DNA of 64,000 nucleotides. Source: Bacteroidota bacterium (GTDB lineage Bacteria > Bacteroidota > Bacteroidia > Cytophagales > Cyclobacteriaceae). The position numbers and the translations under genes are program-made. Positions within the stretch are counted from its first letter, which is position 1, and each line of letters begins with the position of its first letter. The notes under the pieces are model-generated. The model ran no database searches. It had not been told where the DNA came from and saw only the letters and a list, made by a program, of their open reading frames with translations. Positions 1 through 64,000 of the stretch are shown one piece after another. The DNA is taken from assembly GCA_018267285.1 (NCBI GenBank), contig JAFDYU010000015.1, forward strand, positions 1-64,000. Direction: 5' to 3'.

Positions 1-407
1 GAATAATGTTAGAAAAAGTAGGATAGCAAATCTTAAATATGATTTAAGAGTTTGAAGAGAAGTCGACTGTTCCATATTCAATTTTTTCGAATTGTTAGGA
101 ATTACTCCAAGCGTTCCCTTTATGCATGGTCAAAGTTGTCCGAGTGCTCTGCATTAACCGAGTCGTTGTCGTCTTGGTCGTCACTTTATCCAACTACCTT
201 ACCCACAACGTTTGGGTTTGTGCAGTGGCGGGCATAGGAGCACTAAAAAATGGAGCGTAGCGGAATGTTTAGCGCGACCTACACGTCACTGTCAACCGTG
301 ACAAAACGTTGTTTGAAAACTAAAGCTACAAATTTACACCGAACCCCGCCATTGCAAATAGCTTTTGTTGACGGCTGGCCACGTTCGGAGTATGATGTTC
401 TTACATA
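1..407. other. Gene-poor left edge, no supported CDS
   Basis: No open frame here has a recognisable protein family or a credible start. The two open frames of about 60 codons (52-237, 250-435) have compositions typical of chance frames. The hexamer AACGTT occurs at 207-212 and 305-310, and again at 935-940 beyond the next gene. I see no terminator or promoter I would defend. The stretch may be remnant intergenic DNA or decayed cassette-like sequence. Confidence 0.4.
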
Positions 408-731
408 TTACCATCCATGTGTCGCAAGTGAATAAAATGCTCCAAACCAAAAGAGTAGTGTCAAACTAGCGCCAATTATCAGCGGCAATCCGAGATTCTT
501 CTTTTTTTTGCTTATGAGCCTCGCCCCAATTAAAATCGGGGCAACAATGGAAATGGTCAACGTTAACATGAGTTCTCCAATTTCACCTTTGCTAAACATC
601 ACTGTCCGAAGTCCAAAGGCAAGAAGATTTATCAAAACACACATTACAATACTTAGTAAAATGATTTTCCAGTAGTTCAGTCTGCCGGAACGTGTGTCAG
701 TCGTGTTATTTGATTCAGAAGTCTCAGTCAT
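408..731 (-). CDS. Small multi-pass membrane protein, unknown function
   Basis: The 107-residue product begins with a polar Ser/Thr/Asn-rich stretch of about 20 residues. Three hydrophobic segments follow (roughly residues 23-43, 55-70 and 80-100), with a Lys-rich loop (KKKK) between the second and third. This pattern fits an inner-membrane protein with a cytoplasmic, positively charged loop. I recognise no family. The gene stands alone, is flanked by about 400 and 250 bases without genes, and runs in the same direction as the fad genes but far from them. It is probably real because of its coherent membrane topology, but nothing in the sequence indicates its role. Confidence 0.55.
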   Translation of the reverse strand: MTETSESNNTTDTRSGRLNYWKIILLSIVMCVLINLLAFGLRTVMFSKGEIGELMLTLTISIVAPILIGARLISKKKKNLGLPLIIGASLTLLFWFGAFYSLATHGW

Positions 732-914
732 AAGTCAGTTACTGTCCCAGTGGCTTGGCACCAATGCCCGAATATACGCTCATTAATACGGCTATTCTTA
801 GCGCTGTTTGTGGATTTGCGAACTCTTGTGATTAGCCCATTGGGGCAAGCGGAAATAGATAGTCAAATTTTTCAAAACACTACAGCCTAAGCACGTAAAA
901 GGTGTTCTGTGCAC

Positions 915-934
915 AGTCAGACTTCGACAAGCTC
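915..934. repeat. Possible REP-like half element
   Basis: The string around 919-932 (GACTTCGACAAGCTC) resembles one arm of the short palindromic elements scattered in many Bacteroidota genomes. No matching second arm is present, so this would be a half copy or chance. It lies in the 251-base gap before the fadE stop codon. Confidence 0.2.
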
Positions 935-982
935 AACGTTAAGCCAAACTATTGTTTGCGTAAAAACGACAAGTCTTTTATG

Positions 983-2782
983 TTAAAACGGATACTCCCC
1001 TTTACCGATGGCATAATCGGCAACTTTGCGTCTTGCATTTTTCAAGTTGTAGGGTTCAATTTTTGTAAAGCGTTTCAGTCCGAGCATCATCAGGCGCAAC
1101 TCATCGCCTTCGGCAAAAGCATAGACAGCCTGCTTGCCGGCCGAAGCCGCTTTCTCTACGGCCTCGTGCAAATAGATAAGCGCCATTTCTTTTTGTATTT
1201 CGCACGCTTTCTCTCCGCGCAACCCAATTAGTTTTTCTACGCGCAGCAACACCGACTCGGCCGCATAAATTTCGATGAGCATATCGGCCAGGCTCATGAT
1301 CACTTCCTGTTCTTCCGAAAGTTTCATCATAAATTTTTGCACGGCAGCACCCGCAATTACCAAGCCTGCTTTCTTCAGGTTGGCCAATACTTTTTTCTCT
1401 TTTACAAAAACACCCTCTTCTTCGGTTGCCCCGAAATCCGGAATCGACATCAGCTCTTTTTGCACCTCCATGGCCGGGCTCATTAAGTCGATAGAACCTT
1501 TCATGGCGCGTTTCATCAGCATGTCGATGGTGAGGAGCCGGTTAATTTCGTTGGTGCCTTCGAAGATGCGGTTGATGCGTGCATCGCGGTAAGCGCGGTC
1601 CATCGGTCCCTCAGCCGAGAAGCCCATGCCACCGTAGATCTGCACGCCTTCGTCTACGGTGAAATCCAACACTTCCGAGCCGTGTACTTTCAAGATGGCG
1701 CATTCGATCGCAAATTCTTCGAGTGCTTTCAATCTTGCTTTGGCGGAATCCATGCCTCCGGCAACCAGTGCATTGTAGGTATCGTCAATGTTTTGCGAAG
1801 CCCGGTAGTGTGCCGATTCGCTTGCGAATATTTTGGTAACGGCCTCGGCAATTTTGTGTTTGATAGCGCCAAAGTTGGAAATGGAAGTTCCAAACTGCTT
1901 GCGCTCGGTAGAATATTTGATGGCCTTTGAAATCGCCATCTTGCTGCCGCCCACCGCAGCCACACCCAACTTGATGCGGCCAATGTTGAGGATGTTCACC
2001 GCAATTTTAAAACCGTTTTCGCGTTCACTCAATAAATTCTCGACCGGCACTTTGCAATCGTTAAAGAAAATCTGACGAGTGGAAGAGCCTTTGATGCCCA
2101 TCTTTTTTTCTTCTTCATTCATAGTGATGCCGCCAAAGGTGCGCTCCACAATAAATGCGCTCAGGTTTTTGTCGTTGTCGATTTTTGCAAAGACCACATA
2201 GATGTCGGCAAAGCCACCGTTGGTGATCCACATTTTTTGGCCGGTGATGAGGTAGTGCTTGCCATCGGGGGTGAGCACGGCTTTTGTTTTTCCGGAGTTG
2301 GCATCAGAGCCCGAGTCGGGCTCGGTCAAACAATACGATGCCTTCCATTCGCCCGTGGCCAACTTGGGTATGTATTTTTTCTTTTGTGCTTCGTTGCCGT
2401 AATACAAAATGGGGAGCGTGCCAATGCCCGTGTGTGCCGACAAGGCAACGGCTACCGAATGGCCACCACCTATCACTTCGGCCACAAGCATGGTGGTGTT
2501 AAAATCCATACCGAAGCCGCCAAGGTCTTGCGGAACAGAAGTTCCCAACAACCCCAGCTCGCCAGCTTTATCCAAAATGGACGGCATTAGCTTAGGTTCT
2601 TTCATCGAGTCGATTTCGTTCAACTTCGGATAGACTTCTTTGTTGAGAAAATCTTTGCATTGCTGCAGGATCATCTTCTGCTCTTCGTTGAATTCTTCGG
2701 GGATAAAAATTTCGTGAGCGTTGGTTTCTTTGATGAGGAACTCCCCTCCTTTGATTGCTTTTTTAGTTTCGGTCGTAGTCAT
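983..2782 (-). CDS. fadE: Acyl-CoA dehydrogenase (FadE type)
   Basis: This 599-residue flavoprotein should catalyse the first step of fatty-acid beta-oxidation, oxidising acyl-CoA to trans-2-enoyl-CoA and passing electrons to an electron-transfer flavoprotein. The N-terminal and middle acyl-CoA dehydrogenase domains are clear (for example CLTEPDSGSDA and the MWITNGGFADIYVVFAK region). The C-terminal FAD domain contains QIYGGMGFSAEGPMDRAYRD and RIFEGTNEINR. About 170 extra residues follow, as in the long dehydrogenases of Bacteroidota and Bacillus FadE, which accounts for the length above the usual 380. It is the last gene of the marR-fadN-fadA-fadE run. The N-terminus is polar with no signal, so the enzyme is cytoplasmic. 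Confidence 0.93.
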   Translation of the reverse strand: MTTTETKKAIKGGEFLIKETNAHEIFIPEEFNEEQKMILQQCKDFLNKEVYPKLNEIDSMKEPKLMPSILDKAGELGLLGTSVPQDLGGFGMDFNTTMLVAEVIGGGHSVAVALSAHTGIGTLPILYYGNEAQKKKYIPKLATGEWKASYCLTEPDSGSDANSGKTKAVLTPDGKHYLITGQKMWITNGGFADIYVVFAKIDNDKNLSAFIVERTFGGITMNEEEKKMGIKGSSTRQIFFNDCKVPVENLLSERENGFKIAVNILNIGRIKLGVAAVGGSKMAISKAIKYSTERKQFGTSISNFGAIKHKIAEAVTKIFASESAHYRASQNIDDTYNALVAGGMDSAKARLKALEEFAIECAILKVHGSEVLDFTVDEGVQIYGGMGFSAEGPMDRAYRDARINRIFEGTNEINRLLTIDMLMKRAMKGSIDLMSPAMEVQKELMSIPDFGATEEEGVFVKEKKVLANLKKAGLVIAGAAVQKFMMKLSEEQEVIMSLADMLIEIYAAESVLLRVEKLIGLRGEKACEIQKEMALIYLHEAVEKAASAGKQAVYAFAEGDELRLMMLGLKRFTKIEPYNLKNARRKVADYAIGKGEYPF

Positions 2783-2792
2783 AAGATTTGTG

Positions 2793-2806
2793 ATTTGAGT
2801 ATTGAG
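2793..2806 (-). repeat. Left inverted-repeat arm of cassette A
   Basis: ATTTGAGTATTGAG is the exact reverse complement of the unit repeated three times at 3171-3212. It lies 10 bases upstream of the fadE start codon, so it may also sit in the fadE translation-initiation region. Confidence 0.8.
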
Positions 2807-2814
2807 ATATGAGA

Positions 2815-3168
2815 TCAGTCCTGTGAAAGTTTTAATTGTAATGAATAGTTCATTTTCTGTATTTGATCAATTTGATCAAGTAGAAGGTCAATCTGAGAAT
2901 CGACTAAATTTAAATTCTTGCAAAGCAAGAGCTGAGTTTGAAGTTCGTAAGATGAGCCATTTGAGATCCCCAAGAAGTGAACAAACTCTTTGTTTGAATT
3001 TCTTCCGGCACCTTCAGCTATGTTTGATGGAATGGATACGGCCGACCTCCTGATTTGAGAGGTTAACCCATATTTTTCTTCTTTTGGAAAATCAGTAGTT
3101 AAACGATAGACTTGAGTAGCCACTTCCATGGCTTTGTGCCAAATCTTGAGTTCTATTAGGTTGTGCAT
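2815..3168 (-). CDS. Four-helix-bundle protein (S23/IVS family), copy A
   Basis: The 117-residue product carries the family signature: an N-terminal helix with LKIWHKAMEVATQVYRLT, the segment FPKEEKYGLTSQIRRSAVSIP, then SNIAEGAGRNS, followed by two long helices. Family members were first found as ORFs in intervening sequences of 23S rRNA genes and form homopentamers; a relative (Avd) works in diversity-generating retroelements. No molecular function is established for stand-alone copies. The gene lies between fadA and fadE in the same orientation, so it is likely co-transcribed. Its stop is 8 bases from one repeat arm and its start 2 bases from the other, which suggests gene and repeats form one unit. 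Confidence 0.85.
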   Translation of the reverse strand: MHNLIELKIWHKAMEVATQVYRLTTDFPKEEKYGLTSQIRRSAVSIPSNIAEGAGRNSNKEFVHFLGISNGSSYELQTQLLLCKNLNLVDSQIDLLLDQIDQIQKMNYSLQLKLSQD

Positions 3169-3170
3169 TT

Positions 3171-3212
3171 CTCAATACTCAAATCTCAATACTCAAATCT
3201 CAATACTCAAAT
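3171..3212 (-). repeat. Three tandem 14-mers, right arm of cassette A
   Basis: CTCAATACTCAAAT is repeated three times without a break (3171-3184, 3185-3198, 3199-3212). The array ends one base before the fadA stop codon (3214-3216) and begins two bases before the start codon of the four-helix-bundle gene. The inverse copy is at 2793-2806. Confidence 0.9.
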
Positions 3213-3213
3213 C

Positions 3214-4389
3214 TTAATTCAACAATTCATAAATCCCTGCCACACCTTGCCCTCCACCCACGCAAGCGGTTACCATGCCCAGTTTTTTCTTTTGTCTGCG
3301 TAGTTCGTTGAAAAGCTGTACCGATAAACGCGCCCCCGAAGAGCCAAGCGGATGGCCTACGGCAATAGCTCCTCCGTTAACATTTAATATTTTTTTGTCG
3401 ATGCCGAGCCCTTTCATCACGGCAACGGATTGTGCCGCAAAGGCTTCGTTGAGTTCGATCAACTCCATGTCTTCTAATTTTTTGCCGGCAACTTTCAGGG
3501 CTTTGGGCACAGCCGCCATAGGCCCGATGCCCATGATGCGTGGGTCTACCCCGGCAGTGGCATAGCTCACCATCCGGGCTATGGGTTTAAGGTTTAATTG
3601 CTTCATCATTTTTTCGCTCATCACCGCTACAAATGCAGCACCATCCGATGTCTGCGAGGAGTTGCCCGCAGTTACGGTGCCGCCCATGGCAAAAACAGGT
3701 TTTAATTTTGCCAGGCCTTCCAAGGTTGTATCGGGGCGAACACCTTCATCGGTTTCTACCACATGTTCGCGGGTTTTCTTTTTCATGTTCTCGTCCACAT
3801 ACACTTCCTTCACGGTGATGGGAACGATCTCGTCTTTGAATTTCCCGGCCTTCCAGGCAGCGGCCGCTTTCATGTGCGATTCGTACGAAAACTGATCTTG
3901 CTCTTCGCGCGAAATTTTGTATTGCTTCGAAACTTCTTCGGCTGTAAGACCCATGCTGGTGTAGTAGGTGGGATGGTCTTTGGCGATGGCATAATTCAAC
4001 GCTGTTTTTATTCCCATGGTTGGCACCAGCGACATCGACTCGGTTCCACCCGCAATAATCACATCGGCTTGCTTTGCGTGAATACGCTGACAAGCCATGG
4101 CGATGGTTTCAATGCCGGAGCCGCAATAACGGTTTACGATCAACCCCGGGTTATCAATGCCAAGGGCAAGCAAGGAAATCATACGCCCCATTTGCATGCC
4201 TTGTTCGGCCTCGGGCACAGCGTTGCCCACAAAAAGGTCGTCCACCATTTTGTTTTCCAATCCCGGAATCGACTTGACGAGATGTTTGATTACCTCAGCG
4301 GCCAAATCATCGGGGCGCGTAAAGCGGAAGCCTCCTTTTTTAGCTTTGCCCACGCCTGTTCTAAATCCTGCTACAATGTATGCGTCCAT
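3214..4389 (-). CDS. fadA: Acetyl-CoA C-acyltransferase (thiolase, FadA)
   Basis: This 391-residue thiolase cleaves 3-ketoacyl-CoA with CoA to give acetyl-CoA and a shortened acyl-CoA, the last step of the beta-oxidation cycle. The nucleophilic cysteine is Cys89 in NRYCGSGIETIA. The second catalytic pair is His346 in AIAVGHPLGSSGA and Cys376 in TACVGGGQG; all three are intact and the length is normal for the family. The start MDAYIVAGFRT is the usual thiolase N-terminus. It lies between fadN and fadE, with a four-helix-bundle insertion on each side. No targeting signal is visible, so it is cytoplasmic. Confidence 0.95.
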   Translation of the reverse strand: MDAYIVAGFRTGVGKAKKGGFRFTRPDDLAAEVIKHLVKSIPGLENKMVDDLFVGNAVPEAEQGMQMGRMISLLALGIDNPGLIVNRYCGSGIETIAMACQRIHAKQADVIIAGGTESMSLVPTMGIKTALNYAIAKDHPTYYTSMGLTAEEVSKQYKISREEQDQFSYESHMKAAAAWKAGKFKDEIVPITVKEVYVDENMKKKTREHVVETDEGVRPDTTLEGLAKLKPVFAMGGTVTAGNSSQTSDGAAFVAVMSEKMMKQLNLKPIARMVSYATAGVDPRIMGIGPMAAVPKALKVAGKKLEDMELIELNEAFAAQSVAVMKGLGIDKKILNVNGGAIAVGHPLGSSGARLSVQLFNELRRQKKKLGMVTACVGGGQGVAGIYELLN

Positions 4390-4414
4390 AGTTCTTTGTG
4401 TTTATTAGTTGGCA

Positions 4415-4430
4415 GCAGGCAGACGGCAGT
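4415..4430 (+). repeat. Left inverted-repeat arm of cassette B
   Basis: GCAGGCAGACGGCAGT pairs with 4876-4891 at 13 of 16 positions. The surrounding bases (4411-4439) are a degenerate series of GGCAG/GCAGT units, suggesting several decayed repeat copies. It lies 25 bases upstream of the fadA start codon. Confidence 0.65.
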
Positions 4431-4448
4431 AGCAGTCTGTCCACTAAA

Positions 4449-4850
4449 TTAATTTTGTGCTTCTTTATTTTTTTCCTTTGGCAAAAATTTTTCAGGATGT
4501 TCAATCATAGCGTTCAACATCCTCCCCACTTCTTCTGCATCTTGCTCTAATTCGTTAAATTTTTCTTGAGAGATGTATTCATTAGCTACTGAAAATTCAA
4601 GCCAAACAATTGTCTCACTATTTTCTCCATCAGCATCAGAGGATTTACTGACGAAGTATGCTTTGTAAATTCTCTTCCTGTAAGCTTCGGCAATACACGA
4701 ACAGACCGAACGTGATGACCTTCTAATCTGATCGACAAGAGAATACTTTTCTTCAGAAGGAAAAGTTTTGGTGATATAAAAAATCTTTATCGCCAAGGCA
4801 AAAGCCTTTTGGTAAACGATCAAATCTCTATATCCTCTTGACTTTCCCAT
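4449..4850 (-). CDS. Four-helix-bundle protein (S23/IVS family), copy B
   Basis: The product, 133 residues from the ATG at 4850, has the same plan as copy A: RDLIVYQKAFALAIKIFYIT, then FPSEEKYSLVDQIRRSSRSV and a CIAEAYRKR segment, followed by an alpha-helical C-terminal half. I prefer the ATG at 4848-4850 (MGKSRGYRDL) to an upstream GTG, because the GTG lies inside the flanking repeat and the family usually begins just before the RDL motif. It is clearly diverged from copy A, so the two were not produced by recent local duplication. It lies between fadN and fadA and is co-oriented with them. Function unknown. Confidence 0.83.
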   Translation of the reverse strand: MGKSRGYRDLIVYQKAFALAIKIFYITKTFPSEEKYSLVDQIRRSSRSVCSCIAEAYRKRIYKAYFVSKSSDADGENSETIVWLEFSVANEYISQEKFNELEQDAEEVGRMLNAMIEHPEKFLPKEKNKEAQN

Positions 4851-4875
4851 TTTATACGTTACTGCATACTGAAGC

Positions 4876-4891
4876 ACTGCCGACCGCCTAC
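4876..4891 (-). repeat. Right inverted-repeat arm of cassette B
   Basis: Read on the minus strand this is GTAGGCGGTCGGCAGT, partner of 4415-4430 (13 of 16 identical). It begins two bases after the fadN stop codon (4894-4896) in the direction of transcription. Confidence 0.65.
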
Positions 4892-4893
4892 TT

Positions 4894-7293
4894 TTAATTT
4901 CTAAGTGGTTTCCCTCCGGTTAGTATCGCCTGAATTCTTTCCAATGTTTTCTTTTCTCCCGTTAGCGACAAAAAGGCTTCGCGCTCCAGGTCCAGCAAAT
5001 ACTGCTCGCTCACTTCTTGAGGTGAGGTTAAATCGCCACCGCACATGATGTTGGCAATCCATCGTGCTACTTTAACATCGTGATCGGAAATATAATTTCC
5101 CATGCGCATGCCCTGTAGGCCAGCAAGGAATAATGCCTGCCCGGTGCGTCCGAGCACTTTAATATTTCGGGCGTGCGGCTGCATGGTGTAGCCCGCATCG
5201 GCCAACTCGATTACCGCTTCTTTGGCATCGGCCAGTTGGCGATCGCGGTTCATCGAAATGCGGTCTTGTTTTTTTAAGATGCCCATCTCGCGGGCTTCTT
5301 CGGCAGAGGTTGCCACTTTTGCGGTGGCAATGTTCATGAAAGCATTTTGAAGTGCATTCAGTTCCACATCGCCTTCTTCCATGGCATCGCTCACACGTTT
5401 GGTAAATTCTTTGGTGCCGCCACCACCGGGAATCAAACCCACGCCTACTTCCACCAGCCCGATGTACGTTTCGGCAGCAGCCTGTGCAATGTCTGCGTGT
5501 AAAGTCATTTCACAACCGCCACCAAGGGTTCGGCCTTGCGGGCAGACCACAATGGGCACGGAAGAATAGCGAATGCGCATGGTGGAGTTTTGGAATGCTT
5601 TGATCATGAAGTCGATCTCATCGTACTCTTGTTCGATGGCGTACATAAACACCAGGCCGAGGTTGGCCCCGAGCGAAAAATCGGCACCCTGATGGCCGAT
5701 CACCAAGCCTCGATAATTTTTTTCTGCGAGGTCGATGGCTTTGTTCATCCCTTCGATTACCGCACTGCCGAGCGTGTAGCTTTTGCTGTGCCATGCAAAG
5801 TTGAGCACGCCATCGCCTACATCGTAAATCCGGGAGTCGGCATTTTTCCAAACGATGTTCTCGCTTTTGTTTTCGAGGATGATGAAATTCTCCTTGCCGG
5901 GAATTGCCTTGTACAACTTCGAGGGTATGTCGTAGTATTTTTTCTGGCCACCTTCGCTTTTGTAAAACGATTTGTTGCCCGCAGCGAGCATGTCGTACAC
6001 CCATTGTGCGGGTTTGTAGCCGGCTGCCTCCATCAACGAAATACTTTTCTCCACGCCTACGGCATCCCACGTTTCATACGGGCCGAGCTGCCAGCCAAAA
6101 CCTCCGCACACGGCATCGTCAATGCGGAAAAGCTCATCGCTGATTTCCGGGATGCGGTTGCTTACATACTGAAACAATCCGAAGAAACAATCGCGATAAA
6201 AATCTCCGGCTTTGTCTTTGCCTCCGAGCAAAACTTTGAAACGGTCTTTCAGGTTGTCGATTGTTTTGGTGCTTTCGAGGGTAGCAAATTTTACTTTTGC
6301 TTTCGGTTTATATTCTAAGGTTTTAAGATCGAGTGTGAGGATTTCGGTCTGCCCTTTTTCGTTTTTTGCTTTCTTGTAAAAACCCTGGCCGGTTTTGTCG
6401 CCCAGCCATTTGTTCTGGTCGAGTTTGGTTACTACCTCGGGTAGCTTAAATATTTCGCGGCCTTCGTCTTTTACCAAGCCTGCATACAAGTTGTTGGCAA
6501 CCTTAACGAGCGTGTCGAGGCCCACCACATCTGAAGTTCTGAAGGTAGCCGATTTCGGCCTGCCGATAACAGGGCCGGTAAGTTTGTCGATCTCATCTAC
6601 GTTGAGATCAAATTTTTTCATGGAGTCGATCACTTTCAGTAAACCCCAAACGCCCACCCGGTTTCCAATAAATGCGGGAGTGTCTTTGCAAAGCACCGTG
6701 GTTTTGCCAAGGAAGAGGTCTCCATAGTGCAATAAAAATTTGGTGACTTCGGGGTCGGTCTTCGGTGTGGGTATTATTTCGAGCAGCTTTAAGTATCGTG
6801 GTGGATTGAAAAAATGTGTGCCCGCAAAATGTTTTTGAAAATCTTCACTGCGGCCTTCGTCCATCAAATGAATTGGAATGCCCGAGGTATTGGAGGTAAT
6901 CAATGTGCCTGGGGTGCGGTGCTTTTCTACTTCGGCATAAACACTTTTCTTGATGTCGAGGTTTTCTACCACCACTTCAATAATCCAATCCACGTTTTTT
7001 ATTTTGGGCATGTCATCGGTGAAGTTGCCCAGCGTAACACGTGAAGCAAATTTCTTGCTGAAGAGCGATGCCGGGTTGGCTTTGAGGGTGGCCGCAAACG
7101 AACTTTGCACGATGCGGTTTTTCACCGCAGGGTGATCGAGGGTTAAATTCTTTTTCTTCTCTTCATCGGTGAGGTCTTTCGGTGCGATGTCGAGCAGCAA
7201 CACTTCGCAGCCGATGTTGGCAAAATGACTGGCAATGCGAGAGCCCATAATACCCGAGCCCAGTACGGCAACTTTTTTAATGGTTCTATTCAT
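4894..7293 (-). CDS. fadN: 3-hydroxyacyl-CoA dehydrogenase / enoyl-CoA hydratase fusion (FadN type)
   Basis: This 799-residue bifunctional enzyme should hydrate trans-2-enoyl-CoA and oxidise the resulting 3-hydroxyacyl-CoA with NAD+. The dehydrogenase half comes first: the nucleotide-binding loop VLGSGIMGSRIA lies at about residues 10-21, and HFFNPPRYLKLLEIIPTP and DTPAFIGNRVG follow. The hydratase (crotonase) half is C-terminal, with NLGLVFMYAIEQEYDE, CPQGRTLGGGCEMTLHAD and GLIPGGGGTKEF. This domain order matches Bacillus FadN and is the reverse of E. coli FadB. The order fadN-fadA-fadE also matches the Bacillus operon. It is preceded by a MarR regulator gene 70 bases upstream on the same strand. 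Confidence 0.93.
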   Translation of the reverse strand: MNRTIKKVAVLGSGIMGSRIASHFANIGCEVLLLDIAPKDLTDEEKKKNLTLDHPAVKNRIVQSSFAATLKANPASLFSKKFASRVTLGNFTDDMPKIKNVDWIIEVVVENLDIKKSVYAEVEKHRTPGTLITSNTSGIPIHLMDEGRSEDFQKHFAGTHFFNPPRYLKLLEIIPTPKTDPEVTKFLLHYGDLFLGKTTVLCKDTPAFIGNRVGVWGLLKVIDSMKKFDLNVDEIDKLTGPVIGRPKSATFRTSDVVGLDTLVKVANNLYAGLVKDEGREIFKLPEVVTKLDQNKWLGDKTGQGFYKKAKNEKGQTEILTLDLKTLEYKPKAKVKFATLESTKTIDNLKDRFKVLLGGKDKAGDFYRDCFFGLFQYVSNRIPEISDELFRIDDAVCGGFGWQLGPYETWDAVGVEKSISLMEAAGYKPAQWVYDMLAAGNKSFYKSEGGQKKYYDIPSKLYKAIPGKENFIILENKSENIVWKNADSRIYDVGDGVLNFAWHSKSYTLGSAVIEGMNKAIDLAEKNYRGLVIGHQGADFSLGANLGLVFMYAIEQEYDEIDFMIKAFQNSTMRIRYSSVPIVVCPQGRTLGGGCEMTLHADIAQAAAETYIGLVEVGVGLIPGGGGTKEFTKRVSDAMEEGDVELNALQNAFMNIATAKVATSAEEAREMGILKKQDRISMNRDRQLADAKEAVIELADAGYTMQPHARNIKVLGRTGQALFLAGLQGMRMGNYISDHDVKVARWIANIMCGGDLTSPQEVSEQYLLDLEREAFLSLTGEKKTLERIQAILTGGKPLRN

Positions 7294-7363
7294 ATATTCA
7301 AAATTCGTTGATCGTTATCCGTTGCGGGTTCAGATGAACACCAACAACGAACAACCAAGTTAA

Positions 7364-7807
7364 CTATGTTTTTTTGTAAATGTCATTTCTTTTTGAAAGC
7401 GATTGTATTTGTTGGATCACCTCAAAAAAGACTTCTAATTTCCGTGATGGTATTTCTTCGCGCACCAATTCATTAAACCGGATTACAATATCCTTGGCGT
7501 TTTCGCGCAGTTTTTTGCCTTCCCGGGTTAAGAATACCCTAACGGAGCGCTTGTCCTTTTTATCGGTTTTGCGTAGGATCAGTTTTTTGTCTTCCATCGA
7601 CTTCAACAAACGGGTGAGGCTTCGGGGCTCCAAGCCCATCTGGGGCGCGATTTTAGTGGCCGGGGTTCCGTCATCGCCATGAATGGTGAGCAGCGCAAAA
7701 CCAATAGACATGGTGCCTCCGAATTTTGCAGCTTGCTGATTATAGAATCTTGAAATTCCGTGCCAGGCTGTACGCACATGGTGATCGATGGTTTCTTCGC
7801 GTTTCAT
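7364..7807 (-). CDS. MarR family transcriptional regulator
   Basis: The 147-residue protein has a central winged helix-turn-helix: the recognition region includes IAPQMGLEPRSLTRLLKSME, and the wing lies around LILRKTDKKDKRSVRVFLTREGK. Long helices at both ends would form the dimer. Being the first gene of the minus-strand fad run, it is a good candidate regulator of beta-oxidation, plausibly responding to an acyl-CoA or fatty acid. The ligand is inferred from position only. A short perfect inverted repeat 34 bases ahead of its start (7841-7852) is a possible operator for autoregulation. Confidence 0.9.
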   Translation of the reverse strand: MKREETIDHHVRTAWHGISRFYNQQAAKFGGTMSIGFALLTIHGDDGTPATKIAPQMGLEPRSLTRLLKSMEDKKLILRKTDKKDKRSVRVFLTREGKKLRENAKDIVIRFNELVREEIPSRKLEVFFEVIQQIQSLSKRNDIYKKT

Positions 7808-7840
7808 TTTTTAGTAAGACGAAAGTAATAAATATAATGT

Positions 7841-7852
7841 TATGCGTGCATA
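7841..7852. promoter_or_regulatory. Candidate MarR operator
   Basis: TATGC-GT-GCATA is a perfect inverted repeat of 5-base arms with a 2-base spacer, set in AT-rich DNA upstream of the MarR gene. MarR proteins typically bind such palindromes in their own promoters. The arms are short, so chance is possible. Confidence 0.35.
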
Positions 7853-7951
7853 CTATTTTGAAAAGAATATTTTAAGCCGGGCCTTAATGGAATTTTAATG
7901 CACAGCTAAACATTTGCTAATCCTGTTCGGGCAGCAACGCCCCACTGCTGG

Positions 7952-8263
7952 TTACATCAGGTGAATGCCACGCTCAAGTATCTCTTTTATAAAAGGATTG
8001 TTTTCAGGTGTATCCTCCAAAGAAAATGGATGAAGCTCTAAGAATGGAAATTTTGAAATAACAGATGCAATGGGCTCTACATCTGCACTGCCGCAACCCA
8101 AAAATTTTTTGTCCCACACGGCAAGATCAATATCACTCATTTCATGTGGCCGGCCATACGCATAAGATCCGAACAAGGTCACTTTTTGGGGTTGATACCC
8201 TAACCGTTTTAATTCTACAATGAAATCCTGTACGTATAACCTTATTTCTTTTCGAGTAAACAT
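7952..8263 (-). CDS. Minimal nucleotidyltransferase (MNT antitoxin type)
   Basis: The 103-residue protein has the DNA-polymerase-beta-like nucleotidyltransferase core: TLFGSYAYGRPHEMSDIDLAVWD contains the GSxxxG turn and the two metal-binding aspartates. Such small MNT proteins pair with HEPN proteins as toxin-antitoxin or regulatory modules, in which the MNT can modify and silence the HEPN RNase. A HEPN gene lies immediately upstream, and its restored frame overlaps this start codon by 22 bases. The MNT gene itself looks intact, while the HEPN partner is frameshifted. Confidence 0.82.
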   Translation of the reverse strand: MFTRKEIRLYVQDFIVELKRLGYQPQKVTLFGSYAYGRPHEMSDIDLAVWDKKFLGCGSADVEPIASVISKFPFLELHPFSLEDTPENNPFIKEILERGIHLM

Positions 8264-8633
8264 AACCGCAATGAGTTTATTCTTTCTTTGTGCGTTTTCA
8301 CAAATGACTCTGAAGCAATGGAATAAATTTTTTCTTTATAGTCGGGATATCGTGTATCAATGCTCCATTGGTTAACAATAGCCAAATAGATGTAATCGTC
8401 AGTGGGCAGATCAAGGTCAGTTTGATTGTGCAGGTATTGAAATCGTGCGTACGTGGAGGGAAGTTGTCGGTATTATCTTTCACCCAATGTGCTTTCAACA
8501 ATTTTTCAATTACCAAATGGAACATGAAAAGAGCCATTACAAAATGCCGTCCATGAATCAGGTATAAAGCTGTTTCCCAATTTTTTTCAGCCTCTTTCTT
8601 CCAAAAATCAATATGACCTTCTTTGGTAAGCAT
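8242..8633 (-). pseudogene. HEPN domain protein, broken by a one-base frameshift
   Basis: Residues 1-65 (MLTKEGHIDFWKKEAEKNWE onward, through FPPRTHDF) are a normal HEPN N-terminal half. After Phe65, near 8437-8440, the original frame continues with unrelated sequence to a stop at 8298. Adding one base there restores a second half reading YLHNQTDLDLPTDDYIYLAI and then NQWSIDTRYPDYKEKIYSIA, ending at 8242 inside the MNT gene. That is the normal HEPN ending and the usual overlap with MNT. On the plus strand the site reads TATTGAAATC, so loss of one G from a GG run explains it. A sequencing error cannot be excluded. Confidence 0.78.
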
Positions 8634-8663
8634 TTTAATACTTGCGAAGATAGCAAGATCCCT

Positions 8664-9824
8664 TTACTTCTCCCGACTCCCCGCATACAATTCATACTCC
8701 AGCAGTCGGCAGTCGAGTTTGGCAGAATAAAATTCAATTCTGCGTTTTGCTTTCAGCCCTACTTTTTTGGCAAGGTCAAGGTTGCCGGTAAAAATGTAGC
8801 CCGTCATGCCTTGGCATTTCTTCTTTAAAAAATCTCCGATGCGGGCGTATGTTTTCTCTAATTCAGCCGCTTCGCCCATCCGCTCGCCATACTCGGGATT
8901 AAAAAAAACAACCCCTTTTGTTGCCGGGAGTTCAGTCTCCTCGAAATCGCAAACTTTAAAATCAATAAAACTTTCAATTCCGGCTGCGGCAGCATTTACT
9001 TTTGAAATTTCTATGGCATCGTGGCTGATGTCGGTGGCAATTATTTTCAGGCCGGGAACTTCAATAATTTGTTTTTTCAGTTTTTCAAATTCTACCCGAT
9101 AAAAATTTTCATCGTAGCCGAGTACGTGCATGAAAGAATAATTTTTCCTGAAAAGCCCCGGCCTGCGGTTGGTGGCAAGAAGTGCAGCTTCAATCGCTAC
9201 AGTGGATGAGCCGCACATGGGGTTTACAAACGAAGATTGCCTGTTCCAATTTGTGGCCAACAAAGTAGCGCTGGCCAATGCTTCGAGCATGGGTGCTTTT
9301 CCGGGAATTTTCCGATAACCGTGCTTGGCCAATGTTTCGCCCGAAGTATCGAGAAAAATTTCGGCCCGCTCGTCTTTCCAATACAAATGGAAGACTGCTT
9401 TGCTCAAATCGGAACCGGAGTTGGGGCGGTTGCTGGTTTCTCTCCGCATGCGGTCGGCAATGGCATCTTTTACTTTAACATTTACAAACATTTCGTTGTT
9501 TACCGTGAAATGTTCTGCGTGGTTGGTAACGGAAAAGTATCCGTTAGCAGAGATCAGTTTTTCCCACTCGATCGCCAGCAGATTTCTGTACAACTCATCG
9601 GGGCCATTGCATGTAAACGACTTGAGCGAATACAGTATCTGGCTGGCACACCTCAGGTTAAGGTTCAGAAGAATGCAATCGTTTACTGAGCCGGTCAGCT
9701 CAACTCCGGTTACAAATGTGTTCTTCACCTTAAAGCCAAGCTCCGAAACTTCTTTTTCAAGATAAGGCGACAGCCGTTTGTTGCAAGTGATGATGATTTT
9801 TGAGGGGGCGCTGAAAATATCCAT
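8664..9824 (-). CDS. THUMP-domain class I RNA methyltransferase (RlmL/YpsC-like)
   Basis: The 386-residue protein probably makes an m2G modification in rRNA using S-adenosylmethionine. The N-terminal part (about residues 1-155) fits the ferredoxin-like and THUMP regions of RlmL N-terminal halves. The Rossmann methyltransferase part starts near NPMCGSSTVAIEAALLA, with the acidic motif IATDISHDAIEISK and the catalytic motif FFNPEYGERMGE. Most relatives have NPPY at this last site, whereas here it is NPEY. E. coli RlmL is a two-methyltransferase fusion, whereas this length matches the single-domain YpsC form of other bacteria. It stands alone between the HEPN/MNT pair and a divergent MATE gene. 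Confidence 0.85.
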   Translation of the reverse strand: MDIFSAPSKIIITCNKRLSPYLEKEVSELGFKVKNTFVTGVELTGSVNDCILLNLNLRCASQILYSLKSFTCNGPDELYRNLLAIEWEKLISANGYFSVTNHAEHFTVNNEMFVNVKVKDAIADRMRRETSNRPNSGSDLSKAVFHLYWKDERAEIFLDTSGETLAKHGYRKIPGKAPMLEALASATLLATNWNRQSSFVNPMCGSSTVAIEAALLATNRRPGLFRKNYSFMHVLGYDENFYRVEFEKLKKQIIEVPGLKIIATDISHDAIEISKVNAAAAGIESFIDFKVCDFEETELPATKGVVFFNPEYGERMGEAAELEKTYARIGDFLKKKCQGMTGYIFTGNLDLAKKVGLKAKRRIEFYSAKLDCRLLEYELYAGSREK

Positions 9825-9876
9825 TGCCCAAAGTAACCATTAAAGAGAATACTCGTTTCATTTTCTCCTACTTTTG

Positions 9877-11220
9877 ATGATTGTGGACTTACGCCTTCAA
9901 ACCGGTTACAAACAAATTCTTGGCATGGCCATGCCTATTTCGCTCGCCATTCTGGTGCCACAGATCAACTACATCACCAATAATATTTTTCTCGGTGGCC
10001 TGGGTGAGCAATCATTGGCGGCTGCGGGCATTACCGGAGTTTACTACCTGATCTTTGCGGTGATTGCCAATGGTTTGAACAACGGGGTGCAGACTTTAAT
10101 CGCACGCAAAGCGGGGGAGAACAAACCCGATGAAATTGGGCATGTGTTTTTTCATGGTGTGTGGATATCTATTGGTATCGCCTTCCTGGGCATTGCGTTA
10201 ACCTACACCGTAGCACCCATTATTTTGCGGGCTACCATCCACAACACCGCTACGGCCAATCAGGTAATTGACTTCACGCTGATACGCATCTGGGGTTTAC
10301 CCCTGCTCTATTTATATGTAATGCGCAACGCGTTGCTTGTGGGCATCAACCAAACGAAACTTTTAATTTGGGGAACATTGGCCGAAACGGTGGTAAATAT
10401 TTTTTTCGACTACGGTTTGATTTATGGCCACTTTGGGCTGCCTGCCATCGGCTTTAATGGTGCTGCCTATGCTTCGATCATTGCCGAAGGCTCGGGCCTG
10501 CTCGTGATTTTTGTTGTGATCCATTTTAAAGGGATCAACAAAACGTTTTCCTTGTTCGAAGATTGGAAAATTAATTTCGAAACCATCCGGCAGGTGCTCT
10601 ACAAATCATCTCCTTTAATTCTTCAGTATGCCATCAGCATCATTACGTGGGAATATTTTTACATTCTCATCGAACATCATGGCGATAGGGCGTTGGCTGT
10701 CTCCAACACCATGCGCAATATTTTTGGAATTTTTGGCGTGTTCTCCTGGGCTTTTGCGGCTACGGCCAATACCATGGTGAGCAACGTGATCGGCCAACGA
10801 AAACCGGAAGAAGTTTTGCCGTTGATTAGGCGCATCGTTGTATTGAGTTTATCGTGCTCGGCCATTCTCACGCTGTTTCTCAACTTTTTTCCTGAAGCGT
10901 TTCTTTCGCTTTATGAACAAGATCAATCGTTTATTGCCGAGGCCATACCCGTAATCCGCATTGTGTCTGTTGCGCTGATGATGATGTCTTTCTCGGCCGT
11001 GTGGCTCAATGCCGTAACCGGAACGGGAAACACGTTGGTAAACCTGATCATTGAGTCCATCACCATTGTGGCGTACAGTATTTATGTTTACCTCGTACTT
11101 GAAACGTGGAACATGCCCATCACCTGGGGCTGGGCTAGCGAATGGGTTTATTGGACAGGTATGTTCTCGATGTCATTTTGGTACATGAGGTCGGGCAGGT
11201 GGAAAGAAAAGAATGTCTGA
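9877..11220 (+). CDS. MATE family efflux transporter
   Basis: The 447-residue polytopic membrane protein shows the repeated two-lobe pattern of MATE antiporters, about 12 transmembrane segments. The first helix region reads GMAMPISLAILVPQINYITN, and the second lobe starts near SSPLILQYAISIITWEYFY. MATE proteins export cationic organic compounds in exchange for Na+ or H+; the substrate here is unknown. The ATG at 9877 is used; a TTG one codon earlier is also open. The neighbouring SDR gene starts 13 bases after its stop, so the two may share a transcript, although no functional link is evident. Confidence 0.9.
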   Translation: MIVDLRLQTGYKQILGMAMPISLAILVPQINYITNNIFLGGLGEQSLAAAGITGVYYLIFAVIANGLNNGVQTLIARKAGENKPDEIGHVFFHGVWISIGIAFLGIALTYTVAPIILRATIHNTATANQVIDFTLIRIWGLPLLYLYVMRNALLVGINQTKLLIWGTLAETVVNIFFDYGLIYGHFGLPAIGFNGAAYASIIAEGSGLLVIFVVIHFKGINKTFSLFEDWKINFETIRQVLYKSSPLILQYAISIITWEYFYILIEHHGDRALAVSNTMRNIFGIFGVFSWAFAATANTMVSNVIGQRKPEEVLPLIRRIVVLSLSCSAILTLFLNFFPEAFLSLYEQDQSFIAEAIPVIRIVSVALMMMSFSAVWLNAVTGTGNTLVNLIIESITIVAYSIYVYLVLETWNMPITWGWASEWVYWTGMFSMSFWYMRSGRWKEKNV

Positions 11221-11233
11221 TTACATTTGAAGC

Positions 11234-12019
11234 ATGGACTTAAACCTATCCGGTAAGAATGCGTTGGTGTGCGGGAGCACGCAAGGTATTGGTAAGGCTT
11301 CGGCTGTAGAGTTGGCATTGCTCGGAGCATCCGTTATACTGTTGGCCCGCGATGAAGAAAAACTAAAGGCAGCGGCCACAGAACTTCCCACTCCTGAAAA
11401 TCAAAAACACAAGTATGTAGTTGCCGATTTCAATTTTCCGGAAAAAGTAAAATCGGAAATTGAAAAATTAGTAGCACAAAACGACATCCATATTCTTGTA
11501 AACAATACAGGAGGCCCGCCCGCAGGCCAAGCCATTGATTCCAAGACGGAAGATTTTTTATCAGCGATCAATGCTCATTTAATATGCAGCCAGATTTTGG
11601 TTCAGGCTTGCGTGCCCGCGATGAAAAAAAATAAGTACGGAAGAATAATTAACATCATTTCTACTTCCGTAAAAATTCCGATCAAAGGGCTTGGGGTTTC
11701 AAATACAGTTCGCGGGGCAATGGCAAGCTGGTCGAAAACACTTTCGCTTGAGCTTGCTCCGTTTGGAATTACAGTGAATAACGTTTTGCCGGGCAGCACC
11801 AAGACGGGCCGGATCGAGTCGCTCATCCAAACCCGGGCGAAAAAATCAGGAAAAACAGAAAATGAAATCCGGCAGGAAATGATTGATGAAATCCCCGCAG
11901 GCCGCATGGCCGAGGCGAGTGAAGTGGCATCGGTGGTGGCCTTTCTAAGTTCACCCGCAGCCGGCTATGTCAATGGTGTGAGTGTGCCCGTAGATGGCGG
12001 AAGGACAGGAAGTTTGTAA
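11234..12019 (+). CDS. SDR family oxidoreductase with altered catalytic tetrad
   Basis: The 261-residue protein has a Rossmann fold with the dinucleotide loop VCGSTQGIGKA (residues 12-22), an NNTGG motif in place of the usual NNAG, and the C-terminal GVSVPVDGG that closes FabG-like SDRs. The canonical YxxxK dyad is absent: the aligned positions are Ser156 and Arg160 in GVSNTVRGAM. Ser143/Ser145 remain before it. A recognised subgroup of FabG-like SDRs shares this loss, so the product need not be a ketoacyl reductase. The aldehyde dehydrogenase downstream suggests a shared catabolic role, perhaps in aromatic or tryptophan breakdown; that is inference. Confidence 0.85.
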   Translation: MDLNLSGKNALVCGSTQGIGKASAVELALLGASVILLARDEEKLKAAATELPTPENQKHKYVVADFNFPEKVKSEIEKLVAQNDIHILVNNTGGPPAGQAIDSKTEDFLSAINAHLICSQILVQACVPAMKKNKYGRIINIISTSVKIPIKGLGVSNTVRGAMASWSKTLSLELAPFGITVNNVLPGSTKTGRIESLIQTRAKKSGKTENEIRQEMIDEIPAGRMAEASEVASVVAFLSSPAAGYVNGVSVPVDGGRTGSL

Positions 12020-12040
12020 GAGAAAGTTTATGTAATTTTG
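12014..12040 (+). promoter_or_regulatory. Candidate promoter of the toxin-antitoxin pair
   Basis: TTG (12014-12016), 16 bases, then TAATTTTG (12033-12040), which fits the Bacteroidota TAnnTTTG -7 box with a spacer one base short of the usual range. It overlaps the SDR stop codon and leaves almost no leader before the ATG at 12044. Confidence 0.3.
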
Positions 12041-12043
12041 AAT

Positions 12044-12241
12044 ATGGTTGCTGAATTAATAAATGCTGTAAAAAAGGCCGAGAAACTTTTCGACAAGGAT
12101 CAAAAGGCCATTGCCAATATTATTCTGGATGAGCTGGCCTGGAATCAGTCATTCGCCACATCGCAAAAACCACTTTCCAAACTAGCTGAAGAAGCATTAG
12201 TTGAATATAAGAAAGGAGCTACAAAATCTCTTGAACTTTAA
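12044..12241 (+). CDS. Probable antitoxin of a RelE-like pair
   Basis: The 65-residue acidic/amphipathic protein (MVAELINAVKKAEKLFDKDQ at the start) is largely helical and ends with a KLAEEALVEYKKG segment of the sort found in toxin-binding tails of type II antitoxins. I do not recognise a specific antitoxin family. The assignment rests on size, position and the following toxin-like gene, which starts 5 bases after its stop. ATG at 12044 is chosen over an in-frame TTG at 12038 that overlaps the putative -7 box. Confidence 0.55.
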   Translation: MVAELINAVKKAEKLFDKDQKAIANIILDELAWNQSFATSQKPLSKLAEEALVEYKKGATKSLEL

Positions 12242-12246
12242 AGGTT

Positions 12247-12495
12247 TTGAAATCCGTTACCACCGAACGGTTTCGTAAAGCATTTGATTTGTTGCCTTCG
12301 AAAATTCAGCAAAAAGCAAGGGTAGCTTACTATAGATGGCAAGTGGACTCTTCTCATCTATCACTTAATTTTAAGAAAGTTCATTCAACTGAACCAATCT
12401 ATTCTGTTCGAATTGATTTGAATTATCGCGCTCTCGGAGTAAAAGATAAGACAACTATAATTTGGTTTTACACTCATGATGCAAAAAATCCTTAA
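12247..12495 (+). CDS. RelE/ParE-superfamily toxin-like protein
   Basis: The 82-residue protein has the size and strand/helix order of RelE/ParE superfamily toxins. Helices around RFRKAFDLLPSKIQQKARVA are followed by beta strands around YSVRIDLNYRALGV and TIIWFYTHDAKNP. RelE members cleave mRNA at the ribosome; ParE members poison gyrase. The family branch cannot be decided by eye. The start is TTG at 12247, as no ATG is available. Its last 17 bases overlap the aldehyde dehydrogenase start region, so the pair is wedged tightly between SDR and ALDH genes. Confidence 0.65.
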   Translation: MKSVTTERFRKAFDLLPSKIQQKARVAYYRWQVDSSHLSLNFKKVHSTEPIYSVRIDLNYRALGVKDKTTIIWFYTHDAKNP

Positions 12496-13921
12496 CTACA
12501 TTGATGGCAAATTAGTCGAGCCGAAATCGGGAAAATACCTCGACAACTACAATCCATCCGAAGGGAAAGTTTATAGCTTGGTTGCTGACTCCGATGAACG
12601 CGATGTAAGCGATGCGGTGATTGCTGCAGCGAAAGCCTTCCCGGCATGGTCGGCCATGCCAACCGAAGAAAGAACAAAAATTCTTTTGCGAGTGGCGGAT
12701 CTGATCGACCGCGATTTGGAAAAGTTGGCTTTGGCGGAGAGCATCGACAATGGAAAGACGGTGAAGTTTGCCCGTTCGGTAGATATTTACCGCGCAGCTT
12801 CCAACATCCGGTTTTATGCCACAGCCTCTCCGCATTTTGCGTCAGAGGCTCACGTCAACGAGGGCGACTCGGTAAATTATACCACCCGTTTTCCAATCGG
12901 TGTTGTGGGATGCATCTCACCCTGGAACTTGCCGTTGTATTTATTCACCTGGAAAATTGCACCGGCACTGGCCGCAGGCTGTACGGTTATCGGCAAACCA
13001 TCGGAGCTCACACCGATGACGGCCTTTTTGTTTTCGCAACTTTGTATTGAAGCCGGTTTGCCCGCAGGTGTTTTAAATATTGTTCACGGCCTTGGAGGCA
13101 AAGCAGGGCAAGCAATCATTGAACATCCCGAGATCACGGCTATCTCTTTTACAGGTGGCACGGTGACCGGGAAAAAAATTGCAGCCACAGCAGCACCCAT
13201 GTTTAAAAAACTTTCACTCGAACTGGGCGGTAAAAATCCCAACATCATTTTTGCCGATTGTGATTTTGAACAAGCCATGAAAACCTCGCTGTTGTCTTCT
13301 TTTTCCAATCAGGGAGAAATCTGTTTGTGTGGTTCAAGGATTTTTGTGGAGCGCAATTTGTACAACAAGTTCGTGGAAGAATTTGTTAAGCGAACAAAGG
13401 AACTCAACGTAGGCGATCCGCAAAACGAAACCACCCAACTGGGCGCAATGGTTTCGGAAGCACATCTGAAAAAAGTGCTGGGCTATGTCGCGTTGGCAAA
13501 AGAAGAAGGCGGCAAAATTTTAACCGGGGGCAATCAATTAAAAATGGAGGGGCGCTGTGCCAACGGATATTTTATGGAGCCCACCGTAATTGTAGGCCTC
13601 AATGAAAAATGCCGCACCAACCAGGAAGAAATTTTTGGCCCCGTGGTAACCATCATGCCTTTTGATACCGAGGAGCAGGCCATTGGTTTTGCCAACAGCA
13701 CACCCTACGGTTTGGCTGCCTCCATCTGGACAGAAAATTTAAAGAGAGCGCACCGCGTGGCCCATCAAGTGAAAAGCGGCATCATCTGGATAAACTGCTG
13801 GCTGCACCGCGATCTGCGCACGCCTTTTGGCGGCATGAAGCAAAGCGGGGCGGGGCGCGAAGGCGGGTGGGAAGCCATCCGTTTTTTTACGGAAGCAAAA
13901 AATGTTTGCGTGAAGTTGTAA
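12479..13921 (+). CDS. Aldehyde dehydrogenase (ALDH8 / aminomuconate-semialdehyde type)
   Basis: The 480-residue NAD(P)+-dependent aldehyde dehydrogenase has an intact active site: Glu248 in LSLELGGKNP and nucleophile Cys282 in NQGEICLCGSRIFVE. The C-terminal region includes GPVVTIMPFD and FGGMKQSGAGREGG. The GEICLC segment is typical of the ALDH8 branch that oxidises 2-aminomuconic or 2-hydroxymuconic semialdehyde in tryptophan (kynurenine) or aromatic catabolism. No other kynurenine-pathway gene is in the window, so the substrate is provisional. Two consecutive ATGs (12476, 12479) lie inside the end of the toxin gene; I use the second. The upstream SDR may act with it. Confidence 0.9.
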   Translation: MQKILNYIDGKLVEPKSGKYLDNYNPSEGKVYSLVADSDERDVSDAVIAAAKAFPAWSAMPTEERTKILLRVADLIDRDLEKLALAESIDNGKTVKFARSVDIYRAASNIRFYATASPHFASEAHVNEGDSVNYTTRFPIGVVGCISPWNLPLYLFTWKIAPALAAGCTVIGKPSELTPMTAFLFSQLCIEAGLPAGVLNIVHGLGGKAGQAIIEHPEITAISFTGGTVTGKKIAATAAPMFKKLSLELGGKNPNIIFADCDFEQAMKTSLLSSFSNQGEICLCGSRIFVERNLYNKFVEEFVKRTKELNVGDPQNETTQLGAMVSEAHLKKVLGYVALAKEEGGKILTGGNQLKMEGRCANGYFMEPTVIVGLNEKCRTNQEEIFGPVVTIMPFDTEEQAIGFANSTPYGLAASIWTENLKRAHRVAHQVKSGIIWINCWLHRDLRTPFGGMKQSGAGREGGWEAIRFFTEAKNVCVKL

Positions 13922-13926
13922 GCGCA

Positions 13927-14913
13927 TTAAAAGAGGATTTCTAACAAAGTCAGTGCAATTGGAATTAAAAGTGCAGAGATCAGTTGCCAAAGAGAATTGG
14001 CATCAAACGGCCATTCATTCATGTTGCTTAAATGTTGTTGTAGTTCAAATAACTCCCGTAGCCGCTGCATATTTTCGGAAGTAGGGTCTTTCAAAGATTT
14101 ATCCATGGCTTCTTCCAGATGATGGGAAAACGTGCGCATGCGCTGCGACTTTTCATTGGACATAATTCTATGGATGCCCAATTGAGGAAGAATAAAAAAA
14201 CCAAAAATCATCAACGCACCAATCGAAAGCCAAACCAGAACAATGAGATTGAGACTGTAGGGCGTAACCAAAGCCGTTAAAACAATTAACAGAAATGCGA
14301 CTGAAACAGACAGCGACATTTTTAAATAGGCGGAACCCAATGCCTGAAGACCGTTGCCGGCAAACTGATGTGTGTTTACCCTTATTTTGAAACGAGTAAA
14401 GTCGTTCGGAATTTTAATGGCGTAGAGCAAAGCCCAAAGTGCCATGCCGAGAAAAAAGAACCCGATAAAAATATAGGTTGATCGAAAAAAAATAATGGAA
14501 GTATCCGGTGGGCTAAGTTCAATGATAAATGAGTGGAAACTCAATAAAGCTATTCCAGCACACAGTAGCCCGGAGCCAATGGGAAAAAAACCGTTGTAGC
14601 AATTTTTGAGTTCTTTTTGAAAATATAATTGCAGAGCCTCTACCGGCTCATCTATAAATAAAGGAAGGTGGGGAGTGAGATTTTGCAACACCTTAGAACA
14701 ATAGACAGTGCCTATGCAGATCGATGCAAAAAAGAATGTTAGCAATGCAAAGACCAAAGCATTGCCATTGGCTGACGGAATGCTCCGCACTATCAGGTAA
14801 TCAATTGAATAGATAATTTCCCAAAATAATAAAATAGAAAGCCATCGGGACAACGGAATGAATCTGAAGATTTGTTCTGGGTAGCTGCTAACTAAAGTTT
14901 GAGATTTATTCAT
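13927..14913 (-). CDS. Multi-pass membrane protein, unknown function
   Basis: From the ATG at 14913 (MNKSQTLVSSY) the product is 328 residues. It has about seven hydrophobic segments: two near the N-terminus, two around residues 115-175, two around 215-260, and one at the extreme C-terminus. A soluble helical stretch (SNEKSQRMRTFSHHLEEAMD and beyond) precedes the last segment. An upstream ATG at 14973 would overlap the divergent PnuC gene, so it is not used. I recognise no family. It is convergent with the aldehyde dehydrogenase (5-base gap) and divergent from the PnuC gene, so it is a single-gene unit. Confidence 0.7.
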   Translation of the reverse strand: MNKSQTLVSSYPEQIFRFIPLSRWLSILLFWEIIYSIDYLIVRSIPSANGNALVFALLTFFFASICIGTVYCSKVLQNLTPHLPLFIDEPVEALQLYFQKELKNCYNGFFPIGSGLLCAGIALLSFHSFIIELSPPDTSIIFFRSTYIFIGFFFLGMALWALLYAIKIPNDFTRFKIRVNTHQFAGNGLQALGSAYLKMSLSVSVAFLLIVLTALVTPYSLNLIVLVWLSIGALMIFGFFILPQLGIHRIMSNEKSQRMRTFSHHLEEAMDKSLKDPTSENMQRLRELFELQQHLSNMNEWPFDANSLWQLISALLIPIALTLLEILF

Positions 14914-14950
14914 TACAATCAATTTTACTAAAATTACACGAATAATATTT

Positions 14951-15610
14951 ATGATTCTCCACCTACTGAGCACTGACGAAATTTTTTTTACAGCTTTCGG
15001 CTACCCCATGAGCTACCTCGAATTTTTTGGGGTTGTGTTTGGCTTAGCTGCTGTTGCCCTTTCGGCCAAAGCCAACATCTGGAGCTGGCCCATAGGCATT
15101 GTTAACGTGGTGCTGGCTTTTTTTTTCTATTACCAAATCCAACTGTACCCCGATATGTTTTTGCAGGTTTTCTTTTTTGTTACCAACCTCATCGGCTGGT
15201 GGCGGTGGGCAAACCCAAAGCCCGAAGAAGAAGACAAGAAAAAAGAATTGAAAGTGAGTTTCATGAAGTTGCCGCAATTTCTATTTCTCTCGTGCATTGG
15301 GTTGGTCGGCACATTTTTCTTTGGCTACTTGGCGAGCAACCTCCATCAATGGTTTCCGGCATTCTTTAGCTTGCCCAGTTCGTTTCCTTATGCCGATTCG
15401 TTTATACTCACAATGAGCATTGTTACCACCTATTTAATGATTCAAAAGAAAATCGAATGTTGGGCGCTTTGGATTATTATTGATGTGGTGGCTACCGTTT
15501 TGTATTTTGTGAAAGGTGCTAAGTTTTATAGTATAGAATATTTTGTTCTCACCGTTTTAGCGGCTTTCGGATTGTGGTATTGGATAAAAGAATACCGTTC
15601 GTATCCTTAA
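14951..15610 (+). CDS. PnuC-family vitamin transporter (NR or thiamin)
   Basis: The 219-residue inner-membrane protein has the PnuC hallmarks: about seven transmembrane helices, WPIGIVNVVLAFFFYY, and the FVTNLIGWWRW tryptophan motif in the substrate channel. A second conserved block near the C-terminus (CWALWIIIDVVATVLYF) completes the family pattern. PnuC proteins import nicotinamide riboside by facilitated diffusion followed by trapping; the PnuT branch in Bacteroidota carries thiamin. A small kinase-like ATPase gene at 16145 and a TPP-riboswitch-controlled TonB receptor at 17458 on the same strand favour the thiamin reading here, but the choice cannot be made from sequence by eye. Confidence 0.88.
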   Translation: MILHLLSTDEIFFTAFGYPMSYLEFFGVVFGLAAVALSAKANIWSWPIGIVNVVLAFFFYYQIQLYPDMFLQVFFFVTNLIGWWRWANPKPEEEDKKKELKVSFMKLPQFLFLSCIGLVGTFFFGYLASNLHQWFPAFFSLPSSFPYADSFILTMSIVTTYLMIQKKIECWALWIIIDVVATVLYFVKGAKFYSIEYFVLTVLAAFGLWYWIKEYRSYP

Positions 15611-15909
15611 TCAAAATCTATTCTTTTTTGAGGGCTCTGTCGCCCATCCCAGAATGATACAATTAGTATTGCGTTTATATAAATTTCGTAGAAGATAAGA
15701 AACTTCTCTTTTACAACCACACGTGTGATTCCGTTATCCGAAATTCTTCCGATATACGGAAAGGAAGTCAGAAGCCCAACCATCTTCTCCACCTCATCTA
15801 ATAGTTTTAAACTGTACTTCTTGCTTTTGTTTCTTTCGATATAAAAATTAAGAACTTGCTTAAGTTCCGATTCTGCCCGTTTAGACCAGATTATTTGTTT
15901 TTCATCCAT
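15607..15909 (-). CDS. ParE/RelE-type toxin
   Basis: The 100-residue protein is a typical ParE-like toxin: an N-terminal strand IIWSKRAESELKQVLNFYIE leading into a helical hairpin, FPYIGRISDNGITRVVVKEKFLIFYEI, and a C-terminal strand VSFWDGRQSP. ParE toxins inhibit DNA gyrase; some relatives act as mRNA interferases. It follows its likely antitoxin on the minus strand with a 19-base overlap, and its 3' end overlaps the PnuC stop region by 4 bases. The pair sits inverted between the PnuC gene and the small ATPase gene. Confidence 0.82.
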   Translation of the reverse strand: MDEKQIIWSKRAESELKQVLNFYIERNKSKKYSLKLLDEVEKMVGLLTSFPYIGRISDNGITRVVVKEKFLIFYEIYINAILIVSFWDGRQSPQKRIDFD

Positions 15910-16106
15910 GCTTTTAAATCGGTCATTACGCGCGAGTTGTTTTTTATTTTCCCTGTCATGATTTGCTTTCGGCTAATCTCAATGCTTTTTTTGTGTGCTG
16001 CGGATAGCTTAAAGACCTTTTCTTTTTTTATACTAATCAACTTTAGTGAAGCCAAATCTTCTAAGATGCTCTTAGCTTTAGGGTTTATGATCTCAATTTG
16101 CAGCAT
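15891..16106 (-). CDS. Antitoxin partner of the ParE-type toxin
   Basis: The 71-residue protein starts MLQIEIINPKAKSILEDLAS, a beginning seen in many small Bacteroidota antitoxins paired with ParE. It has a helical middle (AAHKKSIEISRKQIMTGKI) and a basic C-terminus ending in WMKNK. The order antitoxin then toxin with overlapping frames is standard for type II modules. The DNA-binding type is not clear from the sequence. Confidence 0.75.
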   Translation of the reverse strand: MLQIEIINPKAKSILEDLASLKLISIKKEKVFKLSAAHKKSIEISRKQIMTGKIKNNSRVMTDLKAWMKNK

Positions 16107-16144
16107 GATTTTTTTGTTTACATAAAATTATCAATTTTAAAGCT

Positions 16145-16666
16145 GTGCAAAAAATCAAACTGATCTGCTTTTATGGCCCGGAGAGCACGGGCAAATCGTC
16201 CATGGCAAAACGAATGGCAGAAATCTATAATACGGAATTTGTGCCCGAGGTATCGCGCGAAATGATTTCGTCAAATGATTTTACAGTCGATGACATTATC
16301 AAAATTGGCCATGCACAGACCCAGCGCGTGTTTGAGAAAATGAATACGGCCAACAAAATTCTTTTCTGCGATACAGACCTGATCACCACCCAGATTTATT
16401 CAAAAAAATATCTGGGAATTGTACCGGAAATCTTACTCGAACTTGAAAACAAAATTCATTACGACAAATATTTTTTGTTTGATATCGATGTGCCCTGGGT
16501 TGCTGATGGACTACGCGACCTTGGCAACCAACGCAAAGAAATGATGAAAATTTTTAAAGAAGAATTGGAAGAAAGAGCTATTCAACCAACTCTTGTGCAC
16601 GGAAATTGGAGTGCGCGCGAAGAAATTATTAAAGTCGAAATTGAAAAAATACTTTCTTCTCGGTAA
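16145..16666 (+). CDS. NadR-kinase-like P-loop ATPase (vitamin-salvage kinase)
   Basis: The 173-residue protein has a Walker A loop FYGPESTGKSSM (GPESTGKS at residues 11-18), a switch-like PEVSREM segment and an FCDTDLITTQIY Walker-B-like segment. The closest arrangement I know is the C-terminal ribosylnicotinamide kinase domain of NadR, present here without an adenylyltransferase domain. Such stand-alone proteins often accompany PnuC-type genes and trap the imported vitamin by phosphorylation. With a TPP riboswitch next door, the substrate might be thiamin instead. Start is GTG at 16145. A toxin-antitoxin pair separates it from the PnuC gene. Confidence 0.82.
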   Translation: MQKIKLICFYGPESTGKSSMAKRMAEIYNTEFVPEVSREMISSNDFTVDDIIKIGHAQTQRVFEKMNTANKILFCDTDLITTQIYSKKYLGIVPEILLELENKIHYDKYFLFDIDVPWVADGLRDLGNQRKEMMKIFKEELEERAIQPTLVHGNWSAREEIIKVEIEKILSSR

Positions 16667-16677
16667 GTGAGTGTAGG

Positions 16678-17172
16678 TCAAAACTCAATCAATACTTGTC
16701 CCTTTTCCACACTGTCTCCTTTTTTTACTTTTACATTTTTAATGGTGCCCTCACCGGGCGATTTTAAAATATTTTCCATTTTCATCGCTTCCAAAATCAG
16801 CAGGGCATCTCCGGCTGCAACCGTATCACCGTCTTTCACTTTCAGGTCAATCACCAAACCAGGCATGGGGGCTTTCACGTGGTTTACTTTTGCCGATGCC
16901 CCATTGGCCATCCCCATTTTCTCCAACAGCAAATCGAATTTGTCTTTTACCTCAACGGTGTGAATTTTGTTGTTGATTTTTAAAACAAAAGTCTTTGAGG
17001 CTCGATCGGCTTTCACCACTTCTGCCCGATAACTTTTGTGCTCATGAATAACGTGAAAAATCCTATCAGCTAATTTTGCCAAATCCCACTGCCATTCTTT
17101 TCCATCGATGGTGAGCTGTTCATCGTTTTTAGCAACCTCAAAATTTTTTCCGTTTACCCTGACTTTATACAT
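16678..17172 (-). CDS. Biotin carboxyl carrier-like protein (biotinyl domain)
   Basis: The 164-residue protein ends in a full biotinyl/lipoyl domain (about residues 96-164) with the biotinylation motif ILEAMKMEN, where Lys131 would carry biotin. APMPGLVIDLKVKDGDTV and EKGQVLIEF mark the domain ends. The N-terminal 90 residues are a charged strand-rich region, as in the separate carrier subunits of acyl-CoA carboxylases (propionyl-CoA type) of Bacteroidota. No carboxylase or biotin carboxylase gene is adjacent, so its partners lie elsewhere. It converges on the kinase-like gene (11-base gap) and diverges from the riboswitch-controlled receptor. Confidence 0.9.
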   Translation of the reverse strand: MYKVRVNGKNFEVAKNDEQLTIDGKEWQWDLAKLADRIFHVIHEHKSYRAEVVKADRASKTFVLKINNKIHTVEVKDKFDLLLEKMGMANGASAKVNHVKAPMPGLVIDLKVKDGDTVAAGDALLILEAMKMENILKSPGEGTIKNVKVKKGDSVEKGQVLIEF

Positions 17173-17284
17173 AGTTCAAAAATAGAATATAGAAAATAGA
17201 ATACAGCGCATTGGATGAAAATTGTTGCCGCTTTTAACATTCTAAAAAATTAACATTCTCAATTTTAAATTCAAATTCTTCTCC

Positions 17285-17292
17285 TACATTTG
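17285..17292 (+). promoter_or_regulatory. -7 promoter box ahead of the TPP riboswitch
   Basis: TACATTTG matches the Bacteroidota -7 consensus TAnnTTTG and lies about 25 bases before the riboswitch, where a transcription start near 17297 would include the whole aptamer. No clear TTG -33 element is present at the expected distance. Confidence 0.45.
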
Positions 17293-17314
17293 CATCGTTT
17301 TGGAAAAATTCTGA

Positions 17315-17392
17315 AACAAGGGGTGCCTAAAAAACAACGGGCTGAGATTATACCCATAGAACCTGATGCCGGTAATGCGGCCGAAGGGAAGG
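17315..17392 (+). ncRNA. TPP riboswitch (THI box)
   Basis: The stretch contains the conserved thiamin-pyrophosphate aptamer blocks in order: AAGGGGTGCC (17318-17327), GGCTGAGATTATACCC (17339-17354), GAACCTGATGCCGG (17359-17372), TAATGC (17373-17378) and CGAAGGGAA (17382-17390). GGTGC with GGCTGAGA..TACCC forms the pyrimidine-sensor arm; ACCTGAT with GAAGGGAA forms the pyrophosphate arm. It lies between a -7 box and the receptor start at 17458. The 65 bases after it show no obvious terminator with a U run, so control may act on translation. Its presence shows that the long open frame reading through it from 17290 is not the protein start. Confidence 0.93.
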
Positions 17393-17457
17393 CAACGGTT
17401 AAACGTACGCACCACATTCCCCTGTGTGCTCTGCAAGGTTTAAACCAAAAAATTGTA

Positions 17458-19815
17458 ATGAAAAAAATTTTGTTCACGGCTATGGCCTTAGCGGTTTCGC
17501 TCGGTGTAATGGCGCAGTTCGTTATTTCCGGAACGGTGACGGATTCAAAGACGAAAAGATTTTTGACGGGTGCCACCGCCCAACTTGAAAATGAAAACGG
17601 CAGCCTCACCGATGAAGGTGGGCGGTTCGAACTAAAAGTAAATTCGGGAAAACATATCTTGACTGTACGATTCATCGGGTATGCCGAAATAAAAAAAGAA
17701 GTCGAAGTTTCGGGCAATTTGAATTTAGAAATTGAACTAACAGAGACCTCACAACTCACCGATGAGGTGGTAGTGTACGCCACGCGGGCACATGAAAACA
17801 GCCCGACAGCATTCTCAAACATTAGCAAGACCGTAATACAAAAACAAAACTTCGGCCAAGACCTGCCTTTTGTCTTGAACTGGACACCTTCGCTCGTCAC
17901 CACTTCCGATGCCGGTGCAGGCATTGGCTACACGGGTGTGCGCATTCGCGGAAGCGATGCCACCAGAATAAATGTAACCATCAATGGCATTGTGCTGAAC
18001 GATGCCGAAGAACAAGGTGTGTATTGGGTGGATGTGCCCGACATTGCCACATCAACGCAAAATATTCAGATCCAACGTGGAGTGGGAACTTCAACGAATG
18101 GCTCAGGTGCGTTTGGCGGCTCCATCAATTTGCAGACCAACACGCGCAGAGATCAACCGTATGCAGATGTGATCAATTCTTTCGGCTCGTTCGGCACTCA
18201 CCGCCACACAGTGGGCTTTGGCACAGGCATGAAGGGCAAGTTTGCATTCGATGGAAGAATGTCTTTGATCGGCTCGGACGGCTACATCGACCGCGCTACC
18301 TCCAATTTGAAATCGTATTATTTATCGGGCGGATATTACGGCAACAAAACTATGATCAAAGCCATAGTTTTTGGCGGCCAGGAAATTACCTACCAAAGTT
18401 GGTACGGAGTGCCTCAGGATAGCTTGAATACACATCGAACGTACAATTATTACACATATAAAAATCAGATTGATAATTACGCGCAAGATCACTATCAACT
18501 TCACTTCTCGCATCAAGTAAATAATGAACTTACTGCCAATGCAGCTCTGCACTACACCTACGGCCGTGGGTATTACGAAGAATACAAACCAGGCCAAGAC
18601 CTGGCAAGCTTTGGAATACAATATCCTGTCTTCGGAACTTCCAACACCGTGAAAACCTCCGATCTGGTGCGCAAACTTTGGCTCAACAACCGATTTTATG
18701 GAATGACTTGGTCGCTCAATTATCTGAAAGAAAACTGGAATTCTATTTTGGGTGGAGCTATCAACCGATACGATGGCGACCATTACGGAGAAATTGTTTG
18801 GGCACAGGTAGCCACTACTATTCCTCCCTTGTACCGGTATTATTTTAACAACGGTAAAAAACAAGATTTTAATATTTTTTGGAAAAACAGTGTAACACTC
18901 GCACAAAACCTTTTGGGGTTTGTCGATTTGCAATATAGGCGAGTGGATTATAAAGCTCTCGGCACCGATGACGGAAACACCCTTGTTAATTTCAACGTGC
19001 ATTACAATTTTTTCAACCCCAAAGTCGGGCTAACCTACACCCTCGCACCCGATCAGCAAATCTACGCATCGTATTGTGTGGGCAACCGCGAGCCCGTGCG
19101 CAGCGATTTTATCCAGGCACGGCCGGGGCAAATTCCGCAACACGAAACACTGAACGATTTTGAAGGAGGCTGGAGAATGCGCAAAAACAACATCGCTCTC
19201 ACCATCAACGGCTACTATATGGGCTACAAAAACCAGTTGGTGCTTACCGGCCAACTGAACAATGTAGGTGCACCCATCCGCACCAATGTGGCCAGCAGCT
19301 ATCGGGCCGGAATTGAAATTGATGGTGGCATTCAGTTCAACCAACATTTTACCTGGAACGCCAACCTCACTCTGAGCCAAAATAAAATCAAAAATTTTAC
19401 AGAAGTTCTATACGATGAAAATTATGTAGCGAGCGACATCCAACACAAAAACACCGACATCGCCTTTTCGCCCAATGTTATTGGAGGGTCGGTTTTCTTG
19501 TATCGCCCCATTAAAAGTGTGGAGTTGGGGTTGCTCACCAAATATGTTGGGCTTCAGTATCTGGACAACACCTCCAATCGCACACGCGCCATCGATCCGT
19601 ATTTGCTCAATGGCCTGAGGCTTACCTATTCTTTAAAGCCACAATGGATGCGCGATTTTTCTATAAGCCTGATGCTGAATAATATTTTCGATGTAAACTA
19701 TTCGAGCAACGGAACTACGTACCCGTACATGGCAGGCGGACAAGCCATTTCCGATAATTATTACTACCCGCAAGCCGGAAGAAATTATTTGCTAATGGTA
19801 GCGATGAGGTTTTAA
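17458..19815 (+). CDS. TonB-dependent outer-membrane receptor, thiamin-regulated
   Basis: The product, 785 residues from the ATG at 17458, has a signal peptide (MKKILFTAMALAVSLGVMAQ) and then a carboxypeptidase-regulatory-like domain (about residues 22-100). A plug domain follows (SLVTTSDAGAGIGYTGVRIRG, VYWVDVPDIATSTQNIQIQRG), then a 22-strand-type beta barrel ending in NYLLMVAMRF with the terminal aromatic residue typical of outer-membrane proteins. A TPP riboswitch lies in its leader, so it very likely imports thiamin or a thiamin precursor across the outer membrane using TonB energy. The PnuC-type transporter and kinase-like gene just upstream would give the inner-membrane and trapping steps. 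Confidence 0.92.
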   Translation: MKKILFTAMALAVSLGVMAQFVISGTVTDSKTKRFLTGATAQLENENGSLTDEGGRFELKVNSGKHILTVRFIGYAEIKKEVEVSGNLNLEIELTETSQLTDEVVVYATRAHENSPTAFSNISKTVIQKQNFGQDLPFVLNWTPSLVTTSDAGAGIGYTGVRIRGSDATRINVTINGIVLNDAEEQGVYWVDVPDIATSTQNIQIQRGVGTSTNGSGAFGGSINLQTNTRRDQPYADVINSFGSFGTHRHTVGFGTGMKGKFAFDGRMSLIGSDGYIDRATSNLKSYYLSGGYYGNKTMIKAIVFGGQEITYQSWYGVPQDSLNTHRTYNYYTYKNQIDNYAQDHYQLHFSHQVNNELTANAALHYTYGRGYYEEYKPGQDLASFGIQYPVFGTSNTVKTSDLVRKLWLNNRFYGMTWSLNYLKENWNSILGGAINRYDGDHYGEIVWAQVATTIPPLYRYYFNNGKKQDFNIFWKNSVTLAQNLLGFVDLQYRRVDYKALGTDDGNTLVNFNVHYNFFNPKVGLTYTLAPDQQIYASYCVGNREPVRSDFIQARPGQIPQHETLNDFEGGWRMRKNNIALTINGYYMGYKNQLVLTGQLNNVGAPIRTNVASSYRAGIEIDGGIQFNQHFTWNANLTLSQNKIKNFTEVLYDENYVASDIQHKNTDIAFSPNVIGGSVFLYRPIKSVELGLLTKYVGLQYLDNTSNRTRAIDPYLLNGLRLTYSLKPQWMRDFSISLMLNNIFDVNYSSNGTTYPYMAGGQAISDNYYYPQAGRNYLLMVAMRF

Positions 19816-19839
19816 ATCGGATTGTTGGCTATTGGATTC

Positions 19840-19868
19840 TTGTACTAAGATCCAGTATCCTATCTTTG
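19840..19868 (+). promoter_or_regulatory. Promoter of the UbiA-family gene
   Basis: TTG (19840-19842), an 18-base spacer and TATCTTTG (19861-19868) match the Bacteroidota consensus in both boxes and spacing. The start codon at 19873 lies only four bases after the -7 box, so the transcript would have almost no leader. Confidence 0.5.
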
Positions 19869-19872
19869 CCGA

Positions 19873-20715
19873 ATGCCTTCTCAGCAATTCTCGCTCACAG
19901 GTTTCCTCAAACTCACCCGTTTTTGGAATCTGTTGATCATTGGGTTGTCGCAGTATTTTGCAGCTTATTTTTTACTCTCTAAAATAATTTTCGATTTCCA
20001 TTTATTACTGTTGTCGTCTTCTACCATGATCATTGCAGCTGCGGGCTACATCATCAACGATTATTATGATGTAAAAATCGATTTGATCAACAAACCTGAG
20101 CGCGTGGTAATTGGCAAACAAGTGGCGCGCAGGTATGCGTTGTTATTTCACACGGTTCTTTCGATTGTAGGTACGGCTATCGGTTTTATGCTGAATTGGA
20201 AAATCGGGGTGATCAATTTTCTATCGGCTTTTCTTTTGTGGTGGTATTCCAACTCGCTCAAACGGCAACCGTTTGTAGGAAATTTTGTGGTGGCGTTGCT
20301 TACTGGCCTTTCTATTTTATTGATCAATGTATTTTATGAGATGAGCCAAACTCTGGTGCTGATCTATTCCATTTTTGCATTAGTAATGACGCTGATCCGC
20401 GAGCTGGTGAAAGACATGGAAGACCTGAAAGGCGACAATACCTTTGGTTGCAAAACGCTGCCTATTATTTGGGGACTGCGGAGAACCAAATTTCTGATTT
20501 ATTTTTTGATGTTGGTTTTGTTTGGGTCAGTGATTTACATCAACGATGTTTTTACAAAACTGCCGCTGCTTTATTTTTTCGTCTTTCTTTTTTTGCCCTT
20601 GGTTTTTCTTTTTGCAAGATTGCTTCGTGCAGACACCAAAAAAGATTTTTATTCATTAAGCCAATGGTGTAAAATAGTAATGTTGTTGGGTGTTGTTAGT
20701 ATGGGTTTTATTTAG
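19873..20715 (+). CDS. UbiA-superfamily prenyltransferase
   Basis: The 280-residue integral membrane enzyme has both Asp-rich prenyl-diphosphate/Mg2+ motifs: NDYYDVKID (residues 62-70) and DMEDLKGD (181-188). About eight to nine transmembrane helices lie around them. UbiA members move a prenyl group onto an aromatic or glycerol-phosphate acceptor. Bacteroidota homologues are often labelled geranylgeranylglycerol-phosphate geranylgeranyltransferase, but the acceptor is not predictable by eye; quinone or heme prenylation remains possible. purN starts 9 bases downstream, so the two may be co-transcribed. Confidence 0.88.
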   Translation: MPSQQFSLTGFLKLTRFWNLLIIGLSQYFAAYFLLSKIIFDFHLLLLSSSTMIIAAAGYIINDYYDVKIDLINKPERVVIGKQVARRYALLFHTVLSIVGTAIGFMLNWKIGVINFLSAFLLWWYSNSLKRQPFVGNFVVALLTGLSILLINVFYEMSQTLVLIYSIFALVMTLIRELVKDMEDLKGDNTFGCKTLPIIWGLRRTKFLIYFLMLVLFGSVIYINDVFTKLPLLYFFVFLFLPLVFLFARLLRADTKKDFYSLSQWCKIVMLLGVVSMGFI

Positions 20716-20724
20716 TTTAGGATA

Positions 20725-21324
20725 ATGAAAAAATCAAGGCTTGCCATTTTTGCTTCCGGCAGCGGCACCAATGCCGAGGCAATCATGGCTTATTTTCAAA
20801 ACCACTCAAACATTGAAGTGGCGGCTGTGGTTACCAACAAAGCCGATGCCTTTGTGCTGGAGCGTGCAAAAAAATTTAACGTCTCCACAAAAGTTTTCAG
20901 CAACAATCAATTCCGCGAATGCGATGAAGTAACGATGTGGCTGGAAGAAAACAAAATCACTCACATCGTACTAGCGGGTTTTCTTTTATTGATACCGGAA
21001 AAATTGATTGAAGCATTTTCGAAAAAGATTGTGAATATTCACCCCTCTCTTCTCCCAAAATTTGGCGGCAAAGGAATGCACGGCATGAATGTGCATAACG
21101 CTGTAAAGGCTGCGGGCGAAACCGAAACAGGAATCACCATTCATTTAGTGAATGAACAATACGATGAAGGGGAAATTTTAGCTCAGGTAAAATGTACAAT
21201 CGAGCCCAACGATAATGCAGAGGCAATCGCCAAAAAAGTATTGCAACTTGAACATGAAAATTATCCTAAGATTATCGAGCAATGGGCGACACTCCCATTT
21301 CCAAGGGGTAATGAAAAGAGTTGA
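20725..21324 (+). CDS. purN: Phosphoribosylglycinamide formyltransferase (PurN)
   Basis: The 199-residue enzyme transfers a formyl group from 10-formyltetrahydrofolate to GAR, the third step of purine synthesis. The phosphate loop FASGSGTNAEAI is at residues 9-20. The catalytic triad is intact: Asn104 and His106 in NIHPSLLPKF, and Asp147 in NEQYDEGEIL. The length is normal. It follows the UbiA-type gene closely, while other purine genes in the window (purE, purK) lie 27 kb away. Confidence 0.95.
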   Translation: MKKSRLAIFASGSGTNAEAIMAYFQNHSNIEVAAVVTNKADAFVLERAKKFNVSTKVFSNNQFRECDEVTMWLEENKITHIVLAGFLLLIPEKLIEAFSKKIVNIHPSLLPKFGGKGMHGMNVHNAVKAAGETETGITIHLVNEQYDEGEILAQVKCTIEPNDNAEAIAKKVLQLEHENYPKIIEQWATLPFPRGNEKS

Positions 21325-21326
21325 GG

Positions 21327-21776
21327 TCACTTCTTCAGCGGATCAGCCCATTTAAAATCATCCGCTTTTGGAAATTCATTAAATAGGTTCTGAATTTCTG
21401 TATGGGGTACCGTAAGCTTTCTTTTTGCCAGGTCGATCCACGCACCGTCTATATTGATAACGGCAGCTAAGGTTTTATCTTCTTTGTAAAAATGATGGCG
21501 GATGCTCCAACGCGAAAAATCGGGCAAAGATCGCAGCAGTTGCAGATCAACCGAAATCTTGTCTTCAAATTTTATCTCTCTTTTAAATATTGCCTCTTCT
21601 CTGAAAAGTATGGGGCCAATGTGGAGCTCTTCCAATCGCTGCGTGGTAAGGCCCTGTTTGGCAAAACAAGTTATGCGCACCATCGCACCATAATCGTAAT
21701 AAGCAGAATGGCGCAAATGACGGTTTTGGTCTATGTCGGACCACCGTATTTGAATAGGCAATGAAAATAGTTCCAT
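21327..21776 (-). CDS. Hotdog-fold acyl-CoA thioesterase-like protein
   Basis: The product, 149 residues from the ATG at 21776 (MELFSLPIQIRWSDIDQNRH), has the hotdog thioesterase pattern. The WSDIDQNRHLRHSAYYDYGA segment contains the active-site Asp and the central helix, as in 4-hydroxybenzoyl-CoA and YbgC-like thioesterases. Its function is probably hydrolysis of a short acyl-CoA or acyl-ACP thioester; the substrate is unknown. An ATG seven codons earlier is open but would add a short unconserved tail. It converges on purN with a 2-base gap. Confidence 0.8.
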   Translation of the reverse strand: MELFSLPIQIRWSDIDQNRHLRHSAYYDYGAMVRITCFAKQGLTTQRLEELHIGPILFREEAIFKREIKFEDKISVDLQLLRSLPDFSRWSIRHHFYKEDKTLAAVINIDGAWIDLAKRKLTVPHTEIQNLFNEFPKADDFKWADPLKK

Positions 21777-21883
21777 ATCATTAAGCAAAGGCAGCACCTA
21801 CGAAGACACCGCGATTCCAGTTTAATTCCCCGAAACTGTGGTTCGTATTTTTTTAGTGAAGTTGATCTCCGCTCTTTGAAAAA

Positions 21884-22738
21884 CTACTTCTTGTTTTCAA
21901 ATGCTTCCAACAACTTTACCCCGCTGGTGCCCAGGTTGGCAAAAAGGATTTTCTTGTACTCGGGCGATTTTAAATATTCTGCTGTTAGGAATTTCGCCAT
22001 TAATGGTGACCAATCGTTGCTCTTAGGCATAATGATGCCGAATTCTTCGGAAGATTCATCGCCCACTTCGTGCCGTTTAATCGGCAAGCCTTGACGTTGT
22101 GCATTCAGATAAAAAGTAAAATCGGTGTTGGTAAATGATTTTTTGTCTTTTACAATGCCATCAATGGCCGCCTGGTTGCTTTCAACGCGTTGAATCACAG
22201 CCGAGGGGATATACTTTTCTTTTAATCGGATCACTACTTTCTCATTGGTGGAACCGGCTACAGCAATGCCTTTGAAATTGGCAAACGTGGTTGCCGCATT
22301 TTCTAAACTAGTAAGAGTAGGCACATCTTTGTGAGTACATAATAATGATATGTTTTTAATAAACGCTGGGCTGAAATTATATTCTTTCTTGCGTGCTTCT
22401 GTGATGGTGATGTTTCCCAGTCCAAACACTCCGCCTTTCCCGGCTTTCACTTCCTGTAAAAATCCGTTGAAGTCGTCCGGATCTTTTCCTTTATACTCGT
22501 AGGTAACTTTTATTCCTTCGGTGCGCTGAATAAATTCAGCAAATTTTTTTATTACCTCAACGGCAATACCTTGAACAGAGCCATCGGTTTGTTTGCTTGC
22601 AAAATTGGGCGTTTCGGAGTAGGCCAACGCCCACGTTGCTTTTTTCGAAGCCTTGGCTTGTGCATAGGTTGTTCCCGCTAATTGTGCGTGTGCTACAAAA
22701 CAGATTGATAGACAAATAACCACTAAAAAATTTTTCAT
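21884..22738 (-). CDS. Periplasmic solute-binding protein (family 3)
   Basis: The 284-residue protein begins with a cleavable signal peptide (MKNFLVVICLSICFVAHAQ). The two lobes follow the amino-acid-binding family 3 pattern: WALAYSETPNFASKQTDGSV then GIAVEVIKKF, VFGLGNITITEARKKEYNFS (the ligand-pocket loop) and GIAVAGSTNEKVV. No ABC permease or ATPase gene is adjacent, so it may act as a stand-alone sensor or with a transporter elsewhere. The gene is divergent from mqo, sharing a 105-base intergenic region. Confidence 0.85.
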   Translation of the reverse strand: MKNFLVVICLSICFVAHAQLAGTTYAQAKASKKATWALAYSETPNFASKQTDGSVQGIAVEVIKKFAEFIQRTEGIKVTYEYKGKDPDDFNGFLQEVKAGKGGVFGLGNITITEARKKEYNFSPAFIKNISLLCTHKDVPTLTSLENAATTFANFKGIAVAGSTNEKVVIRLKEKYIPSAVIQRVESNQAAIDGIVKDKKSFTNTDFTFYLNAQRQGLPIKRHEVGDESSEEFGIIMPKSNDWSPLMAKFLTAEYLKSPEYKKILFANLGTSGVKLLEAFENKK

Positions 22739-22843
22739 AACGGTTGATCGGTTGGTTCGCTCAAATATTAATAAAAAATTTATGAATTACCCGACTAAAC
22801 CATCGAATTCATTACACTAACTTCGGAGCTTTAAAATTTATTT

Positions 22844-24346
22844 ATGTCACAGGCTGTTCGTCCGCTTGCATTAAAATCAGATGTTGTGCTCATGGGTGCC
22901 GGAATTATGAGCGCCACACTCGGCATGATCTTGAAAGAACTTAATCCAGATATCACGATTCAAATATTTGAACGATTGAGCATTGCGGGTACCGAAAGTT
23001 CCGGTGCCTGGAACAACGCAGGCACAGGCCACTCGGCTTTTTGCGAATTAAATTACACACCGCAGAAAGCCGATGGTACGATTGATATTTCAAAGGCTGT
23101 AAAAATTGCTGAGCAGTTCGAATTCTCCCGCGAATTTTGGTCGTACCTCGTTGAGAAAAACTATTTGTCGAATCCGGCTGATTTTATCTCGTCTACGCCA
23201 CACATGAGTTTTGTGTGGGGAAACGACAACGTAAATTTTTTGCGTAAACGATACGATGCCTTAAAGGCAAGCCCTTTCTTTAAAGACATGGAGTATACGG
23301 AAGACAAAAAAATAATTACAAACTGGATTCCGCTGGTGATGCGTGGCCGCGACTCAAATCAACCCGTGGCCGCTACCCGTATGCCCTGGGGCACTGATGT
23401 TAACTTTGGCGCACTCACCCGCAACATGATTCACCGCCTTGAAAAAATGAAAGGCGTAACGGTTCATTACAATGTGGAAGCACTTGATCTTGACCCTGAC
23501 GGAAAAGGAGGCTGGGATGTGTTCGTCCGAAATTTATTGAACAAACAAAAAGGTAAAACCAACACTAGGTTTGTGTTTATCGGGGCTGGCGGTGCAACGC
23601 TGCATTTGCTCAAACGGGCAGAGATCAAAGAGCGAAACGGCTACGGTGGTTTCCCGGTAAGCGGCCTGTGGTTACGGTGCATGAATGAAGAAATCATACA
23701 ACTGCACCACGCCAAGGTCTATGGCAAAGCCACCGTGGGCTCACCGCCCATGTCGGTGCCACACATAGACTCGCGGATGATCGATGGAAAAAAGGAATTG
23801 CTGTTTGGCCCTTTTGCGGGGTTCTCCACTAAGTTTTTAAAGAATGGTTCCTTGCTCGACTTGCCCAAGTCCATCAAGTTCGACAATCTTATCCCAATGA
23901 TTTTTGCCGGCATGCACAACTTGCCGCTCACTAAATATTTGATCGAGCAACTGCGGCTGACACACGAAGACCGTATTGCAGCATTGCGTGAGTATGTGCC
24001 CGAAGCCAAACCCGATGACTGGGAATTGTTGGAGGCAGGCCAGCGTGTTCAGGTAATTAAGAAAGATAAAAAAGAAGGCGGCATCCTTGAATTTGGAACG
24101 GAGATGGTTGTCTCTGAAGATGGAACTGTTGCCGCATTGCTTGGAGCCTCGCCCGGTGCTTCAACGGCAGCCGCTGCCATGCTCACCTTGTTACCCAAAT
24201 GTTTTAAAAAGGAAAGTAAAACCGATGCCTGGCAAAATAAACTTAAAGAAATGGTGCCGTCCTTTGCCCATTCTTTATCAAAAGACGAGGCTGTATTGGC
24301 CAAAGTACGAAACAGAACCAACAAGCTATTAGGTTTAAGCACTTAG
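22844..24346 (+). CDS. mqo: Malate:quinone oxidoreductase
   Basis: The 500-residue FAD-dependent, membrane-associated enzyme oxidises malate to oxaloacetate and reduces quinone, replacing or supplementing malate dehydrogenase in the citric acid cycle. The FAD loop is VVLMGAGIMSATLGMIL near residues 15-31. Further family blocks are SSGAWNNAGTGHSAFCELNY, FVFIGAGGATLHLLKRAEI and GFPVSGLWLRC. A C-terminal segment LGASPGASTAAAAML binds FAD. The length fits the family. No membrane helix is expected or seen, consistent with peripheral attachment. Confidence 0.95.
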   Translation: MSQAVRPLALKSDVVLMGAGIMSATLGMILKELNPDITIQIFERLSIAGTESSGAWNNAGTGHSAFCELNYTPQKADGTIDISKAVKIAEQFEFSREFWSYLVEKNYLSNPADFISSTPHMSFVWGNDNVNFLRKRYDALKASPFFKDMEYTEDKKIITNWIPLVMRGRDSNQPVAATRMPWGTDVNFGALTRNMIHRLEKMKGVTVHYNVEALDLDPDGKGGWDVFVRNLLNKQKGKTNTRFVFIGAGGATLHLLKRAEIKERNGYGGFPVSGLWLRCMNEEIIQLHHAKVYGKATVGSPPMSVPHIDSRMIDGKKELLFGPFAGFSTKFLKNGSLLDLPKSIKFDNLIPMIFAGMHNLPLTKYLIEQLRLTHEDRIAALREYVPEAKPDDWELLEAGQRVQVIKKDKKEGGILEFGTEMVVSEDGTVAALLGASPGASTAAAAMLTLLPKCFKKESKTDAWQNKLKEMVPSFAHSLSKDEAVLAKVRNRTNKLLGLST

Positions 24347-24421
24347 ATCACTTTTATAGTAAAGTGTTATTTGTTTGCACTATTGTGTTACCTTAATTCA
24401 ACTTTCAAAAACCCAAATCCT

Positions 24422-25774
24422 ATGTCGTTTGAAGAAATCCTTTCATTCGTAAAAAAACGCAATGCCCACGAGCTCGAATTTATTCAGGCTGTGGAAGAGG
24501 TGCTCCTTTCGGTTGCACCCGTGTTAGACCGTCATGCAGAATACCGAAACCTTAAAATATTTGAGCGCATCACCGAGCCCGAGCGTTTAATTTATTTCCG
24601 AGTCAACTGGATGGACGATCAGGGGCAAGTTCAAGTAAACCGAGGGTACCGTGTGCAAATGAGCAGTGCCATCGGCCCTTACAAAGGTGGCCTTCGGTTT
24701 CATCCTTCGGTTACTGCGAGTGTATTGAAGTTTCTAGCGTTCGAACAGATTTTTAAAAATGCTTTAACAGGCCTGCCCATGGGTGGTGGAAAAGGCGGAA
24801 GCGATTTCGACCCCAAAGGTAAAAGCGACAACGAAGTAATGCGTTTTTGCCAGGCCTTCATGAGCGAATTGGCACGACACATTGACGACCGCACCGATGT
24901 GCCCGCTGGCGATATTGGCGTAGGCGGCAGAGAGATTGGATTTTTGTTTGGCGCCTACAAAAAAATTAAAAATGAATTTTCGGGTGTGCTCACCGGTAAA
25001 GGCATCGGCTGGGGCGGCAGTTTAATTCGCACAGAAGCCACCGGCTACGGGTTGATCTATTTTGCCGAGAATATGATGCAAACCAAAAAAGAATCCTTGA
25101 AAGGAAAAACATGCTTGGTCTCCGGTTCGGGAAATGTGGCACAATATGCGATCGAAAAAATCATGCACTTCGGAGGCAAGGTGGTAACGGCTTCCGACTC
25201 GAGCGGATTTATTTATGATGAAGCCGGGTTTACACCGGAAAAACTTGTCTTCTTAATCGACTTAAAAGATGTTCGAAGAGGACGCATTAAAGAATATGCC
25301 GATAAATACAAGTGCAGTTTTTTTGCAGTCAACCCAAAAGATGATTTCAATCCCTTGTGGGCAGTACCGGCCGATTGCGCATTTCCCTGTGCCACACAAA
25401 ATGAAGTAAATGCCAAAGACGCTGAGCATTTGGTAAAAAATAAAGTGAAACTCTTGGGCGAAGGCGCCAATATGCCTACGTCTCCAGAGGCTATCAATAT
25501 ATTAATAGACAACGGAGTGATGTATGCACCCGGCAAAGCGTCTAATGCCGGTGGAGTGGCCACTTCCGGTTTGGAGATGACCCAAAACTACATGGGCCAA
25601 AACTGGACACGGGAAGAAGTGGACAAAAAACTGATCGGCATCATGAAAACAATCCATGACACTTCGCTTGCTGCCGCAAAAGAATACGGCAAGCCCGGCA
25701 ACTATATGGTGGGTGCAAATATTGCCGGCTTCTTAAAAGTAGCCGGTGCCATGCAAGCGCAAGGTTTGATCTAA
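24422..25774 (+). CDS. gdhA: Glutamate dehydrogenase (NADP-type, hexameric)
   Basis: The product, 450 residues from the ATG at 24422 (MSFEEILSFVKKRNAHELEF), interconverts 2-oxoglutarate plus ammonia and glutamate. The substrate domain carries the Lys-rich active site in NALTGLPMGGGKGGSDFDPKG and the catalytic Asp in PAGDIGVGGREIGF. The Rossmann domain starts near GKTCLVSGSGNVAQYA. The length matches small hexameric enzymes. An ATG 17 codons upstream is open but the added stretch (MFALLCYLNSTFK) is not family-like. It is a single gene with 116 bases before the first tldD gene. Confidence 0.95.
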   Translation: MSFEEILSFVKKRNAHELEFIQAVEEVLLSVAPVLDRHAEYRNLKIFERITEPERLIYFRVNWMDDQGQVQVNRGYRVQMSSAIGPYKGGLRFHPSVTASVLKFLAFEQIFKNALTGLPMGGGKGGSDFDPKGKSDNEVMRFCQAFMSELARHIDDRTDVPAGDIGVGGREIGFLFGAYKKIKNEFSGVLTGKGIGWGGSLIRTEATGYGLIYFAENMMQTKKESLKGKTCLVSGSGNVAQYAIEKIMHFGGKVVTASDSSGFIYDEAGFTPEKLVFLIDLKDVRRGRIKEYADKYKCSFFAVNPKDDFNPLWAVPADCAFPCATQNEVNAKDAEHLVKNKVKLLGEGANMPTSPEAINILIDNGVMYAPGKASNAGGVATSGLEMTQNYMGQNWTREEVDKKLIGIMKTIHDTSLAAAKEYGKPGNYMVGANIAGFLKVAGAMQAQGLI

Positions 25775-25890
25775 TAACTTAACTGATTTATATTTTTTAT
25801 TGGGCCACAAGGTTGAGCCACTCATATAAAAAATAAAAAACAACAGAACCTTTTGTCTAAATTTCATTTCTAACTCATTCAATATTTTTG

Positions 25891-27531
25891 ATGAAAAGAC
25901 GTGATTTTATTCAACTAACAGGAGCTGGTTTGGGCGGAGCTTTTATGCCGGCATTTGTTCCGGGCAATCTGGTTTCGCTTCAATCGTTACTAGATAATCC
26001 TCTTTTAAATTCACAAAAAAAATCGTTGGCCGATGTGGCCCTCAACACTGCTAAAAGCCTAAGTGCAACGTATGCCGATGTGCGCATCGGGCGCTACCTC
26101 AATCAATTCATCAGCACGCGCGAAAGCAGAGTGCAGAATATTGTCAACACCGAATCGTTTGGCGTTGGGGTGCGCGTTATCGTCAACGGCACCTGGGGGT
26201 TTGCGGCAACAAATGAGGTAACGGTAGATGGAATTAAAAAAGCCACGGAGCGTGCAGTTGCAATAGCTAAGGCAAATTCAAAATTTCAAAAAGAGCCCGT
26301 AAAACTTGCCCCTACTCAAAGCTATGGCGAAGTAACCTGGAGCACACCTCTTCAAAAAAATTCGTTTGAAGTTCCGGTATCCGAGAAAGTGGATTTACTG
26401 CTGCGCACCAATGCAAACGCATTGAAAAACGGAGCAAGCTTCGCAAACTCAAACCTCTTTCAGGTGAACGAGCAAAAATATTTCGCTTCTACCGATGGAT
26501 CGTATATCGATCAGGATGTACATCGTATCTGGCCCACCTTCACGGTCTCTGTTATAGATCGTGCCTCAGGCAAATTCAAATCGCGCGATGCCATGAGTGC
26601 ACCCATGGGCATGGGTTATGAGTACCTGATTCCTAAACAAGAAGACAAGCTTGCAGGACCCGATGGAATGATTTTGTATCGCAACAGCTACGACCTGGTT
26701 GAAGATGCCGGCATTGCAGCACGGCAGGCCAAAAATAAGTTAGCAGCAAAATCGGTTGAGCCCGGAAAATATGATCTAGTGTTGGAGCCCAATCATTTGG
26801 GGCTCACCATCCATGAATCGGTAGGCCACCCGCTGGAGCTCGATCGTATTTTGGGATATGAAGCCAATTATGCCGGAACCAGCTTTGCTTCTTTAGACAA
26901 ACTTAAATCGGGAAACTTCAACTACGGAAGCAAACAGGTGAACATTGTTGCCGACAAAACCCAACCCGGTTCTTTGGGTGCAGTTGGCTACGATGACGAA
27001 GGCGTTAAATGCAAGCGCTGGGAACTTATCAAAGATGGAGTGTTTGTAAACGTTGAAGCGATCCGAGACCAAGTGCACATTGTTAACCAAAACGAATCGC
27101 ACGGATGTTGCTACGCACAAAGCTGGAGCGATGTGCAATTTCAACGTATGCCCAACGTATCGCTACTGCCCGGCAAAGAATCGTACTCCAGCGAGCAAAT
27201 GATAAAAGACATTGAAAAGGGAATCTACATTGCCGGCCGTGGGTCGTACTCCATCGATCAGCAACGATACAATTTTCAATTTGGCGGTACTGTTTTTTAC
27301 GAAATTAAAAACGGACAAATAGCCGGCATGCTCGATGATGTGGCTTATCAATCGAATACCCAGGAATTTTGGAACAGCTGTGCAAAAATTTGTGATGAAA
27401 AAGAATATCGCCTTTTCGGTTCATTCTTTGATGGCAAAGGTCAGCCTTCGCAAATAAGTGCCGTGTCGCACGGAAGCTCACCGGCACGCTTTAACGGAAT
27501 AAATGTGATTAACACCGGAAGGAAATTGTAA
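25891..27531 (+). CDS. TldD-type metalloprotease with Tat signal, paralogue 1
   Basis: The 546-residue protein opens with a twin-arginine signal (MKRRDFIQLTGAGLGGAFMP). A TldD fold follows, with the zinc motif HESVGH at residues 308-313 (HExxxH). A conserved cysteine in the C-terminal QEFWNSC segment is a likely third zinc ligand, as in E. coli TldD. Known TldD/TldE heterodimers trim unfolded or linear peptides, including RiPP precursors such as microcin B17. E. coli TldD is cytoplasmic, whereas this protein should be exported folded. It heads the D-D-E series; the next paralogue starts 65 bases after its stop and is very similar along its whole length. Confidence 0.92.
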   Translation: MKRRDFIQLTGAGLGGAFMPAFVPGNLVSLQSLLDNPLLNSQKKSLADVALNTAKSLSATYADVRIGRYLNQFISTRESRVQNIVNTESFGVGVRVIVNGTWGFAATNEVTVDGIKKATERAVAIAKANSKFQKEPVKLAPTQSYGEVTWSTPLQKNSFEVPVSEKVDLLLRTNANALKNGASFANSNLFQVNEQKYFASTDGSYIDQDVHRIWPTFTVSVIDRASGKFKSRDAMSAPMGMGYEYLIPKQEDKLAGPDGMILYRNSYDLVEDAGIAARQAKNKLAAKSVEPGKYDLVLEPNHLGLTIHESVGHPLELDRILGYEANYAGTSFASLDKLKSGNFNYGSKQVNIVADKTQPGSLGAVGYDDEGVKCKRWELIKDGVFVNVEAIRDQVHIVNQNESHGCCYAQSWSDVQFQRMPNVSLLPGKESYSSEQMIKDIEKGIYIAGRGSYSIDQQRYNFQFGGTVFYEIKNGQIAGMLDDVAYQSNTQEFWNSCAKICDEKEYRLFGSFFDGKGQPSQISAVSHGSSPARFNGINVINTGRKL

Positions 27532-27596
27532 CAAGGAAATGATATCGCTTACAACAGACTTTCAAAAATTAGATTAACCGATTAACCAAAAATTAA

Positions 27597-29237
27597 ATGA
27601 AGAGACGAGATTTTATTCAACTCACGGGCATGAGTGCGGGCGCCATGATGATGCCGTTCACCTCATTTGCTAGCCCTGTAGAGCTATCGCGGCTGCTCGA
27701 TCCGCTTATGGATGTGCAACAGAAAAAACAACTGGCCGATATCGCGCTGAACACAACCAAATCGTTGGGGGCAACCTACACCGATGTGCGCATTGGCCGA
27801 TACCTCAACCAATTTGTAATTACGCGCGAAAAAAAGGCGCAGAACATCGTCAACACCGAATCTTTTGGTGCGGGTATACGTGTGATTGTAAACGGCACGT
27901 GGGGCTTCGCGGCCAGCAATAATGTAACAGCCGAGGGAATAAAGAAAACAGCCGAACGCGCGGTTGCAATTGCTAAAGCAAATTCAAAATTTCAAAACGA
28001 ACCGGTGAAACTTGCGGCAACGCCTTCGTATGGCGAAGTAAGCTGGAAAACTCCAATCGTAAAAAATGGTTTTGAAGTTCCGGTAAAAGACAAAGTCGAT
28101 CTGCTGCTCAGCGCAAACGCCAAGGCTATGGAGAAAGGCGCCAACTTTGTAAACAGCATTATGTTTTTGGTGAACGAACAAAAATACTTTGCCTCTTCCG
28201 AAGGCTCGTACATCGATCAAGATGTCCATCGTACGTGGCCCAACTTTAATGTCAACGTAGTCGATCGGGCTTCGGGCCAATTCAAAAGCCGTTCTGCTTT
28301 CAGTGCCCCTGTAGGCATGGGCTACGAATACCTCGATGGCAAAGCCGAAGACAAAATTGAAGGGCCGGGAGGAATTATTTTGTACAACAAATCGTACGAC
28401 ATTGTTGAAGATGCAGGCATGGCCGCTGAGCAAGCCAAACAAATGGTAACAGCCAAATCGGTAGAACCGGGCAAATACGATCTGGTGCTGGAACCTTCGC
28501 ACCTGTGGCTCACCATTCATGAATCGGTTGGCCACCCCACCGAACTCGACCGTGTTCTCGGCTACGAAGCCAACTATGCGGGCACCAGTTTCCTCACGCT
28601 TGACAAATGGCAATCGAAGAAATTTAATTTCGGAAGTAAGATTGTAAACATCGTAGCCGACAAAACACAGCCCGGATCGCTCGGTGCGGTGGCGTATGAT
28701 GACGAAGGTGTAAAATGCAAAAAGTGGGATTTGATTAAAGACGGAATTTTAGTCAACTACCAGGCGATCCGCGATCAGGTGAATATCATCGGGCAAAAAG
28801 AATCGCACGGTTGTTGTTATTCGCAAAATTGGAGCGATGTACAGTTTCAACGTATGGCCAACGTGTCTCTCCAACCCGGCAAAGAACCGTTAACACCTCA
28901 GCAGATGATCGCTGGTGTTGAGAAGGGAATTTACATTGTGAAAAACGGCTCATTCTCCATCGACCAACAGCGTTACAATTTTCAGTTTGGCGGAGTACTG
29001 TTCTTCGAAATAAAGAATGGAAAAATCGAAGGGATGCTAAAAGATGTAGCCTATCAATCAAACACACAAGAGTTTTGGAATTCCTGTGCACAGATTTGCG
29101 ATGAGCGCGATTACCGATTGAATGGCGCATTTAATGATGGCAAGGGTCAGCCCGGCCAGTCCAATGCCGTTTCGCACGGATCGGCTACCGCACGGTTTAA
29201 TGGCGTAAACGTAATTAATACCGGAAGAAATATATAA
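27597..29237 (+). CDS. TldD-type metalloprotease with Tat signal, paralogue 2
   Basis: The 546-residue protein is collinear with the preceding one and shares long identical runs (for example FNFGSKIVNIVADKTQPGSL against NFNYGSKQVNIVADKTQPGS), so the two arose by tandem duplication. It keeps the twin-arginine start MKRRDFIQLTGMSAGAMMMP, the HESVGHPTE zinc motif and the C-terminal NSC cysteine. The loop after the zinc motif reads TSFLTLDKWQSKKFNF, closer to paralogue 3 than to paralogue 1, so paralogues 2 and 3 are probably the nearer pair. It is followed 92 bases later by a TldE gene, the probable partner. Confidence 0.92.
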   Translation: MKRRDFIQLTGMSAGAMMMPFTSFASPVELSRLLDPLMDVQQKKQLADIALNTTKSLGATYTDVRIGRYLNQFVITREKKAQNIVNTESFGAGIRVIVNGTWGFAASNNVTAEGIKKTAERAVAIAKANSKFQNEPVKLAATPSYGEVSWKTPIVKNGFEVPVKDKVDLLLSANAKAMEKGANFVNSIMFLVNEQKYFASSEGSYIDQDVHRTWPNFNVNVVDRASGQFKSRSAFSAPVGMGYEYLDGKAEDKIEGPGGIILYNKSYDIVEDAGMAAEQAKQMVTAKSVEPGKYDLVLEPSHLWLTIHESVGHPTELDRVLGYEANYAGTSFLTLDKWQSKKFNFGSKIVNIVADKTQPGSLGAVAYDDEGVKCKKWDLIKDGILVNYQAIRDQVNIIGQKESHGCCYSQNWSDVQFQRMANVSLQPGKEPLTPQQMIAGVEKGIYIVKNGSFSIDQQRYNFQFGGVLFFEIKNGKIEGMLKDVAYQSNTQEFWNSCAQICDERDYRLNGAFNDGKGQPGQSNAVSHGSATARFNGVNVINTGRNI

Positions 29238-29329
29238 TATCGTAGATGTGCAGATGACTGATTTAAAAAACGATTTTAGCTTCTAAACACAACGAAAAAA
29301 TCTAATAAAAACTAATAACGAAATTAATT

Positions 29330-30664
29330 ATGGCAATACTTTCAAAAGACGAAGCCCAGCAAATCCTGAAAAAGGTTATCGGCTTCTCTAAGGCAGACGG
29401 AATTCAAGCCAACCTAAACGGCAATGATGGTGGGAACATCCGCTATGCGCGAAACAGTGTGTCTACGTCTGGCGAAGACAGTAACGTGGGCTTAGGTGTG
29501 CAATCGTATTATGGAAAAAAATCCGGCACGGCAACGATCAATGAATTTGATGACGCCTCGTTGGAAAAGGTAGTTAAGCGCTCGGAAGAATTGGCTCAGC
29601 TTGCTCCTGAAAACCCAGAGTTCATGGAACCACTGGGTCCGCAAACATACGGAGGCGAGTCAAAGACCTGGTCTGAACAAACCGCAAAAATTACTCCCGA
29701 ATACCGCGCTCAGGCTGCTGCCAACAGCATTGGCCCAGCTTCTAAAAAAGAAGTAACGGCCGCAGGGTTTCTCGAAGACAACCGCGGGTTCAACGCCATG
29801 ATGAACAGCAAGGGATTGTTTGCCTACAACAAAGCCACGGGGGTGGATTTTACCGTGACTATGCGCACCAACGATGGCACCGGCTCCGGATGGGCTGCGC
29901 GCACCAACAATGACGTAAGCAAAATAAATACAGCAGATGCTTCTGCTGTTGCCATTGAAAAGGCGCTCTCTTCCAGAAACGCAAAGGCTCTTGAACCCGG
30001 AAAATACACCGTTGTTTTAGAGGCTGCTGCTGCCGCAGATTTAGTTCGGTTAATGCTCAACATGAACGCTCGACAAGCCGATGAAGGGAGAAGTTTTTAT
30101 TCTAAAAAAGGTGGCGGCACAAAACTCGGTGAGAAGATTGTTGACGAGCGCGTGAATATTTACACCGACCCTTGGCACGATGAAGTACCCTCCTCTCCCT
30201 GGGCGGGCGATGGCCAAGCTCGCAAAAGAATGGATCTGATAAAAAACGGAGTAGTGTCCAATCTTTTTTACGATCGCTATTGGGCATCTCAGAAAAACGT
30301 TGCCCCAGTTCCGTTTGGTGGAAACACCATCATGCAAGGAGGTACTGCTTCCATTGAAGATATGATTAAAGACACGAAGCGAGGAGTGCTTGTAACGCGC
30401 TTCTGGTACATTCGCCCCGTTGACCCGCAAACGCTCCTGTACACCGGGCTTACGCGAGACAGTACATTTTATATTGAAAACGGAAAGATCAAACACCCGA
30501 TAAAAAACTTCCGCTTCAACGAAAGCCCCATCATTATGCTGAACAACCTGGAGACTCTTGGGAAACAAGAACGTGCCGTTACCAGTGAGGGCAACCCCAA
30601 CGGGCTCATCCCCTCTATGAAGATCCGCGATTTTACTTTTTCAAGTTTATCGGATGCAATCTGA
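29330..30664 (+). CDS. TldE/PmbA-type subunit, paralogue 1
   Basis: The 444-residue protein belongs to the TldE (PmbA) branch. It shares the TldD fold (VRYARN-like NIRYARNSVSTSGEDS near the N-terminus, DERVNIYTDPW in the middle, KIRDFTFSSLSDAI at the end) but has no HExxxH zinc motif, as expected for the non-catalytic partner in the TldD/TldE complex. It starts MAILSKDEAQQILKKVIGFS with no signal peptide, unlike the TldD proteins beside it. The gene ends just before a strong terminator, so tldD1-tldD2-tldE1 look like one transcription unit. Confidence 0.9.
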   Translation: MAILSKDEAQQILKKVIGFSKADGIQANLNGNDGGNIRYARNSVSTSGEDSNVGLGVQSYYGKKSGTATINEFDDASLEKVVKRSEELAQLAPENPEFMEPLGPQTYGGESKTWSEQTAKITPEYRAQAAANSIGPASKKEVTAAGFLEDNRGFNAMMNSKGLFAYNKATGVDFTVTMRTNDGTGSGWAARTNNDVSKINTADASAVAIEKALSSRNAKALEPGKYTVVLEAAAAADLVRLMLNMNARQADEGRSFYSKKGGGTKLGEKIVDERVNIYTDPWHDEVPSSPWAGDGQARKRMDLIKNGVVSNLFYDRYWASQKNVAPVPFGGNTIMQGGTASIEDMIKDTKRGVLVTRFWYIRPVDPQTLLYTGLTRDSTFYIENGKIKHPIKNFRFNESPIIMLNNLETLGKQERAVTSEGNPNGLIPSMKIRDFTFSSLSDAI

Positions 30665-30685
30665 TTTTTAATAATCCGAAATACT

Positions 30686-30714
30686 AAGCCCCTGTCAATG
30701 ACAGGGGCTTTTTT
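30686..30714 (+). terminator. Rho-independent terminator after tldE1
   Basis: CCCCTGT (30689-30695) and ACAGGGG (30701-30707) form a perfect stem with loop CAATG; flanking A and T bases extend it, followed by TTTTTT. It lies 22 bases after the stop codon of the TldE gene. Confidence 0.9.
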
Positions 30715-31033
30715 ATTAAAGGCTTCTATAACTATTACAGATAATAAAATAAAGAAATACGGGGTTTTTCCTGTTGTTTACAATTTAGGAAAAGAATTAT
30801 TTTTGATTGCTCAGATCCTAATAGCTTTAATTGCTTTTAATAATGATTTCTTGGTATTACTTAGCTATCCTTATGATCAATTTGTAGATAAGATTTATGA
30901 CAAATGTTTTAACATCTTTTCATGTTGCTGGCTTTCGCTTCTGCCTTCTTCTGGGCAAGCGTGCGAGAGAATACAATTAGTTTAATAAAGATCCCAAAGA
31001 CAGAACTCTATTTAAAATCACACAAACAAAAAT
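30715..31033. other. Intergenic region with possible promoter, no CDS
   Basis: These 319 bases separate the tldD-tldD-tldE unit from the beta-barrel gene. A 95-codon open frame crosses it but begins inside the terminator stem, is rich in rare-looking hydrophobic runs and ends without homology signals, so I do not call it. A Bacteroidota-type promoter, TTG (30774-30776), 21 bases, TATTTTTG (30798-30805), is present and would leave a leader of about 220 bases before 31034. Confidence 0.35.
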
Positions 31034-31792
31034 ATGTTCAATAAAATAACGCGATATACGTTGGCAACGATGTTGGCTATACTTGGAGCCGCTTCGTTAC
31101 CAGTTTCAGCGCAGATATCTGTCGGAGCCAAGTTGGGTGCAAACCTTAACCAGTTTTCTCAGCCCGGCACAACGATAGGTTTTTCTGCAGGTGCTTTTGC
31201 TTCTTACCGGATCACTAGTTTCCTCAATGTAAAGGTGGAACCTCAATACACCTTACAAGGCGGAGCCCGGCAAACCTACTACAGAGATTATAGTTCTTTG
31301 GGTGGTAACGTCTCCTCAGTAGAATTTATTAACCCCAACATAACCATGCATAACATTGAGGTACCTCTGTTGGTGGAATTGACCTTGCCCGAATTTGCCG
31401 AGGAAAATGTCATTCCGAAATTGATTGTAGGGGGATCTTACACCTTTATGGCACAAGCTATTGAATCGCGTACGGAACGATTCATTTTTACAGGCACACC
31501 CACACCTCCTGCTGTTGACGTTGGTTATCAGCATGAAGATGTAACGGATAACTATACCCGAAATCAATTCAGCGCAATAGTTGGCTTAGGGGTTATGTTT
31601 AAAACGGATAAACGTGATTTCCAGTTTGATATCCGTTACCGTCAAGGGTTTTCGCAAGTGAATCTTATTAAATTCCCGGACGCCATTCAAAAGACGAGTA
31701 GCTCCAGCTCAATACCAGCTAATGGGGTGGGGGGAAATCTCTTTACCTCAACATTGAGTTTTAATTTTTCTATGACAATTTTTAATTTCTAA
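31034..31792 (+). CDS. PorT-like outer-membrane beta-barrel protein
   Basis: The 252-residue protein has a signal peptide ending near LPVSAQ (about residue 27). The mature N-terminus ISVGAKLGANLNQFSQPG leads into alternating strands such as SFLNVKVEPQYTLQGGARQT and DFQFDIRYRQGFSQVNLIKF. It ends with a strand finishing in aromatic residues (SFNFSMTIFNF), the usual barrel-insertion signal. It fits the small eight-strand barrels (OmpW/PorT-like, often DUF-labelled) common in Bacteroidota. The lipoprotein gene starts 17 bases later, so they form a two-gene unit between the two tldDE sets. Confidence 0.85.
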   Translation: MFNKITRYTLATMLAILGAASLPVSAQISVGAKLGANLNQFSQPGTTIGFSAGAFASYRITSFLNVKVEPQYTLQGGARQTYYRDYSSLGGNVSSVEFINPNITMHNIEVPLLVELTLPEFAEENVIPKLIVGGSYTFMAQAIESRTERFIFTGTPTPPAVDVGYQHEDVTDNYTRNQFSAIVGLGVMFKTDKRDFQFDIRYRQGFSQVNLIKFPDAIQKTSSSSSIPANGVGGNLFTSTLSFNFSMTIFNF

Positions 31793-31809
31793 ACTCCAAA
31801 CACACAAAC

Positions 31810-34053
31810 ATGAAAAAACTATTTTCTATTTTAATCGGAACGGCTCTGGTCGCAGCCGTCATCATTGCCTGTAAAGACAACTTTAACGAGAGCGATTTTT
31901 TAAAGCTTCAATCACAACTTAAAACTCAGCAGGATTCTGCCAAGCTTAATCAACAACTAAAGCAGTTGAACGATGCCGGTGAACTACTTTCTTTTACCGT
32001 GCAAGTAGTGGAAGACCGCACACCATTGGCGGATGTTGATGTTCAAATATCAAACGATGTAACTTCCGGAACTGCCAAGGTTACCACCGATGCCAACGGT
32101 AATGCCATCTTCACCAAGGTCCGTGTAGGTAGCAATACCGTTATCCTGAGCAAATCGGGGTACATCACTACAACGGCTGTAGTAGATTTCGGGTCGCTCA
32201 CTAATTTCTACACAACGGTTACCGGAGCAAATGGCTCGATCAACGTTGTTGCGTTAAAACAATCTCGTTCTTGCATCCTTCCTTTGTTTTCTATAGGTGG
32301 CACGGGTAGCACCGCTACAATTACCGGCAAAGTCACCATTGAAAACGACCTCACAAATACTACCCCGGAAATCCCACAGAACATAACACTAAAAGCCAAT
32401 TATGCTAGCGGCCTAACCACTGCTGTGCCCGGTACCGGTGTAACTATTAACTCGTATAGTTTTAATAACGGAGGCATTGGGACAGCAACGGTCGATAATA
32501 CAACCGGCAATTATACCATGATTGTTCCTGCATTAGCCGCAGGGCTTTCTATGAGCTTGATTGTACCTGAAATTGAAGGCAACTTAAAGCTTGCTGCCAA
32601 CACCGTAGATGGGCAACCCGCCAACGGGCAACCTGCTCCGCAAATTTTTCCTGCTGCTATGTTAAGTATGCCAACACAATGGGGAAATTTAGTAGCCGGA
32701 TATGATGTTACTATCCCTACAGTGGTTGGTGCCAAAGCTGTTTTCCCAGCTCCCCCTCCAGCCGGAGCTGGTTTATCGTTTACCATGTCTGCGTTAGCGA
32801 GACCTTTGGGTGTAGCTGCTGACGGAGTAACACCATCAACCTGGGATACGTACAATTTTGGAATTGATCCGGGTGACCCCACCCAATTTGACGTTGCACA
32901 AACGGCTTACCAGCTAACCACACGGGGATCCGGATATACGGCTTCGCCTACGGTTACGGTTACAGGCGGTGGTGGTTCCAATGCAGTAATGAAGGCCAGC
33001 TTACGCGGATATTTAACCGGGTTGACTATTAATGCGGGTGGAACTGGTTACGATGGCTCGAATATTACTGTAACTTTTTCTTATGTCGACAACAATTCCG
33101 TTACGTATGATATGATTTTCCCTTCTTGCGCGGTTACTGTAAGTGCTGGAGCTCTTGCTACGATCACGTTGCCTACATTTAGTTCGCCTTGGCAAACCGT
33201 TGTAGCTAATAGTGTTGCCGGGTATAATGTAGCAAGCTTTAAAGCAACAATTAGTGGTGGGGCTGGCACAGGAGCTACAGTTACTCCTGTATTCTCTGCC
33301 GAAGTAGATCACATCAAACTTGAAAAAGCCGGAACCGGATTTAATGCTGCCCCCACAATAACATTTACAGGCGGAGGCGGAACCACCCAAGCAACTATGG
33401 CTGTAAAAGAATTTAGAACGCAATGGTCTGTTGCGCCAAACAACACCACAAACACTACGCCTTACTCAATTTTGCCAGATAATATCACTTGGCAATACAA
33501 TCAATTAAATGGTGGTATTTTTACAGAGAATCGTGTTTATGACAAGGAGAACAATATATCATTCTACAATGATGATATACAGGCTTCCGATGGCCAGGTA
33601 ATACACCTGGATCCTACAAAAACATTTAGAACGTTCAGTTTTAATCAAGTTCAACCGGTACCGATAATTACTTCAAGCCCTTCCACTCAGGCACAGGCCA
33701 ATCTAAATATCAATTCAAATGGGCAGATTCCTTCCATTTTTAGTACCAATAATGGGAGAGGATATTCAACACCTCCTACGGTAACAATTCAACCAATGGT
33801 TACAGGTGCCCCCGGCAGCGGAGCTGTAATAGATCTTTCCGGCAGCATCGGCTACAACAGCAAAACCGGTGAATATAGCTGGGGCGGTGGTTCAACTGTT
33901 CTTACAACTGGCACTGGCTACGCACAGTTCGTAAACAAACAGCCATATGTTCCTTATGCAGGGCCTGCATCTACTTTCACAGTAAAAACAGGAGAAACAA
34001 CGGTTCAAAATATTGTTTATGGAACAGGTAAGAGAAAGCAACAGGTGAACTAA
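31810..34053 (+). CDS. Large repeat-containing lipoprotein with CarboxypepD-like domain
   Basis: The 747-residue protein has a lipoprotein signal (MKKLFSILIGTALVAAVIIAC) with lipidation at Cys21. A short coiled coil (LQSQLKTQQDSAKLNQQLKQ) comes next, then an Ig-like carboxypeptidase-regulatory domain (about residues 58-125). The middle and C-terminal parts contain at least three copies of a degenerate glycine-rich motif G-x-G-Y/F-x(2-3)-P-T-V/I-T: RGSGYTASPTVTVTGGGG, AGTGFNAAPTITFTGGGG and NGRGYSTPPTVTIQP. I know no function for it. Its position between two TldD/TldE sets makes it a candidate partner or substrate of the exported protease. It is strongly Thr/Asn/Gly-rich, unlike its neighbours. 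Confidence 0.85.
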   Translation: MKKLFSILIGTALVAAVIIACKDNFNESDFLKLQSQLKTQQDSAKLNQQLKQLNDAGELLSFTVQVVEDRTPLADVDVQISNDVTSGTAKVTTDANGNAIFTKVRVGSNTVILSKSGYITTTAVVDFGSLTNFYTTVTGANGSINVVALKQSRSCILPLFSIGGTGSTATITGKVTIENDLTNTTPEIPQNITLKANYASGLTTAVPGTGVTINSYSFNNGGIGTATVDNTTGNYTMIVPALAAGLSMSLIVPEIEGNLKLAANTVDGQPANGQPAPQIFPAAMLSMPTQWGNLVAGYDVTIPTVVGAKAVFPAPPPAGAGLSFTMSALARPLGVAADGVTPSTWDTYNFGIDPGDPTQFDVAQTAYQLTTRGSGYTASPTVTVTGGGGSNAVMKASLRGYLTGLTINAGGTGYDGSNITVTFSYVDNNSVTYDMIFPSCAVTVSAGALATITLPTFSSPWQTVVANSVAGYNVASFKATISGGAGTGATVTPVFSAEVDHIKLEKAGTGFNAAPTITFTGGGGTTQATMAVKEFRTQWSVAPNNTTNTTPYSILPDNITWQYNQLNGGIFTENRVYDKENNISFYNDDIQASDGQVIHLDPTKTFRTFSFNQVQPVPIITSSPSTQAQANLNINSNGQIPSIFSTNNGRGYSTPPTVTIQPMVTGAPGSGAVIDLSGSIGYNSKTGEYSWGGGSTVLTTGTGYAQFVNKQPYVPYAGPASTFTVKTGETTVQNIVYGTGKRKQQVN

Positions 34054-34076
34054 GTATTTCTTTTAATAATTTATCA

Positions 34077-34114
34077 AGAGGCTGTCTCGAAAAAAGACAG
34101 CCTTTTGTTTTTTT
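34077..34114 (+). terminator. Rho-independent terminator after the lipoprotein gene
   Basis: AGGCTGTCT (34079-34087) pairs perfectly with AGACAGCCT (34095-34103) around a 7-base loop, followed by TTTG and a run of T. It ends the beta-barrel/lipoprotein unit 25 bases after the stop codon. Confidence 0.9.
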
Positions 34115-34204
34115 TCTGAAGAAATTCGGTTTCAGGCTACACAACTTTTTTTTAAATTGGTCGTCTTAGATTAAGTTCAACTATCATCCTAACCCAAAAA
34201 AATT

Positions 34205-35842
34205 TTGAAACGTAGAGATTTTATTTACCTCACGGGCATGGGTACAGCTGCTACCCTGATTCCCGGCATCCCGGTTGTCGGCAGACCGATAGATCCGATG
34301 CAACTGCTCGAAAGCATTGATCTGGCATTAAAGAAACGCATGGCAGATGTGGCTCTGAATGCGGCACGCTCCAAAGGCGCCACCTATACCGATGTGCGCA
34401 TTGGGCGTTACCTCAACCAGTTTGTAATAACCCGCGAAGACAAAGTGCAAAACATTGTCAACACCGAATCGTACGGTATGGGCATCCGGGTAATTGCCAA
34501 CGGAAGCTGGGGTTTTGCAGCTACCGACAAACTCGATAACGACAACATTGCAAAAACTGCAGAGCTTGCCGTTTCCATTGCAAAAGAAAATTCGCGCTTG
34601 CTCACCGAGCCGGTACAACTTGCCCCACAAAAAGGACACGGGGAAGTGAGCTGGAAAGCACCCATTGAAAAAAATGCATTTGAAGTTCCCATCAAAGAAA
34701 AAGTGGATCTGCTGCTAAGTGTTAATGACGCGGCCATGAAAGCAGGAGCCGATTATGTTAATTCCTTACTCTTCATGGTTAACGAACAAAAATATTTTGC
34801 TTCTACGGATGGATCTTACATCGATCAGGATATCCACCGGATGTGGCCTGTGTTTTTCATCACTACCATTGATAAGGCTACCGGCAAATTTGAAACTCGA
34901 AATTCGTTGAGTGCTCCCGTAGGTATGGGCTACGAATATTTAAATGCCCGTCCTCAAGATAAAATTCAGGGTGTAACCACTCTGTACCGTGGACGGTATG
35001 ATATGCTTGAAGACGCAAAAGCTGGAGGTGCACAAACCAAAGAAAAGTTGAAAGCTAAATCCGTTGAAGCCGGAAAATACGATCTGATTCTCGATCCCTC
35101 ACATCTATGGCTCACCATTCACGAATCAACCGGCCATCCGTCTGAACTCGACCGTGTGCTTGGCTACGAAGCCAACTTTGCGGGCACTAGTTTCCTTACA
35201 CTGGATAAATGGAAATCGAAAAACTTCAACTACGGAAGCAAGCTGGTAAATATTGTGGCCGACAAAACACAGGTGGGTTCACTGGGTGCTGTAGGTTACG
35301 ATGACGAAGGTGTGAAATGTGGCCGATGGGACATTATTAAAGATGGTATTTTGGTTAATTATCAAGCCATTCGAGATCAGGCACACATTCTTGGCCTCAA
35401 TGCCTCGCAAGGCTGCTGCTATGCCGACAATTGGAGTAGCGTCCAGTTTCAACGGATGCCCAACATTTCGCTGCAACCGGGCAAAGAAAAGAAAAGTGTG
35501 GACGACTTGATCAAAGGCGTGGAGAAAGGAATTTACATTGTGGGCGATGGATCTTTTTCCATCGATCAACAACGCTACAATTTCCAATTTGGTGGCCAGT
35601 TGTTTTACGAAATTAAAAACGGAAAAATTACCGGCATGCTGCGCGATGTAGCCTATCAATCCAACACGCAAGAGTTTTGGAATTCTTGTGTTGGCATAGC
35701 CGATGAAAGCGACTACCGGTTGGGTGGTTCTTTTTTTGACGGCAAAGGTCAACCCTCGCAGAGCAGTGCTGTATCTCACGGTTCTTCCACGGCACGTTTC
35801 AACGGAGTAAATGTAATTAACACCTCACGCAAAATCGGATAA
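34205..35842 (+). CDS. TldD-type metalloprotease with Tat signal, paralogue 3
   Basis: The 545-residue protein starts at a TTG (34205); the next codons give KRRDFIYLTGMGTAATLIPG, a twin-arginine signal aligned exactly with those of paralogues 1 and 2. No ATG gives the same N-terminus, and the downstream sequence is family-like from the first residues. The zinc motif reads HESTGHPSE (HExxxH kept) and the C-terminal QEFWNSC cysteine is present. It is more diverged from paralogues 1 and 2 than they appear to be in the N-terminal half, so an older duplication is likely. The partner TldE gene starts two bases after its stop codon. Confidence 0.92.
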   Translation: MKRRDFIYLTGMGTAATLIPGIPVVGRPIDPMQLLESIDLALKKRMADVALNAARSKGATYTDVRIGRYLNQFVITREDKVQNIVNTESYGMGIRVIANGSWGFAATDKLDNDNIAKTAELAVSIAKENSRLLTEPVQLAPQKGHGEVSWKAPIEKNAFEVPIKEKVDLLLSVNDAAMKAGADYVNSLLFMVNEQKYFASTDGSYIDQDIHRMWPVFFITTIDKATGKFETRNSLSAPVGMGYEYLNARPQDKIQGVTTLYRGRYDMLEDAKAGGAQTKEKLKAKSVEAGKYDLILDPSHLWLTIHESTGHPSELDRVLGYEANFAGTSFLTLDKWKSKNFNYGSKLVNIVADKTQVGSLGAVGYDDEGVKCGRWDIIKDGILVNYQAIRDQAHILGLNASQGCCYADNWSSVQFQRMPNISLQPGKEKKSVDDLIKGVEKGIYIVGDGSFSIDQQRYNFQFGGQLFYEIKNGKITGMLRDVAYQSNTQEFWNSCVGIADESDYRLGGSFFDGKGQPSQSSAVSHGSSTARFNGVNVINTSRKIG

Positions 35843-35844
35843 TC

Positions 35845-37179
35845 ATGACCCTACTAACCAAAGACGAAGCCTTTGCTTTATTGAAAAAAGTGCTGGCCTA
35901 TTCCAAAGCCGATGAGTGCGAAGTAAACCTCTCGGGTACCAACAACAGCAACATTCGCTATGCCCGCAATGCGGTGTCTACCAGCGGAAGTGTAAGCCAG
36001 TTTCAGTTGGTTGTTCAATCGGCCTTCGGCAAAAAATCAGGCGTAGCAACCATCAATGAATTTGACGATGCCTCGTTGGAAAAAGTGGTGCGCAGATCGG
36101 AAGAACTGGCGCAGCTCGCTCCTGAAAATCCGGAATACGTTTCTATCCTCGGCCCTCAAAAATATGCAGAGGCTATAACGTTTGTTCCGGCTACTGCAGC
36201 CATCACGCCAAAAATGCGTGCCGATGCCGTGGCCCAAAGTTTGCAAACGGCAAAAGAAAGTAAAGCAGTTGCCGCGGGTTTTCTGGAAGACAGCAATGGG
36301 TTCTCAGCCTTGATGAACTCCAAAGGCTTGTTCGCCTACAACACTTCTACAAACACAAATTTTTCTATTACCGTAAGAACCGAAGATGGCAAAGGTTCCG
36401 GATACGCCACACGCGGATACAACGATGTAACCAAACTCGATACCAAACTTGCCACTAAAATAGCGGCCGATAAAGCTGTGAAGTCTGCTGCGGCTAAAGC
36501 CATCGAACCTGGCAAGTACACGGTTATTTTGGAACCCGCTGCTGCTGCCGTTTTGCTCGAACGTATTTTTTTCGGGCTTGATGCACGCCAAGCCGATGAA
36601 GGGCGCAGCTTTTTAAGTCTGCCGGGCGGCAAAACAAGATTAGGCGAAAAATTGGTTGACGAACGGGTGAACATTTATTCGGATCCACTAAATCCCGAAC
36701 TGCCGACCAGCACCTGGAATGGCGATGGCCGACCACAAGAAAAAATTTCTTGGATTGAAAAGGGAGTTGTAAAAAACCTGAGCTACTCCCGATACTGGGC
36801 AGAGAAGAAAGGCGTGAAGCCGGTGCCCGGCCCCGATGCCGCCATTATGGAAGGCGGCACAAAATCAATAGAAGAATTGATTGCCGGCACCAAGAAAGGG
36901 GTGCTCGTTACCCGGCTGTGGTACATCCGCGATGTGGATCCACAAAGCTTGTTGCTCACAGGCCTCACGCGCGATGGCACTTTCTACATCGAGAACGGGA
37001 AAATTCAATACCCGATAAAAAATTTCCGCTTCAACGAAAGCCCGGTAATCATGCTCAACAATTTAGAAGAGCTTGGCAAACCCGAGCGAACCGTAAGTGT
37101 GGAATCGAATGCCAACTATCTCCTGCCTCCGATGAAGATTCGCGACTTTACCTTCTCAAGCTTATCCGATGCGGTGTAA
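35845..37179 (+). CDS. TldE/PmbA-type subunit, paralogue 2
   Basis: The 444-residue protein is a full-length paralogue of the one at 29330, of the same length, sharing ATINEFDDASLEKVV, EELAQLAPENPE, DERVNIYSDP and the identical C-terminal core MKIRDFTFSSLSDA. No HExxxH motif and no export signal are present. The 2-base gap from tldD3 means translation of the two is probably coupled, supporting equal production of heterodimer subunits. A strong terminator follows 27 bases after the stop, although DUF4159 and the MoxR genes continue on the same strand. Confidence 0.9.
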   Translation: MTLLTKDEAFALLKKVLAYSKADECEVNLSGTNNSNIRYARNAVSTSGSVSQFQLVVQSAFGKKSGVATINEFDDASLEKVVRRSEELAQLAPENPEYVSILGPQKYAEAITFVPATAAITPKMRADAVAQSLQTAKESKAVAAGFLEDSNGFSALMNSKGLFAYNTSTNTNFSITVRTEDGKGSGYATRGYNDVTKLDTKLATKIAADKAVKSAAAKAIEPGKYTVILEPAAAAVLLERIFFGLDARQADEGRSFLSLPGGKTRLGEKLVDERVNIYSDPLNPELPTSTWNGDGRPQEKISWIEKGVVKNLSYSRYWAEKKGVKPVPGPDAAIMEGGTKSIEELIAGTKKGVLVTRLWYIRDVDPQSLLLTGLTRDGTFYIENGKIQYPIKNFRFNESPVIMLNNLEELGKPERTVSVESNANYLLPPMKIRDFTFSSLSDAV

Positions 37180-37205
37180 AGAATCACTTGCAACAGTCTG
37201 TTCTG

Positions 37206-37236
37206 CAATCCCCGTATATGCGGGGATTGTTTTTTT
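37206..37236 (+). terminator. Rho-independent terminator after tldE2
   Basis: CAATCCCCG (37206-37214) pairs perfectly with CGGGGATTG (37221-37229) around TATATG, followed by TTTTTTT. It separates the tldD3-tldE2 pair from the MoxR gene run. Confidence 0.9.
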
Positions 37237-37311
37237 CATGGCATTCTTTCGTCTACAACCGTTTGTATAATTTCAAATGGGCTTTGAATTTTGTCCTCCA
37301 ACTTGCACAAG

Positions 37312-37935
37312 ATGAAGGTCTCGGATAAATTTTTTTTTACACGGCTTCAGTACGAGTCGGGCGACTGGGATGTGGACCAGCGAATGCCTTCCAATGTTTT
37401 AAATTCGCTGATCGAATATACCACCCTGGAAGTGGAAACCCGTGAAAATATTATTGCCCTGAGCAGCGATGAAATTTTTCGTTGCCCTTTTTGTTATCTG
37501 AGCGGCCATAAACTGGTGGAATTCACTGTCAAAGAGCGCGAAAATTTTGAAAAATATGTAACCAACGGAGGCTTTGTTTTTGTGGACGACTGCAACCACG
37601 ACATTGATGCCCTGTTTGCAAAGTCTTTCGAAGCCCAAATGGAAAAAATCTTCGGAACTACGGCTTTGAAAAAAATAGCAAACAACCACCCGCTTTATTC
37701 CGCTTTCTTTTCGTTTGACGGCCCGCCTGCCACCGCTCAAGAACTCAACGGCTGGGGAGACGACATTGTGCACGATTACCTAAAAGCTGTCGAAATCAAG
37801 AATAAAATTGCCGTGCTTTACAGCAATAAAGATTATGGGTGCGAGTGGGATTATGATTTCAGAAACAAACGCTTTTACCGAATCGACAATACCCGGTTTG
37901 CCGTGAACCTCGTAATGTACGCTTTAACCAGTTAA
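37312..37935 (+). CDS. DUF4159 domain protein
   Basis: The 207-residue protein starts MKVSDKFFFTRLQYESGDWD; an ATG 7 codons upstream is open but less family-like. DUF4159 proteins resemble class I glutamine-amidotransferase-like folds and contain a conserved FVDDCN segment (here GGFVFVDDCNHDIDALFAKS) and a CEWDYDFRN motif near the C-terminus. The YESGDWDVD start is typical of the family. The function is unknown, but DUF4159 genes are repeatedly found beside MoxR, DUF58 and BatA genes. It leads a seven-gene run here, 9 bases before the MoxR gene. It has no signal peptide. Confidence 0.85.
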   Translation: MKVSDKFFFTRLQYESGDWDVDQRMPSNVLNSLIEYTTLEVETRENIIALSSDEIFRCPFCYLSGHKLVEFTVKERENFEKYVTNGGFVFVDDCNHDIDALFAKSFEAQMEKIFGTTALKKIANNHPLYSAFFSFDGPPATAQELNGWGDDIVHDYLKAVEIKNKIAVLYSNKDYGCEWDYDFRNKRFYRIDNTRFAVNLVMYALTS

Positions 37936-37944
37936 TTATTTTAC

Positions 37945-38946
37945 ATGACGGATATACAGACCCTTGAGAAATCAGCAGCCGAAACAATAGCCCATCTCCA
38001 TCGCCTCAAGCAGGAGATCAAAAAAGTAATTGTTGGGCAAGACGACATCATTGATCAAATGCTGATCACTTTTTTAGCACAAGGCCACGCTTTGTTTGAG
38101 GGCGTGCCCGGCTTGGCCAAAACATTGATGATTCGCAGCTTATCCGAAGCAATTGATTTAAAATTCAGACGAATACAATTCACTCCCGATCTGATGCCCT
38201 CGGATATTATCGGCACCGAAATACTTGAAGAAGATCACACCACGGGCAAACGGATTTTCAAATTCAATCAAGGACCGATTTTTGCCAACATTATTTTGGC
38301 CGATGAAATCAACCGCACCTCGCCCAAAACACAATCGGCTTTGCTCGAAGCCATGCAAGAATTTGAAGTGACGTATGCCGGCACCACGTATCCCTTAGAG
38401 CAACCTTTTTTTATTCTCGCCACTCAAAATCCAATTGAGCAGTCGGGCACTTTCCCTTTGCCCGAAGCACAACTGGATCGTTTCCTGATGTATATAAAAG
38501 TAGCCTATCCAACGGCCGAAGAAGAACGGCACATCCTTGAAAAAACTACGGGCAAAAAAGGGGATACCATTCATAAAGTTATCGATCGAAACAAAATCAT
38601 AGACGCACAAAAATTGGTGCGCGAAGTTCACATCAGCAGCGACTTGATTGACTGGGTGAGCCGGTTGGTACGAAGCACACGGCCACAACAAGGCAATACT
38701 TTTGTTGACGAGTGGGTGCGCTGGGGCGCAGGTCCGCGTGCAGGCCAGGCAATGATTCTTACGGCAAAGGCCAGGGCTATTCTTCAAGGTAATTTTTCAG
38801 TAACACAAAACGATATTCAGCAGGTAGCTTACCCGGTGTTGCGGCATCGCATCTTGATGAATTTCAAAGCCGAGGCCGAACGCGTCAGCGCAGACAGCAT
38901 AACACAACATCTTTTGCAACACGTTAGCTTGCCCAAAACTTTATAG
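37945..38946 (+). CDS. MoxR family AAA+ ATPase
   Basis: The 333-residue AAA+ protein has Walker A GVPGLAKT (residues 53-60), Walker B IILADEINR (116-124) and the sensor region FILATQNPIEQSGTFPLPEA. MoxR proteins are chaperone-like ATPases that work with von Willebrand/DUF58 proteins to mature or insert metal cofactors and fold envelope proteins. The DUF58 gene begins 3 bases after its stop codon, the standard MoxR partner arrangement. Confidence 0.95.
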   Translation: MTDIQTLEKSAAETIAHLHRLKQEIKKVIVGQDDIIDQMLITFLAQGHALFEGVPGLAKTLMIRSLSEAIDLKFRRIQFTPDLMPSDIIGTEILEEDHTTGKRIFKFNQGPIFANIILADEINRTSPKTQSALLEAMQEFEVTYAGTTYPLEQPFFILATQNPIEQSGTFPLPEAQLDRFLMYIKVAYPTAEEERHILEKTTGKKGDTIHKVIDRNKIIDAQKLVREVHISSDLIDWVSRLVRSTRPQQGNTFVDEWVRWGAGPRAGQAMILTAKARAILQGNFSVTQNDIQQVAYPVLRHRILMNFKAEAERVSADSITQHLLQHVSLPKTL

Positions 38947-38949
38947 ACT

Positions 38950-39846
38950 TTGGATGCGCGCATCAAACATCTGCTCAAGCCCGAAATTCTCCATACCGTA
39001 AATGGCCTCGAACTGATTGCGCGCATCATTGTGGAAGGATTTATGAGCGGCAGCAACAAAAGCCAGTCTGTTGGTACCGGTCAAGAATTCAGCCAGTATA
39101 AAAATTATCAGCCGGGCGATGACCTTCGTTCGTTAGACTGGAAAATGTTTGCGCGTTCCGAACGCTACTACATCAAACAAGCCGAAATTGAAACCAACAT
39201 CACCGTAAAATTTATTATAGATGCCAGCCAATCGTTGAGCTATGCCGAAAATGGTTTAAGCAAATTAGAGTACGCTAAGGTTATGACTGCGGCATTGGCT
39301 TATCTCGCGCGAAAACAAGGCGATACGTTCGGTTTGTTTTCTGTAAACGACAAACATTTAAAAGTAATTCGTCCGCGCTTTGAGCAGCAACATTTTATAC
39401 GCTTTTTAAACGAACTCGTTCATTTAAAGTGTGAAGGCGGTTGGATTAAGAACGAAAAAGTTGATCAATGGCTCGATCACCACGGGAAAGAAATGATTAT
39501 TTTCATTACGGATTTATACGACAACGATAAGGACTTGTTCAATTTCATTTCTCGTTTAAAAACTTCGCGTAACGAAGTCATCGTCTTTCATCTGATGGGC
39601 AAGCACGAAACAGATTTTGATTTCGATGGTTCTTTCACTTTCGAAGATCTGGAAAGTGGATTGCGTACCAAAGCCAACACATCGGTTCAACTCAAAGAAT
39701 ACACAAAAAAAATTCAAGAATGGTTACAGCATTCGAGGATGTGGATGCTGGAAAAGCAAATCAATTATCAGCTTGTACTTCTCCACGAGCCTGTGGAAAC
39801 GATGTTACGAGATTTTCTTAACGCCCGCAAAAGGTTGGTGCGATGA
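38950..39846 (+). CDS. DUF58 protein (MoxR partner)
   Basis: The 298-residue soluble protein carries the DUF58 signature: SVGTGQEFSQYKNYQPGDDL followed by RSLDWKMFARSERYYIKQAE, then a vWA-like fold with FIIDASQSLSY, the metal-site-like DASxS segment. The start is TTG at 38950; the encoded N-terminus (DARIKHLLKPEILHTVNGLE) aligns well with other DUF58 proteins, and no ATG gives it. DUF58 and vWA proteins bind MoxR ATPases and may deliver clients. It overlaps the next gene by 4 bases (ATGA). Confidence 0.92.
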   Translation: MDARIKHLLKPEILHTVNGLELIARIIVEGFMSGSNKSQSVGTGQEFSQYKNYQPGDDLRSLDWKMFARSERYYIKQAEIETNITVKFIIDASQSLSYAENGLSKLEYAKVMTAALAYLARKQGDTFGLFSVNDKHLKVIRPRFEQQHFIRFLNELVHLKCEGGWIKNEKVDQWLDHHGKEMIIFITDLYDNDKDLFNFISRLKTSRNEVIVFHLMGKHETDFDFDGSFTFEDLESGLRTKANTSVQLKEYTKKIQEWLQHSRMWMLEKQINYQLVLLHEPVETMLRDFLNARKRLVR

Positions 39847-41054
39847 TTCTCACCAACCCTATCTATCTGGCAGCTTTGGCGGGTTTAGCAATACCCATTG
39901 CCATCCATTTGCTCAGTCGTAAAGAAGGCAAGGTTATAAAATTGGGCAGTATCCGGCATATCGTTGAAACCAATACACAACAGTTTAAGGGCATCCGGTT
40001 AAATGAAATTTTATTACTTTTTTTGCGCTGTGCTCTTATCGTTTTGCTGTGCTTTTTATTGAGCGGTCTGAAGTGCACTAGTAAACCAAAAGAAAAATGG
40101 TTGGTGGTGGAAAAAGGGCTCGACTTAAAACCGTTTGGTTTATTTATCGACAGCCTAAATAAAGAGGGCTATGAAAATCATCTACTCGCCAATGGCTTTC
40201 CTTTATTAAAAGACAGCGACAATTTTTTTTCAAAAATCAACTATTGGAAGTTGGCCGATGAACTGAATGAAAAAAATTTATTACAGGTTGTTGTATTAGC
40301 TATGAACCGCATTCAAGGATTCGATGGCAAAAAAACAGCGCTTGCACAGAACATCCGTTGGATCAGCCAGGAGTTACCCCCGAAGAAATTTCAACTTGCT
40401 GCAATTAAAAAATCGAATGACACGGTTATTGTAAGGACCGGCCATTCCAATGCCAATGCAACATACTTTGATAACACAAATACAACTGATCCGTTTGTTT
40501 CTGAGCGTCCGTTGGTGCAAGAAACGTTAAACATCGCCCTCGTAGCCGATACTGTTTTTTGGTACGACAAAAGAATAATCTTGGCCTCATTGAAAGCCAT
40601 TGAAAAATCGATTCCTGTCAAAATAAAAATTCACGAATTAACTTCCTTAAAAACACCCACCGATTCGGTTGATTGGTGCATCTCTCTCACTTCAGATCCT
40701 TTCGATAAAATCAAATCAAAAAATTTTATCTTTTTAAATATTCAACAGTCTGATGAAATTTTAGCGCAACAGTTTGTTCATCGTTGGATGCTCACTAAGC
40801 GATTAAATGAAGAAACAGCTCTTGACGAAAATTTTACGCTCAAGCTGGCTTTGTTGTTGTTGCCCGGTAAGTCGCTTGGGCAAATTGCTACTTTATCCGA
40901 CAGACGAATGCTCCCCGACTCTCTCGCCTGGTCTACTTCATCTGCTTTAAAAACTCAGGCAACGGTCTATGCACCAGCCGATCCATACCTTCTTTTGGCA
41001 TTTCTTATTTTGTTGTTGGCCGAACGAGCCCTTGCTTACCACCGCAAACAATGA
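39843..41054 (+). CDS. BatA-like membrane protein
   Basis: The 403-residue protein begins with the aerotolerance-regulator N-terminal domain: TNPIYLAALAGLAIPIAIHL, a conserved basic loop (SRKEGKVIKLGSIRHI) and a second helix (LNEILLLFLRCALIVLLCFL). A large periplasmic part follows, and a C-terminal helix (YLLLAFLILLLAERALAYHR) closes it, with the Ala-Glu-Arg motif typical of Bat proteins. BatA-type proteins belong to MoxR/DUF58 gene clusters and are thought to act in envelope stress tolerance or protein maturation. It overlaps both neighbours by 4 bases, implying translational coupling. Confidence 0.85.
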   Translation: MILTNPIYLAALAGLAIPIAIHLLSRKEGKVIKLGSIRHIVETNTQQFKGIRLNEILLLFLRCALIVLLCFLLSGLKCTSKPKEKWLVVEKGLDLKPFGLFIDSLNKEGYENHLLANGFPLLKDSDNFFSKINYWKLADELNEKNLLQVVVLAMNRIQGFDGKKTALAQNIRWISQELPPKKFQLAAIKKSNDTVIVRTGHSNANATYFDNTNTTDPFVSERPLVQETLNIALVADTVFWYDKRIILASLKAIEKSIPVKIKIHELTSLKTPTDSVDWCISLTSDPFDKIKSKNFIFLNIQQSDEILAQQFVHRWMLTKRLNEETALDENFTLKLALLLLPGKSLGQIATLSDRRMLPDSLAWSTSSALKTQATVYAPADPYLLLAFLILLLAERALAYHRKQ

Positions 41055-43261
41055 GCGCTGCAACCATAAGACATAAATTCAAAAAGTTGAAGCAAAAATA
41101 TGTGTTGCTTCGCACGGTTGAATTTGTATTTCTCTCGGCAGGTGTGTGGATTTTAACATTCACGTGTGGCTCCTGGTTATTTCCCACACAAAAAATGGTG
41201 ATTAGTTTTTTGTTGGCCTTAATGGCATTCGGTTATCTACTGGTACGTACAGGTCTACATAGACTGAATTCCCTTTTGTTAGCCTATTTCCTCAACCGAA
41301 CTTACCCTCAGTTAAAAGACAGCGCTGACTTGCTGTTGGCCGAAAATGAATTGACCAGGTTACAACAATTGCAATTGGAAAAAGTATCCGAACAATTTTC
41401 TTTACTCTATCCTTCTGTAAAACTTCCGCATCACATTTTTCGATCGTTCGGTTTATTTGTTTTTTGTCTTCTGGTTTATTTCATCTCCTCAACTTTTACG
41501 TACGAAATCCATAAAAAAGATTCTACGGCAAACCAAAAAACTGTTCGTACTCTCGATCACACCGATTCTGTTTTCGTAAAATCTATTTCAGTTCAGATAA
41601 CTCCACCGGCTTATACAGGTCTGAAGTCGTTCGTTTCAAAAACATTTGATCTTGTGGTACCCGAAGGAAGCATAGTAAAATGGTTCATCGAATTTTCAGG
41701 TGGTGTGTCTGGTGCAAAAATCTTCTTTTCCGATAAAGACTCTATTCCACTGCAAGGTCAAACGACACAAAAAAATATTTTTCAATCGGGTTTTTATGAA
41801 CTGAGATGGAGAGATAAAAACAAAATTCACCGATCCGAATATTTTAAAATTGAAGTGATTAAAGATCACCCTCCGCAAATTTCTATCGTAAACGAAAATC
41901 AGTTTGTTCGAAAAATAGAATACAAAGAAATGTCGTCTATACCTTTATCCGCAACGCTTACCGATGATTATGGCTTGGCCAACACAACCATCGTAGCCAC
42001 CGTGAGCAAGGGGAGTGGAGAAGGTGTAAAATTCAGAGACGAGAAACTGTTGTTTAGTTCGCCTAACAAAATAGAGGGGAAACAAATAAAAGCTACTCGT
42101 TTGCTTGATTTGAAAAAAATGGGGCTTGATCCCGGTGATGAATTATATTTTTATGTTGAAGCCTACGATAACAAAAAACCGATCGCTAACCGAAGCCGTA
42201 CAGAAACTATTTTTATAGCCGTTAAAGATACCGCAACAGAAATTATTTCGTTTGATTCCGGGCTTGGTGTTGACTTGATGCCCGAATATTTCCGCAGCCA
42301 ACGACAGATTATTATTGACACGGAGAAACTGATTCGCGACAAAAAGAAAATCTCCAAACAAGAGTTCAATTCAACAAGCAATCAGCTTGGGTATGATCAA
42401 AAAGTTTTACGAGTTCGTTACGGTGAATTTCTTGGCATGGAAGACGAAGCCGGCATTGGTGAGAGTGCCGAACAACACGATGAAAATGAAAATGCTATTG
42501 AAAAATATTCGCACCAACACGACACTAAAAACGAAGCCAATCTTGTGCCGGCACAAAAAGCACCACAAGATGAAAAAGAGCACAACCACGGAGACAACAA
42601 AGATCCCCTAAAAGCATTTACCCATGAGCATGGCGATGCCGAAGAAGCAACTTTTTTTCAGCAATCCATAAAAGCTAAACTCAAGGCAGCGGTTGGTATC
42701 ATGTGGGATGCCGAGCTTTATCTTAGAATTTATCAGCCCGAAAAATCCCTTCCCTATCAATACCGTGCACTGCGTTTGTTGAAAGAAATCAGCAACGATT
42801 CGCGCGTTTATGTTCATCGCATGGGGTTTGAAGTTCCGCCTATAAAAGAAGACAAACGGCTTTCGGGAGATTTATCTGAAATACGGAATGCAACAAACAA
42901 GTCAAAAAACCTTGCCGAAAATAATTTTTCGGCCGTTCGCGCTGCACTGCCCATAATAGACAGACTGCTGCAAAAACAACTTATTACTTTGTCGTTGAGC
43001 GAACAAACAATTTTACACCGGGCAGGAGATGAGTTAGCGGTTGTAGCAATCAACAACCCGGTTGCTTTTTTGAAAGCTCTCTCCGGTCTAAAATCTGTAA
43101 CGGAACAGACCCTTGATGCCGATGCATTATCAAAGACTCTTGAACTGATCAGAAAAGCATTTTGGAAAGTTCTACCACCTGATTTTCCATCGCCTTCTCA
43201 GAAAGAATCTGCCCGACATCCACTCGAACAAAATTTCTTGCAACTCCTGAAAAATGATTAG
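41051..43261 (+). CDS. Large membrane-anchored envelope protein (DUF4175-like) with His-rich segment
   Basis: The 736-residue protein has two N-terminal membrane helices (near residues 20-60) and a third near residues 138-155 (FRSFGLFVFCLLVYFISSTF). A periplasmic beta-rich part follows with PPAYTGLKSF and KDHPPQISIVN Ig-like strands, as in DUF4175 proteins. Around residues 475-535 lies an acidic, histidine-rich stretch containing SHQHD, EHNHGD and FTHEHGDAEE. The C-terminal part is helical. The function is unknown. It overlaps BatA-like and the next gene, so it belongs to the MoxR/DUF58 operon. The DUF4175 label is my recognition of the architecture and is not certain. Confidence 0.75.
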   Translation: MSAATIRHKFKKLKQKYVLLRTVEFVFLSAGVWILTFTCGSWLFPTQKMVISFLLALMAFGYLLVRTGLHRLNSLLLAYFLNRTYPQLKDSADLLLAENELTRLQQLQLEKVSEQFSLLYPSVKLPHHIFRSFGLFVFCLLVYFISSTFTYEIHKKDSTANQKTVRTLDHTDSVFVKSISVQITPPAYTGLKSFVSKTFDLVVPEGSIVKWFIEFSGGVSGAKIFFSDKDSIPLQGQTTQKNIFQSGFYELRWRDKNKIHRSEYFKIEVIKDHPPQISIVNENQFVRKIEYKEMSSIPLSATLTDDYGLANTTIVATVSKGSGEGVKFRDEKLLFSSPNKIEGKQIKATRLLDLKKMGLDPGDELYFYVEAYDNKKPIANRSRTETIFIAVKDTATEIISFDSGLGVDLMPEYFRSQRQIIIDTEKLIRDKKKISKQEFNSTSNQLGYDQKVLRVRYGEFLGMEDEAGIGESAEQHDENENAIEKYSHQHDTKNEANLVPAQKAPQDEKEHNHGDNKDPLKAFTHEHGDAEEATFFQQSIKAKLKAAVGIMWDAELYLRIYQPEKSLPYQYRALRLLKEISNDSRVYVHRMGFEVPPIKEDKRLSGDLSEIRNATNKSKNLAENNFSAVRAALPIIDRLLQKQLITLSLSEQTILHRAGDELAVVAINNPVAFLKALSGLKSVTEQTLDADALSKTLELIRKAFWKVLPPDFPSPSQKESARHPLEQNFLQLLKND

Positions 43262-45008
43262 CCGATTTCTCTTCAATCCAATTTTACAGTACCCGGCAAT
43301 TGGTTTCGTGCTGTTGCTTTTTCTTTGGTTTGCCTATTTAGAAATAAAGCGAAAACAAAAATATCTCACGCTAAGAATAGTTGTCCTCGCTTTTGCCATG
43401 ATTTCTGTCTTGGGCATTTTGCTGCGTCCATCGCATAAATCGGTTAAAAACATATCTGAAATTATTTTACTCACTCGGGGTTATGATTCAAAAAAAGTAG
43501 ACAGCCTACTCAGCCGTCATCCACAATTACAGGTTCTCCGAACAACAAGTGCTGCAGATTTTCAAAAATCTGAGCTGTTAAAAAATTGGAATGATCTGAT
43601 TGACAAAAATATATCATTTGTAGTTGGCGAAGGCATTCCTCCCTTTGTGCTCGATTTATTGCCGGGTAATCATTTTGCTTTTATACCCTGCACCGCTCCG
43701 GTTGGCATTACAGAGTTGGTTATCTCGAAGGAAGTTATTGTTCATCGAAAGAGTAGTATTCGCGGGGCTTTTAATTCGTCTGCGGCAACTGTATTAAAAT
43801 TGATTGGCCCCGGTGGCGTTGAAGATTCCGTCAGATTAAAAAACGGACACCATGAATTTAATTTTTCTCTCAATCCAAAAACGGAAGGGCAATTTGTTTA
43901 TTCGATCGTTGCTCAAAGCCAAAATGATACGATTGTTGAAAAACTCCCGGTCGACATTTTACCGGAAAGAAAACTTCGCGTGTTGTTTCTTTTTAACTCA
44001 CCAACTGCAGAAATCCGTTTTTTAAAAAATTATTTGTCGGCAAAAAATCATTCGGTTGCCGTTCGCTTCCAGACTTCAAAAAATAATTTTACCTACGAAT
44101 TTGCCAATCTTATTCCTGCAGAAATAAGGAACCTAAGCTCAACGCTTCTAAATACTTTTGATTTGGTGGTTACGGACGAAAAAACATTTAGCAGTTTTAA
44201 TTCTGCCGAGCAATCGATTTTAAAGAATGCCGTAAGAGACGGGCTTGGAATTTTGTTGGCGGCTTCCGATTTTAATCAGCCGGCTGTAAAAAGATTTTTT
44301 TTCACAGATCCGATTCATCTTAAAACAGATACCGTACACCTTGAGTTGGGCAAAAAAAAATATGTTTTTAATGTTGGTTTTTCTTCGATGGCAGATCGGC
44401 CAAATCTTGAATCCATCATCAGAATTAAAAACAGAATAGTTTCAGGCTATGTTTTTTCAGGATCTGGAAAAATTGGGTTTCAGCAGTTGCGCGAGAGTTA
44501 TCGGATGCTGCTGGAAGATAACGAAGAAGGTTATGGTTTGGCCTGGACGGATTTGATCGAACGTACAGCCCGAAAAAAAACAGTGCCATTCAAAATCGAA
44601 ATAAAAGCTCAATTCCCTTTTTATGAAGACGAGCCACTTACTGTCGATATTATCTCTTCGGGGTTGCAACCTGCCCTTATGGTTGACTCTTATACCGTTC
44701 CGTTGACAGAACATGTTTGGGTAGATGATTTCTATTCCGGGAAAATTTGGAACGGGAAAACTGGTTGGCATAAATTAAAGCTAACCACTGATTCGCTGCA
44801 AAAAAATTATTTTGTTTTCAAGGAATCTGAGTGGCACGCTCTGCGGGTCTCTCGTCAGATCATCGAGAATCAACGCATGCAAAAAACAGAAGATACGTAC
44901 ACATCCCTGCTAGAAAGTTCTTGGCGGCCAATTCCTCAGATCATCTTTTATATAGTATTCCTGTTGGCTTTTGGTTGTCTTTGGCTTTTGTCTAAAATAA
45001 ACGGTTAA
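43254..45008 (+). CDS. Membrane-anchored protein of the MoxR/BatA cluster, unknown function
   Basis: The 584-residue protein has two N-terminal helices (YPAIGFVLLLFLWFAYLEI and IVVLAFAMISVLGILL), a long periplasmic region, and a last helix (IIFYIVFLLAFGCLWLLSKI). The middle (KLRVLFLFNSPTAEIRFLKN to GLGILLAASDFNQP) resembles the glutamine-amidotransferase-like fold seen in many BatA-cluster proteins, without an evident catalytic cysteine. It overlaps the preceding gene by 8 bases and is followed after a short gap by a lipoprotein gene. I would expect it to work as a scaffold or sensor with the BatA and DUF4175-like proteins; that is inference from operon context. Confidence 0.75.
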   Translation: MISRFLFNPILQYPAIGFVLLLFLWFAYLEIKRKQKYLTLRIVVLAFAMISVLGILLRPSHKSVKNISEIILLTRGYDSKKVDSLLSRHPQLQVLRTTSAADFQKSELLKNWNDLIDKNISFVVGEGIPPFVLDLLPGNHFAFIPCTAPVGITELVISKEVIVHRKSSIRGAFNSSAATVLKLIGPGGVEDSVRLKNGHHEFNFSLNPKTEGQFVYSIVAQSQNDTIVEKLPVDILPERKLRVLFLFNSPTAEIRFLKNYLSAKNHSVAVRFQTSKNNFTYEFANLIPAEIRNLSSTLLNTFDLVVTDEKTFSSFNSAEQSILKNAVRDGLGILLAASDFNQPAVKRFFFTDPIHLKTDTVHLELGKKKYVFNVGFSSMADRPNLESIIRIKNRIVSGYVFSGSGKIGFQQLRESYRMLLEDNEEGYGLAWTDLIERTARKKTVPFKIEIKAQFPFYEDEPLTVDIISSGLQPALMVDSYTVPLTEHVWVDDFYSGKIWNGKTGWHKLKLTTDSLQKNYFVFKESEWHALRVSRQIIENQRMQKTEDTYTSLLESSWRPIPQIIFYIVFLLAFGCLWLLSKING

Positions 45009-45027
45009 GATGAGCTATCTTTACGCT

Positions 45028-45501
45028 ATGCGCAACGTATTTTTTATACTTTTTCTTTTGTCCCTTTTTTCCTGCGGACGGCCTCTTTCCAGTGAACAGC
45101 GAAAACAGATCAGCGAAAACATGCAAGCCGGGGCTATAAAAAAGATTTCGGATGCTGAGCTTACGCAAGCCGGCTTTGATTATGGAAAAACGGTTGCCTC
45201 TTTAATTCAAAATGGAAATAACAGTACAGTGGTTGATTCAGTCGAAAATAAATTCAACGTTGAAATTATTTTTTTGCAAGCAGGTGCTCGTGGTTTGCGT
45301 TTGGTTGAACAACAGATTTTGGATGCCTATCTCGCAACAAACGATATTAACTTAAGAGAAAACATCCAGCGCATGGGCAAAGATTCATTACTTTATACCA
45401 AGCCCCTTGTGAAGGAAAGGCCCGATGGATCGGGTGAGTTTGTGAGGGCAATAGGCGTTCGAATGGCAAAGAAAACAGTGATCCTTTCCATGAACGAATG
45501 A
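45028..45501 (+). CDS. Small lipoprotein, last gene of the MoxR cluster
   Basis: From the ATG at 45028 the 157-residue product has a lipoprotein signal MRNVFFILFLLSLFSCGRPL with lipidation at the Cys of LFSC. The mature part is charged, with KKISDAELTQAGFDYGKTVA and EFVRAIGVRMAKKTVILSM near the end. I do not recognise a family; the closing block resembles the ends of some heme-binding-like DUF3365 proteins but the match is too weak to use. An open start six codons upstream is less likely because it would shift the signal peptide. It starts 19 bases after the preceding stop. Confidence 0.7.
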   Translation: MRNVFFILFLLSLFSCGRPLSSEQRKQISENMQAGAIKKISDAELTQAGFDYGKTVASLIQNGNNSTVVDSVENKFNVEIIFLQAGARGLRLVEQQILDAYLATNDINLRENIQRMGKDSLLYTKPLVKERPDGSGEFVRAIGVRMAKKTVILSMNE

Positions 45502-45653
45502 GCATTTAATGCCATATTTTTACAAAAAATAGGTGATGGGATACTGTAAAAAAAGGTTTCTTTTTGCGTAAATTAAGTATTAACCAAAGCGTAGTTTTGC
45601 GATCGAATAATATTTGTAGTTTTAATGTTTATTTTGTGCCTTTAATTTAATTC

Positions 45654-46631
45654 ATGGGTGTACTCTTATTCTCGTTATTTAGGAACAACAGCCAGATAGA
45701 GACCATACTTTTTGGGGTATTTGCCTGTGTAATTCTCGTTTTCTTGATCATAGATCTTGGGGTTTTCAATCGCAGCGCCCATAAAATTTCTACCCGGTCG
45801 GCACTGTACCAATCCATCTTCTGGGTGTGCATCAGTTCGCTATTCGGCTATTTGGTCTATCATTTTGATGAGGGTGGTTTCGATGCCTCCATTGAATTTT
45901 TCTCTGCCTACCTTACCGAGTATGCCCTTTCGGTAGATAATATCTTCGTGATACTCCTGATTTTAAAATATTTTTCTGTAAAAGAAGAGTACTATCACAA
46001 TGTGCTGTTCTGGGGCATATTAGGTGCTGTGGTGTTTCGTGGTGTTTTCATCTTTGTAGGTGCCTTACTCATCGCTCAGTTTGAATGGATACTTTATGTA
46101 TTTGGCGTCTTTTTAATCTATTCGGGTATCAAAATTTATTTTGAAGACAGCGATGAAAAAATTGACCCCGAGAAAAACCCTATACTTCGTCTTTGCCGCA
46201 AATATTTGCCCATGACCAACGATGAAATGGGCGGCAAGTTTGTTGCATCCGTCAATGGCAAATGGATGTTTACCCCTTTGTTTCTCGTGATTGTATTGAT
46301 CGAAACCACAGATTTGATTTTCGCAGTAGACTCAATCCCGGCTGCTTTTGCAATTACTCAAAATGAATTTTTGATTTACACTTCGAACATTTTTGCCGTT
46401 ATGGGTCTACGCGCTATGTTTTTCTTATTGGCAGGCATTATCGACAGATTCTACCTTTTGCAAAAAGGCCTTTCGATTATTTTATTCTTCATCGGCTCAA
46501 AAATGCTGCTTGAAATCATTCACTACGAAATCAGCCCCACGCTTTCTTTTACCGTGATTATAGTAACCCTCACTTTTTCTGTGCTGCTCTCGGTGGTCGT
46601 CCCTAAAAAAGAGGACGTTAAAGAGGGTTAA
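45654..46631 (+). CDS. TerC/Alx family membrane protein
   Basis: The 325-residue protein has nine or so transmembrane helices with the family's paired acidic motifs in membrane helices: EYALSVDNIFVILLILKYF and IETTDLIFAVDSIPAAFAIT. TerC/Alx members export manganese or calcium and help load metals onto exported proteins; tellurite resistance is a secondary phenotype. The start MGVLLFSLFRNNSQ is the first ATG. It converges with the LETM1-related gene (2-base gap), and a 152-base region upstream probably holds its promoter (TAGTTTTG at 45592-45599 is a possible -7 box). Confidence 0.9.
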   Translation: MGVLLFSLFRNNSQIETILFGVFACVILVFLIIDLGVFNRSAHKISTRSALYQSIFWVCISSLFGYLVYHFDEGGFDASIEFFSAYLTEYALSVDNIFVILLILKYFSVKEEYYHNVLFWGILGAVVFRGVFIFVGALLIAQFEWILYVFGVFLIYSGIKIYFEDSDEKIDPEKNPILRLCRKYLPMTNDEMGGKFVASVNGKWMFTPLFLVIVLIETTDLIFAVDSIPAAFAITQNEFLIYTSNIFAVMGLRAMFFLLAGIIDRFYLLQKGLSIILFFIGSKMLLEIIHYEISPTLSFTVIIVTLTFSVLLSVVVPKKEDVKEG

Positions 46632-46633
46632 GG

Positions 46634-47893
46634 TTAGTTTGCATTTATTTCTGCAAAGAAATTTGCCGGCAAAATTTTCAACAAAATTGGCAGGGTTAAA
46701 AACCGCTGTGGCAACGAAATAATAACAAAGGTTGGAATGGTTTTAAGTACTACGATTAATAGTTTCTGCATTTTTGCCTTCTCCTCTTCACTCAATTCTT
46801 TTGACTTGGATTTTTTCAGAAGCTCCATCAAATCTTCACTCTCCTGAACTTCCTTCACCAGTCGGTTTTTATTGTTACTCGTGATCTTAGAAAGCCTGCT
46901 GATGAATTGCTCGCTCACTTGCTGAAAATCTTGTTTACTCTGTAAATAATCGAGTTCGTGCCAATGTTCAAGCACAAAGCCCTCAATGGCCATCATGCTG
47001 TTTTCGAGGTCGTCATCACTGAAGCCCATGTAAGCACACAACTTTTGCAGGTAGTTTAGCTCTGCGCCTTCTACTTTTTTGTCGGACCAGATGGTGAGAA
47101 TGGCGATTTCAAGGAAGTACTTTTTTAATATCCACGAATTGTTGGTAGGCAGATTGATCTCTTCAATATCAATTCCATCGTCAAAAATTTTGATCGCCTC
47201 TTTTTTTCGTTCTGCCGAAAGGCCGGCACTCTGTAAAAAGTATTCTAGGAGTTTTCGTTCTTCGGGTTCGATCATGGTATTGGCGTGTGCAGCAGCAGCC
47301 ATTACTTTTACTACCGAAAACCGAAGTTCTTCTCGTTCGTACTTAAAAAAATCAGCTACAATTCTGTCGGCATTGGTGTGAATCCACTGCCCGAAAATAA
47401 ATATGTCGAGAAATAAAAGGCTGTTGTGAAAAAACTGTACCCAAAAATTGTTGGATTGAGTCCCGGAATATTCAATACGCTTGTCCAAAATCTTTTCGGC
47501 AAGCTCAAGAGGTGTTTTTTTTCTGCCAAACAGTGTTTTGGTAGGTGTTGAAAGTTCCGGAAAAACATGGTTGTAAAAGTTGCCGATGTTTTCCATGGTT
47601 TTCATGATCACATCCGAGAGCTCGTCAGCATCTTTAATGGGCCTGTCGTGAAAAAGCAATGAACTGCTAATGAGACTTTCGGCCAGCAGTATTTTCATGC
47701 GGTCTCGGTCTGCCCAGGGTGGCGAACCGTTAATTTCTATCGTTTGCCCGTACATTAGGCCGGTAGGCTGTATCACTCGGTAAAGCGATTGTTCCGGATG
47801 GGCAGCGTTTTTGATTTCGGAGGATAGGTCTTTCAAGAGTTCCTTCCGGTACTCAAGATATTTCATTAACCATCCTTTTTCTCCCGAACTCAT
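46634..47893 (-). CDS. LETM1-related biofilm-associated protein
   Basis: The 419-residue protein has three parts: an N-terminal helical region; a TerB-like helical domain (VVKVMAAAAHANTMIEPEER to LEIAILTIWSDKKVEGAELN, the acidic helix-loop-helix pairs of that fold) around residues 195-305; and a C-terminal LETM1-like segment (KLLIVVLKTIPTFVIISLPQ and LTLPILLKILPANFF). This arrangement matches the family annotated in Bacteroidota as LETM1-related biofilm-associated protein; the role is not understood at molecular level. It has no signal peptide. It is convergent with the TerC-like gene and upstream of no other gene on its strand except purE, 65 bases away. Confidence 0.8.
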   Translation of the reverse strand: MSSGEKGWLMKYLEYRKELLKDLSSEIKNAAHPEQSLYRVIQPTGLMYGQTIEINGSPPWADRDRMKILLAESLISSSLLFHDRPIKDADELSDVIMKTMENIGNFYNHVFPELSTPTKTLFGRKKTPLELAEKILDKRIEYSGTQSNNFWVQFFHNSLLFLDIFIFGQWIHTNADRIVADFFKYEREELRFSVVKVMAAAAHANTMIEPEERKLLEYFLQSAGLSAERKKEAIKIFDDGIDIEEINLPTNNSWILKKYFLEIAILTIWSDKKVEGAELNYLQKLCAYMGFSDDDLENSMMAIEGFVLEHWHELDYLQSKQDFQQVSEQFISRLSKITSNNKNRLVKEVQESEDLMELLKKSKSKELSEEEKAKMQKLLIVVLKTIPTFVIISLPQRFLTLPILLKILPANFFAEINAN

Positions 47894-47958
47894 ACTTTCA
47901 AAAATGGCCGAGAAGTTACAATTTTTTTTGCATTCATAAAAGAGCTCGTTTGGTTATG

Positions 47959-48474
47959 TTATTCCGTGAGCTTTTTCCAACCTTTCCGTTCAATCTCGGC
48001 AAACGATTCTTCTACTTTCTTTTGCAACGATGATTTATATTGATCCAATCGTTTCGCAATATTTTTGTCTGATGTGCCAATAATTTGTGCGGCAAGTATC
48101 CCGGCATTCTTTGCACCATTCAACGCCACGGTGGCCACAGGCACACCCGAAGGCATTTGCAGTATTGACAAAACCGAATCCCACCCATCAATGGAGTTGG
48201 AGGATTTTACCGGCACACCGATAACCGGTAGCGATGTTAATGAGGCAACCATCCCCGGTAGATGAGCTGCGCCACCTGCTCCCGCCACAATTACTTTTAA
48301 GCCTCGACTCCTCGCAGACGAAGCATAATCCACCATGCGCTTGGGTGTGCGGTGGGCAGAAACTACGGTGAGCTCAAACGGAATTTTAATCGCTTCCAAA
48401 AATTCGGCTGCCTCCTTCATTATTTTCAAATCGGACTGGCTGCCCATAATAATCCCCACCATTGGTTTGCTCAT
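47959..48474 (-). CDS. purE: N5-CAIR mutase (PurE, class I)
   Basis: The 171-residue enzyme rearranges N5-carboxyaminoimidazole ribonucleotide to 4-carboxyaminoimidazole ribonucleotide in purine synthesis. The phosphate and substrate motifs are intact: GIIMGSQSDLKIMKEA, VSAHRTPKRMVDYA (catalytic His) and AGAGGAAHLPGMVAS. Class I enzymes of this size need PurK, which is encoded just upstream and overlaps by 4 bases. Confidence 0.95.
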   Translation of the reverse strand: MSKPMVGIIMGSQSDLKIMKEAAEFLEAIKIPFELTVVSAHRTPKRMVDYASSARSRGLKVIVAGAGGAAHLPGMVASLTSLPVIGVPVKSSNSIDGWDSVLSILQMPSGVPVATVALNGAKNAGILAAQIIGTSDKNIAKRLDQYKSSLQKKVEESFAEIERKGWKKLTE

Positions 48475-49610
48475 GCGGTAACTTTCAGAGTTTGTTTCAC
48501 AAATTTCGTTTTCTGTTTCAACTTCTCAATTTCATTATCTACAATAGTAACGTGCCCCATCTTACGAAAAGGTTTGGTTATTTTTTTTCCATACAAATGA
48601 ATGTAAACTCCGGGCACACTCAGGGTCTCTTCCAATCCAACATAATTTGCCGGTCCAGAAAATCCTTCTTCTCCCAACACATTAACCATAGCGCTTGGTT
48701 GTATAATTGAGGTGTTGCCCAACGGCAAATTGAGTATAGCGCGCAAATGTTGGTGATACTGTGACGTAACGTTTGCCTCGATGGTTTGGTGGCCGCTGTT
48801 GTGCGGACGTGGGGCTATTTCATTAACCAAGATTTTTTTGTCTTTGGTTACAAACATTTCTACTGCAAGCAGCCCCACCATATTCAAATCCGTAATTATT
48901 TTCTTCGCGATCTCTTCCGCTTCATTTGCAGTCGGTTCTGAAATATCGGCCGGAGAAAATAAATACTCCACCAAATTTGCTTCCGGATGAAAAACCATCT
49001 CTACCGGGGGGAAAGTTTTTACTTCACCGTTTTCATTTCGTGCTACAATTATGGAAATCTCTTTTTCAAAATCGATCAGTTTTTCAAGTAGCCCGGGTGC
49101 ATCGAAAGCTTTTTCTAAATCTTTTTCGATATGAAGAATTTGAACGCCTCGGCCATCGTATCCTTCCCGGCCAAGTTTATTGACAGCCGGCAAAAAAGAT
49201 ACGTGCTTCTGAGCCTCTCGTTTGTTCTCTGTAAGAATAAAATCGGCCGTGGGGATATTGCGCGACTTGTAAAATTGCTTTTGGGTTCGCTTGTCTTGAA
49301 TCCGTTCAATTACCTCGGGTTGTGGAAAAACTTTTTTGCCTTGCGCTGCCAATTCTTTTAATGCAGAAATATTCACGTTTTCAATTTCGATCGTAATCAG
49401 GTCGCATGAACTTCCAAAATCGATTACGGTTTGATAGTCGGTGAGTTTTCCGGTTTTAAATTCAGCAAGTTCTTTGCACGGTGCGTTCGGGTCGGGGTCC
49501 AGTACGGAGAATTGGATGTTCCAATCTGTGCCTGCCTGAATAAGCATACGCCCAAGTTGCCCACCTCCTAAAATTCCAAGTTTAAATTCCTGATAAAACT
49601 GCTGCGGCAT
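48471..49610 (-). CDS. purK: N5-carboxyaminoimidazole ribonucleotide synthase (PurK)
   Basis: The 379-residue ATP-grasp enzyme makes N5-CAIR from AIR, ATP and bicarbonate. The N-terminal GILGGGQLGRMLIQAG is the nucleotide-binding loop. The ATP-grasp domain includes LPAVNKLGREGYDGRGVQIL and VNEIAPRPHNSGHQTIEANV, where the acidic metal ligands and Asn lie. The C-terminal LPLGNTSIIQPSAMVNVLGE is standard. It overlaps purE by 4 bases (coupled translation) and follows a TerB-like gene with a 3-base gap, so the three are one operon. Confidence 0.95.
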   Translation of the reverse strand: MPQQFYQEFKLGILGGGQLGRMLIQAGTDWNIQFSVLDPDPNAPCKELAEFKTGKLTDYQTVIDFGSSCDLITIEIENVNISALKELAAQGKKVFPQPEVIERIQDKRTQKQFYKSRNIPTADFILTENKREAQKHVSFLPAVNKLGREGYDGRGVQILHIEKDLEKAFDAPGLLEKLIDFEKEISIIVARNENGEVKTFPPVEMVFHPEANLVEYLFSPADISEPTANEAEEIAKKIITDLNMVGLLAVEMFVTKDKKILVNEIAPRPHNSGHQTIEANVTSQYHQHLRAILNLPLGNTSIIQPSAMVNVLGEEGFSGPANYVGLEETLSVPGVYIHLYGKKITKPFRKMGHVTIVDNEIEKLKQKTKFVKQTLKVTA

Positions 49611-49613
49611 GAT

Positions 49614-49997
49614 TTACTTCTGTCGCTTTTCGGCTTCCGTCACAATTTCATTTAAATGGGCATCGGTAAGTTTTGCCGAATACAACAGTAGCCTCACTTC
49701 CTTAACGTGGATATTTCCATCGGCAGCACATAATCTAAATAGATGGATGAAAGCTTCTTTCTTTTCGGGCAATGAACAACCACCAATTAAATCAAGTCCT
49801 CGTTGGTATATTTCACTTAGCTTCTTTGTTTTTACATCGCGCTGAAAAGTTTCATAAATCGCAAATGTAATTTTCTCTTCTTCCCTTATTTTATTCAATG
49901 CGCTTTGTTCTTTTTCACTGATTACTCCATCGGCACTGATCAGGATATGAGATAGGTAAAGCAATCCCAGATGATAGTTGTTTTTATCGGAAGCCAT
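49614..49997 (-). CDS. TerB-like small helical protein
   Basis: The product, 127 residues from the ATG at 49997 (MASDKNNYHLGLLYLSHILI), is all-helical. It has two repeats of the TerB-type acidic turn: SADGVISEKEQSALNKI and AADGNIHVKEVRLLLYSA. TerB folds bind divalent metals or act at membranes in tellurite and phage-defence contexts, but this gene sits directly upstream of purK-purE with a 3-base gap, so its regulation is tied to purine synthesis. An upstream ATG at 50033 adds 12 weakly supported residues. No molecular role can be assigned. Confidence 0.75.
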   Translation of the reverse strand: MASDKNNYHLGLLYLSHILISADGVISEKEQSALNKIREEEKITFAIYETFQRDVKTKKLSEIYQRGLDLIGGCSLPEKKEAFIHLFRLCAADGNIHVKEVRLLLYSAKLTDAHLNEIVTEAEKRQK

Positions 49998-50060
49998 ACT
50001 ATGATTTTTTTTAAAGATAGCTGAATTGCCCATGAAAGGGAAGGAACGTTTATCTTTTTG

Positions 50061-52175
50061 TTAACGAAGCAATTGATATACGGCAAAGGCAGATAAATAG
50101 GCGAGTGCCGTCATATAGCCCAACTGCAGCAACGGCCATTTCCAGCCTTTTGTTTCGCGTTTTACTACCGCAAGGGTGCTCATACACTGCATGGCAAACG
50201 TATAAAATACAAGCAGCGAAAGGCCTACGGCTAACGTGTAGCGCGGGCCGTTGGTCTCAGGGTTAATTTCCGATTTCAATTTTTGTTTGATGGTGGATTG
50301 GTCATCGGTATTGCCGATGCTGTAAATGGTGGCTATTGTTCCCACAAAAACTTCACGTGCTGCAAAAGAAGTAACCAATGCAATTCCAATCTTCCAGTCG
50401 TAACCCAATGGTTTGATTATCGGCTCTAATGTTTTTCCCAATTTCCCTGCATACGAGTGCTCCAGTTTATAGGCAGCAACACGCTCTTGAATTTCTGATT
50501 CGGATAATTTCTGATCTGCTGCTTGTACGCGTATGGTTTGATCTGCCGCACTCATTACATCTGCAGGGCCATAGCTTGCCAATACATACAAAACAATAGA
50601 AATAGCAAGGATGATTTTACCGGCCTCAAAAACAAAGGCTTTTGTTTTTTCAATGATCTGATACCCTACATTGCTCCACTTGGGCATTTTGTAAGTTGGC
50701 ATTTCCATGATAAGGTAGCTGCGATCTTTAACTTTAATCAGAAACTTCATGGCAAGTGCCGAAAAAATTGCTGCAAAGAAACCGAGGAGATAAAGCCCCA
50801 TCAACACTAATCCCTGATAATTGAAAAATCCGAACAATTTATAATCGGGAATAATGAGTGCTACCAAAATAGTATAAACCGGCAGGCGCGCAGAACAACT
50901 CATCAACGGTGTTACAAAAATTGTGATGAGGCGGTCTTTCCAATTATCAATCGTGCGAGTGGCCATGATGGCAGGAATGGCGCACGCCCAACCGGACATG
51001 AGTGGCACTACGCTTCGCCCATTCATTCCAAATTTGCGCATCACTTTATCCATTAAAAAAACTACCCGCGACATGTACCCGGTTTCTTCCAGAATGGAGA
51101 TGAACGCAAACAAAATGGCGATCTGTGGAATGAATATTACAATGCCGCCAATGCCAGGCACAATACCGTGTGAAATGAGTTCGAAAAAGGGCCCCGGAGG
51201 AAAAAACTTATCTAATTGAACGGTTAAGTTGGCAAACGTACTGTCAATAAAATCCATCGGGATCTGAGCCCACGCAAAAATCGACTGAAAAATCAGAAAC
51301 AAAATCAGAAAGAAAATAATGTAACCACCCACTTTGTGCGTAAGGACTTTATCAATGTTATGCGAAACTTTTTTCCAACCTTCATCCGAGGTGCGAATGA
51401 TTGCTTCATTCAATAAATCCTGAATAAACTCATAGCGTTTAATAGTCTCTGCTCCCTGGTATTTATGGGCGAAGAAATTGTTTTCTTTTGCCTTTTGGCG
51501 GATGTACTCACGATCTTCGGTGGAAAGAAAAACCAGGTTGTCCGATTGTTGTAAAAACTGATACGCCTCGTAATCAGAAGTCAGATTAAATTTTTGTCGG
51601 ATTTCATAAATAAGTGCTTTGTTTTCTTCCGCGGGCTGATATACAATTTTTTTGCTCGGGTTTAACGGTTTAGCCAAAACTCGTTTCAATTCATCAATAC
51701 CTTTTCCGGTGCGTGCGTTTATCAATACCACGGGCAAGTCAAGTTTTTCTTGCAATCTTTTGAGGTCAATACTTTGCCCAGACTTTGCCGCAAGATCTAC
51801 CATATTCAACGCAAGCACTATAGGTATTCTCAGATCCATCAGTTGCGTGAGCAACAACAGGCAGTTTTTTAGGTTGGTAGCATCGGCAACGAGCACCACT
51901 TTTTCTGGGTAAAATTTTCCTTTTTGATGGGTAAAAACTTCGGCCACAACTTTTTCGTCTAGTGTGCGTGGGTACAAACTATAAGTGCCCGGCAGATCGA
52001 TTATTTCGGCAGTAATTTTATCATTGAGTTGACACACCCCCGTTCGTTTATCTACGGTTACACCAGGGAAATTTCCTATTTTCTGATTGAGGCCGGTGAG
52101 TTGGTTGAACAAGGACGATTTACCGGAATTTGGCTTGCCGGCCAGCGCAATTCTCAGTTTTAAATTGGAAGCCAT
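50061..52175 (-). CDS. feoB: Ferrous iron transporter FeoB
   Basis: The 704-residue protein has an N-terminal GTPase domain with G1 GKPNSGKS (residues 13-20), GNFPGVTVDKRTG (G2), DLPGT (G3) and NMVD (G4). A membrane domain of about eight helices follows, with the two gate motifs SGWACAIPAIMATR and SCSARLPVYTILV. Fe2+ is imported across the inner membrane. The ATG at 52175 overlaps the feoA stop (ATGA). A TTG one codon earlier is not needed. Length and motifs are normal; no FeoC gene is seen. Confidence 0.96.
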   Translation of the reverse strand: MASNLKLRIALAGKPNSGKSSLFNQLTGLNQKIGNFPGVTVDKRTGVCQLNDKITAEIIDLPGTYSLYPRTLDEKVVAEVFTHQKGKFYPEKVVLVADATNLKNCLLLLTQLMDLRIPIVLALNMVDLAAKSGQSIDLKRLQEKLDLPVVLINARTGKGIDELKRVLAKPLNPSKKIVYQPAEENKALIYEIRQKFNLTSDYEAYQFLQQSDNLVFLSTEDREYIRQKAKENNFFAHKYQGAETIKRYEFIQDLLNEAIIRTSDEGWKKVSHNIDKVLTHKVGGYIIFFLILFLIFQSIFAWAQIPMDFIDSTFANLTVQLDKFFPPGPFFELISHGIVPGIGGIVIFIPQIAILFAFISILEETGYMSRVVFLMDKVMRKFGMNGRSVVPLMSGWACAIPAIMATRTIDNWKDRLITIFVTPLMSCSARLPVYTILVALIIPDYKLFGFFNYQGLVLMGLYLLGFFAAIFSALAMKFLIKVKDRSYLIMEMPTYKMPKWSNVGYQIIEKTKAFVFEAGKIILAISIVLYVLASYGPADVMSAADQTIRVQAADQKLSESEIQERVAAYKLEHSYAGKLGKTLEPIIKPLGYDWKIGIALVTSFAAREVFVGTIATIYSIGNTDDQSTIKQKLKSEINPETNGPRYTLAVGLSLLVFYTFAMQCMSTLAVVKRETKGWKWPLLQLGYMTALAYLSAFAVYQLLR

Positions 52176-52408
52176 CAATTCAATATTGAAATGGTTGAAG
52201 CTTCTTCCAGCCGTAGAGACAGATCATAGCCCAAAACACTTACACATACCGGATCGCCAAAAGGTGCCGTAAAATTAAATCGCACAGCTGTGCCGGGAAG
52301 AAAGCCCATTTCCAAAAGCTTAACAGATATTTGCTCGTCCGTAAACCCAGAGATTATCGCTGTTTCACCCGGAACCATATCGGCAACAGATTTACTATTG
52401 GATTGCAA
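52175..52408 (-). CDS. feoA: Ferrous iron transport protein FeoA
   Basis: The 77-residue SH3-like protein begins at TTG (52408) and carries the FeoA pattern: DMVPGETAIISGF, KLLEMGFLPGTAVRF and SLRLEEASTISI. FeoA binds FeoB on the cytoplasmic side and modulates its GTPase. It overlaps feoB by one stop/start quartet. An AT-rich near-palindrome just upstream (52411-52430) is a candidate metal-regulator site. Confidence 0.92.
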   Translation of the reverse strand: MQSNSKSVADMVPGETAIISGFTDEQISVKLLEMGFLPGTAVRFNFTAPFGDPVCVSVLGYDLSLRLEEASTISILN

Positions 52409-52410
52409 CC

Positions 52411-52430
52411 TTATTTAGATTAATTTTAAA
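52411..52430. promoter_or_regulatory. Candidate metal-responsive operator upstream of feoA
   Basis: TTATTTAGATTAATTTTAAA has an ATTAAT core with partially matched arms (5 of 8 pairs). Fur- or DtxR-type regulators often use such AT-rich sites before feoAB genes. It lies directly before the TTG start of feoA, where binding would block initiation. The site is not strong enough to name the regulator. Confidence 0.25.
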
Positions 52431-52482
52431 CAGCTGCAAGATATGCGTGAAAAATTGTTAAAACAATGATTTTTGTAATACT

Positions 52483-52647
52483 TTGAACAAGAAACGCAAT
52501 ACGAAAAAGCAGGGTAAGATTGCTAAGCCTAACCCAAAACCTGAAGCCAAACAAGCCCAGCCTAGCCCGAGTGATGAGCCCGATAACAATTTTGATTATG
52601 GAGGCTTGCCGGATAGGAACCTCAAAAAAAATTTAGGATGCGGGTAG
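52483..52647 (+). CDS. Conserved small protein of 54 residues
   Basis: Reading the gap between feoA and the SPOR-type gene gives an uninterrupted frame from TTG 52483 to TAG 52645-52647. The product starts LNKKRNTKKQGKIAKPNPKP, is basic then Pro/Ser/Asp-rich, and ends with NFDYGGLPDRNLKKNLGCG. The GLPxRxLKKNLGCG ending is one I associate with small conserved Bacteroidota proteins, but I cannot verify this by search. A basic front, a disordered middle and an invariant-looking tail with a single Cys suggest an RNA/protein-binding peptide or a protein with a modified tail; nothing more is known to me. Confidence 0.55.
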   Translation: MNKKRNTKKQGKIAKPNPKPEAKQAQPSPSDEPDNNFDYGGLPDRNLKKNLGCG

Positions 52648-52716
52648 GCGCGAAGGCATTATCCCTAATGTTAAAAAATATTTTTTACTTTTACTGAATC
52701 ATTTAACCCACAAAGA

Positions 52717-53364
52717 ATGAAAACTAAAGTTACCGTCCTGTGCCTGGTTTTAATTTTTTCCGGCATGCAAGTTTTCGCCCAGCTCACAAAAGCTGAGAAA
52801 AAAGAATGGAAAAAAAAGGCAAAAGAATATTCTAAAAACCCGGCCGAATTAAAAACGCTTATCGAAGCAAAGCAGGCTGCCGAAAACGACAACACAGCTT
52901 TGAAAGGTCAGGTAAGCACGCTTAATAATGAAGTTAGCGACAAGAATGCAAAACTTGCCGACCTCGAAGATCAGCTCTCTAAAATGCGAAGCGATCTTAC
53001 TTCTACAAAAGCAGAGCTCTCTCAGCTAAAAGAAAACCCTCCGGCTCCGGTTGTAAATCCTTTAGATTTTTCTAAGGGCGTTGTCTTTAAAGTGCAGATC
53101 GGTGCCTTTAAAAACAAAGACTTATCGAAATACTTTGAGAACAACCCCAATTTTGGTGGTGAAGCTGTGGATAAAGGCGAACAGAAATTTACGATTGGCG
53201 TCTTCCGCGATTACTGGGAAGCCGACAAGTTTAAAAAATACATGCGCGAAATGGGTGTGAAAGATGCGTGGATCGTACCCTTCAGAGATGGCCAGCGTGT
53301 AGAAATTAAAGATGTGCTGGAAGGTGTGATTGGCGACAAAGCCGAAAAACAAGGATCAAAATAA
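52717..53364 (+). CDS. Exported coiled-coil protein with SPOR-like C-terminal domain
   Basis: The 215-residue protein has a signal peptide (MKTKVTVLCLVLIFSGMQVFA), a coiled coil from about residue 45 to 105 (LKGQVSTLNNEVSDKNAKLA, LEDQLSKMRSDLTSTKAELS), a short proline hinge and a C-terminal domain with FKVQIGAFKNKDLSKYF and FTIGVFRDYWEADKFKKYMR. The last domain resembles SPOR-type peptidoglycan-binding modules in its order of strands. Bacteroidota homologues are labelled as ezrin/radixin/moesin family by the coiled coil only. It is probably periplasmic and cell-wall associated. A terminator follows. Confidence 0.8.
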   Translation: MKTKVTVLCLVLIFSGMQVFAQLTKAEKKEWKKKAKEYSKNPAELKTLIEAKQAAENDNTALKGQVSTLNNEVSDKNAKLADLEDQLSKMRSDLTSTKAELSQLKENPPAPVVNPLDFSKGVVFKVQIGAFKNKDLSKYFENNPNFGGEAVDKGEQKFTIGVFRDYWEADKFKKYMREMGVKDAWIVPFRDGQRVEIKDVLEGVIGDKAEKQGSK

Positions 53365-53388
53365 TTTTAAAAAGTTTTTTACAATTTC

Positions 53389-53418
53389 AAAAGCCCCGCT
53401 CTGCTGGGCTTTTGTTTT
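53389..53418 (+). terminator. Rho-independent terminator
   Basis: AAAAGCCC (53389-53396) pairs with GGGCTTTT (53406-53413) around a 9-base loop, followed by GTTTTTG. It ends the SPOR-type gene 25 bases after its stop codon. Confidence 0.8.
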
Positions 53419-53512
53419 TGTTAGTTCATCTTATTCTTGCTCTGAATAGTGGTTATCGAATCAATAAAAAACTCAGATCAGTGGCTACGATTAATTGTTG
53501 TTTATTTGTTGG

Positions 53513-54292
53513 ATGATGCGACTCCTTCTGTTTTCATTTTTTATTGTTAGCCACTCTCTATCCTTCTCTCAAATCCGAATGGGTAAGCTGGTGGTTGAAA
53601 AAAACAAATCGTTTCAAATCGAAAAAACGGATATCCTTGTGGTGGACACGCTTGTCATGCAAGATTCTTCTTCCCTACAACTGAACATGCAAAAAGTGGA
53701 TAACTTCATCCATGCGAAAGAGACTTTTATAGGTCGGGGTTGCACTATTCTGGGTGGAGGAAAAAATGGAGATAAAGGAAATTCGGGCAAGAGTGCTGCT
53801 GCTCAAACTGCTCCCTGCCGAAACGGAGATGTAGGTAGTGCTGGCAAACTCGGTGGCCATGGACAACGTGCTACGAATCTTTCCCTGTATTTTAATAACT
53901 TAACCATTAATGGGTCTCTCGTAATTGACTTAAACGGTGGCGATGGCGGAGACGGGGGCGGTGGAGGGCGTGGTGGTGATGGGGGTTCCGGCACACGCGT
54001 GTGCCCTGCGGGCGATGGCGGAAATGGAGGGAACGGAGCGAGCGGTGGAAATGGAGGCGATGGGGGTACGGTAAATATCAATTGTAAAAACTGTGACGAT
54101 CTTCATCTTATCATGGGCAATAAACTTGTAGTAAAAAATTTTGGTGGATTTGGCGGACTCGGTGGCGATGGCGGGTTTGGTGGTCAAGCTGGACTCGGTC
54201 CTGTTCGCGATGGAAAAAATGGCCTCCACGGTGGTGACGGAGTAAGTGCTCGACAGGGCAGAACCGGTGCAGTTAACTTGGGAAGAAATTAA
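53513..54292 (+). CDS. Glycine-rich exported protein
   Basis: From ATG 53513 the 259-residue product has a signal peptide (MMRLLLFSFFIVSHSLSFSQ) and about 75 residues of beta-type sequence. From about residue 78 onward it is dominated by G-G-x and GGDGG units (for example GGDGGDGGGGGRGGDGGSGT and GGNGGNGASGGNGGDGGTVN), interrupted by hydrophobic strands (LYFNNLTINGSLVIDLNGGD, LVVKNFGGFGGLGG). Two cysteine pairs occur (NCKNCDD and others). The pattern resembles the Gly/Asp-rich repeats of extracellular or calcium-binding surface proteins, but no family is recognised. recJ starts one base after its stop, though a functional link is unlikely. Either ATG 53513 or 53516 may be used. Confidence 0.75.
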   Translation: MMRLLLFSFFIVSHSLSFSQIRMGKLVVEKNKSFQIEKTDILVVDTLVMQDSSSLQLNMQKVDNFIHAKETFIGRGCTILGGGKNGDKGNSGKSAAAQTAPCRNGDVGSAGKLGGHGQRATNLSLYFNNLTINGSLVIDLNGGDGGDGGGGGRGGDGGSGTRVCPAGDGGNGGNGASGGNGGDGGTVNINCKNCDDLHLIMGNKLVVKNFGGFGGLGGDGGFGGQAGLGPVRDGKNGLHGGDGVSARQGRTGAVNLGRN

Positions 54293-54293
54293 C

Positions 54294-56000
54294 ATGGAAA
54301 AACGCTGGACATATCGCGAACTTCCTCCACCACAAAATATATCCGATCTCGGAAAAAAATTAAATATCAATCCTTACCTCACGGCTATTCTCTTACAACG
54401 CAGCATCTCTGATTTTGATACAGCAAAAAAATTTTTCCGTCCTTCTTTAGATCATCTTCACGATCCTTTTTTAATGAAGGATATGGAGCAGGCCGTAATG
54501 CGCTTAAAAACAGCCATCGACCGCAACGAAAAAATTTTAATCTATGGCGACTACGATGTAGACGGCACAACGGCTGTGGCACTTGTATTCAGTTATCTGA
54601 AAAGTTTTTACCCGCAATGCGATTTTTATATACCAGACCGATATGCCGAGGGTTATGGTGTTTCAGAAAACGGCATTATATGGGCAGAAGAAAACGGTTA
54701 CAAGTTGATCATTGCTCTTGATCTGGGCATAAAGTCGGCAGACATGGTGACCTTGGCCTCACACAAGGGAATTGATTTCATTATTTGTGATCACCATCTT
54801 CCGGGCGGCAGTATTCCAAATGCTGTGGCCGTACTTGATCCCAAACGAGAAGACTGCAATTACCCGTTTGATGAGTTGAGTGGGTGCGGCTTGGGGTTTA
54901 AGCTCATTCAGGCTTTTGCTCGTAAGTTTAAAAGCGAAGAAGAAGTTTTTGAATACGTAGATCTGGTTGCCGTTAGCATAGCTTCGGATATCGTTCCGAT
55001 TAATGGCGAAAACAGAACTCTTGCTCATTTTGGATTACAAAAATTAAATCAAAACCCACGGCCCGGCTTAAAAGCACTCAAAGACATTGCTATGCTGAAA
55101 GGGGAACTTGATATTTCTTCCGTAGTATTTTCGCTCGGCCCCAGAATAAATGCGGCCGGTAGGGTTGCCCACGCAAAGGCAGCCGTAGAACTTCTGATTT
55201 CTGCAACCGAGGTAGAAGCCAATACCCTTGCTGAAAAAGTGAACCTAAAAAATGATTTGCGCAGAGAATTCGATTTAAACATCACCGAAGAGGCCGTAGC
55301 CATGATCGAGGGTGATGAAAAATTGCGCTCGGCAAAATCAACGGTGCTCTTTAAAGACACCTGGCATAAAGGTGTGATCGGAATTGTAGCCGCTCGTTGT
55401 GTTGAAAAATATCATAGGCCTACTGTTATACTTACCGAATCAAACGACAAAGTTACCGGGTCTGCCCGCAGTGTTAAAGATTTTGATCTGTATCGGGCAC
55501 TTGAAAATTGCAGCGACCTACTCGAAAAATATGGCGGCCATAAATATGCCGCTGGGTTAACTCTCGAGCGCAGTAATGTAAATGCTTTTCAAAAAAGATT
55601 TGAAGAGATCGTTTCGGCTTCGCTCACCGAAGAAATGCAGACACCCGTTGTGGAAATTGACCTCGCTCTTCCCCTTGATGCAATTACGCCTAAATTCATT
55701 AGCATTTTAAAACAGATGTCGCCTTTTGGTCCCGAAAACCCAAAGCCTACATTTGAGGCAAGAAATTTGTATGTAGCCAATTCGCTCTCCAGTTTTAAAG
55801 ATAAACACGTGCGTTTTTTGGTGGGCCAATCCGGTAACGAAAATGTTTTTCAGGTAGTTGGATTTGACTTATCGATATACTACGAACAGTTGTCGTCTGG
55901 AGAGAATTTTAAAATGGTATTTACTGTTGAAGAAAATACCTACAATGGAATTACCGCCATTCAATTAAGAGCTAAGGATATCAAATTTGAGAGCGCATGA
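54294..56000 (+). CDS. recJ: Single-strand-specific exonuclease RecJ
   Basis: The product, 568 residues from ATG 54294 ([10 protein letters not shown]), is a DHH-superfamily 5'-3' ssDNA exonuclease used in recombinational repair and mismatch repair. Motif I is [10 protein letters not shown] (residues 84-93) and the DHH motif is ICDHHLPGG (164-172). The DHHA1 region includes [26 protein letters not shown] and [11 protein letters not shown]. The C-terminal OB-fold ends at [10 protein letters not shown]. An earlier open start would overlap the glycine-rich gene and is not supported. It overlaps lptB by 4 bases, a common pairing in Bacteroidota. Confidence 0.95.
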
Positions 56001-56743
56001 TTTTGAAAGCCGAACATCTGATAAAAAAATATAAAAAACGCACGGTTGTAAACAACGTATCGGTTAATGTGGGGCAAGGGGAGATTGTGGGGTTACTTGG
56101 GCCAAACGGTGCAGGTAAAACCACAAGTTTTTACATGATCGTTGGCCTGATCAAACCGAATGAAGGAAACATTTTTCTGGACGATGTAAACATTACCGGC
56201 TTGCCCATGTACCAACGGGCCAAATTGGGCATTGGCTACCTTGCTCAAGAGGCTTCCGTATTTAGAAAACTAACGGTAGAAGAAAATATTCTGGCTCCGC
56301 TCGAAATGCGCGATATGAGTAAAAAGGATCGAAAAGAAAAAATGGAATCTCTGCTCGAAGAATTCAGCCTGACACACGTGCGAAAAAATCTGGGTATGGT
56401 GCTGTCGGGTGGTGAAAGGCGCAGAACTGAAATTGCACGCGCTCTATCGGTAGATCCTAAATTCGTTTTGCTGGATGAGCCTTTTGCCGGAGTTGACCCC
56501 ATTGCCGTTGAAGAAATTCAGGGTATTGTCGCTCGTTTGAAGAAAAAAAATATTGGCATCCTCATCAGCGATCACAATGTAGATGAAACCCTGGCCATCA
56601 CCGACCGCGCTTATCTCATGGTTGAGGGGAAACTATTCAAAGCCGGCACGGCACAAGAATTAGCCGATGACCCTTTAGTACGTAAAGTTTATCTCGGGCA
56701 AAATTTTCAACTTCGCAGAGCCAAAGTCGAAATTTCAGAATAA
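55997..56743 (+). CDS. lptB: LPS export ABC transporter ATPase LptB
   Basis: The 248-residue ATPase powers lipopolysaccharide extraction by LptFG from the inner membrane. It has Walker [10 protein letters not shown] (35-43), signature LSGGERRR (136-143), Walker B FVLLDEP (156-162) and the C-terminal [19 protein letters not shown] typical of LptB. The remaining Lpt genes are not in the window. It overlaps recJ by 4 bases. Confidence 0.95.
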
Positions 56744-56775
56744 GTACTTTTTTCTTCAGTTTAGAAGATTTCCCA

Positions 56776-56808
56776 TTTGGTGAGTACTAACAAGGTCTAT
56801 TATTTTTG
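56776..56808 (+). promoter_or_regulatory. Promoter of the GH3-family gene
   Basis: TTTG (56776-56779), 21 bases, then TATTTTTG (56801-56808), a full match to the Bacteroidota consensus. The start codon at 56823 leaves a leader of about ten bases. Confidence 0.5.
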
Positions 56809-56822
56809 AAGGTTCTTGTAGT

Positions 56823-58337
56823 ATGCAAATCATCAATTCTATACTTACGTGGGTGATGAAGAAGCGGATTCACCAAATCGAGCTCTTCATGAAATACCCG
56901 CATGAGGTGCAGGAAGAAGTTCTCAAACGATTGCTAACTACAGCATCTTTTACCGAGTTCGGCCGCAAATATGCTTTTGACGATTTGGTTCATTACGAAG
57001 ATTTCAAAAGGCGTGTGCCCATTCATACCTATGAACAAATTTTTCCGTACATCGAGCGGCTCATGCGTGGCGAGCAAAATATATTATGGCCCAGCGAGGT
57101 GAAATGGTTTGCCAAATCCAGCGGCACCACCAACGCGCGCAGCAAATTTATTCCCGTTTCGCAAGAAGCCCTCGATGAGTGCCACTTCAAAGGAGGTAAA
57201 GATCTTCTCTCCATTTATGTAAATAATTTTTCGGAGACGAAAATTTTTGACGGCAAAGGCCTCGCTGTTGGCGGAAGCTATCAGGTCAACGAGTTTGATC
57301 CTACAAGCACTTCGCACTATGGCGATGTCTCTGCTGTAATCATGCAAAACCTGCCACCGTGGGCTGAATTCATCCGCACTCCGAGCTTAGAGGTTGCTTT
57401 GATGGGGAACTGGGAAGAAAAAATTGACAAGATTGCCGGAACTACAGCCAAAGTAAATGTAGCCCACATTGCCGGTGTGCCCACCTGGACGGTGTTGTTG
57501 CTTCAACGTATTTTAGAGCTGGAAGGGAAAAACAATATTTTAGAAGTTTGGCCGAATCTTGAAGTATTCTTTCACGGGGCGGTGGCTTTCAAACCCTACA
57601 AAAATTTATTCCGGTCTATAATTCCTTCCGATCAGATGCGGTATTGGGAGACTTACAATGCCAGCGAAGGTTTCTTTGGTATTCAGGATCAAAAAGATTC
57701 GGAAGAACTACTGCTGATGCTCGACTATGGTGTGTTTTATGAATTTATCCCTGCGGATGAGTGGGATAAGGAATATCCGGAGGCGGTAACGCTTGCCGAT
57801 GTAGAGCTCGGAAAAAATTATGCCATGGTTATCTCCACCAATGCCGGATTATGGCGATACAATATTGGCGATACCGTAAAGTTCACAAGTCTTTTCCCAT
57901 ATCGTATAAAAATATCGGGGCGCACTAAACATTTTATCAATGCTTTTGGTGAAGAGGTAATTATAGAAAATGCAGATACCGCAATTGCTTATGCTTGCGA
58001 GCAAAGCGGAGCAGTTATCGATAATTATACCGCAGCACCTATTTACCTCGAAAAATCTAAGCGCGGGGGGCATGAATGGATTGTTGAATTTAAGAAACAA
58101 CCGGAAAACTTTGAAAGGTTTGCGGTTGCTTTAGACGAAATGCTCCGCAAGGTAAACTCGGATTACGATGCCAAACGCGCACATAACATTGCTTTGATTG
58201 AACCAAAAATCCACAACGCCCCGGAAGGAACTTTTTATAATTGGATGAAACAAAGGGGTAAACTTGGCGGCCAGAACAAAGTGCCAAGGCTAAGCAACTC
58301 GCGCGAATATGTAGATGAGATCCTCCGGATGCTATAA
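56823..58337 (+). CDS. GH3 auxin-responsive promoter family protein (acyl-adenylating)
   Basis: The 504-residue protein belongs to the bacterial branch of the GH3 family, in the ANL superfamily of adenylating enzymes. Family blocks are VKWFAKSSGTTNARSKFIPV (ATP-binding P-loop-like), YWETYNASEGFFGIQDQ and AMVISTNAGLWRYNIGDTVKF. ISGRTKHFINAFGEEVII marks the C-terminal domain hinge. Plant members conjugate amino acids to jasmonate or auxin; substrates of the bacterial proteins are not known. The 3' end overlaps the convergent rhodanese gene by 6 bases. Confidence 0.9.
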   Translation: MQIINSILTWVMKKRIHQIELFMKYPHEVQEEVLKRLLTTASFTEFGRKYAFDDLVHYEDFKRRVPIHTYEQIFPYIERLMRGEQNILWPSEVKWFAKSSGTTNARSKFIPVSQEALDECHFKGGKDLLSIYVNNFSETKIFDGKGLAVGGSYQVNEFDPTSTSHYGDVSAVIMQNLPPWAEFIRTPSLEVALMGNWEEKIDKIAGTTAKVNVAHIAGVPTWTVLLLQRILELEGKNNILEVWPNLEVFFHGAVAFKPYKNLFRSIIPSDQMRYWETYNASEGFFGIQDQKDSEELLLMLDYGVFYEFIPADEWDKEYPEAVTLADVELGKNYAMVISTNAGLWRYNIGDTVKFTSLFPYRIKISGRTKHFINAFGEEVIIENADTAIAYACEQSGAVIDNYTAAPIYLEKSKRGGHEWIVEFKKQPENFERFAVALDEMLRKVNSDYDAKRAHNIALIEPKIHNAPEGTFYNWMKQRGKLGGQNKVPRLSNSREYVDEILRML

Positions 58338-58694
58338 CGGAAGGTTAGCATCTTTCCAGGCATCTATTCCACCTTCTAACTGATATATTTCGTTAAAACC
58401 TTTTGCCTTTAGAATCCTGGCTGCTTTCTCACTTCGCTTGCCTTTCGAGCAATAAACAAAAATTGGTGCTTTCTTTGGCAAGGCCTCCAGTTTTTCGGCA
58501 AACGAGTCATCGTAAACAATATTTTGCGCTCCGGCTATAAACCCTCCTTTCCATTCTTCTTCGGTACGTACGTCTATCAGCGTTGCGTTTGGCGTACTTT
58601 TTAATTTCAAATTAAATTGTTCTGGTGAAAGAATTTGACCCGACTTTTTTTCAGTACATGCAAAAAGTAAAATAAGAATGATAATTTTTTTCAT
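58332..58694 (-). CDS. Rhodanese-like lipoprotein
   Basis: From ATG 58694 the 120-residue product has a lipoprotein signal (MKKIIILILLFACTEKKSGQ, lipidated at Cys13). A single rhodanese domain follows, with ATLIDVRTEEEWKGGFIAGA and the active-site loop FVYCSKGKRSEKAARIL, in which the catalytic cysteine is present. Rhodaneses transfer sulfane sulfur; the exported lipoprotein form may act on envelope thiols. An earlier ATG (58733) would place a charged stretch ahead of the signal and is less likely. The gene overlaps the GH3-family gene tail to tail. Confidence 0.85.
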   Translation of the reverse strand: MKKIIILILLFACTEKKSGQILSPEQFNLKLKSTPNATLIDVRTEEEWKGGFIAGAQNIVYDDSFAEKLEALPKKAPIFVYCSKGKRSEKAARILKAKGFNEIYQLEGGIDAWKDANLPL

Positions 58695-58816
58695 ATTGAT
58701 TCGTGAACCTTTTGGAAGAGGTTTTAACACCAATCAAAATTACTATTTGACATTTGAATCTCCTACCGGTGTGCTCTTATCTTAATATCGACATTTGAGA
58801 TTCGATTTTATACAGA

Positions 58817-60043
58817 TTATATCTCGCTGATGAGTCTAAACTGTTTTTCAATCAGTTCATTGTTGCGGATCAGTTTCATTCTAACAAGCCTGTTGGGTTT
58901 GGTATTAAAAAAATTATTGATCTCGCTTAGGTTCATGTCGGCAGTAGGGAGATTATTAATTGAAATTATTTTATCACCCGGTTGTATTCCAACCAGGTAA
59001 GCAGCAGAGTTTTCGCGCACCTCTGTAATTTCAAAGTCGCGCAGCTTTTGGCCTTCAGCCCTAACCGTAAGACCACTCATATTGAAGTACGATTTCTTTT
59101 TAAATGATGGGTTTGATTTTAAATATATTTTTTCGTGTGGAAAATCAAAAATTACTTGGAAGCGGCTCAGTACCTCTCCTCCCAATGAGCCGTTGCGATA
59201 AACTTTGCTGCCGGCCCTCAGGCTATCCATATAATTTCCGGGATCCGGGAAGCTCGCAATCATTTCGGGTATGGTGTATTTTCCAATTTTCAATTTTTTG
59301 ATTCTCGCTATCTTCCCCATGATTACGCCCCCAAGTCCGCGGCCCACCGCACCCGAAATATTCTTAGGTGGTACTACAATTTTGTTGTTTGATTTAGAAT
59401 CTAAAAACAACCCGTGGCTTGCACCTGTATCAACCATTAGTTTGGCACTAACACTGGAGGTATCATTGATCTTAAGTTCCGCAACGTAATAGGGTTTCGT
59501 ATCTTCAACTGTAATGGGCAGCCGGGTGTATCTTCTAGAGGGTTTGAATTCTTTGGGAGAGATCAGCGTAAGCATCTTCGTAATGTAATCTACTTTCACT
59601 ACAAACCTGCTGAAAAGTTCATAACCCAAGATGCCGTGCACTTCAGTACCGAGCGAGTTGCGAAGCTCGAGGTAATCCGTTTCGAGTACAAGCATGGCAT
59701 GGCCACGTCCGTGAATTCCCGGCATATCGATGGTGACATTGTTGGTGACATAGGCATTCACAAAATTGTTTTTGCCGGCTCCTGCTATCGTAAATTTTTT
59801 TGTGTAGGCTAATTGAAGTACATCGCTGTAAAATTTTTCGGTGAGTATCGTTGTTCTCACACCTGTATCAACAATAAATTTTAATGGAAGTTGATTGTTG
59901 ATTACTACAGGCACAACAATCAGGTTATTATGAATCTCTATTGGGATTTGAACCGAGGTGGCTCCATCGGCAAGGGTAAAACCAAGTTGGCCGAATACTC
60001 TTCCTGCAATGCAGAGTATAAAAAACAAAACCAATCGTTTCAT
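58817..60043 (-). CDS. Exported retropepsin-like aspartyl protease with PDZ domain
   Basis: The 408-residue protein has a signal peptide (MKRLVLFFILCIAGRVFGQ) and two retropepsin-like halves: FIVDTGVR (Asp59) and LMVDTGAS (Asp205). Each half is followed by the glycine-rich flap strands (GILGYELFSRF, SLGGEVLSRFQVIFDF). The C-terminal 75 residues are a PDZ domain (AYLVGIQPGDKIISINNLPT). The pairing of aspartyl protease and PDZ is widespread in Bacteroidota, with unknown targets in the periplasm or on the cell surface. It is a single gene. Confidence 0.9.
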   Translation of the reverse strand: MKRLVLFFILCIAGRVFGQLGFTLADGATSVQIPIEIHNNLIVVPVVINNQLPLKFIVDTGVRTTILTEKFYSDVLQLAYTKKFTIAGAGKNNFVNAYVTNNVTIDMPGIHGRGHAMLVLETDYLELRNSLGTEVHGILGYELFSRFVVKVDYITKMLTLISPKEFKPSRRYTRLPITVEDTKPYYVAELKINDTSSVSAKLMVDTGASHGLFLDSKSNNKIVVPPKNISGAVGRGLGGVIMGKIARIKKLKIGKYTIPEMIASFPDPGNYMDSLRAGSKVYRNGSLGGEVLSRFQVIFDFPHEKIYLKSNPSFKKKSYFNMSGLTVRAEGQKLRDFEITEVRENSAAYLVGIQPGDKIISINNLPTADMNLSEINNFFNTKPNRLVRMKLIRNNELIEKQFRLISEI

Positions 60044-60091
60044 GGCTAATGATTACACCAATCTAACGGATTTTAAGAAGAGACGACTGAA

Positions 60092-60634
60092 TTAATTTGA
60101 TTTTACCCCGAGCAAGGTGAGTAGTTTTTGTGGGTTCTCAGAAATTTTGATCGATTTGAAGTTCGAGCCAATTAAAAACTCGTTATCTACCATTTTTTGC
60201 ATTTGCAGTAGCAAGGGGTCGAAAAATGAGCCTACATTTAAAATTCCAATGGGCTGATAAATTAACCCAAGCTGTTTCCAGGTAAGTATTTCGGCCAGTT
60301 CTTCAAGCGTACCCCAACCACCGGGCATGGCAATAAAACAATCTGCTAATTCGGCCATCCTTTTTTTTCTTTCGTGCATTGAGCTTACGCGTTCGAGTTG
60401 AGTTATGCCGGTATGGCCCACTTCTCTCTTCATCAAAAAGTCAGGGATAACTCCTATCACTTTTCCTTGAAGGGAAAGCATTTCGTCTGCAAGGATACCC
60501 ATCAGGCCGATGTTACCCCCTCCGTAAACTACTGAAGCGTTAACTTTAACTAACTCGTGAGCTAGGCTTTTAGCTGCTTCCGCATATAATGGATCCGTGC
60601 CGATGCTTGACCCACAAAAGACGCAGACATTCAT
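60092..60634 (-). CDS. LOG family protein (TIGR00730 type)
   Basis: The 180-residue Rossmann-like protein has the LOG signature PGGWGTLEELAEILTWKQLG (PGGxGTxxE intact) and the nucleotide-phosphate loop VYGGGNIGLMGILADEML. LOG proteins hydrolyse cytokinin riboside monophosphates or related nucleotide 5'-monophosphates to the base; in bacteria they often act as nucleotide hydrolases without hormone function. It starts seven bases after the stop of a 35-codon gene on the same strand. Confidence 0.92.
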   Translation of the reverse strand: MNVCVFCGSSIGTDPLYAEAAKSLAHELVKVNASVVYGGGNIGLMGILADEMLSLQGKVIGVIPDFLMKREVGHTGITQLERVSSMHERKKRMAELADCFIAMPGGWGTLEELAEILTWKQLGLIYQPIGILNVGSFFDPLLLQMQKMVDNEFLIGSNFKSIKISENPQKLLTLLGVKSN

Positions 60635-60641
60635 GAATGGA

Positions 60642-60749
60642 TTAGTGCTTCAAATCATGCTCGTTGTTGCTCACTTTGCTGTTGGGAAACAGCCAAACTG
60701 AAACAATAGCAAGAATGAACAAGGCAATTACAGTGGCAAAAACTGACAT
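60642..60749 (-). CDS. Very small single-pass membrane protein (35 residues)
   Basis: The gap upstream of the LOG-family gene holds a clean ATG frame from 60749 to TAA at 60642. The product MSVFATVIALFILAIVSVWL continues FPNSKVSNNEHDLKH. One hydrophobic helix (residues 2-20) is followed by a short polar tail, the form of known regulatory small membrane proteins. It is followed by the LOG gene after seven bases, so co-transcription is likely. No homologue can be named, and a chance frame is possible, but the helix and start position are convincing. Confidence 0.45.
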   Translation of the reverse strand: MSVFATVIALFILAIVSVWLFPNSKVSNNEHDLKH

Positions 60750-60848
60750 GGCTAAAATTTTATGCTTCAAAAATAAACTTCGCTTTCTAAATATTTGCAA
60801 ATTGGAGTACAAAAATAACAATGATTCACTAGGTTAAAAGAGCCCAAC

Positions 60849-61403
60849 ATGAAAAAAGCATTCATAATTATTACAATTGCTATCATTGGTTTGGTGCTCT
60901 TTTTATTTATAGGGCATCATTTTACTAAATCTCACAGCCCCGAAGGAGTGGTTAATTTTGAAAATGGCAACTTAAAGGTGCTGATCTCTTACAGTCGCCC
61001 ATATAAAAATGGCCGCGAAATATTTGGAGTTGATAAGCTTGTTCCCTTTGGCAAAACCTGGCGAACGGGTGCCAACGAAGCAACCGTGTTTGAAACCAAC
61101 AAAGATTTAATCTTTGGAGATAAAGAGCTCAAAGCAGGAAAATACAGTTTGTGGACTATACCCAATCAACAAACCTGGCAAGTGATCTTTAATTCTGAAA
61201 TTCCTTTTTGGGGCGTAAGTTTTGATGGGCAACCTACACGTGACCTCGCAGACGATGCACTGATTGTTGAAGTACCCGTACATCATTCTGATAAAAAAGT
61301 TTTTGAACAATTCACCATCTCTGTTGAAAAAGGTGCAGACGGGCTTGAATTGATTTTGTTTTGGGACAAAACCATAGTTGCGGTACCTTTTAGCTCAAAA
61401 TAG
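60849..61403 (+). CDS. DUF2911 domain protein, membrane anchored
   Basis: The 184-residue protein has an N-terminal hydrophobic segment (FIIITIAIIGLVLFLFIGHH) and a DUF2911 domain: VLISYSRPYKNGREIFG, WRTGANEATVFETNKDLIFG, LKAGKYSLWTIPNQ and the C-terminal LILFWDKTIVAVPF. DUF2911 proteins are exported or anchored beta-rich proteins of unknown function and common in Bacteroidota. The hydrophobic segment could be a signal anchor. It is a single gene. Confidence 0.88.
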   Translation: MKKAFIIITIAIIGLVLFLFIGHHFTKSHSPEGVVNFENGNLKVLISYSRPYKNGREIFGVDKLVPFGKTWRTGANEATVFETNKDLIFGDKELKAGKYSLWTIPNQQTWQVIFNSEIPFWGVSFDGQPTRDLADDALIVEVPVHHSDKKVFEQFTISVEKGADGLELILFWDKTIVAVPFSSK

Positions 61404-61477
61404 TACTGAAAATCCTTCGGTTTTACGGTCTTTTTTCTCGCCATTGTCCTTATCACATTGTATTTTTGAACTATCTT

Positions 61478-62215
61478 ATGATTCAAGTCATTCCATCCAT
61501 AGCCCTACGCAAGGGCCGGGTCGTAAAAATGCGCAAAGGCGACCCCACGAGTGAAAAAGTGTACGATGAAAACCCGGTTGATCTTGCCAAGCGATTTGAA
61601 GATCATGGTATTGAGGTTGTTCATTTAGTTGACCTGGACGGAGCTGAAAAAGGCAGCCCAAAAAATTATCATGTATTGGAAACCATTTCCGGCCACACCG
61701 ATCTTAAAATAGATTTTACCGGAGGCCTCTCCACGGATGGTGATGTGGGCAAAGCTTTTGAACACGGAGCTGATTATATCACTGCCTCGAGTATTGCAAT
61801 TACACACCCCGAAATTTTTTCTTCGTGGGTAATCTCCTATGGACGTGAAAAGGTTACGCTCGGTGCTGATGTTACAGACATCAATTCCAAAATAGTTGCA
61901 TTTCGGGGTTGGCAAAAGAAATCAGAAATACATTTGTTCGATCACTTACAAAACTTTTACGATCGCGGCCTGAAGTATGTCAAGTGTACCGACATTTCGC
62001 GTGACGGAGTGCTCGAAGGACCTGCCTTTTCTTTCTATCAGGAGATTATGGATAAGTTCCCCGATTTAAAAGTGCTGGCCAGTGGTGGTGTGCGCGGAAT
62101 TGATGACATCAGGCAACTCAACGACATGGGGATTTTTGCCGTAATCTTTGGAAAAGCTTATTACGAAGGCGTCCTCGATTTAAAAGATGTAAAATCGTTT
62201 TTGGCTAAGAAATAA
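61478..62215 (+). CDS. HisA-family TIM-barrel protein lacking the first catalytic Asp
   Basis: The 245-residue protein is clearly in the HisA family (ProFAR isomerase of histidine synthesis): VYDENPVDLAKRFEDHGIEV, HLVDLDGAEKG, LGADVTDINSKIVAFRGWQK, CTDISRDGVLEGP and ASGGVRGIDDIRQLN. At the first strand, HisA has a catalytic Asp in IPAID; here the sequence reads VIPSIALRKG, with Ala9 at that position. The second catalytic region (GADV) keeps its Asp. No other histidine genes are near. It may be a HisA paralogue with another substrate, or a HisA with shifted chemistry. The ATG at 61478 is chosen, and a -7 box TATTTTTG lies just ahead (61461-61468). Confidence 0.88.
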   Translation: MIQVIPSIALRKGRVVKMRKGDPTSEKVYDENPVDLAKRFEDHGIEVVHLVDLDGAEKGSPKNYHVLETISGHTDLKIDFTGGLSTDGDVGKAFEHGADYITASSIAITHPEIFSSWVISYGREKVTLGADVTDINSKIVAFRGWQKKSEIHLFDHLQNFYDRGLKYVKCTDISRDGVLEGPAFSFYQEIMDKFPDLKVLASGGVRGIDDIRQLNDMGIFAVIFGKAYYEGVLDLKDVKSFLAKK

Positions 62216-62221
62216 CCAACT

Positions 62222-62587
62222 CTATTCCTTATCTACAATATCCGATATCTTGAATTTTTGGATGATGAAATAAAGGAAATTGAAATTGAGCAGGTCTTCG
62301 TCTGTTTTTGATGGGGCAACCACCGGCTTATTTTGCGGCTCTACCTTCTTGTTGTTTATTGTTGATACTGCTGGCGTTGATTCTTTAGCTGTTGGTATTG
62401 CTTTAGTGGGCTTAACTTCAACATCCATTATCAGCGTTTTGTCATCATTCAAGTTTAACTCAACGTGGCTGTTCAATTCCTGTAGCTCGGGTGTATTGCC
62501 TGGTGCTCCTTCTTGGGCAAACACCTGCGATACAACCAATGGAGCCGCTAACAAAACCAGCAATAAAAATTTTATTTTTAACTGCAT
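62222..62587 (-). CDS. Small exported protein, unknown function
   Basis: From ATG 62587 the 121-residue product has a signal peptide (MQLKIKFLLLVLLAAPLVVS, then QVFAQ) and a polar, Pro/Thr/Lys-rich mature part (SHVELNLNDDKTLIMDVEVK, PTKAIPTAKESTPAVS). It ends with a hydrophobic, aromatic stretch FNFLYFIIQKFK. No family is recognised. A longer open frame starting at 62728 crosses the csaA-like start on the other strand and has no signal at its N-terminus, so I use the internal ATG. It is convergent with the HisA-like gene (6-base gap). Confidence 0.65.
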   Translation of the reverse strand: MQLKIKFLLLVLLAAPLVVSQVFAQEGAPGNTPELQELNSHVELNLNDDKTLIMDVEVKPTKAIPTAKESTPAVSTINNKKVEPQNKPVVAPSKTDEDLLNFNFLYFIIQKFKISDIVDKE

Positions 62588-62645
62588 CTGATTGTGAAAC
62601 AACGTAGTTATTTTCGAATCGGTTAAGCAAGCTAAAGAAAAACTT

Positions 62646-62978
62646 ATGATTTCTTGGGATGACTTCAATAAAATCGACCTTCTGGCCGGAACTATCGTCA
62701 AATCCGAAGTTTTTGAAGGCACTCGCAAGCCAGCTTATAAGCTTTGGATAGATTTTGGCCCAATTTGGGGGATAAAAAAATCAAGTGCCCAAATCACAGA
62801 AATGTATAAACCCGATGAACTTGTTGGCCGGCAGGTGGTCTGTGTAGTCAATTTTCCCCCTAAGCAAATTGCAAATTTTGTTTCTGAAGTTTTAGTCACA
62901 GGTTTTCAGAACAACAACGGGCATGTAGTACTTTGCTCCATCGATAAACAAGTGCCTAACGGTGCAAAACTTTTTTAA
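62646..62978 (+). CDS. csaA: tRNA-binding OB-fold protein (CsaA-like)
   Basis: The 110-residue protein matches the CsaA/tRNA-binding domain family: DLLAGTIVKSEVFEGTRKPA, YKLWIDFGPIWGIKKSSAQI, LVGRQVVCVVNFPPKQIANF and CSIDKQVPNGAKLF. CsaA is a dimeric tRNA-binding protein reported to have chaperone activity in Bacillus. The length and motifs are complete. Its stop shares a base with the start of the next gene (TAATG), so the two are translationally linked. Confidence 0.9.
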   Translation: MISWDDFNKIDLLAGTIVKSEVFEGTRKPAYKLWIDFGPIWGIKKSSAQITEMYKPDELVGRQVVCVVNFPPKQIANFVSEVLVTGFQNNNGHVVLCSIDKQVPNGAKLF

Positions 62979-64000
62979 TGATGTTGTTCTCTGAGCTTGA
63001 AAGAATTGGTGATGGAAAGATAACACAACTTGCTAAAGATCGGCCAATTGATTTTTTAATCATCGATAGCCGAAAGACGCTGCTTGCCGAACGCTCTGTT
63101 TTTTTTGCCATTGCCGGCTCCAGAAACGATGGCCACCAACATATTGCAGAGCTCTATCAATTAGGCATACGCCAATTTGTAGTTGAAAAACAGATTGATC
63201 AAAAAATATTTCCTGAAGCAAACTTCTTTTTCACGGGCTCTTCCGTAGCGGTTCTCCAGTTTGTAGCAGCGGCACATCGAAAAAGATTCAACCTGCCTGT
63301 AGTTGCCATCACTGGCAGCAATGGAAAAACGATCATCAAAGAATGGCTGTATCAATTACTTTCGACCGATTATAATATTGTAAAAAACCCGGGGAGCTAC
63401 AATTCGCAAGTTGGCGTACCCTTGTCGGTTTGGGCAATGCAACCGTTTCACAACCTCGGAATTTTTGAAGCGGGCATCTCCAGGCCCGGTGAAATGGAGA
63501 AGCTTGAAAAAATAATCCAACCAACCGTGGGTATTTTTTCGAACATCGGCTCTGCCCATGACGAAGGTTTTGAAAATGTTACAGAAAAGATCAATGAAAA
63601 ACTCAAACTGTTTTCTCAAACCAAAATTTTAATTTACTGTGCCGACCATATGCTCATCGATGCGGCTGTCAAAAAAAGCAAAATCAAATCACTGAGTTGG
63701 GGAATCGCCCCCACCGCAGATATTCTTGTAACTAAAACGGACTCGGGTTATTATTTTCAATTCAAAGGGAAGTCTTTCTCATTATCTGTTCCGTTTTCAG
63801 ATAAGGCCTCCATCGAAAATGTTTTGCATTGCATTGCATTAATGCTGTATTTAAAGTACGATGCTAAGGCAATTCAGAAGCGAATCGCTGAATTAAAATC
63901 CATATCCATGCGCCTTCAATTAAAAGAAGGCATCAATCAATGTCAACTTATAGACGACACCTACAACAACGATTTGGCCGGGTTTCAAATCAGTTTGGAT
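62978..64000 (+). CDS. murF: MurF-type ligase, N-terminal part; cut by window end
   Basis: An open frame from ATG 62978 runs off the window after 341 codons. It starts MMLFSELERIGDGKITQLAK, has the Mur N-terminal domain (FLIIDSRKTLLAERSVFFAI, GSRNDGHQHIAELY), then the ATP loop VAITGSNGKTIIKEWL and NPGSYNSQVGVPLSVW, as in MurF, which adds D-Ala-D-Ala to the UDP-MurNAc tripeptide. In Bacteroidota MurF is usually fused to alanine racemase at the C-terminus; that part, if present, lies beyond 64000. It follows the csaA-like gene with a one-base overlap. Confidence 0.9.
   Translation, partial: MMLFSELERIGDGKITQLAKDRPIDFLIIDSRKTLLAERSVFFAIAGSRNDGHQHIAELYQLGIRQFVVEKQIDQKIFPEANFFFTGSSVAVLQFVAAAHRKRFNLPVVAITGSNGKTIIKEWLYQLLSTDYNIVKNPGSYNSQVGVPLSVWAMQPFHNLGIFEAGISRPGEMEKLEKIIQPTVGIFSNIGSAHDEGFENVTEKINEKLKLFSQTKILIYCADHMLIDAAVKKSKIKSLSWGIAPTADILVTKTDSGYYFQFKGKSFSLSVPFSDKASIENVLHCIALMLYLKYDAKAIQKRIAELKSISMRLQLKEGINQCQLIDDTYNNDLAGFQISLD

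Follow-up and report, generated by a model that had tools for sequence, protein, structure and literature searches.

The TldD/TldE proteases characterized so far are active in the cytoplasm, the clients of the MoxR family of ATPases are to our knowledge mostly unknown, and in E. coli PaoABC a signal is found on only one subunit. What the conserved tld genes do has been called elusive, the known substrates being modified peptides and CcdA41 (PMC5810440). In E. coli TldD the third metal ligand is Cys454, lying within a CGK motif, with Asp at this position noted in some TldD proteins, and the words ‘periplasm’ and ‘signal peptide’ are both absent from this account (PMC5810440). MoxR-like ATPases with VWA partners facilitate remodelling and metal insertion, NorQ being the case studied (PMC13036017), and a Rhizobium MoxR operon is reported to affect envelope or membrane integrity and morphology (PMC5700661; PMC3893208).

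Organization of the tld locus

In the window, that is, the whole 64,000-nucleotide stretch of DNA analysed, positions 25891-37179 carry three TldD genes (D1-D3) and two TldE genes (E1, E2) in the order D-D-E, barrel, lipoprotein, D-E. This order had been given by the initial annotation and was borne out, with Pfam matches for all five tld genes; PF01523 has no match beyond these five in the genome (3.33 Mb, 97.7% complete). Directly downstream lie adjacent MoxR, DUF58 and BatA-type genes forming a MoxR-DUF58-BatA-DUF4175 module. The initial annotation had not pointed out this module, the Tat-like N termini of the D copies or the hairpins between the gene groups, the first two of which carry more weight than the array itself. 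The features are as follows.

25891..27531, forward strand: D1, TldD copy 1 (546 aa; PF19289, PF01523 and PF19290 above cut-off; alignment; Tat-like N terminus MKRRDFIQLTG; zinc motif HESVGH)
27597..29237, forward strand: D2, TldD copy 2 (546 aa; Tat-like N terminus; HESVGH; Asp514 in DGK motif)
29330..30664, forward strand: E1, TldE copy 1 (444 aa; without HExxxH; no signal peptide seen)
30686..30710, forward strand: terminator-like hairpin 3′ of D1-D2-E1 (11 pairs, T-rich tail; pattern match)
31034..31792, forward strand: outer-membrane beta-barrel protein (PF13568; neighbourhoods)
31810..34053, forward strand: predicted lipoprotein, 747 aa (lipobox-like VIIAC; weak carboxypeptidase-regulatory-like domain below Pfam cut-off)
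34075..34107, forward strand: terminator-like hairpin 3′ of barrel-lipoprotein (13 pairs; pattern match)
34205..35842, forward strand: D3, TldD copy 3 (545 aa; TTG start; Tat-like N terminus KRRDFIYLTG; HESTGH; Pfam, alignment)
35845..37179, forward strand: E2, TldE copy 2 (444 aa; without HExxxH; no signal seen)
37205..37230, forward strand: terminator-like hairpin 3′ of D3-E2 (11 pairs, T run; pattern match)
37291..37935, forward strand: DUF4159 protein, MoxR module gene 1 (PF13709, E 2.4e-50)
37945..38946, forward strand: MoxR-family AAA+ ATPase (PF07726, E 8.1e-63)
38950..39846, forward strand: DUF58 (VWA-like) protein (PF01882)
39843..41054, forward strand: BatA-type membrane protein (PF07584/TIGR02226; about three TM segments predicted by hydropathy)
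41051..43261, forward strand: p736, DUF4175-related membrane protein, 736 aa (PF13779; marker co-occurring with core-type tld)
43254..45008, forward strand: p584, membrane protein, 584 aa (assigned to no Pfam family; only partial fold matches)

The three hairpins, pattern matches with T-rich tails, separate the gene groups, which suggests that the tld genes and the MoxR module are separate transcripts rather than one. The neighbours typed around the array were MQO, glutamate dehydrogenase and the MoxR module. The barrel and lipoprotein genes form an additional unit within the array, and their membership of the system is unsupported, going by the labels of 80 related Bacteroidota loci, among which the pair sits within the array in locus L008 alone, besides the window, and by the terminator-like hairpin that they have at their own end.

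Family membership and the metal ligand

PF01523, PF19290 and PF19289 were found above gathering scores in each of the five proteins, the same three domains as in E. coli TldD/TldE (PmbA; MEROPS M103; PDB 5NJ5). As in that pair, the HExxxH helix is present in TldD, reading HESVGH, HESVGH and HESTGH in D1, D2 and D3 in agreement with the initial annotation, and absent from TldE (E1 and E2), while the clamp residues E316/D318 align with E270/D272 and the GK of the ligand motif is common to both enzymes. HExxxH is kept in 127/127 D rows from the 80 loci and the window. Identity to D1 is 73% for D2 and 67% for D3, and E1 and E2 are 64% identical to each other. Against the NCBIfam equivalogs for E. 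coli-type TldD and PmbA, D1 scored 132/635 and 83/513 bits, far below the cut-offs, and the array proteins are not filed as these equivalogs.

Unlike E. coli TldD, the array TldD proteins have a Tat-like signal and DGK instead of CGK, and their genes are adjacent, multiplied and next door to a MoxR module. DGK replaces CGK in 126 of the 127 D rows (80 loci and window); L144 and L168 have CGK in a motif that matches in other respects. A third ligand of the Cys454 type was therefore not found, the motif holding Asp instead; Asp514 of D2 stands opposite Cys454 by motif, with two automatic alignments instead pairing Lys516 with Cys454. On this motif evidence His-His-Asp most likely takes the place of His-His-Cys as metal ligands in the array TldD, a departure from the E. 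coli enzyme and not from the TldD/PmbA family. Intact C-terminal cysteines, which had been taken as a sign of activity, do not serve as one here, with the conserved Cys497 lying outside the ligand motif. Adaptation of the ligand to the periplasm was rejected as a rule, and Asp is not tied to export, since eight Tat-type canonical TldD and L144 retain Cys.

Distribution and types of tld loci

The D-D-E-D-E order is found in 15 of the 80 loci, alongside the forms DE, DEDE, DDE and DEDEDE, and records of several genera carry the array with an undamaged zinc helix, the observation asked for beforehand as support; it is thus neither confined to this genome nor made up of dead TldD copies, the two findings named beforehand as counting against it. 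Cultured carriers include Ohtaekwangia koreensis DSM 25262 and Maribacter and Gillisia strains. Three types of tld were distinguished: type 1 is the array's kind, type 2 comprises the canonical-type Bacteroidota pairs (e.g., L110, L116) and type 3 is Sec-like. Type 2 resembles the array in having an RR.F TldD beside a signal-less TldE (8/8 adjacent pairs), but its ligand is Cys (CGK), it lies much nearer to the E. coli TldD (330-365 bits, where type 1 reached 37-74 in that search) and no MoxR module was flagged in the stretches examined.

N-terminal signals and predicted export

Tat motifs were scored by regular expression and hydropathy as twin arginines close to the N terminus with a stretch of moderate hydrophobicity after them, a pattern that the N termini of the catalytic TldD have. 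The twin-arginine motif was matched in 125/127 D rows (80 loci and window), the two misses being L063, which reads RRDFA, and L020, where the start is truncated. In a second, phylum-wide sample all 52 type-1 D carry RR.F (43) or RK.F (9), the two sets of counts not being independent since the samples overlap (e.g., L088 and L013). Of 20 N termini from type-1 D, the NCBIfam Tat model TIGR01409 matched 11 at E<=1 (best E 0.0011), four of them at or over the cut-off and seven below it, and left nine without a match; the window copies, taken as 45-46 residues, scored 15.1, 15.1 and 15.9 bits against a cut-off of 16.7. Three of four canonical-type TldD N termini matched, two over the cut-off (best 4.4e-07), and none of six TldE N termini did. 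The motif was absent from three relatives from Actinomycetota and Burkholderia, and TatC is encoded in 39/39 genomes searched, the array's own included.

Neither RR.F nor a hydrophobic N terminus was found in any of 51 TldE of types 1 and 2, in which the best 13-residue hydropathy mean was 1.23 as against at least 1.98 in 25 type-3 rows. Among type-3 loci an inactive partner was found in 17/24, and every one of these partners has a signal-like N terminus of its own; two of the signals are visible only from a later start, one of the two being Tat-like. A signal on one subunit in Tat-type pairs and on both in Sec-like pairs is what one would see if folded TldE travelled through Tat on TldD, and the two types offer a natural experiment on the co-export of a folded heterodimer. 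By the signal on one subunit the array can be likened to the hitchhiker export of PaoABC (PMC4273604), with the difference that hitchhiking of TldD/TldE is read from the distribution of signals and none has been reported in the literature searched, where no mention of an exported TldD was found either. The array TldD/TldE are most likely periplasmic peptidases by predicted localization, suggesting that a machine for cutting peptides, most often studied within cells, acts in the cell envelope in this case.

Paralogue lineages and pairing

In paralogue trees D1, D2 and D3 form separate groups across genomes and are not recent species-specific copies. Thirty-nine columns distinguish the three, with uniformity of at least 85% inside every group, and some of these columns lie beside the S1′ pocket. 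In a mirror-tree analysis (16 arrays, with partial values from 12) the D3-E2 distances gave a partial correlation of 0.85, with weak signals for D1-E1 and D2-E1 (0.29 and 0.33). By this co-variation E2 is likely the partner of D3, and E1 is probably shared by D1 and D2.

Co-occurrence with the MoxR module

Downstream of tld, DUF4159, MoxR and DUF58 are found in 65/80 loci; of the 15 loci without the full set, nine had less than 3.5 kb left and six had room. DUF4159 occurs in 214/296 Bacteroidota genomes, too common for a co-occurrence marker, and was for that reason replaced by p736. Full-length p736 was found in 24/296 genomes which, with G273 holding a fragment, are the 25 core type-1 tld genomes, the 850-bit limit for core type having been chosen after the scores were known; p736 was found in 0/271 of the other genomes. 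The co-occurrence holds even where the loci lie apart. For G304 the core-type assignment draws on a TldE fragment that lies next to DUF4159 and MoxR. G023 (frames with stops) was left out, as were 11 weak-match genomes (G065, G081, G123, G150, G165, G172, G181, G232, G240, G248 and G311), which are assumed to fall outside type 1 since a type-1 TldE score is reached by none of them. Full-length p736 is absent from four divergent type-1 genomes (G042, G201, G244 and G307), indicating that the type-1 enzyme can exist without the module.

The module shares a MoxR ATPase, a DUF58 protein and a BatA-type protein with Bacteroides Bat and with RL3499-RL3502 (cmdA-D) of R. leguminosarum, and appears to differ in the adjacent TldD/TldE, the separate DUF4159 and p736/p584. 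A Tat-exported form that tracks a MoxR/VWA membrane module would give a handle both on where many Bacteroidota TldD/TldE work and on what the MoxR module acts with.

A model for the array and its alternatives

The reading considered probable, with real room for doubt, is that these are exported Tat-type TldD/TldE peptidases, with TldE hitchhiking, functionally joined to an envelope MoxR/VWA module. The M103-type metallopeptidases would work outside the cytoplasm, each catalytic TldD bearing a Tat-like signal and folding in the cytoplasm with an inactive, signal-less TldE that would be co-exported. The hollow dimer may then trim unfolded peptides in the periplasm in the manner of E. coli TldD/TldE, with D3:E2 as a dedicated pair and E1 probably common to D1 and D2, the three TldD lineages being retained, it is proposed, because their substrate clefts differ. 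Together with the MoxR ATPase, the VWA-like DUF58 protein and the membrane proteins (BatA-like, DUF4175 and p584) they would form one functional module, probably an envelope-maintenance machine. Within the literature searched, the initial suggestion of an undescribed system stands for this exported, MoxR-linked form and falls for the protease family, which is well described.

An ordinary cytoplasmic TldD engaged in general peptide turnover, its Arg-rich N terminus no working signal, would fit the signal-less TldE, the window scores below the Tat-model cut-off, the nine unmatched type-1 N termini, RK for RR in 9/52 D and the location of the characterized enzymes. It is judged quite unlikely, as nearly all type-1 D preserve the motif despite large divergence and it recurs in eight canonical-type TldD adjoining a TldE, while the three Actinomycetota and Burkholderia relatives read lack it and there is no evident reason for a cytoplasmic protein to retain it. 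The E. coli substrates (PMC5810440) would speak for processing of a RiPP or a toxin-antitoxin system, a reading left with very little probability by the neighbourhood common to the 80 loci, which is the MoxR module, and by the typed neighbours of the array, among which, short precursor genes aside, no RiPP enzyme was found. An export signal is also ill-suited to removing leaders in the cytoplasm, and the analogy to cytoplasmic microcin and CcdA processing is accordingly not supported.

That D1, D2 and D3 are interchangeable duplicates serving dosage only is unlikely: their 67-73% identity to D1 and the varied array forms, which imply repeated duplication, agree with it, whereas the separate grouping of the paralogues across genomes, the 39 columns with some at the cleft and a D3-E2 correlation far above that of other pairs do not. 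The proposal that several catalytic copies are kept and tuned to different substrates is supported by these comparisons.

Within the export reading, a speculative and rather doubtful extension is that MoxR/DUF58 act as an assembly machine for the protease, loading metal into TldD or joining TldD to TldE in the cytoplasm prior to Tat, with p736, the BatA-like protein and p584 receiving or feeding the complex across the membrane. Metal insertion by NorQ provides a precedent for such a maturase (PMC13036017). The extension, if true, would give a periplasmic metallopeptidase a maturation-and-export line dedicated to it, and the MoxR family a client. The structure model of p736 is weak (mean pLDDT 72, pTM 0.34). 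For p584, a fold search gave top whole-length matches with TM-scores of 0.10-0.17, the best partial match being 2gk3, a Salmonella protein of 248 aa (TM 0.49-0.52 when scaled to the target length).

Organization of the tld Genes

The initial annotation had placed five tld genes in the order D-D-E, beta-barrel, lipoprotein, D-E, and this order was borne out, with all five tld genes on the forward strand and each product matching three Pfam PmbA/TldD domains above the cut-off.

The tld genes of the window
25891-27531, +, D1, TldD
27597-29237, +, D2, TldD
29330-30664, +, E1, TldE
34205-35842, +, D3, TldD
35845-37179, +, E2, TldE

These are the only PF01523 matches in a Pfam search of the genome. 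On alignment D1 is 73% identical to D2 and 67% to D3, with 64% identity between E1 and E2; tldD and tldE of E. coli lie at separate loci. Hairpins resembling terminators, each with a T-rich tail, lie after E1 (30686), the lipoprotein gene (34075) and E2 (37205). Since the window total of such matches (16) was no higher than in shuffles (mean 15.2), weight was put on how long these three are and where they lie, with D1-D2-E1, barrel-lipoprotein, D3-E2 and the downstream MoxR module looking like separate putative units. The beta-barrel and 747-aa lipoprotein genes (31034-34053), which have their own terminator-like hairpin, are also labelled as a pair at L008 and at none of the remaining 79 loci of the best 80. 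D3 starts with TTG at 34205, and non-ATG starts at KRRDF recur in relatives.

Recurrence and Paralogue History

The TldD/TldE family was present in 20 of the 39 genomes searched as relatives, that of the window included. A TldD profile search provided 80 loci, the best 80 of at least 579 confirmed, with gene orders in the fetched stretch of DE (52), DDEDE (15), DEDE (9), DDE (3) and DEDEDE (1). A maximum-likelihood tree of 69 chosen TldD sequences, rooted at the midpoint, placed the D2 copies of arrays in one group (support 100/100). The D1 copies of arrays shared a group with single-copy TldD from Flavobacteriaceae and further families (97/91 for the joint group), and the D3 copies one with the later TldD found in Spirosomataceae and Leadbetterellaceae (100/99). 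The E1/E2 split in the TldE tree (53 rows) mirrors that of TldD. One locus labelled uncultured Chitinophaga (L022) falls with Ohtaekwangia in both trees and is perhaps a mislabelled bin.

The D3-E2 distance correlation was 0.92 (16 arrays), with a partial correlation of 0.85 once the MoxR and DUF58 signal was removed (12 arrays); in the same 12 arrays the other partial correlations were 0.29 (D1-E1), 0.33 (D2-E1), 0.17 (D1-E2), 0.02 (D2-E2) and -0.12 (D3-E1). The three TldD copies are distinguished by 39 columns, two of them in the N-terminal extension and each at least 85% uniform within a copy. At position 304 D1 has Gly where D2 and D3 have Trp; this position aligns with E. coli residue 258, which falls between 256 and 259, both among the S1′ pocket residues of E. 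coli TldD (PMC5810440).

Active Site and Metal Ligand

As had been claimed, HExxxH is intact in all three window TldD copies, and in 127/127 D rows from the best 80 of at least 579 loci plus the window. The intact C-terminal cysteines, also put forward as a sign of activity, did not serve as one, Cys497 being kept in 125/127 rows but outside the ligand motif. In E. coli TldD the third metal ligand is Cys454 (PMC5810440), which on alignment sits in a CGK motif; the equivalent motif of type 1, the window kind of TldD/TldE, reads DGK in 126/127 of these rows. Two automatic alignments set Lys516, two residues off, opposite Cys454; the placement of DGK (Asp514) against CGK is our own reading of the motif, based on the shared GK step, the aligned clamp partners E316 and D318 and relatives that have Cys in a motif otherwise alike. 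These include L144, with CGK in the DGK column of a within-family alignment, and L168 (Nonomuraea), reading NCGKGQPG against NDGKGQPG in D2. The Nonomuraea, Mycobacterium and Burkholderia relatives inspected carry CGK, with no RR.F seen. In the TldD of L144 (genome G307, 10355-11950), otherwise type 1 and with a Tat-like N terminus, Cys naturally replaces Asp at the ligand column. Given that Asp is admitted as a third ligand in the discussion of PMC5810440 and that HExxxH is intact, rather than because of the kept cysteines, it is plausible that these TldD proteins are active enzymes.

Tat-Like Signals and Predicted Export

The N termini of D1-D3 read KRRDFI(Q/Y)LTG, and RRxF followed by a hydrophobic residue occurs in 125/127 D rows (best 80 of at least 579 loci plus the window), the two others being L063 (RRDFA) and L020 (truncated start). 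In a fetched sample overlapping the 80 loci, all 52 type-1 TldD carried RR.F (43) or RK.F (9), while none of 51 TldE had RR.F or a hydrophobic N terminus as defined by a Kyte-Doolittle window; the highest 13-residue mean among 108 TldE (best 80 of at least 579 loci plus the window) was 1.47. The NCBIfam Tat model (cut-off 16.7 bits) lends the signal weaker backing than the motif counts: among 20 type-1 N termini four reached the cut-off (best 19.3 bits, E 0.0011), seven matched below it, D1-D3 among them at 15.1-15.9 bits, and nine were unmatched. It matched three of four canonical-type TldD N termini, two over cut-off (best E 4.4e-07), and none of six TldE N termini. TatC was found in 39/39 genomes searched and therefore does not discriminate.

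Canonical-type pairs show the same split, with RR.F in 8/8 TldD that have an adjacent TldE; beside the 14 TldD lacking RR.F the profiles used detected no adjacent TldE. Type 3 (HEIFGH, about 570 aa), at 24 loci of Bacteroidota genomes (L106, L107, L112, L114, L141, L146-L164), begins with strongly hydrophobic, Sec-like sequences. At 17/24 loci an inactive partner was detected, in 17/17 with its own signal-like N terminus, which in L141 (with RRTF) and L147 is visible only if translation is taken from a start internal to the frame as listed. No CGK/DGK motif was found in type 3, which is apparently a separate exported Tld pair. Co-export of a folded TldD:TldE heterodimer would predict one signal per Tat pair and two per Sec pair, the pattern seen here.

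Among the matches listed for TldD/TldE, PmbA, MoxR/DUF58, twin-arginine and Flavobacterium, which cover subscription literature thinly, none described an exported TldD; the sole match listed pairing TldD with twin-arginine was on an unrelated topic.

The MoxR Module

Downstream of the tld block lie genes for DUF4159, MoxR, DUF58 and BatA-type proteins, a 736-aa DUF4175-related membrane protein (p736) and a 584-aa membrane protein (p584). The trio of DUF4159, MoxR and DUF58 lies downstream of tld at 65 of the best 80 of at least 579 loci; of the other 15, nine had less than 3.5 kb left and six had room. Among 296 Bacteroidota genomes a profile search found full-length p736 in 24, and in G273 a fragment where a contig ends, with no genome beyond these 25 having a best E below 1e-28; the remaining listed matches were partial and under 100 bits, most of them to proteins some 1100 aa long. 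The p736 genomes are those with core type-1 TldD/TldE (25/25 against 0/271 others), assigned in 24 by TldD above 850 bits and in G304 through a fragment of TldE next to DUF4159 and MoxR. The Fisher value (7e-37) ignores relatedness and linkage, and better support comes from variation within families and from unlinked loci. Members of one family, or even of one genus, differ in presence and absence (G087 against G223; G113 and G230 against G148), and in draft assemblies of one family (G116, G162, G170, G174, G304) p736 is on another contig or, in G162, more than 100 kb from its tldD. Against the tie, full-length p736 is absent from four divergent type-1 genomes, G042, G201, G244 and G307.

MoxR ATPases with VWA partners aid target remodelling and metal insertion (PMC13036017), and in Rhizobium the operon RL3499-RL3502 has effects on cell shape and on the integrity of the envelope (PMC5700661, PMC3893208); we therefore assign the tld enzymes to a probable envelope module. 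A bolder proposal, that MoxR loads TldD ahead of Tat export, we consider unlikely. A second DUF4159 protein is encoded outside the window (G000:C19:155116-155688).
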